DNA of 64,000 nucleotides, taken from positions 4,657,558-4,721,557 of the forward strand of contig OY979724.1 of the NCBI GenBank assembly GCA_963855995.1. The letters are read 5' to 3'. Under the pieces are notes generated by a model. That model was not told the DNA's origin, did no database searches, and saw nothing but the letters and a program-made list of their open reading frames with translations. Positions 1 through 64,000 of this stretch are shown in pieces. The position numbers and the translations under genes are program-made. The DNA is from Muricea muricata. Its lineage: Eukaryota; Cnidaria; Anthozoa; Malacalcyonacea; Plexauridae. Each line of letters starts with the position of its first letter. The first letter of the stretch is position 1.

Positions 1-884
1 TGACAATAGAGTATGTTAAATACGGCATGAGTCACGGCGTTTGGTTGTTCTTCTTTTAAGTGAGAGGTAAACAACCCTTTTTCTGCAACATTCCGGGAAA
101 TAAATTTTTCGGCAAAGAAAGTAAAGATGCTAGTATTGCAGTTATCTTTCAGTTCAAGGTTTGCCCCTTTCTCAATAAGATACCGAGCTTTTGTTGTATC
201 ATCATCCTCAAGGGCATAGAATAAGGGGGTTCTACCATAGTGATCTCTTGCATCTATCACAACTTCAACCACTTTCATTAAGGTATCTAAAAAATTGTTA
301 TCGCCATAGAATACGACCGTCTTGCCTTGTTCATCTGTTATTTCGAGGTCTAGGCCTGCGTTACACAACGGCGCAACTACATCTTTATGTTCATTTTTTG
401 CAGCATAGAACAAAAGACCTTTTGCATCATCGATTTCATGCAACTTAAATTCAGCACCACATCCAATTAACTTACAAAGTGCATCCATACTGTGATTACG
501 CTCCACATAAAACACGGCAGTTTTGCCTTCATCATCAGTTATGTTGAGGTCAAAACCCTTATTATGTAATTTATCTACTGTTCCGGAATAATCATATTTA
601 GCAGTGTGGAACAAGACAGCTTTTGCATCAATTTCATCCAGCTTAAATTCAGCATCACATTCAATCAACTTACAAAGTGCATCCATACTGTGGTTTTCGA
701 TGGCATAAATCAAGGCAGTTTTGCCTTCATCATCAGTTATGTTGAGGTCAAGACCTGCATCAGACAATTGCTTCACTACAAGTGGAAGATTATTTTTCGC
801 ACCATGGAACAAAATAGGTTTTGCGTCTATTCCATCCAAGTTAAATTCAGCGCCCCCATTAGTTAACATACACAGTTCAGCCAT
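1..884 (-). CDS. Ankyrin-repeat protein, 5' part of a paralogue of the ankyrin-kinase-KEN gene (runs off the left edge)
   Basis: The minus strand is open from an ATG at 884 to base 1 (294 codons, no stop). The translation matches the N-terminal part of the gene at 45492-50897: it starts MAELCMLTNGGAEFNLD and has units of the NITDDEGKTA type. It has only two of the 66-residue units, where the other gene has about ten. It then continues through the HYGRTPLFYA ankyrin repeat to a point matching about 48437 in the other copy. The middle, kinase and KEN parts would lie outside the window, so their presence is not shown. An in-frame TAG lies four codons before the ATG, just before a possible splice acceptor (CTAG), so an upstream exon is also possible. 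One extra Asp (EIDDAK) is the only length change seen inside a unit. Confidence 0.85.
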   Translation of the reverse strand, partial: MAELCMLTNGGAEFNLDGIDAKPILFHGAKNNLPLVVKQLSDAGLDLNITDDEGKTALIYAIENHSMDALCKLIECDAEFKLDEIDAKAVLFHTAKYDYSGTVDKLHNKGFDLNITDDEGKTAVFYVERNHSMDALCKLIGCGAEFKLHEIDDAKGLLFYAAKNEHKDVVAPLCNAGLDLEITDEQGKTVVFYGDNNFLDTLMKVVEVVIDARDHYGRTPLFYALEDDDTTKARYLIEKGANLELKDNCNTSIFTFFAEKFISRNVAEKGLFTSHLKEEQPNAVTHAVFNILYC

Positions 885-1840
885 AACTTTAAGCTAGTCA
901 TATGAAGTAACTAGAATAACAGAGAGTGTACTATCACTTGACTTTCCTTGGAAGTCTCTGAGGACCTTGATTATTTTAATACATGGATCTAGTCTCTCCC
1001 GACAATTCTTCCCCAAAATATTGAAGTCAAGACTGTCAAGTTGCACAGCAGTTTTGAAAATAACTCAAGAAAAGTAGCAAATTCCCGTCTAGAAACAAAA
1101 ACCTGCATGTTATACAAGGCCATTATTGATACATTCATTATAAACCATATGAACGCAACGTTGAGGGAAGACCTGACATGGATACATTTAAACCGGGACT
1201 TGTTCCACGAAAATCAAATCGATGAATTACGAAAAGCTGGTAAAAATGAGATTTTACTGATTTTAAAAATAGAAAATAAACTTTGGGTTAAATGGTTAAC
1301 ACATTGCAAGCAACTTCTTGAAACAAGTAAATGTCTAGTGGTAATAAATTTAGCCGTAACATCAATTTTTTCTTAGAAAAAAATTGTGTTCAATTCTTTA
1401 CAAAACAAAAGGCAGATGAATGGTTGAATTACGTTATGTACTGTTGGAATCTAAAACAAAGGAGAGGACAGTCTAAAAGTATAAATAGATGACTGAAGAA
1501 ACTGAAAAAATGAAGAAAGACACAAAAACATTACAACAATCCATTTTAGGACTGACAGTACTACGTAAGATACATGTACAGTCCACATTTTGTAGCAGAA
1601 AAGTTTAAAACAAGATAAATTATATATATAGTCTATTAGACAAGATAAACTATATTACAAGATAAATGATAATGGCTAACAATAATTATACAAGAAGTCG
1701 TTTACTATTTCAAAATAAGTAAACATATCTACGTAATATCTACTGCCGTTAAATTTGATGATCCAGCCTAAATTAAAAAACCAGCAACGTCGTGCTTACA
1801 TAGTCTTATATAAACCTGTGAAATTTGAAAACAAATCTTA
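885..1840. other. Upstream region of the left ankyrin gene; partly conserved with 50990-51240
   Basis: No assignable gene. On the plus strand a 111-codon frame (1041-1376) contains ENQIDELRKAGKNE. The matching region upstream of the other ankyrin gene reads ENQIDELRKACEM in the same orientation. The rest (1377-1840) shows only AT-rich sequence. Confidence 0.4.
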
Positions 1841-4199
1841 ATCTTTCTTCGACGAAGAGGGCTGAAACCAGACCTAAATAATTCTAGGGAGAACAGCTTG
1901 TCTTTACTAGAAGACCATGCTCAGTTAGTAATATTAAATTACGAATAGCATCGTTTACAATTTTATCAGACAAGGTGTTTGTGAATTACGACGAAAGTTT
2001 GTCTTTTAATGAATTCAGTACATGATTAAACTTTAACTCCAGTGCATGACCAAACTTTCACAAGAGCAAATTGTTGCGAGCTGTTACTACTGTCGTACCG
2101 TGAAAATAGCGACAAAGCTTCTGTTCATGAATAAAATAAATTGAAATAAAATAAGGTCGCTACATAGTAGCTACCATACAGTGGGTATCAAAATAATTTG
2201 CATCCAACTTTGACAGACTGCTGTTCCTAAAATACTGAAGTAAAGGAAATAATTTGTATAACGGGGTTTGGGAATACAGAAAAGCCTATCAGGTATACGA
2301 TTATATCGCTCTTATATCCATACGACCTAAAATGACGGAGTAATCGTCTGTTAAACATGGTCGCTTAAAACCAATTGTTTCAAAATTTAAAGTGAGACGT
2401 ACAAACAAAAGATAATGCAGATTAATTAATCAACAAATTGATATGATTGTGACAAAATTTACGCAAATTGGATTCGTATTATTTTGATACACACTGTACT
2501 TTGATACACTATCGTAAATTCCTACCTTGAATAGAATGTTCCTTTTAAACAGCAATCACATTTGTAGTCTGCGACTTAGCGTGGAAACATATATTTAAAC
2601 AACTAATAACAATTTCAATATTGTTAAACAACTAATTGAGCAGGGATTTCCCCAAAGTAAAATCATGTTCTTTAGACACAACTCCCACATGACCTTATAT
2701 GGTAATTTTCACTGCTGGTTGTTGTTTTGTTATTGTTATTGCCATGGTGATCTCGATCACCAACCGTATTCCCACACTGAGAAGCAACAAAAATAATCGA
2801 TCTGATCAAAACACACACGCATTTTAAACACACACGCACTTTGCTTATGTCGTTAAATTTTGTCCAAATATGCATTCACTGCATTGAAAACATTACTTAA
2901 AATAAGAACTTAACTTCTTTGCTGGAATGTTTCTTCTTTAATAATCCAAACGGTAACTTTGTTGGTTTTTAGAAAGAAAATACCGTACCGGTAGCTCGAT
3001 TATTCCACATGCATCGAATGTGTTCTTTATGTATGCAGTATTTATTGTTTTTACCATGTGCCTTGTTTTTTAATGGTTTCATGCATTAAGCATCCAGTGG
3101 TATGAACTGGCTTAGAATTCATAAATTTTTACTTCACGTAAGCAGGCAGTCAACTAGTTTCAAACTAAATCTAAATCTAACAATAAAGTCGTAATAAATA
3201 ATATGAGTTTTCAAACTTGAAAAATTATTTTGAATTGATACAATGCCCGGGAGGTGTTCATGTATAGATAGTCGTACGAGTTTGAATGCAAATTGAAAAT
3301 AATATGCACTAGCAATTTTCTCAATGACGCCAATACGCATGCATTAATTTTCTTGTGATAGATTATAATATTAATTTGATTGTTGAGCCACATCTTCCAG
3401 AAAAGATACCAGTTTCGCTTGAAAAAATATCGCACATAATTTTACATGTGAAATTTTATGTGGCATTGGAACACTTCATATAATTTCACATGCGAAACAA
3501 ATTACAGTCAAATTTTATATGTGAAATTTGTGTTGCGGGTAATTTTTCACATGCTTGTAACATGCGAAAGTCAGCAAATTACTCGTGGTTTAACTTTCCT
3601 CTGAGGATAATCTGGTCATTTATTTTAATGCATCAACATCATTTTACCTTGCTTCTTGTCCTGGCTAAGCAGGATCACACAAACAGCCATGCAAGTACAT
3701 GACTTCACAAACATGGTTAGTAGGCATACTAGTCAAATCACACTAATCCCAAGTGCACATGTTCAAACTACAATCAACTGTCAAGGAATATTGGATCAGG
3801 AATAGACCACGCGCTAAAACAACCATTGCATAATTAAATAAAAGATTCCTAAATGGCAGAAAGCTTGAAATAGTTAATAGTTTAAATAAAATTATCGGGA
3901 AAGATAAAGAACATTTGGAGAAGGTGTAAAGTACGTTTGAACATAATATATGAAATACGACAAACTGGAATTCTATTGCCATATCCCCTCAAATTAATAC
4001 CTTCAAAACTTCCACTTAAGCACGATAATTTTTCGTCTCCTAATAATGGGATAGTTACAGAATGTAATATAATTACAGTATGAGATTATATGAAAAGCTA
4101 TCCTAAATTGAAATGTTTTAAATTGCACAAAATATTAAGAAAAGTATAAAAATAATTCTAAAGACAAAAATGTTTATTTTAGAGCTTAGGTTGAGCTAT
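1840..4199. repeat. Segmentally duplicated block (further copies at 52.7-60.3 kb)
   Basis: Ordered anchors recur elsewhere in the window. The 'atcacatttgtagtctgcgac' type anchor at about 2553 is found again at 56953 and 58645. The 'ttgttattgttattgccatgg' type anchor at 2716 recurs near 57150 and 58848. The stretch 3630-4199 recurs at 55265-55993 and in part at 59880-60290. No gene is seen inside. The right edge of the homology runs about 20 bases into the ACSL 3' coding end. Confidence 0.75.
4173..4178 (-). promoter_or_regulatory. Polyadenylation signal AATAAA of the ACSL gene
   Basis: AATAAA on the minus strand lies immediately after the ACSL stop codon (4179-4181). Confidence 0.5.
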
Positions 4200-7100
4200 T
4201 TCTTCCAATTCTTGATACAATTGATCGATTTCCCCAGTGAATCTCTTTTGCATTGTGAATCGTTTTGATTTGAGAGTTGGCGTAAGTAGGCCGTTCTCCA
4301 CACTGAATAATTCCGAGTGTAAAAGAATGTTCTTGACCTGCAAATGAAAACTAAGTCGGAAAAACGAAATTAAAGTTTTACGGTTTGCATTAAGGATTAA
4401 AGTTTTATCTCCATTCTATATTTGTATTTTAAATTCTTTCAAGCCTACGGATCGAAAGCTTTACGATAACAAATTTTCATGGTGTTTCCACAATATTGCA
4501 AACGTACAAGGAGCTTAAGAAAAAAACAGCATATGAACGAGATCTGTGGTCTTCACTTACCTGAGCGAATGCAAGTTTACATCGAAAATCTCGCAATTTT
4601 TGAGATGAAAAATGGTCGATGTTATGAATGGTAGGAAAAACGACGATTTGGATTCGAAAGGGCTTATAGATAGCTAGGTCCTTTCTTGATTCGATCATTT
4701 CAACATGTTTTTCAGTAGTCTTCAAACAATTGGACGAATAAATGTCGTTGAATGTGTGTATTTTCATATAGATTTAAATATTTGCAATAAAACATGGCGG
4801 AGGCGAAAAAGCTACCATCATGTTCGTTGTAACATCACTTGCAAAGGCAAGCATATATGACTACACTTCAACATTAACCAATCATCGTCGAGTAGTTTCA
4901 TCGAGAAATACTGATTGAACTCAGTATAAATATTCCCTCCCCTCTCCCCCCTCCCCACAGAAACGCTAGTTACACACTGAAAGCAAAAACCAACACACTG
5001 TAATCAAACCTGCTCAAACGATGCCAGTTTTGCTTCTTTTCCTTTTGCAACGATATCCGTGAGAATCATCTCTTTAACGTCCTGAATATTAATTTCAATC
5101 AATCGTGACCAGAGTTTTAATTTTAGTAAGCATAATTTTAGAAGTTTATAACAGCTATAGTATAATTTGTAACGGACAAACCTTGTTTTGACATAATTCA
5201 CAGAATGTTTGCGTCAAACCATTGTCTGTAGCCCATTTCATAAGAATTTCTTCGTCTGGTACAATAATTCCAACTATATATGACTGCACAACAAAAATGT
5301 ATTATATAAGTTAGTCGTGTGATCAGGTCAGATTATATGCCGGTCAACATGAAAAAAATACCTAATACGTTTCGTGTTTTGATGGGCCCATTATATAGGT
5401 ACTTATGTATTAGCACTAATTTGTGAAATCAAAGTCTGCGTTACTCAGGAAAATATGTATCACTTATATCCTTCTTTCTCGGCGTCTTAGAATGTCATTT
5501 GCAGCACAAAATTATTTCTAGTCAAATATACGTCACACGTCACATTAATCTGACCTCATTTTTATTGGCTATATATTAAACGTGGAATTGTAGGCCTAAG
5601 ACTGATCTTTCTGAATATGTCAACCAAAGCGATTATCTAACTGTCTGGCCAAGTACCTGTTTTTTTTTCTCACGTGCATTACCTCATGTGGTGGATCGTA
5701 TATGTGACCCGTGGAGACTAAATTCACATCAAGAACAAATGAGCATCAAGGATGGCAACGAAAGCTCACCTTAAGACTATAACCATGAACAAACGCTTGA
5801 GCTACATAAGGACTTTTGATATAAATATTCTCAATTTTGTCAGGAGCAATATATTCACCCTGAAACGAGGAATACAAATGAAACGTCAAACACCATTAAT
5901 CTTGCATGGTAGCACACAGTCAAGAATAACATAGTGGATTTCTTTTGAAGGTGCATTGACTGAATGCTTGTTGTGAAATAAATAGCTTAGAACTTAGCAG
6001 GAAAAAGCACGTTTATTACATTGAAAATGCATGATGTAACCAACATTAATATTACATTGGCTACATTGAAAATACCAAACATGCGTATGCACTGGAGTTA
6101 CGACAAGTTACCACCCTAAATACACATAAATAACGCTCGCCAGCTTGTCAGCTACCTCCGTAGCTTTGTGGTCAGAGCATTGCACCGGCGTAGGTTGGAT
6201 TCCTGCCAGAGGACTCATAGTGCCTTCATCAAGTTCAGTCTGAAGATCATATGTGATGGCTTGACGTGATGCAATTTGGTATTTGCAAGTATTGATGTCC
6301 CGACAATCAACTGACATCAAGTCTGGCAACAACTTGCAGCAGACTTATTAAGTTGTGAACGCAACCTCATAACATTTTTTAGTCTAATAAACTGGCACAA
6401 CATATATGCAACGAAACATTTCTAGTGGTGTATAATTTCGCACCTGTGATAGCTTGAAGATGCACTTTCGGCGACCAATGATTTTCAATGTGCCGTTCTA
6501 AAGAACAAAGCATTGCGATTTAACGCATACAACCTAGTCAAAAAAGTCGGTCCTTTGCAAATCGTAAACGGTAAACATTAATCCTTGAAATCTGAGCGTG
6601 CAAAGCGTAATGGGAGCACACACGTTTCAAGCTTTGTAGTTTAATATTACAGGTATTTGTGAATGGATTGCTCTATTAAGAAGACATTTACCACGTTTTA
6701 AAGAAGCGGCTCACATATATGATTTCTAAGCTGATTAACAGTGCTCCCATTATTGCCAAATGTGGAGACAGGCTCACAGGCATTAGTTAGTTTGAGTTAT
6801 GGAACCGTGTGTTTTCATCTATCCGTGTCGTGCAATAATGGAAGAAAACAATTAGAGATAAAATATCAGTTTGTGAGAAAATTGCGAGACCGGAAACTCT
6901 TCGGGTATGAACTCAGCGTGCTTGAAAAGGGGTCGTTCCAAAAAAGGATCCATAACCCGCCCACGGAGGAAATTTCCGCCGTCTAGAGAGGAGGGAGGGA
7001 TGTGGCTTAAATTTGCATAGGATGTCCGGAGAGAGGGAGGGGTATTGTTAAGTTCCTCCAAGGTGGTGGAACTTTTGTGGAACAGCCAATGTTTTATATA

Positions 7101-10100
7101 ATCAGACCTAAGATCTACTTTCAGATCTCAGACATGCACGATAAAAATCGTTTTCTGAACAATTTTTGAGATCACAACATACGGCCTACTTTAAGATAAC
7201 CCAGATAGATTTAAAACTGCAAGTCTGCAAATTGCGTTTAGAGTTGCAAGTTAATCTAAACGCTATCTTTCATATCGAATATAAATCATACCGGCTTCCA
7301 TTCGCCAATGTCTCCCGTATGAAGCCAGTTATCTTCATCTACTACTTCTGCTGTTTTCTCATCTTGTTTCAGATATCCTTTGAACACATTCGGACCGTAA
7401 ACACACACCTGCATCACGAAATATAGCCCAGTTTAACGGTAGCAAGACCCAAGGTGAACAAAATTATATATATATGGCCAGGTGTATGTAAAATTGGTAC
7501 TTATATCATCACGTGCCTTTTGCGTGAACAATCACTAGTTGGACTCGATTGTTCGTGCATAACGTTAAAGGTAGGTTACAGTCGCTTCTGCGCATGTGCG
7601 ATAGGTTTGTTATGAGGAGCCTCCTCATAACAAGTTTCCAGTCCCATGGCATAAACAGAAACACGCGCGGCCGTCTGAATCGTTCTCTGTTGTATTGCCA
7701 GGAGCGATGGCGCATCAAGTCCTGGCATAAAAATTGTTGCTTTGAAAGTTTCAAGATCAAACAATTAATATTGGATTCTGAAAACGCGGCAAATCGCGTC
7801 GCCTAAAGGTTTAATTATTCGCGTTCGGTAGCTTTTGCTTCAGATGCTGTGGGTTTCGTTCGAGACTTCGAATCGCACTACAGAATAATGAGAATATTCG
7901 CGAGTCACGACATGCTCACAGTCACAGGCTCTGTCATGCAGAGTGGTAAGAAATATATTGTATTACTTTCACATAATAAGGAAATGTTAAGCTAGTTACG
8001 CTAGCTGAGTTCTACCAATAATATTCAGGATGTATTTAGAAGTTGACAAGTATGTTTAAAACATGAAACAGTGTAGAGAGGAACCTTACATGCAATCACA
8101 ATTTTGGCAGAGAACCAATTTTATCAAAAGAAAATCACGATACTGTAGTCTGTATATCACTCAATGAGTATATTGTGGATATGATCTATAACATAACTAG
8201 CAATACATAGAGGATATTACACGGTGCATGGCGCGAAGATATTATTTACGAGTGGTGAAAACATGTTCAGGTTGGAACAAGCGGACAGAGAACATATAAA
8301 TCCCAGGGGAAAACACACGCGTTTTTCACGTCTTCACTAGTGAAAATATGGGAGATACGAGTGTTTTAGTTTACGGTGAAACACCCATAAAGCCATAACC
8401 ATATAATAAATGAGCTTATTCGATGGCTTACACAGATATTGAGTGCAGGCTTCAACCGCTTGTACAAGGTGTGAAATAAATTATACATTTTATATAGACC
8501 CTGTAGAATATTCAATTAAATTGTCGTATTCTCGATTCCATTAACTCTATAGTATAGTAACTTTTACAATCCGTTTCCCAAACAAATTCAAAGTAATGAG
8601 TGAATTCAAAGCCGCGAAGCGAGATGCGGAAATTGCGAGTTTGAATGTCCGGTATTAAAATTGTCGGTGTATCTTAGGCGTTGATGTCTCTGGAAGTGTT
8701 AATTTTGTGTTTCAAGCATAATAGCCTGGAATATATTTCAAACTGTTATACTGTATACAGTTTTTTACTACATATTACAATCCCAGATTCAATATAATGC
8801 AATATAAGCACAATATGTGCTCTCGTCGTGATATTATATCGTATAAACATGATATAATGCTCTCGTCCAGGTGCACGCCATAGGCATAAATGTGATTTTG
8901 GTTGCTTGAGCGAGAATTTAGCCTGTTTGACGTACAGTAATTGTCGCTCATTTTCTCTTCTGCTGAATCACAACAAAATACGCGTGTGCGAACTGCCCAA
9001 TTATGTAAAAATCCTAGCAAAATTTTCATGTATTTGCACCTGGATAATTTTATTATTTTACTTATTCTGAAATTTACATGCAGTAGTTTCATACATTGAA
9101 ATATAATACAAGTGTTATCTAATATCATCGTACTAATCGTAGGCCTTCAAAACATGCTATGAACGTTTATATACACATACACATGCTACAGTTCTAAATG
9201 CTTATCCATTCCATTTTGTAAACTATTTGTTTGTAAAGTATGAGTTTTTGCTTTCATCACTGTGCTTTCAATTTCATTACTGTGTCTGTGTCTTCACTAA
9301 AAACACATTCGCTGCCAGTTAATGTACCCTCATCATGATATATAAGTCTGGAATCGAGAATACGACAATTTAATTGCATATTCTACAGGGCGCATATAAA
9401 ATGTATAAATTATTTCGCACCATGTACACTTGTAAATAATATCTTCGCGCCATGCACGGTGTAGTATCCTCTATGTATTGCTAGCTATGTTATAGATCAT
9501 ATCCACGATATACTCATTGAGTGATATACAGACTAGCCTGTGAGCATGTCGTGACTCGTGAATATTCTGTTGTGCGATTCGAAGTCTCGAACGAAACCCA
9601 CAGCATCTGAAGCAAAAGCTACTGAACGCGAATAATTAAACCTTTAGGCGACGCGATTTGCCACGTTTTCAGAATCCAATATTAATTGTTTGATCTTGAA
9701 ACTCTCAAAGCAACAATTTTTATGCCAGGACTTGATGCACCATCACTCCTTGCAATACAACAGAGAACGATTCAGACGGCCGCGCGTGTTTTCATTTATG
9801 CCATGGGACTGGAAACTTGTTTTGAGGAGGCTCTTCATAACAAACCTATCGCACATGCGCAGAAGCGACTGTAACCTACCTTTAACAATTAGCCACACTA
9901 CACACGTAAAAACCTCACAAGTTGTAGCAAGTCTGCAAACAAGCTGTCCACAAGTTGTGTTCACACGCTTGTTGCTGAGCAAGTTTTTGAAGAAGCTGTT
10001 AACAACTTGTAGTAATCTTAGTGATATCATCAGATTTTCACAATGTTGTTCTCCCGAACAAGTCCGATACCATCATGATATAACAATAAACCTTGTGTCG

Positions 10101-13100
10101 TCAGCCTTGTAACAGTCTTGTTCCATCAATACTGTACAAGACATACTAGACAAATGTACGCATTAAATTGTGGGTGACCATGTCTTTTAATGCCTTATTT
10201 TGTACAATTTGTATGTTCTCGTTTAGGGATGTTATCTATGCACCACTTTGAAGAATTGGATAATTCAAGAATTACTATTTTTGGATTGCAAAAACACGGT
10301 ATTTTATATTTATTTTAACTAGAATGTGCCGCTTTACAGAGAGGCCATAAATTTTCAGTTGCTAGGCACATTTCAAACAAACATACATCGTCGTGCAGTA
10401 CACACGAAAAAATAAACAGCCTGTTTAGAGTTGATGAAAAGAGCATTGAAAAATGTCGTACAGGCTGCCCACATTGCGCAATGTTGTCACCAATATGCAG
10501 GATAATTCAGGCTCAACAATACTGAACAATATAGTTGACAATATTGAACAATGTGAGCAGTAAAACATTGTTTAATCCTGTTTAATTTTCAGCAACCCCG
10601 AACAGTATGCTCATTTTTTACGATGTATATTACCAAAGTAGTCGACAGCGTTCTCAAGTTGTCGACAAGTTTTCAACAAATTGTCAACAATTCTACACGG
10701 TTTCCTCATTGCTGACATGATCATGCATATCTAAATAAAATAAATCTATCTATTTAAAAAAAAACAACATACCTCTCCTTGGTTGTTCGAAGTGTAATAT
10801 TCCATCTCCGGGACGTCGACAAGCTTTATATAATTACACGCCGCTGGACTGCCAACGTGACCTACAATACGCAAAATGAACGTACGTTACGAAGTGGGCA
10901 AGCTTCACTGCGATGACTTTTGTCAAGAAAATATTTCCTCAATTTAATAGACAATGCGTATTTTAGAATTCGTAAAGTAAGGCAAGCAATCAGGTATAGT
11001 GTAATCCAGCCTTACACTACAGGTTAACAAATATTCCTTACTTGATAAGGTCAGCCTTTTTCGACTCAAAAGCCTTGTTGAACAACCACTTCTTCAAACC
11101 TCCACTTGACGCCACACCTTCACTAACCTTATTTAATAAAATGAAGAAAACGTGTTCATTTTTCTAAGGTAAATAATAAAACGTGCTTTTATATTTGAAA
11201 AATATAAAACATTTTCCGTGCTGATATACAGTTATATCAACACGAGTGGAAATTGGAAAAACGAGAAATTGTGTGGAAACACGACGCCCGCAGGGCGGAG
11301 TGTTTTCACACAATTTCGAGTTTTTCCAATTTTCACGAGTGTTGATATAACTGTATATCAATACTGAAAAAATTTTTATATTTCTTTTATAATATAGCAC
11401 AAAGAACTTTAACAGAAGAGTGGCGGGAAATTTTCCGTGTTGACATAGAGTTATATCAACACGGCTCTTAGCCAATCAGCGTTCAGAATTCACAAATGCT
11501 ACATTATAAAAAACTTTCAAATTAAAAAAGTTTGTCCTTCAAAAATCTAAAAGCTAAATTACAAAATCATAAGAGACATACGTTCTACTAATAACACAAG
11601 ATTTAATGGCAAAGACATTACTATATTCTTATTCAAAACTTCGCTCCTCGTAAGCCATATAAAGTAAACCGGAAGCCATAAATCAACACATGATGCATTT
11701 TGTCCTCGTATTTTTGTGATTTAGATTTTAGATATTTGGGGAAAAACCTTTTTTTAATTGGCTGTAGACATAACGATGGAATACTTTGTTTTCTCTGCTC
11801 GGTAAACATGATATTTCGTGTAATAAGGATATAGTTCATATCTTCACATGCTTGTGAAGATTTTGATGGCGCCAGCATCGAGAGAATAAACAGAGAAAAC
11901 ACTGGAATTTTTTTGCAAAGTTTCTAAATAGTGTGCATCTTATTTGTAAATAGACTGCAAGTCACTCGAATCTGAAAACACTTTTATTATAGGGATAAAC
12001 AATTCACTAACCTTATCGTCAAGACGATTCAACAAGCGGGGCACGGAAGGAAAGAATGTTGGTCTAAATAAATAATGAAAAAGGAAGTGTAAACGCTGAT
12101 GAAGGAAGTGTAAACGCTGATGATTCGACAATAAATGCAGGAGGAAAAATAAAATTAATTTTCTACAAATCAAACGTTGTACTTTGCAACGAGTTTCAAT
12201 CTTAAATTTTGACTTACCGTATTGGTATACCGACGTACAAATGCGGTTCGGGATTGAAACTCAATCGCATTCTGGTACATTCCACATAATGTAAAAAAAT
12301 TGTATACTCCCTGCCTAATGTCGTGTTGGTACAACATCTTTTCTCCCACTCCCTCCCCCCCCCCCCCACGGTGGGTAAGTCACATTTAAATCACATTCCT
12401 TTTTATCTTGTGAACATGCAACTGAACTTATAAGTTTTGACCCCCAGATATATTGTCATATACATAAGTGTTGCCTTCAGGTGGAAATATTTTAATTTGG
12501 TTGTTCAATGAATTCACAGATTGTTTGATAATCAAGTTTTGCCCCCACAACTTAAACCAAACGGGCTTCAAACAGCCGGCCCGCTTCTACTCGTCTTGTG
12601 CTATCAATCAGAATGACAAGAAAGGAACCGATATCTATTGCAAACAAGAAATTTGTATTGGGTGTTTAGCATTTATGATCATGACTAAAGAGGATGGAGG
12701 AAAGGTTGTCTTTCAAGATGGCGGCTGTTTTTCAAGATTTTTAAAACGAGAACAAATCAACAACAGGGGCCGGTTGTCCGAAGCCCGTTTAGCGTAAACG
12801 GTGGATAAGTCAAAATTAAATAACACTCTTATATCACTCGTTAAACAGTTAACTTAAATATTTTGCAGTAAATATGTAGTTGTAAGAAAAACCATTCTAT
12901 TAAGATTCAAAACTTTTAGTTTGGTTGTTGAATGAATCTATGAACTTGGTTTCTATTTTGAGCTCAACCGCCGTTTAAGCTAAACGGGCTTCGAACAACT
13001 GGCCCCAGACATTTATATCCTTCCTAAACCTCACCCTAATGTTATAAATGTCTGGTTGCTGATTCGTTCTCGTTTTAAAAATCTTAATAAGCAGCTGCCA

Positions 13101-16100
13101 ACATCAGTGGCGGATCTAGCGTAAGTCAAAATAAATTACCACAGCTCATTCTAGGATATATTTACATTTTAAAATACCTTCAAAGCAACTTCATTGGTTA
13201 GATTTTATTCTTTTGAAATTCATAACCTATCACATTGTTATAAAGTTATTTTGAATTTAAAATTGAGGTGCTATAATTTATTTTGACTTACCCTGGATCC
13301 GTCACTGGCCAACATGAAAACTACCTCTCGTCCATCGCCTTAACCTTATTAAATACTTTTCATTAAACACATGATTAAATTCTCCATCCAAACAAATGTA
13401 GAGCTGATTTGACCTACCTCAACAACTGTATATCATCCAATAGTAGTTTAATGTCGCCACGAAAAAACCCACTACTTGCACCCGCACTGCGTAAAACTAT
13501 CTATAAACAAGGAAAACGTTCGGGGGAAAACAACATGAAAACGAACAGGAAAAAGATCAGGTATCTTTCAACTTGTAAAGAACTGTTGCGAAACTATGCT
13601 AATTTGTCGTTAATTTCCATGTGATCCAGCCATATATAGGCCCATTTACACGGGCGATTTTAACTGCAATTTTTATTGCATTTTTTTTTGCTTTTGGAGG
13701 ATGTGCAAGTGCGAATTACTTACTTGATCATGTGTGATCCTGTTGTTATGAATTATCATAACCTGGAACATTTGTAACTCATACCTTTTTTCCATCGTTG
13801 AAAAGAAGAAAGTCGCGCTGTAAATCGCAGCAAAAATCGCTCGTGTAAAATATAGGCCAATAGACATCTCATATACACTACATGGTGCATCCCACGTGAC
13901 ATTGTGACCACATGACTGTGGGCAGGCGAAAATTGGAGCCGGATCGCAGGCGCTGGTCGTTCCCACAGAGATGACACGGAGCATGATAATTTGTGCATTT
14001 TGTATTGTGGAAATGGACTAAGTTGACAATAAATCCTCTTTTATGCAGCTAAAAAGTATTTAATACACAAATACAGAAAAGTACAGTGTTTTCAGTAGCA
14101 TTTTTTGATAAGTGGGAACGACCAACATGGCCGCCGCCTATTGTTATGAGGGGATACCGCTGAGATTTTTGGCTTCACTTTTTGATATACAGATGCGCTA
14201 TCTAGTGCATATGAAATATCTATGGATTCAGCTCACGATGTTGTTATTTATATTTTATACTGAGATGAATTTAGCTTGATTGAAAGGTGTAGGGTTTTCC
14301 ATCACTTCGAATTTTTACTCACTGCACGTTTTCAAAAATAATGCTTCGGACGATCGTCATATACTTTAATGTCACTGATTGTAGGTTTATTAATATTTAC
14401 ATACCTGGGTAATACGTTCATACATGTGTGGCAAAGGTAAATAAGAGATGTGAACATCACTTGAAACCACTGGACGGCCATTCTGAAGGCAAATGTAAAA
14501 AGAGAGAGTGTCACTATCATAAAAATATTAAAAGTTTGTAAAATTTTGATCTTAATCAAACACGATATCAGAATAAACGAAAAAGCGTTCGCAGTTTTCA
14601 ATAAATTGTCTCGTTAATTCTCTAGATATTCGCTGCTTTAGTTAAAACATGAAAATAGCTTGATATTACCCTAACCCTAACTTTTCCCTCGTACCATATA
14701 TAAATACCAGATAAGTCAAGCAACATACAGGGTACACAGGAACAAGTAACAAGGAGATTCAAATTCTACACTTTAAAAACCCACACAACTATGTCACAGA
14801 CGGACAATAATAGTAAGTAGTTTCCGTCTTTCTGTCGTGGCGTGAGCACATGACAAATAGATCACGTATTTTTGCTCACGCCATTAGTGATTTTTTTCAT
14901 GCTTGTTCGAGCGTTTTTAGGTTCGTTGTCTGTTTTTGTGAAAAAACTAAGTTAATTTAGTATCGCAAAGCTTTCGATCCGTAAGTTCGGAAAGTCATCA
15001 CAGACTCCCAATAATTCAAGTGTACCATTATACAGTTTATATTCAGATACATATTTATAATCACCGTGCAAATATACAAGGAAATTAATAGTTAATTGCC
15101 TCAATCGCTTGAAATTCGAGTTGACCTTCGACGTTTTCATTATAAGTTGACCTTCGACGTTTGCATTATAACCGCTGTCAACCAGTCCTCAAATCAACAT
15201 CAGCCCTGGATATTACACCCACCCACCCCAGCCATCCTCAATTAAAAAACCTTTTTACAACGGGAAGCTTGTCGACGTGTTTCGGCACGATAAACATTTC
15301 GTCTTCCTGGTTAGGCACGAGCGGGCTTATGTTTCTCATAAAAATGCTTCTTAGCTCTTCTACACTGTTAAACATGACAAAACAGTGACAGGAAACAATG
15401 TCTTCCTAGTTTTTTAGTTTACCGCATGTATTGGGTACACGTGATATCAAACAATTTTCTATTCCGCTTCAACATTAAAAATGCACAAATTACAAGAAAT
15501 CTTTTGACATTTTGCAACAGACTTGTTAACAAGACGTTATTAGAATCCGTTCGCATGGCTTGCAAAAACTTTTTGACAACAAGTCTGTTGTCAAAACTTG
15601 GTATGAACAGGATTAATACAAGTTTCAACAAATTGTTGCAACTTGCAACAAGTCTGTACGTACTATTTACAACATGAGTGACCGTGTCGTATCAGCATAT
15701 AGCATAGTTTGTATATCTGATACAACACGGACGCGAAAGGCTGGTGAAACACTCGAATTTTATAATAAGATCTATCTGCGAAGTAATTTTTAAAATAAAG
15801 CTAATATAAGGCGAGAAAATCAAAGTTAAATTTTGTGAAAATCAATCGGGGTTTACAGACTCCATCACGCTCATGATTTCTTTTGTGTTTCCTTCATGAA
15901 TTATAGTGCGTTTCACAAAAAAGGTCAATTACAGGCTGTGTACAAGTCAAAGAACTCCTTACCTGTTCAAAATGTATGCGAAATCCTGCAGCATTAGAAG
16001 CAATATTCCTGTTGGTGATCATTGCACCCTTTGGTTGACCTGAAAAAAAAAGAACAAGCTAAATACAAGGAAATTACATGAAATTTTAATGTGAAGTTTC

Positions 16101-19100
16101 AATTTTCTGTTAATTCCACAGGTTATGTCGGAGGATCTCATTTTACTAACAAGGGCGGAGCTTCTTATTACGTATGTTTGACACGTGATCCAATTTATGA
16201 AAAATCTGTATCTAGTGGGTCTGTTTCCACCATCTATGGAGCTGAATGTAAACCCATGCGCTGTGTGTCATGTGACTACACGTGCTTCACAATTGATGAC
16301 ACCAGGTCGTAACGTGTGTCCCGCGGGATGGACACGCGAGTACAAAGGATACTTGATGTCGGGACATTATAATCACCATCGTACAATGTACACTTGCGTG
16401 GATGAAAACCCTGACTACACTCGAGGAACTCACGCTGATCTCAACGGTGCTTTGTTTTATTTTGTTGAAGGAGTATGTGGCTCACTTCCCTGCAAACCTT
16501 ATATTGCAGGAAAAGAGCTGACATGCGTAGTATGTACGCGTTAAATCTCGCGATCTAATACATTTCGTTGTATCTCACAACATAAACAAAATAACCGTTA
16601 AGAAGTAAAATTTATGAAAATGTATCACCAGCTATACAATGGATTACGTAATTTTGGCAAATAATCAAAACGCAAAACAGAAATTAAAAATAATAATTGA
16701 CGTAATTACAGCGGGAAAATACGGAAATAGTGAACATAGTCGGAACAGAAAACAAAGAAACTGAACAACACTTAAATCTAAAGCCTTTAAACTTCCTCCT
16801 TCAGAAAATTCTGCTATTATACTAATATATTGAAAGATCAAATCAATCACTCATAAGCTTTACAAAAACAAGACGATCTATAATAGGGTCAGTGAAACCA
16901 AGAAAACTAAGGTCAAATACACGGGTCAAAAACACGTTCGTGTGAATCAATAGTTCAATTTGTGCGTATAAACAAATTTAAGTAAACCGTGACTAAATTA
17001 TGCATTGTCAGATATTTGGCAAAGAGATTGAATAAAACCTATAAAGTAAGAACGGAGTTTGAAACTTATCCTAAGCGACTCGCGCATTACTGGAATTGTA
17101 CCCTCCTTAGCTAAGGCGTATCTAGTGCCATGACTTATTTTCTCCGTATGTTGATGGCGAGAATAAAATTTTTGGGATGCAATTATGACAATAAATTTAT
17201 TCGTGCTTTTTCATGTCAGGACGCGGTGAATGTTTTTTATTTGTCGAATGTCCCAACATATATCCAGAAAACGATGTACGTTGCACACTTCGCTAACTAA
17301 AACAACGTATTATCAAACCGAAGATGTTGTAAAAAACCAATGTTATGAACGGGCGGCCAAAAGTGGCGGATATGTAAGTATAATTTTGTATTTATTTTAA
17401 AAACGCCGTATCTGTAGCCGCAAATCAGTCTAAGTACAGAAGGGACTAATTTGAATAAGGTGACAATTATTTGCCCGCAAGGTGGAGTGAATATCGGGGA
17501 ATAATGGTTTCAGCAGGGTTTTATATAGCATCGTTAAATCTATTTCGAGATCTCCTCCAGCCTTCCTACTGCTGAAGTAACTCGACGCATTTAGTTTATA
17601 TATAAAATAGCATTCACTCAAACTATATAGACTACCGATAAAGTTTTATTTTTCACTATGTTTTTTCTTCAAATTTCCGCGTTTTTCTAGCCTGTACTAT
17701 TGGGTTATTAAGACCCATCTTAACGTATCATTTATGATACAATTTATGTTAGCAATAACTCGGTTAAGAACAACGTTACATTACTAAAGTCTAGACAAGA
17801 CGTGGCTTTTGTCAAAGTCTATATATATACGTTCTATCCGTTAACTAGAAAACTGGTTTTTAAAATTAATACAACCAGTATAATATACACATTCAATATA
17901 TCAAATACGTCACGTTCCAATAAAATTAACATGTGCACAACAAGACAACGTCAACGGACCCCCTATGTTGAGTCATTGTCTGTTCACAATGCTAACAGGA
18001 AGTTGATTGAAAATCTCTGGCTAACACCAAAACACAACAACTAGCAAATAATCAATAATGACATTACTGGGAAAGAAATACTCAAATTTGTGGCAGGAAA
18101 AACATCTGCAACAATCAACAGCAATTTGACTTTTCAGCATGTCCGCGTTGGTTGCTTCAAATTGAAGGCATTCAATTCGTTTGTTTCAGATTATGCCAAA
18201 GAAATTAAATACACAACTCAACTAGAACCAGCTAAAAGTTCAAAAGGCCATAAGTTAATCTAAAGAGCTTGAGAATTTAAGTGATGATATTCCAAGAGCA
18301 ATGAAAACATGTCAAAATCTTCAAATACTGGACAAAATCGATTTTTCTTCTCCACTGTCAATAGTTATGAAATTATGTTAGGAAGTACTATTCATGTTTT
18401 TTCGTGTTAGACCACGGTGCTTGATTTTATTCAAATTAAGAGCAATATGTGGGCAAAACGCATTGTTTCCTTGTCATTTACCCCATCAGCTAGGAGCATA
18501 GGTTTTCCATCGAAACATTAAGAGAAATACAAAATACGAGTTTTGACTTCTAAAACGATGGAAAAGAACGAGAAGGAACCTAAAGTAAGCAAGCATCGTT
18601 CGTACTTCGTCATGAAAGTGCTCTTGTTTGTTTTATGCGTGGCTGTCGTCGTTCTTTTGGCTGTAGTAGCCAAATGTTTGGCTTCCTTGAAAGACATGAA
18701 CAGCAGGTTGAATGCTGTGGAAGAAGAACAGAACTTGAAGTATTTGAGAAGGGAGAAACACGACCAGAAAACCAGACGAAACAAGCGTAGTATAGACGAG
18801 GCAGAGTTCAACAAGGCGTTGATAAAGCTCGAAGGTATTATAGAAGGCTTTTTGTTATTTATTAATGAATTTTTTGGCAGTCAGTAAAAGATTGCGAGGA
18901 TTGCGTACATGGTATTCTAGCGTGTGTAAGTGTGTAACATTTTGAACAAGAAAACGTAAACTACAGGGGGTAGCAAAAAAAGAGCCCCTGTAAAAAAATT
19001 TTGGTTGGCATTTAATTGTGGGTTCAAGTGTACACATATGGCCTCAAACGTCTCTGTATTAGCTAAACTAGGTAATCAATAAGTTTTATTATAGTGATAC

Positions 19101-22100
19101 CTAATTTTACACTCACACTCTAACTAACGTCACACTTGCAAATAAATCAGAGATACAGTAGGGTAGTTGTTAGTAATTATTGGGATAGCCACGGTTTGTT
19201 AACACTGCTGCACATCTTCTTGGCATGCTCTCTACAAGCTTTTGAATGTATTCGACACTCAGGCTTTCCCATTTCTCCAATAAACATTGAAACAATTCAT
19301 CTTCGGTATTGCATTGACGTGTATTGAGCTGACAATTTAGCTCAGACCAAAGATTCTCGATGGGGTTTAAATCGTGGTGGCCAAGAAAGGACCTCAATGT
19401 CTTGGTTTTAAAGATAATTCTTCACGAGATTCGATGTATCTTTCGGGTCGTTATCGTGTTGGAATATAAAATCATCAATCAACCCCATATATTGCACGTT
19501 TATCAAATTTTTATATAAGCTTAGTGATCTCACAGCAAACATAAACAATATCGCCGATCTCTTGAAGGTAACGCGAGAAACTTGCGGGACTTATTTCACA
19601 ATTGATAAACACACAACGAATTCATCATCCAAGCTGTAACAAATGCTAAATTATTTCTCACCAAGCCATAGTTCCTATACAATCATGATCTCATGCTTGA
19701 ATGATTGTTCTGGAATTCGAAAACGGCAACTATGTTTCAATATTATTAATTTGAAACTTTCATTTAAGAATGAATCGATCGTATCAATACGTTGGTCGTC
19801 AACCTGCATTTCTTCTCCGTGGCCCACCAGGAAAACCAGGAAGGGACGGTATACCAGGAAGTCGAGGCACTCCGGGAAAAGCAGGAAAAGATGGTACTCC
19901 AGGAAAGGCTGGAAAAGATGGCAGTCCAGGAAAAGCAGGAAAAGATGGCAGTGCAGGAAATCCGGGGCTAAATGGCCGAGACGGAAGAGATGGTGGACAG
20001 GGAGCTCAAGGTAAGTAATGCGATCGAATGCACTACTGTATGTACTTCAACTATTTTATCTCAATAAAGTTCAAATGCTTTACAAGTAAGTACGTTATCA
20101 GACAAGGTACCAGAATACTAACTGATTAAACACATAATTACACATTCTCAAAGTCCATGCAAATTTTTACATCTTAGATTCAGTAACATAGAAATATCCA
20201 CGTTCATATTTTCTATTTTGTCAGGTGAACCAGGAATGCCAGGTGAACGTGGACCACCAGGCGTGCAAGGTCCCAAGGGAATACAGGGTGATTCTGGAGA
20301 AGTTGGAGTGACTTTATCCGGTGGGGGTGAAAGAACTGTCCAAAGAGTGGAGCTACTTTGGTCTATGAAGGTAACACCAAAGCTTTACATCCACTTTTTA
20401 GAATCATCTGTAGTGGGGGGGGGGGGGGGGGGTGGGTGGGTTAAACCGCACTACAACTATGTAATTACATGAAATTTTAATGTGAAATTTCAATTTTCTC
20501 TTAATTCTACAGGTTATGTCGGAGGATCTCATCATTCCCACAAGGGTGGTGCTGCTAATTACGTATGTTTGACACGTGATCCAATTTATGAAAAATCTGC
20601 ATCTGGTGGTGCTGTTACCAAAATCTACGGAGCAGAGTATCAAACATACTCGTATGGCATATATCCCAGCAGTCTGTACGAGCATGATGTCCCATGTGCT
20701 GTGTGTCACGTGACCACACGTGCTTCACAAATGATGATACCAGGTCGTAACGTGTGTCCCGCGGGATGGACACGCGAGTATAAAGGATACTTGATGGCCG
20801 AATATTATAATCACTATCGTACAATGTACACTTGCATGGATGAAAACCCTGACTACACACGAGGAACTCACGCTGATCTCAACGGTGCTTTGTTTTATTT
20901 CGTTGAAGGAGTATGTGGCTCACTTCCCTGTAAACCTTATATTGCAGGAAAAGAGCTGACATGCGCAGTATGTACGCGCTAACTATAAAATATAAAACTA
21001 AATAATTGTCAGGCAATTGCTTGGTAAATTTCTATTTACCCCTACTGGCACTATTATATAGCTTCAAACTTTTAGAAACTTTACACCTTTCATACTCGAT
21101 GTACTTAGTATCAATTATTCACACAACACTAAGTATTCAGTGATATGTAGCATATAAATGTAATAACCTGGGTACGAGGTTGGTAATATGTAACAAACTT
21201 CGTAACAAGAGCACGTATACGTAGTTTCATCAAGATATGATATTAAGTAAGCACATAGTTTGCATACTACATAGCAGTATTCAAACTTTTGAGAAGTAAC
21301 TGTACAAAAGTATACAAAATTCGTAAAATTTCCAGGACTATATTTTCCATATTTTAAAATATTTTGCAACCAAACCCGACAGTTGTATGAAAGTTAGGAT
21401 GCTCTTTCCAGCTGTGCTAATTGACTTTCCAAATTCAAAAGTTTGCCTAATAGGGGAATGGTCAATTATCTCAATTTTATTCTTGTTTTTTCGTGTTAGG
21501 CCACGGTGCTTGATTTTATTCATATTCTGACAAAACGTATATGCGCAACGTTTTCTTCCCTTGTCATTAGAGCTTGTCCATACGAGCTGAAGGTTGTTAA
21601 AAATTAAGAGAAATACAAAAACGAGTTTTCATTACTAAAACGATGGAAAAGAACGAGAAAGATCCTAAAACAAGCAAGCATCGTTCGTACTTCGTCATGA
21701 AAGTGCTCTTGTTTGTTTTATGCGTGGCTGTCGTCGTTCTTTTGGCTGTGGTCGTCAAAGGTTTCGCCTCGTTGAAAGATTTAAACAGAAAGTTTAATGC
21801 TCTAGAAGAAGAACAGAACGTGAAGTCTTTGAGAAGCGAGAAACACGACCAGCAAACCAGACGAAGCAAGCGGGGCATAGACGAGGCGGAATTCAAGAAG
21901 GCGATGATAAAGCTAGAAAAGCTGGAAGGAAGGTAGGCTTTTTGTTATTCAGTACTAAATTTTTGCTATTTTTAGTAATGGGCGTCGTATTCTGGCGTGT
22001 GTAATATTTTTAACAAGGAAACCTAATTTCTGTGCTTATATTAGATTCCAGCATAAGCTAATTAACGAGGAAATTCTATATTGTTTACCCAAACCGTGAT

Positions 22101-25100
22101 ATGTATCGGATTAGTGTCTAGGCAATGCGGTGTCAAATCCAATTCAGCAAGGAATACCCAGGGTCATAACTGCACGCTGCAACAAATGCTAAATTATTTC
22201 TCACCTAACAATCGTTCCTACACAATCATGAACTCATGCTTGAATGATTGTTCTGGCAACAAAAGCGGCAACAAAAGCTTTAATATTATTAATTTGAAAC
22301 CTTCCTTTAAGAATAAATCGATCGTATCAATACGTTGGTCGTCAACCTGCATTTCTTCTCCGTGGTCCTCCAGGAAAACCAGGAAGAGACGGTATGCCGG
22401 GAAAAGCAGGGAAAGATGGTAGTCCAGGAAAAGCAGGGAAAGATGGCAGTGCAGGAAATCCGGGGCTAAATGGCCGAGACGGAAGGGATGGTGGGCAGGG
22501 AGCTCAAGGTAAGTAATGCGATCGAATGTACTACAGTATGCACTTCAACTATTTTATCTCAATAAAGTTTAAATGCTTTACAAGTAAGTACGTTATCAGA
22601 CAAGGTACCAGAATACTAACTGATTAAACACATAATTATACATTCTCAAAGTTCATGCAGATTTTTAAATCTTAGATTCAGTAACATAGAAATATTCACG
22701 TTCATAATTTTCTATTTTAATTTGTCAGGTGAACCAGGAATGCCAGGTGAACGTGGACCACCAGGCGCTCAAGGTCTCAAGGGAATACAGGGTGATTCTG
22801 GAGACGTTGGAGTGACTTATATCCGGTGGGGGAGGAAGAACTGTCCAAACAGTGGAGCTACTTTGGTCTATGAAGGTAACATCAAAGCTTTACATCCACT
22901 TTTTACAATCATCTTTAGTGGGGGTGGGGGGGGGGGAGGTTAAACCGCACTACTGCCATCGCATGTAGTTACATTAAATTTTCAATGTAAAATTTCAATT
23001 TTCTCCCAATTCCACAGGTTATGTCGGAGGATCTCACTATTCTCACAAGGGTGGTGCTTCTAATTACGTATGTTTGACACGTGATCCAATTTATGAAAAA
23101 TCTGTATCTAGTGGTTCTGTTACCACAATCTATGGAGCTGAATATGAATCATATTCTGGAATTTACCCGAGCAGTCTGGACGACCACGATGTCCCATGTG
23201 CTGTGTGTCACGTGACCACACGTGCTTCACAAATGATGATACCAGGTCGTAACGTGTGTCCCGCGGGATGGACACGAGAGTATAAAGGATACCTGATGGC
23301 TGACCACTATACTCACCATCGTACAATGTTCACTTGCGTGGATGAAAACCCTGACTACACACGAGGAACTCACGCTGATCTCAACGGTGCTTTGTTTTAT
23401 TTCGTTGAAGGAGTATGTGGCTCACTTCCCTGTAAACCTTATATTGCAGGAAAAGAGCTGACATGCGCAGTATGCACTCGTTAATAGGCTGCATAGTTAA
23501 CATTTGCACTTTTCTGCATTATTCTAAAAACTTTGAGAAACTTTAATATTTTAACGCTCAGCTGTCTCGCTTCACACGGCATTGATTAAGCTTTCGTGGT
23601 AACAATATGCAACAAACTTGGTAACAAGCGCACCTTAATTGTCTTAATATGTTGACTATAATTGCATTTTTTATGTCATCAAGGTTTATTATAGGTTAAG
23701 CAATAAAGTTTTTATAACTTTATTTAAAACAGGCCGAAAAATAAGCCGATTAGCCATTTACAGTGATGCAGTAGTAGTTGCGGAGTTACTCGCAAACATT
23801 TGCAAAATATAAATTGTTGATTGTAAGGTGGTCAGTTGGATAAGTATGTTTATTAAATACACTCAGATACTAAATGACGGAACGCAATGAAAAGCATTTG
23901 TGATTTGATTACCATAGCCACGCTGCCATCCCCAGGGCTCTTATATGGAATGAAGTAGGAAAAAAGTAGTAGGAAGAGAGTACTAGTAAGAGGAATAGAA
24001 AGAGAGTAGTAGTAAGAGGAATAGAAAGAGAGTAGTAGTAAGAGAAATAGAAAGAGAGTAGTAGTAAGAGTAATAGGAAAAGAGTAGTAGGAGAAAATAC
24101 GGATCAGCTTTTTATTGTGGCTATGAGCTTTCGACTATGTATCGCACTACATCAGCTGGCTATCAGTTAGCCAATGTTCTGTGCGTCACCTTGAAGCTCT
24201 CTATAACTGATAGCTTTAGATTATTGGTCGCAACCAGACTGCGCACGGCTTGTCGGCTTCTACGATATGAACCTTGATTTCTATGCAACCCTATTAAAAA
24301 TACCATCTGTAGTCGCAAATGTATGTAGAGAGGCGACTGATAACGCGTCTTGTAAAGCCGCAGCAAAGACGATACAGTCAACTCTCATTATAGCGGGCAC
24401 CCAGGGGACAGACATTAATTATCCGCACTAGCCGAGTTGCGATCAAAATTTCCCAAATTCAGGCTGCACAATGTCAGGCCAAAATAGTCGTGGTTTTTGT
24501 CGAGTTTATACCTCCCGTTAAGGTTTGCGTCAGTGATAAGTATACCTCCTCTAATAAATTGAAAAATGAATAAAAGCGTCTAGTAAATAGTTTCGACCGG
24601 GAATTTAAAAAGTGTCCTTAATAGCGAGATGTCCGTAATATATTGAGGAATACGCATACCAAATACGGAAATGTACGGAAACCAAAACATTGGTTAAACT
24701 TTAACCAAAAGTTGATTTTGAATAGCCAAGCACGCTAGTGTAAAAGATCAGATTGCGCGGATGTGTTTCGGATTACTGACATGAAGGTTTTTTCACATCA
24801 GATATATGAACTAAATTTTATAAAACAATCGTAAACGGGGTACCTGTCGTTCCACTTGTGAAGCAAACAGTGAAAACGTCTTCGGGTTTGGCAGGCTTGA
24901 AAGTGAGAAAAAAAACACTAGTCACGAACAAATCATGATTTGGTGCAGGATAAAAGAGCACGAGTTGTTAGAAGAGCTAGAAGAGACCACTGAACTCGAG
25001 CTCTTTAACTAATTTAACAATCTCGCATAGAACGACCGGAAAGCACTCTGTGATCCATTTGCTTTTACGATATCAATTTGTTTAAAACAAAAGGTTTTTT

Positions 25101-27434
25101 ACATTTTTATCACACAATGTGGTTATTGATGACACTTACTGATTTTTCTTTTCGATTCTTCTTTCCAAGCTCCTAGAGGAATAAGGTAATGTAAAAAAAT
25201 GTAAAAGCTGAAAGCAAATTTGTACATGAGAGCAGGTGGCAGGTTGTCATCTGCGATGACTATTATTATTAGAAAGATTTATTTTCACACGATAAAATTG
25301 TCAGTTAAAGATAAATACAAAATATACAACATTCATGGAGGGGGGGAGGGCCTGCTAGTTTTCAAGATAAAGCAATAAAAATTAGCAGAAACAAAATGAG
25401 TAATTTCAGTGATAAGTAATCAAATCATTATTTTACCAAAATTGTCAAATGCTGCTGACAGATGGGTAACCGGTAGTGAAGAATGTATAACTGAGTAACT
25501 AATGATATTCGGCACCAGGGTTGGCCGAGCAGCTCCTGTCAGATCATGCTCGATCCATTCCTGCATATAACGTTCGTGCATTTGACTGCGTGGCTGTGTG
25601 ATGTGTCCGTTGGTAAAACCCACATAGTGTCCTTGCTTACCATTGAGTTTCCAATAGCCTGTGCTCCAGACCACCACACACGGCTGGAGCACAGGCTAAT
25701 TTCCAATAGCTCAGTGGCAGTGTTCAGCAAAGTAGTCGATTTTTACTTAAGTAAAAGGAACATGCACGTCAATATTACTGTCTGTCAAAGTACTGACTGA
25801 AAATTTTACTCAGCTGAAAATTTTTCCTATGGTTTGAAAATATTACTTATAGTTATAAGGGGCGTTGTGAAAACCCGAAAATAACACGGAATTTCGCGGA
25901 ATATGCCGGAATATCACGGAATTTCGCTGAATATCACGGAAATTCGCGGAATATCACGGAATTTCGTGGTTCATGTCGAATGTGCCCCTGTGTTTTGTGT
26001 ATTTCTCACTCACTGGGACTGTATCTACTTCACCAAATTTAGCTAAAGCGCGAGCCCGAAGGGCGAGTAATGATTGTCGCGCTACGCGCTCCCTCTTTAG
26101 CTAAATTTGGTGAAGTAGATACAGTCCCAGTGAGTGAGAAATGTGACAACCCTAGAATGACCCGATATTGATAGTTATTATATATATGGGGATACACAAA
26201 ACACAGGGGCACATTCGACATGAACCACGAAATTCCGTGATATTCCGCGAAATTCCGTGATATTCCGGCATATTCCACGAAATTCCGTAAAAACCCGGGC
26301 GTTCCGGGTTTTCACAACGCCCCTTAATAAGTAAAAGAAAAATATTGGAAAAATACACTGAAGTGAAAGTACCTCTGAAAATGAATTTGACAGAGCATTT
26401 ATTTAAGCAGTAAGTAAATCGCAAGTAACAGCCCTGTGCAATGGCGAGCATTACCTCTACATCTTTAAATGACTCGTTATCCCAAACTTCCCGGCATTCT
26501 GCACATCTTCCTCGCTCACATCTCCAATCTTGACAATGTGTTTCAATTTCGGACACTGGTCGGCTTTCTCCAATAAAATACTCAGTTTACTTGCATCGCA
26601 CACGACTACGGAGATATCCGCTGTAGGTGTAAATGAATACACACATTAATTTTCCTCATACGAAATTAACAACATACAAATTATATGCCTGGGATCGGTT
26701 GTGCGAAAGGTGAATATACCGTTGTCCACGTGATACTGATATTTTTCAACAGCCGCAGAGAGGCACAAAGAAAAACGCTATTAAGTGCATTGAACTCGCC
26801 AGAGATAAAAAGTGAGAAACTCGAAAATGCTGAACTAGCCTATAGTATTTACTACCTACTGAGTTCACATGCTAAGGAAGTTGTAAAAAATCACATGTAT
26901 AGCGCTACTTATCTTTCGTGCGACCAATCCCTGTAAAGTAACCTGGGTCGATATAGGATGTAAAATGATGTAAGCACAGTTATAGACAGCAAAAAATAGA
27001 TCTATCAAAAATTTTCATCCCGCTTTAAATCGCCGCATGCTATTTACACAAACACAGAATATTAGGTATCCTGCAATCCGATTGCTTCCTCAACTTTTGG
27101 CCTAAAATTCTTTGATAGTAGGTAAAAAGACAAAATATAAAGACAAGTCCTTTAAATTTGACATTGTTTCCTAGAAACAGGTGAGAAACTATAGGAAATA
27201 TGTAATGTTTTGAATAATAATATTCTTCCAAATCGTCAGTATTCAGTTTAATTTTTTTCCAGTGCTTGTGTAATATAATAAAAACAGCTCATATACGACT
27301 CGCGCTCGTGGAATATCTGCTAAATATTCATTGCTGATGATCAGGTCTCGTTTACTTGTCTAAATAGTACCCGCACTTACCGTGGTTAATGATGAAGGTG
27401 CATGCATCAGCACCTAAACTGTCATAAAGCGGCA
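4179..27434 (-). CDS. ACSL: Long-chain acyl-CoA synthetase, 16 exons, incomplete (no 5' exons, one internal gap, one frameshift)
   Basis: Members activate long-chain fatty acids to acyl-CoA with ATP, usually on ER or mitochondrial outer membranes. Exons in coding order: 27434-27381 ([14 protein letters not shown]), 26620-26455, 25172-25140, 24895-24844 (VCFTSGTTG, the ATP-binding P-loop), 16039-15963 ([14 protein letters not shown]), 14482-14405 ([13 protein letters not shown]), 13500-13418 ([13 protein letters not shown]), 12063-12012 ([17 protein letters not shown]), 11127-11042 ([13 protein letters not shown]), 10861-10773 ([13 protein letters not shown]), 7408-7292 ([11 protein letters not shown]), 6497-6444 ([18 protein letters not shown]), 5859-5770 ([13 protein letters not shown]), 5283-5182, 5081-5010 and 4337-4179 ([17 protein letters not shown], then stop). 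Junctions are GT/AG and phases agree, with two exceptions. The roughly 60 residues holding the YGQTE motif are absent between 11042 and 10861, where phases also clash. Exon 26620-26455 lacks one base near 26475. The N-terminal roughly 170-200 residues are not in the window. Confidence 0.9.
6152..6235 (+). repeat. tRNA-derived, SINE-like sequence in an ACSL intron
   Basis: A tRNA-like order is visible: 'gtagctttgtggtcagagca' resembles box A and its following stem, and 'ggttggattcc' resembles box B, 30-odd bases later. The 5' half cannot form a clean cloverleaf, so a SINE head or tRNA relic is likelier than a working tRNA. Confidence 0.45.
7569..9881. mobile_element. Non-autonomous foldback transposon, TTAA target duplication
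   Basis: The termini are inverted copies starting AGGTAGGTTACAGTCGCTTC and flanked on both sides by TTAA (7565-7568 and 9882-9885). The inverted arms pair for several hundred bases: 7569-7925 with 9536-9881, then 8140-8260 with 9420-9530, then 8461-8545 with 9345-9430. The left arm carries about 215 extra bases (7926-8140). The unpaired centre (about 8546-9344) has a 117-codon minus-strand frame with no recognisable family. TTAA duplication is typical of piggyBac-type elements, but no transposase is seen. It sits in an ACSL intron. Confidence 0.8.
9890..10740. repeat. Dispersed non-coding repeat rich in 'caacaagttgt' words
   Basis: Degenerate inverted and direct 'acaagttgt / acaacttgt' words recur, for example 'cacaagttgt', 'aacaacttgt' and 'ttgtcgacaagtt'. 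A related patch is at 15471-15680. No coding capacity is recognised. Confidence 0.4.
11199..11381. mobile_element. Palindromic MITE
   Basis: The two halves pair around 'cgcccgcagggcg' at about 11283. Outer arms read 'ttttccgtgctgatatacag' and the inverse 'ctgtatatcaatactgaaaa'. A partial extra arm ('ttttccgtgttgacatagag') lies at 11428-11470. It is in an ACSL intron, just downstream of exon 11127-11042 in plus coordinates. Confidence 0.6.
12355..13100. mobile_element. Nested inverted-repeat elements (two related copies)
   Basis: 12766-13006 has arms 'ggggccggttgtccgaagcc' and the inverse 'ggcttcgaacaactggcccc'. A related half is at about 12541-12583 ('aacgggcttcaaacagccgg'). The copy lies between outer arms built from 'aagatttttaaaacgagaac' at about 12735-12754 and its inverse at about 13065-13085, so one element inserted into another. 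No protein is seen. Confidence 0.5.
13105..13307. mobile_element. hAT-type MITE with 8-bp target duplication
   Basis: The termini are CAGTGGCGGATCTAG and the inverse of CAGTGACGGATCCAG. Both sides are flanked by GCCAACAT (13097-13104 and 13308-13315). Subterminal arms share GTAAGTCAAAATAAATTA. An 8-bp duplication with CAG..CTG ends is characteristic of hAT elements. It is about 200 bp and non-coding. Confidence 0.85.
13633..13858. mobile_element. Inverted-repeat element (MITE-like)
   Basis: The left arm 'tataggcccatttacacggg' pairs with the inverse of the right end 'ctcgtgtaaaatataggcc'. The subterminal 'cgatttttgctgcgattta' type sequence is also inverted. No coding capacity. Confidence 0.5.
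15471..15680. repeat. Dispersed 'acaagtttgttgcaac' type repeat
   Basis: It shares word composition and partial order with 9890-10740, for example 'caacaagtctgttgtc' and 'ttgcaacaagtctg'. Small open frames on both strands here are by-products of the repeat. Confidence 0.35.
16122..16544 (+). pseudogene. Orphan, frameshifted terminal exon of a short-chain collagen gene (copy C)
   Basis: After a matching intron end and AG at 16120-16121, the sequence follows the last exon of the collagen genes: [20 protein letters not shown], then [14 protein letters not shown]. Around 16248 it lacks about 50 bases that the other copies have, which shifts the frame to a TAA at about 16312. The old frame resumes and runs to the family's normal end ([10 protein letters not shown]) at 16544. 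No collagen or N-terminal exons lie nearby. The duplicated piece starts close to 16062, about 20 bases from an ACSL exon on the other strand. It reads as a partial duplication. Confidence 0.85.
16545..18380. other. ACSL intron sequence with no recognised feature
   Basis: AT-rich, with only short open frames on either strand and no splice-compatible coding similarity. It precedes the collagen tandem duplication. Confidence 0.4.
19150..19510 (-). mobile_element. Tc1/mariner transposase relic
   Basis: The minus strand encodes pieces of the C-terminal DDE domain: [20 protein letters not shown], then a stop and frame change, then [15 protein letters not shown] and [19 protein letters not shown]. 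These match the order of Tc1-type transposases (the D-N-D-P and D-L-N-P-I-E-N-L-W motifs). It lies in the first intron of collagen copy A and is not in copy B. It is inactive. Confidence 0.85.
20413..20432 (+). repeat. Poly-G tract in the third intron of collagen copy A
   Basis: An uninterrupted run of about 18 G follows exon 3. Copy B has a shorter, interrupted G tract at 22920-22940. Such runs are error-prone in sequencing. Confidence 0.8.
21643..23484 (+). CDS. Short-chain collagen C4-like protein, copy B (intact, 4 exons)
   Basis: Exons 21643-21932, 22312-22508, 22729-22875 and 23018-23484 join in frame with GT/AG introns into 366 codons. In order: a short charged cytosolic tail; a hydrophobic segment ([20 protein letters not shown], about residues 23-42), probably a type II signal anchor; a charged stretch ending [12 protein letters not shown], which fits a furin-type cleavage site; two short Gly-X-Y stretches ([19 protein letters not shown], then [13 protein letters not shown]); and a Cys-rich C-terminal domain starting [10 protein letters not shown] with [20 protein letters not shown] and TCAVCTR. 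Family knowledge: such proteins are extracellular matrix or cuticle-like components in sponges and cnidarians. Cleavage and secretion are inferred. The gene lies inside an ACSL intron on the opposite strand. Start: the first ATG, conserved in copy A. Confidence 0.9.
23485..24843. other. Intron of ACSL after the collagen cluster
   Basis: No gene is seen, apart from a purine-rich minisatellite (listed separately). From about 24376 a sequence starting 'cagtcaactctcattatagc' resembles the end of a Tc1-type MITE, but its other end is not clear. Confidence 0.4.
23955..24095. repeat. Purine-rich minisatellite, unit about 27 bp
   Basis: Imperfect tandem copies of 'agtagtagtaagaggaatag' plus 'aaagag' on the plus strand, about five units with small changes. 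Confidence 0.75.
25857..26325. mobile_element. Foldback element with a nested palindrome
   Basis: The ends are 'aaggggcgttgtgaaaaccc' and its inverse 'gggttttcacaacgcccctt'. Subterminal parts hold tandem 'cggaatttcgcggaatatca' type words in opposite orientation on each side. The centre (about 26015-26135) is a second palindrome with arms 'ctgtatctacttcaccaaat' and a core of 'gcgcgagcccgaagggcgag'. No protein. It is in an ACSL intron. Confidence 0.7.
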
Positions 27435-27801
27435 CTGAAACCATGGAATATGTAGTTTAAGAAAAAGCATTGCAAAATCTTATGAGATAGGGAAGAAGGG
27501 AAAAACATTTTTGACTTGCAAAGTTTGCAAACGTTGTATAATTATTTCTACTACACGCAGTCAAAGAAAGCCTACATATAATTTCTTTACCAATTTCGAC
27601 TCAAAAGCGGTAAGCTTGTTTACGTGCAATACAAAATATAAACATCATATTTTGCAATATTGCAGGATCGTAAAGGCTTTATTTTCAGTATGTTACAATG
27701 TTTTGTAACCAAACTGTGCAAATTTTACTCATTTCAAAGTGCTCTTTTGAAGGGGAAAAAATTATCGCCCTTAATTTTACTAGAATGATTTGAGTCCTTA
27801 C

Positions 27802-30800
27802 TTGAATTCTGATGATCTGTTTTCTATGTATTGAATAACTTGTCCAAATCTAGTGGCGAACATGTTGAGAGATGTCATAATGCCGCCATTAGGTCCCATA
27901 TTGTACTGTTTTATGACTTCTTTATATTTATTGTGTCTCGGATATCAATGGTTGCAGGATAAGGTATTTCATAAACTGCTGGATCAAGATTAACAACATA
28001 GGGTGCTGACTTCTTTGTATGAAGGTGGGCACTGATCCTCTGCAAATACATTCAAGATATATGAACATGAGCCTCACTCCAAAAGGGCTCAATATTTAAC
28101 ATGTTGAAATGTTAGGATAAAACTAAAAATATATACCGCAATTTTATTGCAAAATTTTGCACCGAAATTAGAAGTAGTGATATATTTATCAAAAAATTGC
28201 CTGGTAGCTTAATGTAGCCTTCATAGAGAGTCCGGAAAAAGTGCCATTATTTTATCATGATACATAGACTAATGTTCATACAAATCCTTAGGAACTTCAA
28301 AGTAATCAAGCATAATTTCTTATCAAAACCTTCCACTTTATAAGTGAAAAGCAAATGGTTTAACCACAAAAGCTCTGCAGAAGGGCAACTGATTTCCATA
28401 GGCTGCCTGTCAGAGCAAATTGTAACGGTATCAAAGAAGATGTGGCTGGAATGGAAGAAACAGAAACCACCATGTGTCTGTGAGGAAACGAACAGTTGTT
28501 TGATGCAGCCACCATCCAGATTTATGGATGAATATATTTACAAATTAAACAAGTTTGTCACGTGCATGCATGCATAAATAAGCTGATAACAGGCAGGCCA
28601 GGGCTCAGATGTATCAAAGGCGTTCAGCTTAAGCAGCTAATAAGTCAAATATTGAAAGCACTTTGGCATCTCGTACACACATCCTAATTTATAAGGAGTA
28701 AATATTTATTTTATTTCTTTATTGTTCTTCCAGATTTTACAAAATTTTAAAATATTTTGTCTAACGTTTCGGTATCTTTCACAGAAACCATTTTCAAAGA
28801 CTTAAAAATTTATCTTAAATGTTCAACTTGCGTCAGCTGCATGATCGCGTGATTGTTCTCGCGTGCGTTTACATTCTGCGCGCGCTCGTTCATTCGCAGT
28901 TAAGCTAAAATACGCACCTGGCATATCGCGCGATATGTTTATGCTGTTTTTCTCGCTCTTGCTATGCCAGCTTTCCAAAAACATTCTCTTGTTGAAATTC
29001 GTTTCAAATTCTAGGCAGGTGGCTCCCTCCCAATCCATTTGGTGGTTCGTCGTCATGTGATGAACAGCGATTCTGTTGCTAGTGTCTTTGTTAGCTATAC
29101 AGCGCTTGTGTTATTTTACTCGGCGTTGCAATGTTCTTCCGGTTTTCTAACGTAGCTAGCAGGGTACTCAGAACAGGCTATTTTATAGATCGCTGCCACT
29201 CGAGAATTCTTTGGCGATGGATCTTTCACTTTGGTTAGTACATCCCGTAAAGTTGTTAAAGGTTTATGAGCCACTAAGATGTTGTAGGGTCTCAGAATCC
29301 GTGCAATTCTTTCGGACTTGCCTTCGACGTAAGGAATTGCAGCAATGACTTTCTTGTCTTCATTTGTTTTACTCGTACAATTGGAAAACTCTGTTGTTGA
29401 CATATTGGATCTTTTGGTAACGCTGTCTATAAATGATTTATTTTATTCTTTAACAAAAATAAAATAAAAAAATAAAAATTGAAAAGTTCGCTTAGATGTT
29501 GTAATTCGTTCTCAAGGTCTTCATTCGTACTGCAGACTACGTGTGCTCTTTTAACCAACGTTTTTATAGTCACCGATTTGTGTGCCGCTGGATGGTATGA
29601 AGAGTCATCTAACAAACGGTCAGTACTGGTGGGTTTCCTATACACGCTTGTTCGGAGGGTCTTTCCTGCTCTGGTGACTAAACAGTCCAGGAATGCTATT
29701 TTGCCATCCTTTTCTGGCTCAATCGTAAACTGGGTACTCGGATCTTGCTGGTTTAGGTGTTGAAGGAATTCTCTTCTCATTCTTGTGCAAACTTGTGAGG
29801 GTATCGTCCACGCATCGGAACCAGAAAGGTACTTGGTTGGCGTAAGTGGCTAATGCCTTCTTTTTTAAACGTTACATCACAATCTCGGCAACAACAACTG
29901 AAACGGGGGAGCCCATGGCCGTGCCATGAAGCTGCTGGTAGAAATTCCCATCATATTGGACAGACTGTTAGATACAGATGAAGAAAGAGTATTATCGTAT
30001 GGTATGAAACATTCCTTAGCACCTAAACATTTATCTACAGCAAAGATACAGCAAGTGTAGAAGCCGCCATAAGTTATAATGATGGTCTATCTATTGAAGT
30101 GAAAAAAACCATTCGAAGTAAAGTTGCGTCAACACTTTAGACAAGTATGAAACCCGTAAACAATTTGACGAAAGATGAACAACTAGCAGGATCTAGGTTA
30201 CGAAATGACGACACAATTGTCATTACACCAGCTGATAAAGGACGCGTAACAGTAGTTATGAATAAAACGGAATATCATCAAAAAATGTGTAATCTAGTTA
30301 ATGATGATAAAACATATGAGACTTAAGAAAGACCCTTCTAAGAAATTGCAACGGAAACTTAATGAGAAACTTTACCCATTACATCAAGCAAACACTCTGA
30401 AGAAACAGATATACTCAAGGTTATACTGCACCGTTGCACAAACTCCAAAACTATGCGGAATGCCCAAGATTCACAAAGTGAATACACCTTTGAGACCACT
30501 CGTTTCGTTCTGTTCATCACAAACTTATGAGCTTTCTAAGTATCTTGCGTGAATTCTAAAACCATTAACCGAGCAATCCAGCCATCGTTTGATCAATTCT
30601 AGGGAGTTTGTTCCCAAAATCAAGAATGTAATATTAGGTGAGGATCATGAACTCGTATCATTTGACGTGAAATCCTTGTTTACGAGTATCCCCTTAGAGC
30701 TAGCAATCGAAAGCGTGAAAGAGGCGTTAACTAATTATAGTGATGAGCTCCCAATACCTAAAGAGGAAGTCATCGACCTTCTTACCCTTTGCCTACATTC

Positions 30801-33445
30801 AACGTATTTCCAATATGATGGGAACTTCTACCAGAGTAAAACAAATGAAGACAAGAAAGTCATTGCTGCAATTCCTTACGTCAAAGGCACGTCCGAAAAA
30901 ATTGCACGGATTCTGAGACCCCACAACATCTTAGTGGCTCATAAACCTTTAACAACTTTACGGGATGTACTAACCAAAGTGAAAGATCCATCGCCAAAGA
31001 ATTCTCGAGTGGGAGCGATCTACAAAATAGCCTGTTCTGAGTGCCCTGCTAGCTACGTTGGAGAAACCGGAACAACATTGCGATGCCGAGTAAAAGAACA
31101 CAAGCGCTGTATAGCTAACAAAGACACTAGCAAAAGAATCGCTGTTCATCACATGACGACGAACCACCAAATGGATTGGGAGAGAGCCACCTGCCTAGCA
31201 CTTGAAACGAATTTCAGCAAGAGAATGTTTTTGGAAAGCTGGCATAGCAACAGCGACAAAAACAGCATAAACATATCGCGCGATATGCCAGGCGCGTATT
31301 TTAGCTTAATTGCGAATGAACGAGCGCGCGCAGAATGTAAACGCACGCGAGAACAATCACGCGATCATGCAGCTGACGCAAGTTGCACATTAAAGATAAA
31401 TTTTTAAGTCTTTGAAAATGGTTTCTGTGAAAGATACCGAAACGTTAGACAAAATATTTTAAAATTTTGTAAAATCTGGAAGAACAATAAAGAAATAAAA
31501 TAAATAAACTTGGATTCAAGCCTTTTAACGAGTAAATATTTAGTTTTACAAATAATTGTTCTTCTGAGCTTAAAAATATTCAGCGGGTTCATTCATGCAA
31601 TGTAAAAACTTGTTTTATATTTTCGACTTATCCACAGTTTAAGCCTTTGATGGAACTGGCCGCAGTTGTAGAAATGTTTTGACAAGCTACAGAAAGTGAT
31701 GTAATTTTGGTGACATTCTAAACACTGTCCTCTCAATCTCATCCCCGAGCCTGCGATTCCTTGGGAAGGAAACGGAGGCTCTGGGATAATCCGTGATCGA
31801 CACATACAAAAAACTGTATGTCGCACGTACTGCGAATGTGTTGGAAATAAATAGATTCAATAAGCCGCAATGGCCTTTTTCTAAAGCTGTTTTGAACAGT
31901 ATTTTTACTACAGTTGAACCCCTAATAGCGGACACCCCTTTTAAGCGGACACCCCTTTTAAGCGGACACTAAATTCAGGTCCCAAACGTTTCTTTAATTA
32001 AATACTAGTAAGGAAACCTTTATTTGGCGGACACCCCTATTTAGCGGAAGCGGACACCTCACTGGAGGTCCCAATGAACAAATCAACCCCTTTTAAGCGG
32101 ACAGTAACGTAACGAAACGTAGCGTATTTCATTGTTTCGTGAACACTCGGGCAGTTAATGATATGGACTCCATATATCGAATACGCTACGTTTCGCCGTT
32201 CACGATTGAAGTGAAATATGGCCTTTATAAATGATTATTCTTAGCTTTGTTATGTAATTTAGTTTGTATTATGAGCTTTCGCGAAAGACTCGAGCGCAAA
32301 CGTTCCTAGGCTTTTTGAACGCTGATTTTAACTACAAAAGTTTCTGAACGTAGATATTTTGGTAGACTTTTATATATTATATATTATTAACATAGGTAAA
32401 TAAATAACATACAAAAAATTACCCCCTGTTGTGATTTTGCGAGACCCCTTTTAGGCGGACACCCCTCTTAAGCGGACACCTTGGCGAGGTCCCAATGGTG
32501 TCCGCTTAATAGGGGTTCAACTGTATTTTGTTTGTAATGTCAGAGGAAAATATTAGTTTATTTCATTCTGTGTTGGACGAAGCGTTAGAGTGACTGGGTA
32601 AGAAGAATCTCAAATTGAAGGAGTCTCAATACGAAGTGGTAAAGGCTGTTGTTGTCGACCAGAAAGACACGACTTCTGGTTATGGAAAGTCACTTATATA
32701 CCAGCTTCTTCCCTATTGCGGCTTATTGAATCTATTTATTTGCAACACATGCGCAGTATGGGCGACATACAGTTTTTTGTGTGTTGATCATGGATTATCC
32801 CAGAGCGTCCGTTCCTTCCCAAGAGATTGCAGGCTCGGGGAACGAGATTGCTGTCTTCTCTGGTTTCTCTTCCTCCACCCCAGGCCACCAATTACTGCTA
32901 GCTGCAAGGGTTTTATTTGCCTATTCTTGACTTCCAACCAATCTCTCGGGACACACGAGACAATGTTTCTCACCCACGTTGGCTCGTGCCCACAATAGAA
33001 CTGATAAAATATTCTTTTCTACTTCACCACCAACATGGCTGACGTGCAAGTCAAGAACATGACACTAATGTCAGATGGACACTTGCCAATTGAGATAATC
33101 TAGGAACTCACCGAATCAAATCATAGTGGAAAGTCTCTATTTTATCAGACGAATTTGTGTACATTTTTGTTTGCTTTTATTGCCATTTGTATTATAAAGA
33201 AAATATCAAAACATAGACTTATTCGTATTCACTCATACTTTGTCTATAACTTTGTGGTTTGACTGGTTTGTACATTGCTCACATTTAACAAAAAAATACA
33301 CACTGAAAAATGCATTTATCTAGTTGCACAACAGTATTACCTGTACAAATGTAGTTTTTCCAGACCCTGCCATTCCTAAAGTTATAATACACACAGGTTT
33401 TGAGCATTGTTCTCCCGACTTCGAACCATTCGAACTTTCCGCCAT
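27802..33445 (-). CDS. GPN1: GPN-loop GTPase 1, first two exons only (incomplete, one frameshift)
   Basis: Exon 33445-33341 starts [14 protein letters not shown] and carries the P-loop [13 protein letters not shown]. Exon 28039-27802 carries [20 protein letters not shown] and [18 protein letters not shown], which includes the Gly-Pro-Asn loop that defines the family. GPN1 helps to assemble and import RNA polymerase II. The rest of the GTPase domain (DTPGQ, NKxD) and the C-terminus are absent: the next coding sequence, 367 bases on, is already an ACSL exon. In exon 2 one base is missing in an A run near 27928; without it the frame meets a TAA. Exon 1 ends CAG|GTAATA, and phases are 0. The ATG was chosen as the only one before the P-loop. 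The 5.3-kb intron is full of transposon DNA. Confidence 0.9.
28730..29968 (-). mobile_element. Penelope-like retroelement fragment (RT core and GIY-YIG end), minus copy
   Basis: The minus strand encodes, with several frame breaks, the reverse transcriptase part from YDGNFYQ through [17 protein letters not shown] and the catalytic CVDDT. It continues with [20 protein letters not shown], then a linker ([18 protein letters not shown]) and a decayed GIY-YIG-like part ([15 protein letters not shown]). An A-rich insertion (about 29440-29480) separates RT and linker. Penelope-like elements pair an RT with a GIY-YIG endonuclease. This copy is defective. Confidence 0.85.
29969..31506 (+). mobile_element. 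Penelope-like retroelement fragment (RT N-terminus and GIY-YIG endonuclease), plus copy
   Basis: The plus strand carries the first part of a Penelope-type RT ([56 protein letters not shown]) with stops and frame changes before 30589. A 272-codon open stretch (30589-31407) follows. At [10 protein letters not shown] the RT palm is deleted, and the sequence goes straight to the C-terminal part with the GIY-YIG motif region ([20 protein letters not shown], then [10 protein letters not shown]). Its 3' end (31380-31506) is an inverted copy of 28730-28850. It is defective. Confidence 0.85.
31911..32523. mobile_element. Tc1/mariner-type MITE (TA target site)
   Basis: The termini are CAGTTGAACCCCTAATAGCG and its inverse (CGCTTAATAGGGGTTCAACTG), flanked by TA on both sides (31909-31910 and 32524-32525). 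Internal 'gcggacaccccttttaagcg' words are repeated at both ends. No transposase. Confidence 0.8.
32537..32721 (+). pseudogene. RecQ-like helicase N-terminal fragment
   Basis: The frame from ATG 32537 reads [18 protein letters not shown], a stop, then [18 protein letters not shown] and [13 protein letters not shown]. This resembles the Q-motif region and Walker A of RecQ-type helicases. The usual residues before the Walker A Gly (a V-x-L-P-T type stretch) are deleted, and the fragment ends in the inverted arm. It is a non-functional capture or relic. Confidence 0.65.
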
Positions 33446-33698
33446 ATTGAATTGTTTGCAGTCCAGTGTTTCAATTACAGATCAGTGTTGAATTAGAATT
33501 GGATTTAGGAATCCAAGGCAAGGATTCGATTAAGGATTACTACAAGGATCGGATTAGGATTAAAATACGAATGACTTATCAGTAGACTTACTGTTTTTAT
33601 CGTCGGAAAAACTGCGGCAATTTTTTGGCTGCCATCTTGGTTTAGAAGCAACATACGAGTTGATATCTAGATAATCTAGTCCTGTTAAATGGAGAGTC

Positions 33699-33811
33699 AA
33701 TCAGATTGTAGCATTCTTCATGCCGCCAATCAGATTGCAGCATTCTTCATGCCACCAATCAGATTGCAGCATTCTTCATGCCGCCAGTCAGATTGCAACA
33801 TTCAACATGTG
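33699..33811 (+). repeat. 29-bp tandem repeat, about four copies
   Basis: The unit starts 'aatcagattgcagcattctt' and ends 'catgccgcc', repeated at 33699, 33728, 33757 and, in part, 33786. It lies between GPN1 and the FDXR exons. A 64-codon frame across it is a product of the repeat. Confidence 0.85.
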
Positions 33812-34230
33812 CGCGTTTTTGTTCTACCCAACTATAGCAACTGCAAAATGACGGAGGGGAAAAGTAAAACTCTGCGGCTATAGTTGTTCAAAAACAGGTT
33901 AGCTTAACCCAACGTTAACGTAAAATTCAAACTTCAACTCAGGGCTCCAGTTAGCACTGGTTACCAACAACTCAGCTTTAAACAGCAGGTCCCTGGTCTC
34001 ATTTGACAATCGCTAGACGAACAATAAAATCAGGAAATCTTTGAACAAAAGGAAGATACCTAGAAATTTCCCACGTTTTTTTTTATTTTAATGTTTACGT
34101 TCATTTCACACTCCTTCGTATACAGTTTACGTATAATCTTCCCACTAGATAGTTATTCTTTAATTATGATCGAAGTCACGCAAAGTAATTATCGAAGAAC
34201 TAAGTAATTAGACTTTTTTGTCTGTTGTAG

Positions 34231-37200
34231 CTAAAATCAGATCTGGATTCAGAGACAGCAGTGATACTTGGTCAAGGAAATGTGGCTAATTTTGATGTCG
34301 CACGTATACTACTAAAACCCGTCAGCATGCTGGAAGTAACAGCGGATTCTGTAGGCAACAGTTTAGAATTGATAGAGATATTCAGTGTAACAGTCGCTGG
34401 GCAAGTTCGATAATTCAAGGTAGCGACGATTTGCCTGCGTCACGACACAATAATATTCGAAGAATCAAAGGCGAGGATATATTTTACAGGCAACTTTAAC
34501 GTTCTTAAACACAACACGATACAAATGTTCGAATTCTCGGTAGATATGTTCACATAACATACGTACGTTGTCGTGAACTAAAACATGAATATATAAATTA
34601 TCAACTAATGCTCACGCATAGCATTTCAAGAATCCCTGAGCCAGAAAATTCGTTTCTAGGCCTATTACACAAGTAACTAAAAAATACTAAATCAAATTAT
34701 GAACATGGACTTGCAAACTATCATTCGACATGCTATCATAAATTTTAAATCATATATCACGAAAAGCTGCTTAATTGCATAATAGTAAACTTACATAAAA
34801 GTCCCGCTTTGTCGAGGCGATCGATGCAAAAGCTACGGATGTCCCAAGTGCTAGAACAACTGAGAAAACATACGACAAGATTTACGAAATTTCAAACAGT
34901 GCACAAAACCAACTGAACAAAAACATGATTCGCGCAAGGCCCCTCCCGATCGGAACTAGTTATTGTGTCATGCATAAAACCACTACTGACTGTTCCTGTT
35001 TACTGCTAACTCAAGCTGAAGAAAGACTTTACATCCAGTACGAACAGAGCTTAGTTTATGTTTTCGTCTCTTACTGGATCTTAAAGAGGAACAGTTAAAA
35101 ACTGTTCAGTTACGTCTGCTGACACTTCCTAGGACGTTGCAGTAGACTTATTATCATCAAGCCGGAGTAAGCGATGCGAACGCATCCTGATGTCCGTTTG
35201 GTCTTGGTGAAAGCAAGGTGACAGTTAAGCCTGAAGAAGACTTATAGCTAAATTTGGCTGACATAAGCTTCAGTGGCATAGGGAAAAGAGTAAAACCCAT
35301 ACAGCTATTACCCAGTTCAGGTTAGTCTCAGATATTAGCTATTATTTTTTAAACATTGGATCAATCAGCAATGACCTATAAAAAAGGAACAGTTTATTAC
35401 ATAGGTCAGACTATCATTTGAATGTCACACAATGATAACTATACCCTCACACAAAATTTCAGCAACAATGCTGTTTCTGGTTGTTGTTTTTTCTTCAGAA
35501 AACAGATATATGCGAGCACACACTGGACGTGCTACGTAAAAGCAAAGTAAAGCGAGTTTATGTGATGGGAAGAAGAGGTCCTTTGCAGGTTTGATTCGTT
35601 TAGCGCGGACCAGTTCAATGTAGATTGGTAAAGATATCTCTAATATGAAGCCATTAATAGTGTATTATAAATTGTAATAATTGTAGTAACTTAGAATAAG
35701 ATATCTTAATCGTGGTGGTTCAGTGAAGTCTTTGTAGGCATTATTCTAAAAATAACAAATAGTATTCTACAATAAGCTGTCATGGTTTATGTCTAAACTA
35801 CCTCAGTGAAAAATATGTCTCAAACGTGGTGGTCCAGTGTAGGTTGTATTCTAATGTATACCTGAAAAGATAGCTATCTCAAATTATCGTGGTGGCCCAG
35901 TGTATGTAATTTTCCAATACTATAACTGTCATCTATAAATTATTGGGAGACTAAAAGCCTTTCAGTGTCTAGAAGGCATGTTAGGCTTTGGCGTTGTCTT
36001 GGCCGTTTTGTGCATTTGTGGTTGAAACGTTTCAAACCTCGAACATTTTGCTTGCTTTTAGATTTCATTCACAATCAAGGAGCTTCGTGAAATGACGAAG
36101 CTGCCCGGAAGTCGGCCGGTGTTCGAACCACACGACTTTCAACCCATACGAGAAATAATTTCTGGTAAATTTCCAGGTTAGTTTTCATATCATTTTGTTG
36201 GAAATTACTTTGCAGAGCGGATTGTCTTAAAACATGAAAAATGACTTTATGAAAAATTAGAGTACATGCATGGTATATGAACTATATGCATGTAGTACGT
36301 ACATCGTGGTATATGTGTTATTTCAATGATATAAATAATTGCAGGCATTTATTTTAAATTGTCATATTCACAGAGAAAGCGACAGTTTTTTAGCAAGTGT
36401 TTTATTCTGCGTTCATGCGGGTCTTGAAGAGTTTTTGAAATTGAAAGTTAATGGACCAGCGTGTATAAATTTTCCACTCAAATCCTCACGAAATTTTAAG
36501 CAAACAAACCCTGAACGAACCTTGATTATTATTTTTCTTTATATGAAACGAAATTCACCAGTTATTGTTTGTGATGTTGAACCATTTTAGAAACTCCAAG
36601 ACAAAAGCGAAGATTATTCGAGCTGCTTTGTAACACAGCATTGTAAGTAATCAGGAGATTATTGCAAGGAAAATTGGTATTATTTCTGAGCTATAATACA
36701 AACATTGCACAAAGATATCCACCGCATTTCTGTAAGTATATCAAAAGGAAATGCTAAACATAACTCACAAAGAGAAATAGCTACTAAACATACTAAACTG
36801 TAAAATAATAATATTAGTAAAATATCATTATTGTTAATTTGGCTGGTAGGTCGATTTTTTCATTATTGCTACACTACTGGTTGACCATCACGGTGCTACA
36901 AGACCAAATCTTTATTTGCAACACTATTTTGACGTAGGAATACTCCTGATGAACAACCTGAAACATCTAAAGAGTTCAAACTAAAGTTTTGTCGCAGTCC
37001 TGTTGAAATATTGAGCTCTATTTCAGGAAGAACATCTGGAATAAAATTTGAAATAAACAACTTAATAGAGGTATGACGTTAAAGATACGTTTATGTATTG
37101 TGTTAAGGGCTTTTTGCAGAATACTGCTCCTACTGAATCTCCACGTATTTCAGATATCTTTTTCGATAGTTGAGACATAAACTACGCTAGCTTTTTGTAG

Positions 37201-39719
37201 AATACTACCTTTACACTAAACCAGCACATTTGAGATATCTTTCAGATAGTTTATCAACAAACCACGACAGCTTATTGTGAAAAAAAAGCACATCTAGACT
37301 AGACCAACAGTTTTAAGATATCTTTTGAGGTAGTGCAGACACAAAGCAGTAGAACAGCTTATTGTCCTAGATATTGTTTTCGATAAAAAAAGATTAGAGT
37401 GAGTTCATTTAACGTATACTTCGCTAGTCACCAGACGGAACTGTTGAAGCGAAAGGAAGTGGAAAGTCGGAAATTTTGAACTGCGGTCTGGTAAGTGTTT
37501 CCATACTAATACAAAGTTTTGCTCTGAAATAACTACACAAGAACATCTTCTTAACGGTAAATAAAAAAGCAATCACTTTGTAAAAACTGAGTGTTAAGAT
37601 TTTGAAGACAAGGAAATCGATGTGGGAGTTTTAAATCCATTATGCTGTAGTGTTTATACTTTTCATTATTTCCTTTAATTCTTGCTATTTTTTACTGCAC
37701 CGCAAATTCGTGCTCAATACATGGTCGCGTTCAGTCTGCTTTGGCCCAGAAATTCAACACTATATCACAAAGAAAGATGCATCCACTAACTACTAACTAT
37801 TTCTGTTGAGCAGCCAATAAAATCTCGCCTTTTAAAAAAAGATTCCTGCCTCTACCGAGATTACGAGACAAGTTGCAAGAAACGTTGCACAGTGTAACAT
37901 CCCTGTTCATCAAACTTCAGTTTTTAAAATAAATTTGTTGCGAGACAAGTTGCACAGTGCAACAGCGCCCTAAATGCTCCTTTACATTTTTCCAGGTATT
38001 TCGCAGCATTGGTTATCGTAGCGTCGCTATTGACAACGATATACCCTTTGATGATAAAAATGGTGTTGTATCTTGTGAATCCAATGATGGTCATGTGGCT
38101 GGACTACCAGGTATGCGGTCAGTTTTCACATTCTAGTCTCGGTTTTCTTTGTCTTCTTCAAAAGCATTGTATTCAAAGTAATGCATATATTTTAACAGGT
38201 GTTTATTGCTGTGGTTGGGTCAGGACAGGTCCCACTGGCGTCATTTTGAGCACGTTAAATGAAGGAAGAGAGACTGCCAAAGTGGTGGTGAAAGATTTAA
38301 ATGAAGGTGGATTAAAGGACAGAAAAATTATTTACTCTCATCAATGCTTAGTCTCACCAAAACTTACTTAGTCCCGTTAATAGATAAGTTTCCTTGCTGC
38401 AAATACTCTCATGAAACGAGGAACGTGACTATAAAAAATGTGGGCCATCAAGTGGACGAGTTAACAACCGTCACGTTTAAGGAGCAGTGTCAAGCCATTT
38501 TCAGCAATTGCTACACTTACAAATATTGCACAAAAAAGAAAAAAATAGTTTTAAGCACATAATAAGTCAATAACAAATAGAAAAACTTTGTGAAGAAGTA
38601 CCAGTGGAATGGTAATAATTAACTTAGGACTGAATTGGATTGAATTGATTTTTTTGTCGGAAAACAAATTGTGGGAAAGCTCCGTCTATGTAATGTTGCA
38701 TGTTGAAGCTTTTATATGATTAGTATTATACACGTATATTGTAACGGAATGTGTTTACAACGTATATTTTGGAAACGTTTTGTCTGGTTTTTGAATATAA
38801 GACATTTTTGGTAAAAATAGCGCGACACTGCCTCTTAATTTGAAAGCACCGAGATTACTGTTATTGAATCCAGTCGGCAATATCGGCAAATGCCGCCTAG
38901 ACAGCCTAAACAAAATTTCAAAAAATTTTGAACCTGGAATTCAGAATAAAAAGGAGAAACAAATGAAAATAACATTTTACCGTTTTCAAATTTGACAAAA
39001 TTTGGCAAGTTGTACAAATTTGCACTTCCATATCAGATCAATGCAAAATATCACGAAATAATGTCACAATGAAACTAAATTTGCCAACTTGATTTCGTTT
39101 CAGGTCAGCAAAGTATTGCTGATCTGATTATTTTTTGTTAGTTCTTCATAACTGCTTCTTCAAGCAAGTGTTTCTTTTTTGCAGGAAAACTCCCCGGGAT
39201 CACGACAGATAACATAGGTTTTCCAGGGATCTTAACTCTCATAGAATCTCGAGGTACCTTCAAACTAATGTTTTCCGGCCATTTGCAATTAAGCGTGAAC
39301 TGCGTTTTTTACGTGTTTGTTCGTATTATGAAACTTGATGTTTATTGGCCAAAACTTTCATATTACCATGGGCGGTACCAATGTTACTAAGGCAGGCTTA
39401 ACGTAACGAAACAAACACGTAAAAAACGCACGGTGCACGCTCAATTCCAAATGGTGGTAATGCTACTTTGTGCTTCAACAATGTCAACGCCTGAAATATG
39501 GGATTATTGTTAGCGAAAGTTTGGAAGAAGTCGCAACTTAGTCGTCACTTAATGTCACTGTTAACTGGTTGTATTTTACTAGGGGTAAAACCAGTATCGT
39601 TCACACAATGGGAACATATTGACAAACGCGAACAGCAAATGGGAAGCAACAACGAAAAACCAAGAGAAAAGATTGTGGACACTGAAACTCTTCTTAACTT
39701 AGCGCACGAAATTGATTAA
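34231..39719 (+). CDS. FDXR: NADPH:adrenodoxin oxidoreductase, mitochondrial, ten exons, N-terminal part missing
   Basis: FDXR passes electrons from NADPH through FAD to ferredoxin in mitochondria, for steroid and Fe-S cluster synthesis. Exons: 34231-34335 ([20 protein letters not shown]), 35499-35588 ([14 protein letters not shown]), 36062-36176 ([20 protein letters not shown]), 36591-36642 ([16 protein letters not shown]), 36938-37070 ([10 protein letters not shown]), 37428-37490, 37996-38110 ([20 protein letters not shown]), 38199-38306 ([20 protein letters not shown]), 39185-39253 and 39583-39719 ([20 protein letters not shown], stop). All ten junction phases fit. Donor 38306 (GAAG|GTGGAT) is weak but gives the family's reading. 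Missing: the roughly 190 N-terminal residues with the presequence and the FAD-binding GxGPAG motif. Only about 785 bases separate exon 34231 from the GPN1 start, and nothing similar is there. Odd: [10 protein letters not shown] has one more residue than the family's GNVALDVAR. Confidence 0.9.
39279..39454. mobile_element. MITE in the last FDXR intron
   Basis: The ends are 'ccatttgcaattaagcgtga' and the inverse of 'cacgctcaattccaaatgg'. Both arms also share 'gcgttttttacgtgtttgtt' in opposite orientation. Confidence 0.75.
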
Positions 39720-40164
39720 CGGTTAACTTAGACTAACAATGTTCTCCGGAGCTTTGTGGCGTACTGCATGGCGTTGTCATCCCAGAGTTTAGTACATTAC
39801 CACTTGAATCAACCCGGTTTACACAATATAGGAATGTAAGGATTAATTCAATTTATTTGTAATTATTTAAAGAATATCTAATGTTAATTAAACTTGTTTA
39901 TAATGAAATTAAAAGTGAGAATAAAATCATATTTCTATACAAAAATTTGTAATTATGGTATCGGTTTACCGATATTTTTCAAATGAAAAAAACATCACAG
40001 AAACTAATTTTGAATTCTGCCTCAGGAATAACGTAAAGGGAAATGGGACTAACTTGAATGTTAAGATCGTTTATAATTTTTCAGTGTAATATACAGTACA
40101 GTACATCAAAGTACACAAAATTTAATGACTTCACAACAGGGTTGACTGATTCCGGGTGGAAATA

Positions 40165-40770
40165 ATGCTATAACCGTATTTAGTGCTGCAAATAATTATT
40201 CAAATTCTCCTTATATTCTCCAGCGAGACAGACTCTCCTCTTCGACACATGTCAGGCTACCTGCATTATTTTAATTGCGTTTTTGTAAACATATAGACTT
40301 GATTAACTTTTTAATTAAAAAAAGTTCAAAATGATAGATGTATTTTAACCTTCATGGCTGCAGCAAATTCTATTTCAATCATTAATAAATTAAATTCAGT
40401 GTACGTTTCTCATTATGTTTTTAACAACGATACTACTTTTATGACACTCATATAAACTTATCAATTACAGCACTGTTGTATCTGAAAATAATGGTAGAAC
40501 TGTACTAGGTACTAGAAATAATTGCTCAATTTCTCCCCACATTTATAGCCTGCGAGACAGACTGTATTCTTTGATATATGTCAGGCTACCTGCATTATTT
40601 TAATTGCATTTTTAACTTTTATTAACTTTTTAATTAAAGAAAGTTCCAAATTATAGATATATTTATACCTCATGGCTTAATTTTCTGTTTCATTGAATTT
40701 ATTTCAATTTATGTCACTTATGTTTTTAACACAGACACTAAATATCACACATAAAATCTAACTCAATTTA
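40165..40770. repeat. Direct duplication, about 320 bp, downstream of FDXR
   Basis: Two diverged direct copies (about 40165-40450 and 40485-40770) share 'gtcaggctacctgcattatt' (40247 and 40582), 'taactttttaattaaa' and 'gcgagacagact'. No gene is seen between FDXR and the GPCR. Confidence 0.7.
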
Positions 40771-40782
40771 CGCCATTTCTCT

Positions 40783-41666
40783 CTAATTGAACATATTCTT
40801 AATTTCTTCCCTAAAACTGCCATTTCGCCAAAACACAAGACAAGGATTTAGCAGAGAGTTCAGATACATCAATGTCGCAACTGCGGCAGCCAAAATGGAG
40901 TTCGTATCACCATCAATTTTCCAGGCACTTGACAACAATTTAAAGAAGATAAAACACAAACCAAAGAGGTAGCAACAAAGAAGGCTCAAAATCACTGCCA
41001 AAGCGGTAACTGTCGACCTAAGTATCTTCTTTTTCGATACGATTTCTCGAGCTGAAGGAGTTTGCGTTGCTTCGATTGCTTTGCGATGTAGGGCTACGAG
41101 TCGGCATATCCAAATCCAAGTGAAAACCACGATACTGATGGTTGAGGATATTATCAAAACCGTCAGGTATATTTGTAGTGGAGAATTAAACTTTACAGCA
41201 AACGTTGCCGCTACGATGCAAACCCAAGAGCAAATCACCGTAATCTTTAAACGCTGCATGGTAACAATATTCTGGCAAAGATAAGGATAAGCTAAAGTCA
41301 GATAACTTTGTACACTGAGAATTACCATGGTTGCGAGTGACAAATAGAGGAAAATCATTGTTGATAACGAGGCAATGTCCCACAGAAGACAATGTTGTTC
41401 ACCCAGGACTTCGTGAAGCACGGCCGCCACATATATTGGTTGCACCAAGGCGGTCACGCTGATGTCTGTGATGGCAAGCAGGAAGAATATCGTGTTTTGG
41501 ATAGTTCGCAGACGAGGTTTACGACAGTTATAACAAGACCGTTGGCCAGTGTTCCGCAAAAAGATGAGAGAATATTTAAAATAACGAAGAAAGTTACCGC
41601 AGAAGTAAATTTCACTGTGGCTGGAATGTATACTTGGCCTGAAACGTCACACCCCATTACAATCAA
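40783..41666 (-). pseudogene. Class A (rhodopsin-like) GPCR with one frameshift
   Basis: The start is ATG 41666 (MIVMGCDVSGQVYIPATV). TM1 ends GTLANGLVITVV in one frame; the rest follows in the next frame from about 41520 (KPRLRTIQNTIFFLLAITD for loop 1/TM2). One missing base near 41518-41522 explains the change. TM3 has the conserved Cys (EQHCLLW) but QSY replaces DRY (SVQSYLTLAYP). The third loop carries KKKILRSTVTA. TM7 reads LNSLLNPCLVFWRN, so NPxxY is NPCLVF. Helix 8 is FREEIKNMFN, then stop. About 294 residues with a short tail fits cnidarian amine/melanocortin-like orphan receptors. The ligand is unknown. It is either a recent pseudogene or a working gene with an assembly indel. Confidence 0.8.
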
Positions 41667-42054
41667 CTAGATTTTCGAGCAATACTTGATGTATATACTT
41701 TGTCTGTTCATATGTGTAGAACGTTACACCTCCGTGTGAACGTATTCTTCTTCAAAATACTCTCAACATTTTGGAAAGAACCGATGTGTCATTTGTAGAC
41801 GAAGCAGTTCATAAGGAACCAAGGCATAAAGTAGTTTTAATTACTTAAAAGTATGTTTAGAGAGAAAACATTAAAAAAATACAAAATGCAGTGTTTTATT
41901 AATGCTTCGGGTCACTAATGAAAATGATCATTTGACAAGTGCGATTATTTGTAACTTTCATACAACCATGCGAATGTTATAGCGGAATACATTTAGCTAT
42001 ATATTTCAACTTGATGTCATTTCCATGCAAGCAAATACGCACAAACCACTTGTT

Positions 42055-42330
42055 TTTATCGTCGATTTCAGCTAACTTTTCACTGTAATATTCCGAACTT
42101 CGTTGCGAAGTTCGGAAGTTCGTTGCGAAGTCCAAAAGTTCGTTTCAGACTTCACAAGCCAGTTTGTAAACTAAGCATTTGATTGGCTTCTTTGAGTTCA
42201 GGGACCAATCACAGCCTTTGTTTACAAACCGGCTTGCAAATTCTGGAATGAACTTTGGAACTTTGCAACGAACATCGCAACGAAATTCGGAATATTACAG
42301 TGAAAAGTGACCTGAAATCGACGATAACAA
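42055..42330. mobile_element. MITE with long inverted repeats
   Basis: The left end 'ttatcgtcgatttcag' plus 'cttttcactgtaatattccg' pairs with the inverse at 42290-42328. Next to the left arm is a short tandem of 'gaagttcggaagttcgttgc'. No coding sequence. Confidence 0.75.
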
Positions 42331-43205
42331 AGAAAACAAAAAGATGATTGAAAATAGTTTATTTTTCTGTATTAATAATCCGGTCGGCATATTAATTGCT
42401 GGAGTGTAATATTAAAATTCATACAGAGACGTCTACATGCCGGCTCGCCACCTACCTGTACGAACAGCTGCTGTGATAGGCTGACGAAGACAATAGAAGA
42501 CAATAAAACTATAGAAATTCTAAAGAACGAATCTTATAAAAACTTATTACTATATATTGTCTCAGAAAGCCAACAACAAAACGTGTTCATATTAGGTTGG
42601 TCTTTACTCGTTTTATAACAAATCGCTTTCTCATCAATAGTAAGGTTTTTCCTGGTGGCAGACGACAATTTCAAGAAATAAAAATAAAAGATAATCCGTC
42701 ATAAAACATAACCACACCTTGAAACCTAGGATACGAATTAAAACAAGACAAGAATCAGTTTGTGATATCTCTCTATATATGCATGCATAAAGTTCTTTTT
42801 CACTGCTTTCCACCAACAAAGATCTTATCCAGTTCTCTTAATCCTTTTCTAACACTTTCCCTACACCTTTTCACTGCCTAGTAATCAGACTCATACCGAG
42901 AAATTCCTTTGTAACGACGTCATGTGATAATTATGGTATATCAGACCGCGTATTATATTGTAACTTTAGTTTGTCTGATGATGATTTTGTAATAAATCGA
43001 AATAATGACAAACTCATTCTCGTCTTGTTTCAATCTATATCCTGGTTTTCAAGATGCTAATCTTCGGATTATGTTTTATTCTTTATACATGTATCTCGCT
43101 TGGATTCTCACCTCTTCTAGCTTCTGCAATCCTTATACTCTCGTTATACAACAACTATTACAACCCATTCACACTTTCGGGAGAATATTGTTTAGAAAGT
43201 CGATT

Positions 43206-43533
43206 GAAAAGGTGATATTTCAAGTCCAATTTTAGAAAAAATAACTTGCATCAACAGAAAGCTCGTAAAAAACTATATATAAGACATTTAAATGGCCACC
43301 CTTATTTTTCCAATTCTAACTGAGTTATCAGCCTTTGAAAGCATATTTTTATACTAGTGCCCAGGTTTTTTGCGCGATTTTGGCATTTTTTCGTAGTTTG
43401 AAGGATCAATAACTTGAAAACCACTTGAAAAATCAAGGTGACCATTTAAATGTCTTATATTTAGTTTTTTACGAGCTTTCTGTTGATGCAAGTTATTTTT
43501 TCTAAAATTGAACTTGAAATATCACCTTTTTTG
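43206..43533. mobile_element. Foldback element, nearly perfect hairpin
   Basis: About 110 bases at 43206-43316 recur inverted at 43420-43533, for example 'ataacttgcatcaacagaaa' and 'gctcgtaaaaaacta'. The spacer is about 100 bases. No coding sequence. Confidence 0.8.
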
Positions 43534-44864
43534 ACAGTAATACAGTTTTATAGTAATATCGGCAAAAAACGTGTTGGCAAGAGCCCACAAGAAATTTCTG
43601 TGCGAACAACATTCAGAAATATACTTACTAACCTTAAAGGAACAAGATAAAACCAAAATGGAATTGCCCCTCGATATGGTAAGTAAACATGTTTTTTGGT
43701 ACCCCTATCTGCCGGACTAATAGTGGTAACCCTTTTCCGTTCGTAATACAAATGTATACAAATTTCGCAAAATTTACAGGACTATATTTTCCATACTTTA
43801 CAATATTTTGCAACCAATTGTATAAACATTAGGATGATCCTTCCTACTGTGGTAATTGATTTTCCAACACAACAAATAATGTCGACAACAATTACAACTA
43901 TTTTGATCGGACTTACAAACGACGCTATAGAAACATACAAGTCAGGTCTCGCATGAGTACGTGAGTAAAGTGCACAATGAAGTGCGCACTCTCATTTCTA
44001 TACAGGTATAACCACGCACTAGCGCGATAAAATATCTATCAGCAAAAATCACTGACAACAAAATCCCCTTGCAAATTACTGAATTCGGACAGAATTCCAC
44101 ATCATTTAAGGGGTTTTTTTAAATTATGCTATAAGGGTTTGTGCTACTTCTCAAACGCTAGAATTTTCAAGCGATACTCTCGAAGTGTAGCTGATCTTTC
44201 GAAGTTGGTTGAAAAGCACTAGCTTTTTAAATTTTCTCTAAGTTCTCTAATGTTTTCGCTAAAAGTGAAATTCATACTATACCATAGTAGAAACGAAGCC
44301 GTAATCGTATGATATAAAGCTTGCCTGACTTCGATATTTAGTACATAAATACTCTGAAACGTAAATTTTCTGATATCCTAATCCTCGCTTCTTTCCTTGA
44401 GTTGTGCATTTTCCCAGAGTAAAATAAAGTAGACGCTGGGGGGAACAGTTCAATTTTGGGAGTTTCACGTTTAACGACTTTCTTGTGCGAAAACACCCTA
44501 ATTACTAATTCAAAATAAATTTTTAAAGCCTTCGAACCAGCACGGATTTGGATGAACTTAGATTCAGTAATTTGGTGATCATGTGTGTGGGGTTTTGTCG
44601 TTTTTAATGCGTGGTTTATAGACCGTGACGTAAAAAAATCGATAATTGAGGGTAGGGGGGGGGGGGGAAGAAGGGAAATATTCATACATGCGTGCCCACA
44701 GAACACGAATACATAGATATGTTCCTCCTTCAATTATCGACTGTTTGCTACGCCAGAACTTAACAAGGATTATAAGTTATCAGTCGGGAACGTTCTCGTG
44801 GACGTCTAACTCAAAGATTGTTCATCTTTCTTATCTGTCCGTTACGTGAGTTTATTGCATCAAT

Positions 44865-45310
44865 TAATGTTAATTACCATGGGTATTTCCAGTTTCTTCT
44901 CACTATAAACATACCTCCGTACGATATCTTTTCACTCATGGCCAATGTTTTTTTTGTCGTGCATACATTAGTGTTAACTACCACGGGTATATCCAGTTTC
45001 TTCTCATTATAAACATACCTCCATACGATTTCTTTTCACTCATGGCCAATGTTTTTTTGTCGTGCATACATTAGTGTTAACTACCACGGGTATATCCAGT
45101 TTCTTCTCACTATAAACATACCTCCGTACGATTTCTTTTCACTCATGGCCGATGTTTTTTCGTCGTGCATACATTAGCGTTAACTACCACGGGTATATCC
45201 AGCTTCTTCTAATTATTGTTTGTGACTGTTACCTCCGTATGATTTCTTTTCTTCTAATTATCAACCGCGATTATTGCCTCCGCATGATTTCTTTTCACTC
45301 ATGGACATGT
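44865..45310. repeat. Tandem repeat, unit about 105 bp, four to five copies
   Basis: 'taccacgggtatatccag' recurs at about 44980, 45083 and 45186, with 'taccatgggtatttccag' at about 44875. Each is followed by 'cctccgtacgat' and 'cttttcactcatggcc'. The last copies are shorter. It lies 180 bases beyond the 3' end of the ankyrin-kinase-KEN gene. Confidence 0.8.
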
Positions 45311-45491
45311 TTTCTCTGTCATTATATAGAAATACATGCCAGCACATTGTGAATTGTTTAGTGACAGCCTGAGCAACAATGTCTTGATTGACAACTTGGT
45401 AACTTGCACGTAGGCTAAAAAATCGACAAGAGTTATTTAATGATCAGCTTGAGGGTTTAGGAATATCCTGCCGGCCTTTACTTTACATACC

Positions 45492-48400
45492 TTATCTGAT
45501 ACGAATGTTATTCAAAAAACATTTGATATCATCTCTTTTCTTGTCCCAGTCATGAGTGGTTACCGGCTCGTAGACTTCTATCACAAGATCAGGAAAGCAT
45601 TTCAAAAACACAAAGTCATCGAACAGCATCTGTTCGATTGGTTTCGGTGTTGGAAAGGTATTGTCTTGATAATGTACGTATGTATTCCTTATGAATCGTA
45701 CCAACTCCACGGCAGACGAGGTTTTATATTTTCTTCGTCTCTTCATCTCACAGTACAACTTATTCATGTCCGGCAAGCTGCTCCAGTCTTTATGTTTGAC
45801 TATGATGCTGAAACGTTTCTCTAAGTCTTGTTCAACTTGAGTCGAAGAAGAATGGTGGTGGCGCTTTGAACGAGGACACGCGAATTCTTTCTGATTTCCA
45901 ACGACTTCTAAGAAATCAACCTTTTCTTTATTCGACCAGAAAAAAGGATGCTGTAATGCTTCTGCCGCACTTGGCCGATCATTTTCGTTGCTTTTAATAA
46001 GCATTCTTTTTATCAGGTGGGTGGCTTCAGGACAAAGGGATTTATCCCATCCTTCCATTTTACCGTTCATTATGTTCGCTTCTGTTTTATGGGGGACTTG
46101 AAATTCACTCGTACAATTTTTAGGAGCAAATGGATGTTTTTGCGAAAGAATATAATGAAGCAACAATCCACATGGGTACACGTCTGATGCTGCCACAAAA
46201 CGGCTTTTCTCATCACTGTTTGGCACGGGCGTCAACACTTCAGGAGCCATCCAACATCTGGTACCGTGAAGCGTACGAGTCATGGACTTGCTAGTGTCAT
46301 CATCACGACTTACACCAAAATCGGCAATCTTTAAGCGCCTTTGTGGATGTGCTGTGTAAAGAATGTTTTCAGGCTTCAGGTCCCGATGCAGGATTCCCTC
46401 ATTGTGAATAAACTGAACTCCCATAACGACGTCTTTACAAAAGCGAATGGCTTCTGCTGTATCAATTATGTTCCCATCGAAAAACTCTCTAAGATTTCCC
46501 TCCATCAGCTCTAAAACTACGAAAAGAAAGAATTTATCCTCAAAGGAAGATATATAACGAACAATGTGGTCACTACGAAGACGGACGAGATTTTCGATTT
46601 CTCTCTTGACTTCTCGGGGCTTCAAACGCGATTTATCCATGCGTTTTACAGCTACTTCTTCGCCATCTCTCGTGTTGATTCCAGCAAAAATACTACCAAA
46701 GGAACCAGTTCCTACTTTCTCTTTGTGGTACCAAATTTCACCAGCTGATATAATTTCTTGCTTCCTAGCAACTTTGCCCAGTTTAGTTTTATGTTTGACA
46801 CAAACAGACGTCCAGGGAATACACTCGGAAATATTGCCGAAATCTCTTGGATTCATTAGAACATCTTTCAGAGAAGGATAATCATTTGCAATAGATTCAA
46901 TTACAGTACCTGATACGTACGCACACAGATGCCTAGCAATTTTGCAGTAAACGGAATCATTGAAAATTTGTTCATCCTTTGACTCTTGTTTCTTTTCGTC
47001 TTTCTTTTCTGATTCATCTTTTCTTGCTTTCTTCGTGGGTGGTTGCCCATCATCCTCACGATGCTTGTCGTTAGTGGCTTGAAAAGGCACTGGTTGCTGA
47101 TCATCAAACATACCAAATTTAACGATGTTTTGACAGCAAAGGCGTAGAGGTGACTCCAAGGCGAGAAGGCTTGTTCCGGCTGAATTTAGAATGATGTCAA
47201 CCAAAGTGGTTTTCCAGTGTGTATGCTTTGATTTGTCCTTACAAATGACTCTTAAAATCGAAAGCTTAGCGTCATCTCCAACAAACTCTTCCTTGCAAGC
47301 AACTTCAACCAAAGCTCTAGTAAGTGGAAAATCCTCTGATTCAATGAGAACACTCAAAATGGTCTCTTCTTGTTTATCAGCTACCCAGGGATCAAGTTTC
47401 TTTTCGATAGCACATTTCCAAAACGATTCAGGTTCTTCTGTAATATCAGGATATAAATACCCTGTTTTCTTTGATGCGTATTTCTTCTTAGCTGCGACAA
47501 GGAGCGGTGAATGACCCGACGAATTCTGGTCGCTTGGGTTTGCACCAGCACCTAGTAACAACTTCACTGCAGTCCACGTTCTACACATATGCAAAGGAGT
47601 TTCTTCATTTTCATTGCGAACATTGAGTTTTGCTCCACATTTCAGCAGATGGTCCAAAATCCTTTTCATAATACTCTCAAACTTGAAGTCTTCCGTTCCA
47701 AATATTGTGTAATCTTGTGATGTTTTTAGTGCAATTGATGCCCAAAGGTGTAGTGGCGAGTTTAAAAAATTGTCCGTGTAATTCACAGTTTTACGAACAG
47801 CCTCTTCGCCAGCCTGGAGTAATTCCAAAACATCCACCAAAGTCTGCACAGCAGCCTTCCTCTGGACTTCTGAATTCAATTCAAGACCTTGTTGGATAAG
47901 TGAAATGATGCGATGAAAAAGGAACTCACTGTTCAGAATAACGTTTCTGCTGCTCAGCAAACATCTAAAGACTTCGACCAATCCTTTGATTGACGACTGC
48001 CAACTATTGTTTTCAGTTGCTACTTTCCACGTATCTGGTGACAAGCAAAAGAGCAGAGGTGACTGACCCTGGTGATTTTTCGCATGGAATATCGTCGAAA
48101 ATGTTTTGAGCTTCTTACAAATATCCATGACGACTTCTTGCGTTACACCATAAAGTGGCAGAAGGGTGGCATAATGAAAAGCTGTATTTCCAGCCGAATC
48201 AGTAGTTTGGGGATCGGCGCCCAAGTTGATGAGCAAGGATAAAATACGTGGTACATCAATCACGTTTTTACCACTTATCATGCGCACGACTTCATCAATG
48301 TCTCCAACCTTATGAGAATTCTTAATTACATATTGCTCTCGAGTGAAGGCCAAAGCCTGTAAAACATTTCTTTTGTTGAAAACCGCGTATGACTCCATAA

Positions 48401-50897
48401 AACGAGGAAACGTTCTGACCGATAACAGAGGAGTCTGACAATAGAGAATGTCAAATACGGCATGAGTCACGGTGTTTGGTTGTTCTTCTTTTAAGTCAGA
48501 GGTAAACAACTCCTTTTCTGCAACATGCCGGGAAATAAACTTTTCGACAACGAAAGTGAAAATGCTAGTATTGCAGTAATCTTTCACTTTAAGGTTTGCA
48601 CCTTTTTTAATAAGATACCGAGCTTTTCTTGCATCACCATTCTCATAGGCATAGAATAACGGGGTTCTGCCATAGTGATCTCTTGCATCTATCACAACTT
48701 CAACCACTTTCATTAAGGTATCTAGGAAAACTTCACCGGCATAAAACGCGACCGTCTTGCCATAATCATCAGTGATGTTGAGGTCAAGACCTGCGTTATG
48801 CAACGGCTTGACTAAATGTTCACATTCGTGTTTTGCAGCAAAGAACAAAACAGACTTTGCGTCAATTTCATCCAAATTAAATTCAGCACCACAATCAATC
48901 AACGCACAAAGTGCATCCATACGGTTGTTACGGTTAGCATAAAACACGGCAGTTTTGCCCTCAACATCAGTTATGTTGAGGTTAAAGTTCTTATCATTTA
49001 ATTCATCCAATGTCAAGAAATAGTCATATTGAGCAGCGTGGAACAAAACAGACTTTGCGTCAATTTCATCCAAATTAAATTCAGCACCCCAATCAATCAA
49101 CGCACAAAGTGCATCCATACTGTTGTAACGGTTAGCATAAAACACGGCAGTTTTGCCCTCATCATCAGTTATGTTGAGGTTAAAGTTCTTATCATTTAAT
49201 TTATCCACTGTCACGCCATTGTCACATTGAGCAGCGCAGAACAAAACAGACTTTGCGTCAATTTCATCCAAATTAAATTCAGCACCACAACCAATCAACT
49301 TACAAAGTGCATCCATACTGTTGTAACGGTTAGCATAAAACACGGCAGTTTTGCCCTCAACATCAGTTATGTTGAGGTTAAAGTTCTTATCATTTAATTT
49401 ATCCAATGTCAAGAAATAGTCATATTGAGCAGCGTGGAACAAAACAGACTTTGCGTCAATTTCATCCAAATTAAATTCAGCACCCCAATCAATCAACTCA
49501 CAAAGTGCATCCATACTGTTGTAACGGTTAGCATAAAACACGGCAGTTTTGCCCTCATCATCAGTTATGTTGAGGTTAAAGTTCTTATCATTTAATTTAT
49601 CCACTGTCAAGGAATAGTCATATTGAGCAGCGTGGAACAAAACAGACTTTGCGTCAATTTCATCCAAATTAAACTCAGCACCCTTTTCAATCAACGCACA
49701 AAGTGCACCCATACTTTTGTAATAGTTAGCATAAAACACGGCAGTTTTTCCATCATCATCAGTCATGTTGAGGTTAAAGTTCTTATCATTTAATTCATAC
49801 ACTGTCACGCCATAGTCACATTGAGCAGCGCGGAACAAAACAGACTTTGCGTCAATTTCATCCAAATTAAATTCAGCACCACAATCAATCAACTCACAAA
49901 GTGCATCCATACGGTTGTAACGGTTAGCATAAAACACGGCAGTTTTACCCTCATCATCAGTTATGTTGAGGTTAAAGTTCTTATCATTTAATTTATCCAC
50001 TATCTCGGAATAGTTACATTCAGCAGCGTGAAACAAAACAGACTTTGCATCAATTTCATCCAACTTAAATTCAGCGTAACACTCAATCAACTTACAAAGT
50101 GCATCCATACTGTTGTTACGGTTAGCATAAAACACGGCAGTTTTGCCCTCATCATCAGTTATGTCGAGGTCAAAGTTCTTATCATCTAATCCATCCACTG
50201 TCATGGAAAAGTCTTCTTTAGCAGCGTGGAACAAAACAGACTTTGCATCAATTTCATCCAAATTAAATTCAGCACCACATTCAATCAACTTACAAAGTGC
50301 ATCCATACTGTTGTTACGGTTAGCATAAAACACAGCAGTTTTGCCCTCATCATCAGTTATATTGAGGTCAAAGTTCTTTCGATTTAATCTATACACTGTC
50401 ATGGAATAGTCATGTTGAGCAGTGTAGAACAAAACAGACTTTGCGTCAATTTCATCCAAATTAAATTCAGCACCACATTCAATCAACTTACAAAGTGCAT
50501 CCATACTGTTGTTACGGTTAGCATAAAACACAGCAGTTTTGCCCTCATCATCAGTTATGTCGAGGTCAAAGTTCTTTCGATTTAATCTATACACTGTCAT
50601 GGAATAGTCATGTTGAGCAGTGTAGAACAAAACAGACTTTGCGTCAATTTCATCCAAATTAAACTCAGCACCCCTTTCAATCAACGCACAAAGTGCATCC
50701 ATACTGTTGTTACGGTTAGCATAAAACACAGCAGTTTTGCCCTCATCATCAGTTATATTGAGGTCAAGACCTGCATCAGACAATCCCTTCACTATAAGTG
50801 GCAAGTTATTTTTCGCAGCATGAAACAAAGCCGATTTTGCGTCTCTTTCACCCAAGTCAAACTCATCGCCATTAATTAACCTACGCACTTCATCCAT
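45492..50897 (-). CDS. Ankyrin-repeat protein kinase with KEN endoribonuclease domain (RNase L / IRE1-like)
   Basis: A single open exon of 1801 codons from ATG 50897; an in-frame TTG lies 11 codons further up. In order: about ten 66-residue units (residues about 1-730; core NITDDEGKTAVFYANRNN, then DEIDAKSVLFHAA); looser ankyrin repeats to about 1170 (YGRTPLFYA, EETPLHMCRTWTAVKLLL); a Lys-rich linker (PPTKKARKDESEKKDEKK, about 1283-1300) that could be a nuclear signal; and a kinase with GTGSFGS, VAVK (Lys 1418), HRDLKPEN (1504-1511) and DFG (Asp 1526). The C-terminus (about 1655-1790) is a KEN domain. Its YKTSSAVELVRFIRN and VHY place Tyr 1724, Arg-Asn 1737-1738 and His 1742 at the spacing of the human IRE1 RNase residues Tyr892, Arg905/Asn906 and His910. 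No signal peptide or membrane segment is seen, so it is probably cytosolic or nuclear. RNase L has the same order but an inactive kinase; its use of 2-5A as ligand is not implied here. Confidence 0.93.
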   Translation of the reverse strand: MDEVRRLINGDEFDLGERDAKSALFHAAKNNLPLIVKGLSDAGLDLNITDDEGKTAVFYANRNNSMDALCALIERGAEFNLDEIDAKSVLFYTAQHDYSMTVYRLNRKNFDLDITDDEGKTAVFYANRNNSMDALCKLIECGAEFNLDEIDAKSVLFYTAQHDYSMTVYRLNRKNFDLNITDDEGKTAVFYANRNNSMDALCKLIECGAEFNLDEIDAKSVLFHAAKEDFSMTVDGLDDKNFDLDITDDEGKTAVFYANRNNSMDALCKLIECYAEFKLDEIDAKSVLFHAAECNYSEIVDKLNDKNFNLNITDDEGKTAVFYANRYNRMDALCELIDCGAEFNLDEIDAKSVLFRAAQCDYGVTVYELNDKNFNLNMTDDDGKTAVFYANYYKSMGALCALIEKGAEFNLDEIDAKSVLFHAAQYDYSLTVDKLNDKNFNLNITDDEGKTAVFYANRYNSMDALCELIDWGAEFNLDEIDAKSVLFHAAQYDYFLTLDKLNDKNFNLNITDVEGKTAVFYANRYNSMDALCKLIGCGAEFNLDEIDAKSVLFCAAQCDNGVTVDKLNDKNFNLNITDDEGKTAVFYANRYNSMDALCALIDWGAEFNLDEIDAKSVLFHAAQYDYFLTLDELNDKNFNLNITDVEGKTAVFYANRNNRMDALCALIDCGAEFNLDEIDAKSVLFFAAKHECEHLVKPLHNAGLDLNITDDYGKTVAFYAGEVFLDTLMKVVEVVIDARDHYGRTPLFYAYENGDARKARYLIKKGANLKVKDYCNTSIFTFVVEKFISRHVAEKELFTSDLKEEQPNTVTHAVFDILYCQTPLLSVRTFPRFMESYAVFNKRNVLQALAFTREQYVIKNSHKVGDIDEVVRMISGKNVIDVPRILSLLINLGADPQTTDSAGNTAFHYATLLPLYGVTQEVVMDICKKLKTFSTIFHAKNHQGQSPLLFCLSPDTWKVATENNSWQSSIKGLVEVFRCLLSSRNVILNSEFLFHRIISLIQQGLELNSEVQRKAAVQTLVDVLELLQAGEEAVRKTVNYTDNFLNSPLHLWASIALKTSQDYTIFGTEDFKFESIMKRILDHLLKCGAKLNVRNENEETPLHMCRTWTAVKLLLGAGANPSDQNSSGHSPLLVAAKKKYASKKTGYLYPDITEEPESFWKCAIEKKLDPWVADKQEETILSVLIESEDFPLTRALVEVACKEEFVGDDAKLSILRVICKDKSKHTHWKTTLVDIILNSAGTSLLALESPLRLCCQNIVKFGMFDDQQPVPFQATNDKHREDDGQPPTKKARKDESEKKDEKKQESKDEQIFNDSVYCKIARHLCAYVSGTVIESIANDYPSLKDVLMNPRDFGNISECIPWTSVCVKHKTKLGKVARKQEIISAGEIWYHKEKVGTGSFGSIFAGINTRDGEEVAVKRMDKSRLKPREVKREIENLVRLRSDHIVRYISSFEDKFFLFVVLELMEGNLREFFDGNIIDTAEAIRFCKDVVMGVQFIHNEGILHRDLKPENILYTAHPQRRLKIADFGVSRDDDTSKSMTRTLHGTRCWMAPEVLTPVPNSDEKSRFVAASDVYPCGLLLHYILSQKHPFAPKNCTSEFQVPHKTEANIMNGKMEGWDKSLCPEATHLIKRMLIKSNENDRPSAAEALQHPFFWSNKEKVDFLEVVGNQKEFACPRSKRHHHSSSTQVEQDLEKRFSIIVKHKDWSSLPDMNKLYCEMKRRRKYKTSSAVELVRFIRNTYVHYQDNTFPTPKPIEQMLFDDFVFLKCFPDLVIEVYEPVTTHDWDKKRDDIKCFLNNIRIR
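48760..50890 (-). repeat. 198-bp coding tandem repeat, about ten units
   Basis: Within the ankyrin gene the word 'cataaaacac' recurs every 198 bases (for example 49137, 49335, 49533, 49731, 49929). Each unit encodes 66 residues, i.e. two ankyrin-type modules. The units covering 50200-50600 are nearly identical to each other; units at the 3' side form another subgroup with alternating DDEG and DVEG. The left-edge paralogue has only two. Confidence 0.92.
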
Positions 50898-51060
50898 ACT
50901 TATACTTTTATGTTGTTTAGCGCAGAACAAGACAGTTGTGGCTTTGTCGCTAGTATATCAAGTAACTAGAGTCATATAGAGTCTCTTGATCATTTGGTCT
51001 CTTTTCCACAACTCTTGGCGAAAATGTTGAGGCCGGCAGTAATACTGACACAACTCAAGA
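50898..51060 (-). promoter_or_regulatory. 5' flank of the ankyrin-kinase-KEN gene, possible splice acceptor
   Basis: Reading on the minus strand, the ankyrin-like frame continues above the ATG as KATTVLFCAKQHKSIS, back to a CTAG at about 50956. Before it is 'tacttgatatactag', which could be an intron end. The left paralogue has the same CTAG just above its ATG. A first exon further upstream is therefore possible; no promoter motif is evident. Confidence 0.35.
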
Positions 51061-51402
51061 TCTAAAAAGAGAAACCTACAGTTTATACACGACTATTACT
51101 AGAGATATTTTAATGACCCAACGAACTTTACGTTAAGGAAACTCACCTGCATTAAAATATATAAAGAACTGCAGCAACCAACCGAAAATCAGATCGATGA
51201 ATTAAGAAAGGCTTGTGAAATGAGACACTTTTTCTCAACCATAGAACTGATAAAATCTGGAAAAATAAACCTTGGGTTGAATGCATGGCATAGATACTGT
51301 ATCTTAAGTGCACTCCTCTCTTATCTCGATGAAAATTTTGGGTCTACAAAATGGCGAATTTACAAGGGCATTTTGACTAGGTATCTTATCAGGTACGCTT
51401 GA
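51061..51402 (+). other. Conserved open stretch diverging from the ankyrin gene
   Basis: A plus-strand frame from about 51104 to 51402 reads TLRKLTCIKIYKELQQ, PTENQIDELRKACEM and YCILSALLSYLDENFG. It matches the region at about 1150-1260 upstream of the left paralogue (TLREDLTWIHL, ENQIDELRKAG). In the shared ENQIDELRKA the three base changes are silent, which hints at coding, but the frames part soon after through a one-base offset. The family is not recognised. Confidence 0.35.
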
Positions 51403-52700
51403 GAGTTTCAAAGTACATATGCAAAGTTCAGCACCGCTCTAGAAACTCAAATTACGTAGTTATAAATATACTGCGGGAGTTCAAGGCAAAGTAGTGCAAA
51501 GTTTTAACTGTGATTAGTAAAAAAGTGCAAAAGTTTCAGTGATTAGAAGAAGCTGAAGGATGTAGAATAGAATAGTATACTCAAATTAATTTACTTCGCG
51601 CCTTGTCCTTGCAGGAAAGTACGTACATTCCTCTGATACTTTACACTTATATCTCGACGTTGCTGTTCTTTGATGTTGGAGAACGTTCATTTAGCCTAAT
51701 CACTCTTCACTTTAAAAGGGCGGAGAGGGCTTTTAATTTTCAGCAGGAAAGAGTGGGACTGATGAACTATATGGTGGACATTAACTGAATAAATACCTCA
51801 CTAATATACTAATCACCTATTTATCTAAATATATAGATATTCCACACAAACGGATCTATTTACCATAGCGTACAAATATACATTAATGTGAAGTCTCTGT
51901 CAATGCTGATGGCTCATTTATTATACTGAATATAATAAATTTTTCATAATTATATGACAGTATCATGATTTATGTTACATTAATATGTCACTTGTGAAAA
52001 CGATGGATAGCAATAGATGAGATACGGAGAATACAAAATGTTAGTCGCGTTAAAGTTCGCTATGTCTCGTTTCGATGTGTTTGGCTTTATAATTTATATT
52101 TATATTCATATTGTGTATATGTGTTTATATGTAATATGTAAATAATTATATTGTACATATGTGTTGTTGTAAATAGTGCATTAATTAATGTAATTCAGAT
52201 TTGCAGGACCCCACTGAAAAACACTTCTGCGATGTGGGTATCTTGTTGTATGAAGTTAATAATAATAACAATAATTATTATCATTATTATTTTTCAAGTT
52301 ACAATATCAACTTGATTGTTGAAGCTAAAACGTAGCAGAAATCTTGTTAAACAACGACATTTTCTAGAAAACATTCTAGTTTCGCTCACAAAAATCACAC
52401 AACTAATTTCACATGTGAAATAAACAGCCCGTAACGGTGATTTTGACTAGTGCCAGCATAAGCTCCTCATCTGAATTTACTATATCAGTAAATTGCTAAA
52501 AGCCTCTAAATGTACTCATATGATAAATTTACGACAAGCGTAACCCTTGTGCAATCTTACTTTTATAATGTTTGGTCCATGTCTAATTGTTACGGAGCAC
52601 TAACGTTGTCGCGAATTTATTATATTAATAAATTCAGAGGCGTTTAAGAATTTACTGATATAGTAAATTCAGAGGAGGAGCTCATGTTGCAGCTAGTCAA
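51403..52700. other. Intergenic, nothing recognised
   Basis: AT-rich DNA with a small 'aataat / attatt' simple repeat at 52258-52295. Confidence 0.4.
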
Positions 52701-55407
52701 ATCACACCAATCCCAATATTCAAATTAAAATAAATATGTGCTTAAAATATTATCAAGGAATATTCGAGGGGTTGTGTCTTTTAGCTACAACAAGTTAAAT
52801 ACGGCCCGCGCACAAAACTTTAATGTCTAAAATTAATTTTGACTTGGTATATAGAAATTAATGTGTCGAGTGTTGTATTGCAGTTCAAAATTTCAGAAAA
52901 TTTGCTGGCGTCTAAGCCGTTCAAAACGTCGCGCAAACTTCCATATTTTGAGCAAAATTTATGCATTCACCTAATTTGCATACAATTACTCCTAATAGAC
53001 ATTTAATTAAAATTACAACTTGTCTTAAGAAAAGTGGATTCTAATTTAGTAAAATACAAGTTCGTGCGGCGATTTGAAGCACTTAAACTCAAGTAAATTT
53101 CTTGAAATTTTGAGCAACAATAAAACACCTAAGAAATTTTATAACAAGCAATTGCGCAAACCATTTTAAATGTGTTTGAATGTGAGCACCCCCTGGGTTG
53201 TAAACATTCAAATTATCAATTTTCGTTCATTAATTCTACAACAAAAGTACGTAAGCAATTTATATTTATAAAAAACTTGATATTTCAAGCCGCTTCGCGA
53301 CGTTGACAGCCATTTCAAATTTGTTCAGTTTTTTGTACACCCTGTATAAGAAGTTATCCTAATTCCAAATGTTTTAAATTGCACAAAATATTAGGAAAAG
53401 TATAAAAAATTAATTCTAAAAACAAATAATTATATTTTAGAGTTTAGAACACGCACATGAAATCGCTTATGTCATGAATTTTTGATCTAACGTATTATGA
53501 TTGCATTGAAAAGATCACTTATAAATGACAGCCTGAGTTCTTTGGTAGAATTTTTGTAACTCCCTTCCTTGTCAAGATATTCAACGTCGTTTAATACGTT
53601 AATGACAATGCAACACTTGTGATATCATGAATATTGATCATAAATAATTTTTAAGTACGAATACATTTTAGTTATAGTCAACGTCAAAAGTTGTGCCATT
53701 GACATACAAAATAATGTTGAGTTCAAATAGAAACATTCTACCAAAAAAGTTGTGAATGGTAATTTTAACCAAACGCTAACGCAATTTACAAAAAGCTGGA
53801 CACAATCTCGTGTCACAGCCAACAAGCATTTTAAGACGAGCGAACAGAGATCAAAGTCCTTTCAACCATTTGTAGTTAGGCTTGCAGCTTACATTTTTAA
53901 CGAATTGTAACATCGTTATTGCTCAGTGAACTGTGTCTTCCCTCTCAGTAAAATCTTTTTAAATCTAAATTATACTTGAGTTGTTATCCTCCTTCCAAGT
54001 TAGTATTATCATTGTAATCCACTAGTATATTGGGACATTGTGTTACGTACGTTTGAAAAATGTTTTAATTACTAAGCTTAATTATGCTGGAATTCCGTTG
54101 CGGTATAAACGTTTGTTTCCGACTGCATCTGACATTGCATAAAAATTAAGAAACAATGAAATTTTTAAGATATCATAGCAGGACTTAACTTGCACCTTGA
54201 ATGTCCAACGATCATTTTCATTGTGTTATTATACACAGAATAGGTTATTTTTAGTATGAAGGTGTTAAATCTGCGGTAAATTTCTGAAACGATCTTTTAC
54301 CTACAATCAGTGACAAAACTGTTTTGGACAGTTGCTTCTCCAAATGCAAGTAACCCAATTTTTAGACAGTTGCTTAGATAAAGCAGATCCCTTCCTCCTC
54401 CTACCCAAAACAATGTTGTTGGTTTTGTATACAACATTTTGTGTCATAATTTTTCACCTCAACATTGAAAGGGGGGAAGGGGGGGTCAAATATATAGCAG
54501 TGTAGTGTTATTTGATATTTTGTTCAGAGTGTTTCGGCACTGATTGTAACTAGAAATGATATGAAAAACTGTTGACGTCAACACTATGGATGGTAGAATA
54601 TTTGCGTTCACTTTGCAACAAGAAAGGTCAAAACACGTTATTTGTTAATTTGTAGTATTTTAGTCCCTTGCTATACAGTACTGCAGTACGTAAATAGATG
54701 GCATTAGCTGAGTTCATATCAGAAAAAGAATTTCTGTAGAGTGTGGAATATGTATACGTTTGACAGCGAGCTTGCACCGTCTCATATGAATCTGAGTACT
54801 GGCAGTACTTGTGACATCACATTGTATACATGACTTTTTAAAAATCTTTATTTATTTAACATACATTACATATAAATGCAAAGACCTAATTGATTATTAC
54901 GAATGCTGCTTTAGTTACATTCGATCGTAGGCAATTTCATGGACACTTGTCACACAGTATGACGCCAAAAGTTGTGTTATACATACAACATAATGTTGAG
55001 TTCAGTTAAAAACATTTTACCGAAGACAGGTACATTGTCATTTTAACTAAACACCAATACAATTAACAAAAATCTGGGCAAAATCTCGTGTCATAGCCAA
55101 TAAGCGGTTAAAGACGAGCCAACAGAACCATTAATAATTCGTTCGAACTGCTTATTGGATTTTCGTAAATTGCTCATAGTTAACGGAGGGAAAGTATTGA
55201 AGACAAAGACAGTCATAAAAGATTCTGTTTTAGCCATGTGCCTGTTTGTAATCTGGTAATCTGGTGATTTATTTTAATGCATCAACATCATTTTACCTAG
55301 TACGTGACTTCACAAACATGGTTAGTAGGCATACTAGCCAAATCACACTAACTAGTCTAATCAACTATCAAGGAATATTGTATCAGGCATAGACCATGCG
55401 CTATAGC

Positions 55408-55603
55408 CAACCGATCCGAACGTTCTATTCCAATAAAATTACTGGTTACAACGTTTGATCATTCCAATAGTTACTGGAATTGTCATTTCATGCATATAAA
55501 ATGAACCCTGACCCAGACCCCAACCCTGACCCTAACCCTAACAATCCCAATAATTTATTGGAGACAATAATTTTATTGGCCGGATACAACGTTCGGATCG
55601 GGT
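55408..55603. mobile_element. hAT-like MITE with telomere-like core; empty sites known
   Basis: The ends 'ACCGATCCGAACGTT' and the inverse of 'ACCCGATCCGAACGTT' are flanked by GCTATAGC on both sides (55400-55407 and 55604-55611). The paralogous block at about 60083 has a single 'gctatagcaacc' and no insert. The core holds 'ccctgaccctaaccctaac'. Confidence 0.85.
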
Positions 55604-56085
55604 GCTATAGCAACCATTGTATAATTAAATAAAACATTCCTAAATGACAGAAAGCTTGAAATAGTTAATAGTTTGAATAAAATTATCGGGAAAGATAAAC
55701 AACATTTGGACAAGGTGTTAAGTACGTTTGAACATAATATATGAAATACGACAAAGTGGAATTTTATTGCCATATCCCTTCAAATTAATCAATTCAAAGC
55801 TTCCACTTAAGGACGATAATTTTCTGTTTCCTTCATAATGGGATAATTACAGAACGTAGTATAATTACAGCATGAGATTATATAAAAAAGCTGTCCTAAA
55901 TTGAAATGTTTTAAATTGCACAAAATATTAAGAAAAGTATAAAAAATAATTCTCAAGACAAAATTTATTTTAGAGTTTAGGTTGAGTTATGGATGGTTAC
56001 TTTGCATTACTCTAGAACAACATGACGGGTTTAAAATACGTTATTTGTAGTATTTTAGTCCCTTGCTATACAGTACTATAGTACA

Positions 56086-56598
56086 TTTATCATTTATAGA
56101 CCCGCAGCGAGTGGGATTCGGCGAAATATTTCCTGAAGTGGTGATATTTTCCGAGGGCTTTAGGGACCGTTCATTATTTATACCTCAGGGGGGCACTGAA
56201 GAGAAATTAAAAACAGTATATATAAAAAAATTACCCAACCGCTCAGGGTGTTCAAAAATTTTTTACCCAACCTCTAATAGAAATCCAAGATTTTGAAGCT
56301 GCCTTTGTAAACTTAACTCGAAATGACTGTTATTTGTTTTTGTCATTGCGTTTTTCATGTATATGTTACTATCTGTTTATTAGCTATTATTATTCATTGT
56401 TGTACGTTCTCGTTTTCTCATTGGTCTTCTTTTTCACCCAACCTTTTAGATGTTTCAAAAATCAGTTACCCACCCAATTTCTCTTCGGTGCCCCCTGAGG
56501 TATAAATAATGAACGGTCCCTTAGCCCTAGGGAAATATCATTACTGAAGGAAATATTTCGCCGAATCTCACGAGCTGTGGGTCTATAAATGATATATT
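56086..56598. mobile_element. Two nested inverted-repeat elements
   Basis: Inner element 56163-56520: ends 'GGGACCGTTCATTATTTATA' and inverse, flanked by TTA. Outer element: arms 'ttatagacccgcagcgagtg' and the inverse at about 56565-56590, with 'cggcgaaatatttcc' in opposite orientation on both sides. So a MITE sits inside another. No protein. Confidence 0.8.
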
Positions 56599-59500
56599 AT
56601 ACCGAAAAATAAGCCACAGAAAGAATAGAACTACATGGTGGTTGAATCTCCGGCATTTTAATTAACTTTCTCCCGCCATTGTTATCTCTCTCAAAAGAGC
56701 TGAAACCAGACTTAGTTGAGTTATCTTTGAGATTTAATTAATTGTAAGAAAAATATCCTGTCTTAAGAGATCTCTTTCTAACCTCAGTGCATAAACAAAA
56801 CCTTGGCGAAAGCAAATTATCACGACTGTTATCAATGTACACTGCGAAAATAGCGATAAAGCTTTTGATCATAAATAACATGAATCGTGATGAACTAAGG
56901 TCTACCTTGAAACAGTGTCGTAATTTCCTACCTTGACATGAATTTTCCTTTAAACAGCGATTACATTTGCAGTCTGCGACTGAGCGTCAAAAACACATAT
57001 AATTACATATGCATGCATGGTTATTGCGCATTTCATTTAACAATACACCCACCAGGGATACGCCAAAGGAAAAAAAATATGAATAATGAACAATGCTCGC
57101 ACTACCATGATTTGTATCATGACCTTGCATGTATGGTAATTAGCACTGTGGGTTGCTATTTTGTTATTATTATTGCCATGGTGATCACGATCACCGACCG
57201 TGTTTCCACAATGACGAGCGACAAAAATAACTATGTCTGATCGAAACACACACGCACATAAAATTGCTTATGTCATGAACTTTAAATCTGAAATCTTTAA
57301 TGACAATACAAGTATACAACACTTGTGATATCATATTGTCTAGATGAATTTTCAAAAGCCTATAAAATTCATCGTAAATAATTTTTAAGTACGAATACAG
57401 TTTAGTTATAGCCAACGTCAAAAGTTGTGTCATTGACATATAAAGTAATGTCGAGTTGAGTTAGAAACATTCTACCAAAGAAGTTGTACATGGTCATTTT
57501 AACGAAAAGCTAATGCAATTAAGAAAAATCTGGACACAATCTCTTGTCAAAACCCACCAGCCGATTAGGACGAGCGAACAGAAATCAAACTTCTTGCAGC
57601 CATTTACAATTGGATTTCAGCTTGGAAAGTGAACTGAGTCTGCCCTCTCAAAAAATCTTTATTAAATCGAAATTATACTTGAGTTGATTAAATTCCTGAC
57701 CAAGTTAGTATTATGATTGCAATCTACTAGTATATTGGAATATTGTGGTGCGGGATTTATGGCTTTTGAAAAATGCTTCAATTTCCAAGCTTAATTATGG
57801 TAGCATTCCGTTGCAGTAAACGTTTGTTCACAGTGTATCTGATGTTCCATAGAAATGTTTACAATCATACGCAGCCTTGCACCGTGAATGTCCAACGATC
57901 ATTCAAATGTTATTACAGGTAGTTTTGATTATGGAAGGTGTGAAATATAGAGTAAATTTCGGTAAAGATCATTTGGATAATTAAGATTGACATAGAAAAT
58001 TGTCGACGTGAACACTGCGTATGGAAGCATAATTGTGTATACCCGTATTACCCTAGATTCTAGAACAACAATACCGGTTCAAAAGACGTTATTTGTAGCA
58101 TTAATCCTTTGCTACCTTATAGTGCGTATAATTGATGACACTGGCTGAGTCCATATCAGAAAGATTTTTGGTCAAGCTAAGATGGAACATACGACTGACA
58201 GCGAGCTTACACCGTCTCATATAAACCAAAGCACCAACTATTAATCGTATCTTTCCTCGATGAAGAGAGTTGAAACAAGACTTAAATGAGTTTTCTTTGA
58301 AATAGATTTAATTATAAGGAAAATATCCTGTTTTAACCATAATGCTTGTGCTCAGTTAAAGAAAGAATAATTTATGGTGGAAATCCATCGTTTACAATTC
58401 CATCCGGACGTGTTTTCGTCGAAAACAAACTTCATGACGGTAGTTTGTTTTTTAAGAAATTCAAGTATTCACAAGAGATCTCAAACGTTTGCAAGAACAA
58501 GTTGTTATGACCTTTTATCACTGTCACATTATAGCGGAAAATCGTTTGCTCATGAATAAAATGGGATTGAGACAAATCAAGGATGCCACTAGTAACTACC
58601 GCTACTATGAACACTATTGTAAATTCCTACCTTGACAAGAATGTTCCTTTCAAGCAGCGATTACATTTGCAGTCTGCGAATTTTAGCGTTAAACACAACG
58701 CAAGTGGTATATATACAGCTATTGTCCATTTAATTGTAAACACTCTGTCAAGCAGGGATTTTCCCAAAGGGAAAACATGAATTTTAAACACAATTCCTAC
58801 TAACCATGAACTGTATCATGCCCTTATATGGTGGTTTGCACAGCTGGTTGTTGTTTTGTTATTGTTATTGAAATATCGTTGATCACGATCCCTAACCGCT
58901 GACAAGCGACCATAGAAAGCGACACAAACATTTTGATCTGAAATATAAATTCCTTATGTCACGAATTTTTCTCCAACATTTTTTTGATTACAGTATAAAG
59001 ACAATTTTAAATCACAACCAGTAGAATTTCTGTAACATTCGACCTAGTTTATACGTAACTGACAGTACTTGTGATATCACATTGTATACATGACTTTTCA
59101 AAAATCATTATTTATTTTATTTAACATATTACATATAAATGCAAAGACCTAGTTGATCATTACGAATGCAGTTTTAGTTATATTCTATCGTAGGCAATTT
59201 CACAGACACTTATCATACAGTATGATGTCAAAAGTTGTGTTATACATATAATATAGTGTCGAGTTCAGTTAGAAATATTTTACCAAAGACATGAGGTTCA
59301 TTGCCATTTTAACCAAACTCCAACGCAATTAACAAAAATCTGGGTATATACAATTTCGTATAAAACGAGCGAACAGAACCCATAATTCGTTCAAACTGCT
59401 CATTGGATTTTCGGCAATTGCTCATAATTAACTGAGGGGCCGTTTGGCATGATACCATTGTGTCGCTGCGCAGTGTTAGATTGGTAAACTTTTAACCACT

Positions 59501-60504
59501 GTATTTAGTTTGTTGCATTAAACATCCCGAGATGCATGCGCTGGCTTAGAACTCAGCGACCTTTACTTCGCATATATAACAGGAAGTGTATTGGTGTTAA
59601 AATAAATCTAAATCAAAAGTCGTAATAATTTTGAAACCGGAAAAATACTATCGAAATTGACATAATGCCCAATTGGAGATGTTTATCTATTACTTAAATA
59701 ATATGATTTTGAGTGCAATTTGGTAACAGCATGTACTAGTAAGTTCTCAAGGACATCAATAATCATTAATTTTATATGTGAAATTTGCGTTTTAGGCAAC
59801 TTTTCACATGCTTGTAACATGCGATCGAAAGTTAAGTTCACGTGTGAAATCAACAAATTACTCGTTGTGATCTGGTGATTTACTTTAATGCATCAAGCCA
59901 TCAACATCATTTTACCTTGCTTCTTGTCCTGGCTAAGCGGGAACACACAAACAGCCATGCTATAGTACATGACTTCACACACATGGTTAGTGGGTCTACT
60001 AGTCAAATCACACCAATCCCAATTGCACATGTTCAAACTACAATCAACTTGTCAAGGAATATTGGATCAGGAATAGATCATACGCTATAGCAACCATTGC
60101 ATAATTAAATAAAAGATTCCTAAATGACAGAATGCTTTAAATAGTCAATGGTTTGAATAAAATTATCGGGAAAGATAAACAACATTTGGAGTACAGTACG
60201 TATGAACATAATATATGAAATACGACAACTGGAAATTTATTGGCATATACCTTCAAATTTATCTCTTCAAAGCTTGTACTTAATCCGGAACATTTTTTAA
60301 CAAAGTTAATAAATGCATGCTAATTAGGATACAGCTGTATCAAAGTTAAGGGCATAGCTTTATCAGATTGTTGACCTGTATTGGGGTTGAAAAAGATATC
60401 ATGTGACATAAATATGGTTCATTTATTGGGTAATTAGCTTATTAATTATTCATGAATTTCAGAAATATATATATAAATGAAACATATTGGAATGTCAACC
60501 AATG

Positions 60505-60644
<140 letters not shown>

Positions 60645-61124
60645 AAAGCCAGTTTCTCTTCAGATTGAGATAGAGTGCTCAATGTCCTTACTGGTCAGAG
60701 CTTAAAATACGTGAAGGAATAGGAATTTACAATTTAAAGCGTTTCCTATTCCTTCACTTATATATATATATTTATCACATACTTGTGACTTTATTCGGGC
60801 GATAACACAGTGACATAAAAACGATATGTCCCGTGATATCGTTTTTTGTCCCGCGATATCGTTTTTTGTCCCGCTCAAAACAAAGATGGCGTCCGACTGA
60901 AGGATCGATGAGAGATAAGAATAAAAATATTAAATAATACAAGGAAAATAACACAAAGAAATTTGCAGCTATTAAAAGATAAGTTATTTTTGGTTTGTTT
61001 TTGTAATTTCTACCTGTTTAGCGTATTTTAAACTATCATTTTGAATTCGTTTTGAAATGTACTCGAAGTGTAAATAATTTGAAAATATAATCTGGTTTTT
61101 GCTCTAGATAAAGGCACAAGTATG

Positions 61125-61290
61125 TGATAAATAGGTTATCATATTCGAGACTCGGTAATATCAGTTTTATCGCTCTCGTTACGATATCATATTTTGTCCC
61201 TCGTTCGCTGCGCTCACTCGTGACAAAATATGATATCGTCTCTCGAGCGATAAAACTGATATCACATCGCCTCTCATGTGATAACCTATA
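61125..61290. repeat. Palindromic element
   Basis: Arms 'ataggttatcatattcgaga' side and 'ctctcatgtgataacctat' side. The inner 'gatatcatattttgtccctc' is inverted around 'cgttcgctgcgctcactcg'. The same 'gatatcgttttttgtcccgc' word is tandem at 60836-60875. Confidence 0.65.
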
Positions 61291-61296
61291 CATACT

Positions 61297-61551
<255 letters not shown>

Positions 61552-61554
61552 AGG

Positions 61555-61740
61555 GTTAGAGACTGTTGTGAGTGTTTTGTTTACAAATACACGCACGAGC
61601 TGAATGTACAATGAACGAAAAATTTTGCATACTGCACGAGGCCGCCGGGGCCGAGTGCAGTATACAAAATTTTGGCTTCATTGTACATTCAGCAAGTGCG
61701 TGCATTTGTAAACAAAACACGAACTTAACAGTCTCTAACA
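61555..61740. mobile_element. Palindromic MITE
   Basis: Arms 'gttagagactgttgtgagtg' and the inverse of 'cgaacttaacagtctctaac'. The inner arms 'tgaatgtacaatgaacgaaa' are inverted around 'gaggccgccggggccgag'. It truncates the retroelement to its right. Confidence 0.75.
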
Positions 61741-61744
61741 CATT

Positions 61745-64000
61745 TAATATATGATCTGGGTTCACTGGTCGTGCTCGCAAGCAAAAGCCGTACGCTTTCG
61801 CTACCAAAACAAAATAAAACAAATCCGATTTTAAAAACATTATACGTGAAAAAAGTACAACAAATTTGCAGAATTGTAGAGAAATCCATAACTTTCATGA
61901 TATCATCAGGCATACTCCCAACTTGCATTCCCGAGACATGGTCCATGACATTCATAACCTCCGACAGAGTTGAATCATCCATAAATAAGGTAAGATCGTT
62001 ATCGTTGTCATTAGCACTAATGCTGGAATTTGTCTGACTACTCTCGGAGTATGTACTTACAGCACCCTGCAATCCATTAATATATACGACAAACGCTAAT
62101 GTATACGACAATACATACGACAAACGCTAATGTATACTTAATATATAGGACAAACGCTAATGGACCTATACGACTGCCTTGAGGGACTCCTCCATTGATC
62201 ATATAGCTTGAGGAAAGCTCATTACATTGCATTCTCCTACTTAAATATGAGCCCAACCAACTAATAAGCCCCGGTCGAACTCCCATTTTGCAACAGTTGT
62301 CCAATAGTACATTATGGTCGATGAGATCGAAGGCTTTACGAAAATCCAAAAATACAATCCTTATTACTCGTTGTGGCAATTCCAACGCTTTACTCCATTT
62401 ATGCACAACCTGAACAAGTGCGAAGACAGCTGACGAACGTGTAACACCACCATATTGTTCCTTGCAAATTGCTGGCTCGATATCTTCATACATCCAATCG
62501 ACCACATACGACTCCTGTATTTTCGAAATTGTACTAGTAAGAGCTATCGGTCTTATTTCGTCCAGGTCCGTGCACGGTTCAACTTTAGGTACTGGTACAA
62601 GATAGAACTCTTTCCACAATTCTGGAAAAACCTTCTGCTCGAAGGATGCATTAAAAATGTTTGCCAGCTGAATGGCAAAGAATTGGGCAAAAATTTTGAT
62701 TACCTTCAGGAACGGGTCATTTGGACCTGGAGCTTTGTTAGACTGGATGGCCGAGAGCTTTCTGGCGACGCTATCAACTGTAACAGTAGGTAGAACATCG
62801 AACCGACCATACGATGACCATTTAGATTGAATTTCTGGGAAATCATTCGTTAAATCTGCAAAAAACAAATTAATCATATTCGCAGCACCTTTATCTTCTA
62901 GTTTCAAACCAGAGCCCTGTTCAATGAGATTTATAGAAGTATTCTTCTTTCCAGTTAATTTCCAGATCTTTTTCCACCATGTTCGAGCATCACCATTATT
63001 GTTCACACCCCTAATATTCTTAGCATAGTAAGCCCTTTTTTCTCTACGAATTTCCGATGCTACTCTATTCCGTAGTTCCTTGAACTTAGACATTCTTTTA
63101 TGCATGTATGCTTTGTCGCGCTTCTTTAATAGTCTTTTTATTGTAGTTGTTATAAAGAATTTATCATCAGAATGCATTCTAGCTGTTTGCTCACGGAAGT
63201 AATGGTTAATCATATCCTTATAGTAGCTCTAATGAAATCTTCTACTTTTTCATGAACATTTACTGCATTTAATACAGGTGACCAATCATACTGTGACAGG
63301 CAGGACCCAAAATCTTGCAGGCTATGGCTAGGTGTAGGACGAAATTTAATTTTCTTCACAGTATTTATGCAGCCTTGTTTCACTTTCGCCTTCCAAAGGA
63401 CCATATTATGATCTGAGGTGGACAATGGTTCAATCACTTCAGGGGGGTTATAGTGTGAGCTGATGTTGGTAAAAATGAGGTCTAAAATATTAGAGTTCCT
63501 CGTTGGATCCTTCACCACTTGCTTTAAATTAGTATCACAGTAGTTTAAAAGATAGTTTACATCAAAACCATTACTGCAAGGATTAAAATCTCCAGCTACA
63601 ATAAAACCTGTTTCGGGGCTTTCAGATGATACAATATCATAACAGGAGTAAAAGTAGTCATAAAAATTTTCTAAACTTCCCTGATCAATTGAGGGAGGAA
63701 GGTATACACAAGCAACAGCAATCCTCGAAACTGTTCGTGGGAGCCACTTAGGGCGCAGAATTACCCACTGACATTCAAAATTAGGATCGGAAAGATCATT
63801 ACGAGTTTTCGTTGAGATTACTTCACGAACATAAATCGCACAGCCTCCTCCAAGGCCATTTACCCTGTCCTTTCGTATCAATGTATATCCTGAAATATTC
63901 ACGGCTTCACTTGGTATATTGTCAGATAGCCATGTCTCTGTAACAATTGTAATATCAATTTTGTACTCATTTGAGTAATATTCCAATTCATCAATTTTCC
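61745..64000 (-). mobile_element. Non-LTR retrotransposon (endonuclease and RT), runs off the right edge
   Basis: The endonuclease part (63986-63210, open beyond the edge) has ITIVTETWLSDN, GGGCAIYVRE, VAGDFNPCSNG and STSDHNMVLW, the motifs of the apurinic-type endonuclease. The RT part (63213-62077) has NKAPGPNDPFLKVIKIF, YLVPVPKVEP, RPIALTSTISKI, VFLDFRKAFDLIDHNVLLD and NGGVPQGSRIGPLAFVLYI. The catalytic FMDDSTL lies at about 61965-61985 in a further frame. The frames change at the endonuclease/RT border (63210) and at a triplicated 'acgacaaacgctaatg' (62083-62160). The 3' end is cut by the palindromic element. Motif order fits the Jockey/CR1 group; it is inactive. Confidence 0.9.

Follow-up and report, generated by a model that had tools for sequence, protein, structure and literature searches.

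RNase L, which has nine ankyrin repeats, joins them to a kinase fold and a KEN nuclease domain, and IRE1 joins a kinase and KEN to a lumenal sensor and a membrane segment. The ankyrin-kinase-KEN layout is already known, and its presence outside vertebrates has been reported both ways. A table in a HEPN survey, as far as the accessible part of that paper goes, records KEN fused to an S/T/Y kinase 'along with ankyrin repeats, CCCH in some' (PMC3710099), the same combination as the one described here, although that part contains no cnidarian ankyrin-kinase-KEN protein. In the excerpts available of two further sources, RNase L is reported absent from four sponges and eight other lower Metazoa, including the cnidarians Acropora, Nematostella and Orbicella (PMC6307210), and the OAS1-RNase L axis is called absent in Aplysia (PMC9334734). 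Against this, the available text of another study counts RNase L among the homologues detected in the Nematostella response to poly(I:C) (PMC8476169), a cnidarian gene annotated as RNase L. A fifth source, again in the portion available, names RNase L once, in the introduction, as an interferon-stimulated effector (PMC13319465). Within the partial texts covered by our search, which ran outside subscription journals, preprints and supplements, we found neither a description of a cnidarian ankyrin-kinase-KEN protein nor one of any version with kept kinase motifs.

Here we describe such a gene in a 64,000-nucleotide stretch of the Muricea muricata genome (the window). On its minus strand, an open frame at 45492-50957 runs for 1821 codons without a stop, against 54 to 251 stops in the other five frames, which bears out the single frame noticed in the original prediction. 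The first ATG, at 50897, gives a product of 1801 amino acids (45492..50897), in which Pfam matches place an ankyrin array, a kinase and KEN in the order that had been predicted. As the fusion is contained in one open frame, no assumption about splicing is needed to obtain it. The predicted lack of a membrane segment also held within the frame: none was seen in the 1801 residues, the highest 19-residue hydropathy being 1.35, where the usual membrane threshold is about 1.6.

The kinase domain (residues 1391-1653; 45939..46727, minus strand) was found by Pfam with an E value of 4.3e-56 and by PDB matches, and it keeps its catalytic motifs: GTGSFG at 1396, VAVK at 1415, HRDLKPEN at 1504, DFG at 1526 and APE at 1551. 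The original prediction had taken VAVK, HRD and DFG to be intact, and all three are. Several serines and threonines lie in the activation loop (SKSMTRT). The Ribonuc_2-5A profile then matched the predicted KEN domain at residues 1680-1785 (45543..45860, minus strand; E 6.9e-13; its 49.3 bits exceed the 23.3 cut-off), again with PDB support, and both domain matches are significant and near full length. Numbered by yeast IRE1, with the alignment anchored on H1061 so that E988, K992, Y1043 and Y1059 fall in place, the KEN catalytic residues Y1043, R1056, N1057 and H1061 correspond to Y1724, R1737, N1738 and H1742 (45672..45728, minus strand). The spacings of 13 and 5 equal those of yeast IRE1, as had been anticipated for the Tyr, Arg-Asn and His, and R1737 and H1742 match the R-x4-H active site of KEN/HEPN nucleases.

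The N-terminal part of the protein is a long ankyrin array, with Ank_2 matched in 13 stretches. We counted 22 regular repeat motifs of the AKS or GKT type at residues 20-713, ten of them carrying GKTAV, and several degenerate repeats after them, up to residue about 1250. The degenerate part (residues about 735-1270; 47088..48695, minus strand; limits approximate and set by eye from motifs and PDB matches) hits solved ankyrins in PDB with a best E value of 3.8e-20. At the DNA level, the regular array is a tandem repeat of a 198-bp unit (48843..50764, minus strand; 9.7 copies, 92% matches), each unit encoding two 33-residue ankyrin repeats, and the nine complete units are 83-99% identical in bases, with a mean of 91% over 36 pairs. 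A Pfam match to GhoS (2.6e-05), although above its cut-off, falls within the repeats with no single stretch passing, and was set aside as a repeat artefact. Between the array and the kinase lies a charged linker with a basic stretch, KKARK (residues 1289-1293; 47019..47033, minus strand), which is a possible nuclear localisation signal.

We favour, at a probability of roughly 0.6, the reading that the gene encodes a soluble, ankyrin-gated kinase-RNase of the IRE1 type that dimerises, autophosphorylates and cuts RNA. The sequence shows the order of the domains, the kept motifs, the lack of a membrane segment in the frame and the existence of a tandem paralogue; from these we infer that the protein is gated by a ligand, dimerises, phosphorylates in trans and cuts RNA, and likewise infer its location and its part in defence or stress. 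The protein would be soluble, in the cytosol or the nucleus; its N-terminal ankyrin array would bind a ligand or a partner, and this binding would assemble at least two protomers, in which the intact-looking kinase may then phosphorylate the activation loop of the partner and hold nucleotide, by analogy with IRE1, and the paired KEN domains would make an active site and cut RNA. We hold this reading because the kinase and KEN matches have their catalytic residues at IRE1 spacing, because the activation loop offers serines and threonines in a protein lacking a membrane segment, and because the array differs in length between paralogues, with amino-acid-changing steps clustered in the repeats (see below). 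Counting against it, the ratio of changing to silent steps in the array does not depart from neutrality, the clustering of changing steps was noticed post hoc, the interface patterns of IRE1 do not appear, and two scans of virus and prokaryote contigs yielded no relative.

The protein might instead be a true relative of RNase L that answers 2-5A made by OAS, the pseudokinase state of vertebrates having arisen later. This improbable alternative draws on the like order of ankyrin repeats, kinase fold and KEN in RNase L (PDB 4oau, 4o1o), on common KEN stretches (VGN, FIRN and FPDLV), and on cnidarian OAS genes, reported in the part of PMC6307210 available to us. It also draws on the likelihood tests, for which we aligned five sequences, all with long branches; the residue-sharing count used 307 gap-free kinase-KEN columns. 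In the best tree the Muricea protein pairs with RNase L. The human-IRE1 alternative trails it by 5.1 log units under LG+G4 (AU 0.046, KH 0.080, SH 0.083) and the yeast-IRE1 alternative by 3.8 (AU 0.21, retained). In 100 simulations each under LG+G4, the RNase L tree came out best 38 times when the human-IRE1 tree was true and 8 times when the yeast-IRE1 tree was, but none of the 100 under either reached the observed differences in log-likelihood. Under the RNase L tree, RNase L was best in 100 of 100, and the observed differences were reached 49 and 66 times. Among the residues that the protein has in common with the two RNase L sequences but with no IRE1 are the GN, FI and D-V of VGN, FIRN and FPDLV.

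Other parts of the same tests pull the opposite way: the KH and SH tests keep the human-IRE1 grouping under all three models (p 0.054-0.083), the KEN part by itself sets the trees 1.9-2.8 log units apart and rejects none, and with the kinase by itself the RNase L and yeast-IRE1 groupings cannot be told apart. Taken as sequence comparisons among five long-branched proteins, these results lend weak support to kinship with RNase L. Identity over the kinase-KEN part is 26% to human RNase L (87/334), lower than the 32-36% to IRE1, and RNase L does not appear among the best 60 of the 1732 PDB matches to this part. At the sites of the Muricea HRD and DFG, RNase L carries HQD and DFD, so the Muricea protein is not a pseudokinase, and its ankyrin repeats, in 198-bp units, exceed the nine of RNase L. 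The resemblance to RNase L in the original prediction therefore stands for the domain order and only weakly for kinship, identity being higher to IRE1.

The ankyrin repeats themselves speak on the ligand. The aromatic residues W60 and F126 of the RNase L ankyrin repeats contact 2-5A, according to the part of PMC5927464 available to us. At the equivalent site, 22/22 of the regular Muricea repeats have lysine. A wider repeat pattern, which as a control picks up W60 as well as F126 when run on RNase L, gave 61 matches, 5 of them aromatic (three at repeat position 14, plus Y1063 and W1108), and by eye all five are out of register, so that the degenerate repeats probably have no in-register aromatic either; a narrower pattern gave 0/36 aromatic but misses F126 of RNase L itself. 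The comparison does not support 2-5A as the ligand, and the link to 2-5A, offered as speculation in the original prediction, is to that extent weakened.

Returning to the proposed ankyrin-gated kinase-RNase, its best PDB matches in the kinase-KEN part are IRE1 proteins, which raises another alternative: a diverged IRE1 paralogue that gained its ankyrins independently and still acts in the unfolded protein response or in ER-linked RNA decay. The top PDB matches to the kinase-KEN part are yeast IRE1 (1.1e-36) and human IRE1 (8.7e-30), with identities of 36% (128/357) and 32% (115/360), and KEN alone ranks yeast IRE1 (8.4e-5) before human IRE1 (0.015) and RNase L (0.32). Like IRE1 (PDB 2rio for yeast, 5hgi for human), the protein places KEN after a kinase that keeps its catalytic motifs, and its KEN residues are IRE1-like. 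The count of shared columns leans the same way, with 33 shared with both IRE1 sequences and neither RNase L and 20 of the converse kind; in the KEN part the count is 8 of RNase L type and 7 of IRE1 type. We nevertheless consider such a paralogue a poor prospect: the Muricea frame has the ankyrin array in place of a lumenal sensor and membrane segment, the human and yeast IRE1 sequences resemble each other more (48.5%, 180/371) than either resembles the Muricea protein, and the human-IRE1 grouping is the least likely of the three trees on the full alignment, a ranking that two further models repeat.

The predicted dimer interface also departs from IRE1. At yeast positions 988, 992 and 1059, the accessible part of PMC8104961 describes two patterns, held by 175 and 33 of 230 IRE1 orthologues. 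The Muricea residues there are D1661, V1665 and Y1740; D1661 and Y1740 fit the S. cerevisiae-like pattern, but V1665, the valine at yeast position 992, does not, and both of the known salt-bridge patterns are missing. These two features suggest that dimerisation may differ from that of IRE1. On its sequence the protein thus fits neither the RNase L nor the IRE1 family fully, and it most likely has an RNase L-like input and an IRE1-like output and works like both.

A tandem paralogue, newly noticed here, lies at 3..884 (minus strand), truncated by the window's left boundary, and covers the ankyrin part only; any kinase and KEN that it has would lie beyond that boundary. It is 69% identical to the main gene in protein (294 residues) and 81% in DNA (886 bases). 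Judged by GKTA motifs its array is the shorter one, with two read by eye against ten in the main gene. Pattern searches for relatives elsewhere returned no match in viral_contigs and 11 in genome_contigs, none confirmed, in virus and prokaryote sets in which a eukaryotic relative is not expected, and Rfam gave 0 matches at gathering scores.

How the array changes was followed in its nine complete units. Mean pairwise dN (0.108) exceeds dS (0.069) over 36 pairs, a pattern that might be taken for positive selection, yet steps counted once per codon column (49.5 changing, 9.5 silent) do not reject neutrality (binomial p 0.51), and we make no claim of positive selection on the array. Changing steps are unevenly placed: 43.5 of the 49.5 lie within positions 10-25 in the first repeat and 13-27 in the second, which we take to be the helices of the ankyrin fold, and 6 fall elsewhere, a clustering noticed post hoc that may serve as a lead only. 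Positions that we take to be those randomised in designed ankyrins show a slight excess, with 14 steps in 14 codons against 35.5 in 52 at the rest. That the gene is instead a copy in decay or one without nuclease function, either a kinase scaffold or a pseudogene, is very unlikely: its tandem copies, the near-neutral ratio in the array and a paralogue dN/dS of 0.55 (NG86) or 0.68 (YN00) over 260 ankyrin codons, of which 185 encode agreeing residues, point that way, but the 1801 codons are stop-free against the 54-251 stops of the other five frames and the catalytic residues of both kinase and KEN are kept.

The paralogue also informs the 5' end of the main gene. By eye, a candidate 5' intron lies at 50950..51146 (minus strand), with donor CAG/GTGAGT and acceptor ACTAG/C; the donor is poorly kept in the paralogue, whereas the homologous ATG is kept there behind a similar acceptor-like site. 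By hand count, 52 bases separate the acceptor-like site from the ATG in the main gene and 9 in the paralogue, so a single upstream coding exon could not be in frame in both copies. Up to 20 codons 5' of the ATG at 50897 read ankyrin-like in frame by eye, which had suggested such a coding exon; because the phase differs between the paralogues, we judge it the less likely reading. The upstream exon is probably 5' UTR, and the ATG at 50897 a plausible start codon. Further 5' of both paralogues, a 44-base block is 86% identical (51183-51225 and 1208-1251) and could be a shared promoter or 5' UTR. It was dismissed as a coding exon, since its minus-strand frame has a stop in both copies; on the plus strand of this region, ten residues, ENQIDELRKA, agree between the copies.

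The surroundings of the gene hold other features. Immediately downstream of it is a 103-bp tandem repeat (45000-45210), and a GPCR of the Rhodopsin family occupies one open frame at 40783-41646 (minus strand; 7tm_1 E 1.2e-12). Three tandem collagen-like genes on the plus strand (16182-16544, 18522-20982 and 21601-23484) share a C-terminal Cys-containing domain, which had no Pfam match in the two copies tested, and the second and third, judged by eye, also have a hydrophobic N-terminal segment and stretches of Gly-x-y. Such collagen-like genes are compatible with a cnidarian host. Transposable-element-like remains lie on both strands at 28823-31407, where GIY-YIG scores beneath its cut-off (E 0.0026), and presumably resemble a Penelope-type element. 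A retrotransposon of the non-LTR type, whose reverse transcriptase and endonuclease are split between two frames that overlap, runs off the window edge (62077-63998, minus strand).

The proposed ankyrin-gated kinase-RNase may belong to a broader picture, which we offer tentatively and regard as unlikely in full: an interferon-independent immune RNase of a non-vertebrate, gated by ankyrins and driven by phosphorylation, preserving the condition that preceded the loss of kinase function in RNase L, whose ligand array lengthens, shortens and diversifies by 198-bp units between tandem paralogues. A protein with the layout of RNase L and an active-type kinase could explain why reports of RNase L in cnidarians conflict (PMC6307210 and PMC8476169, each as far as available). 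It would also offer a test of the origin of RNase L from IRE1, in which the layout would have come first and the loss of the kinase later.
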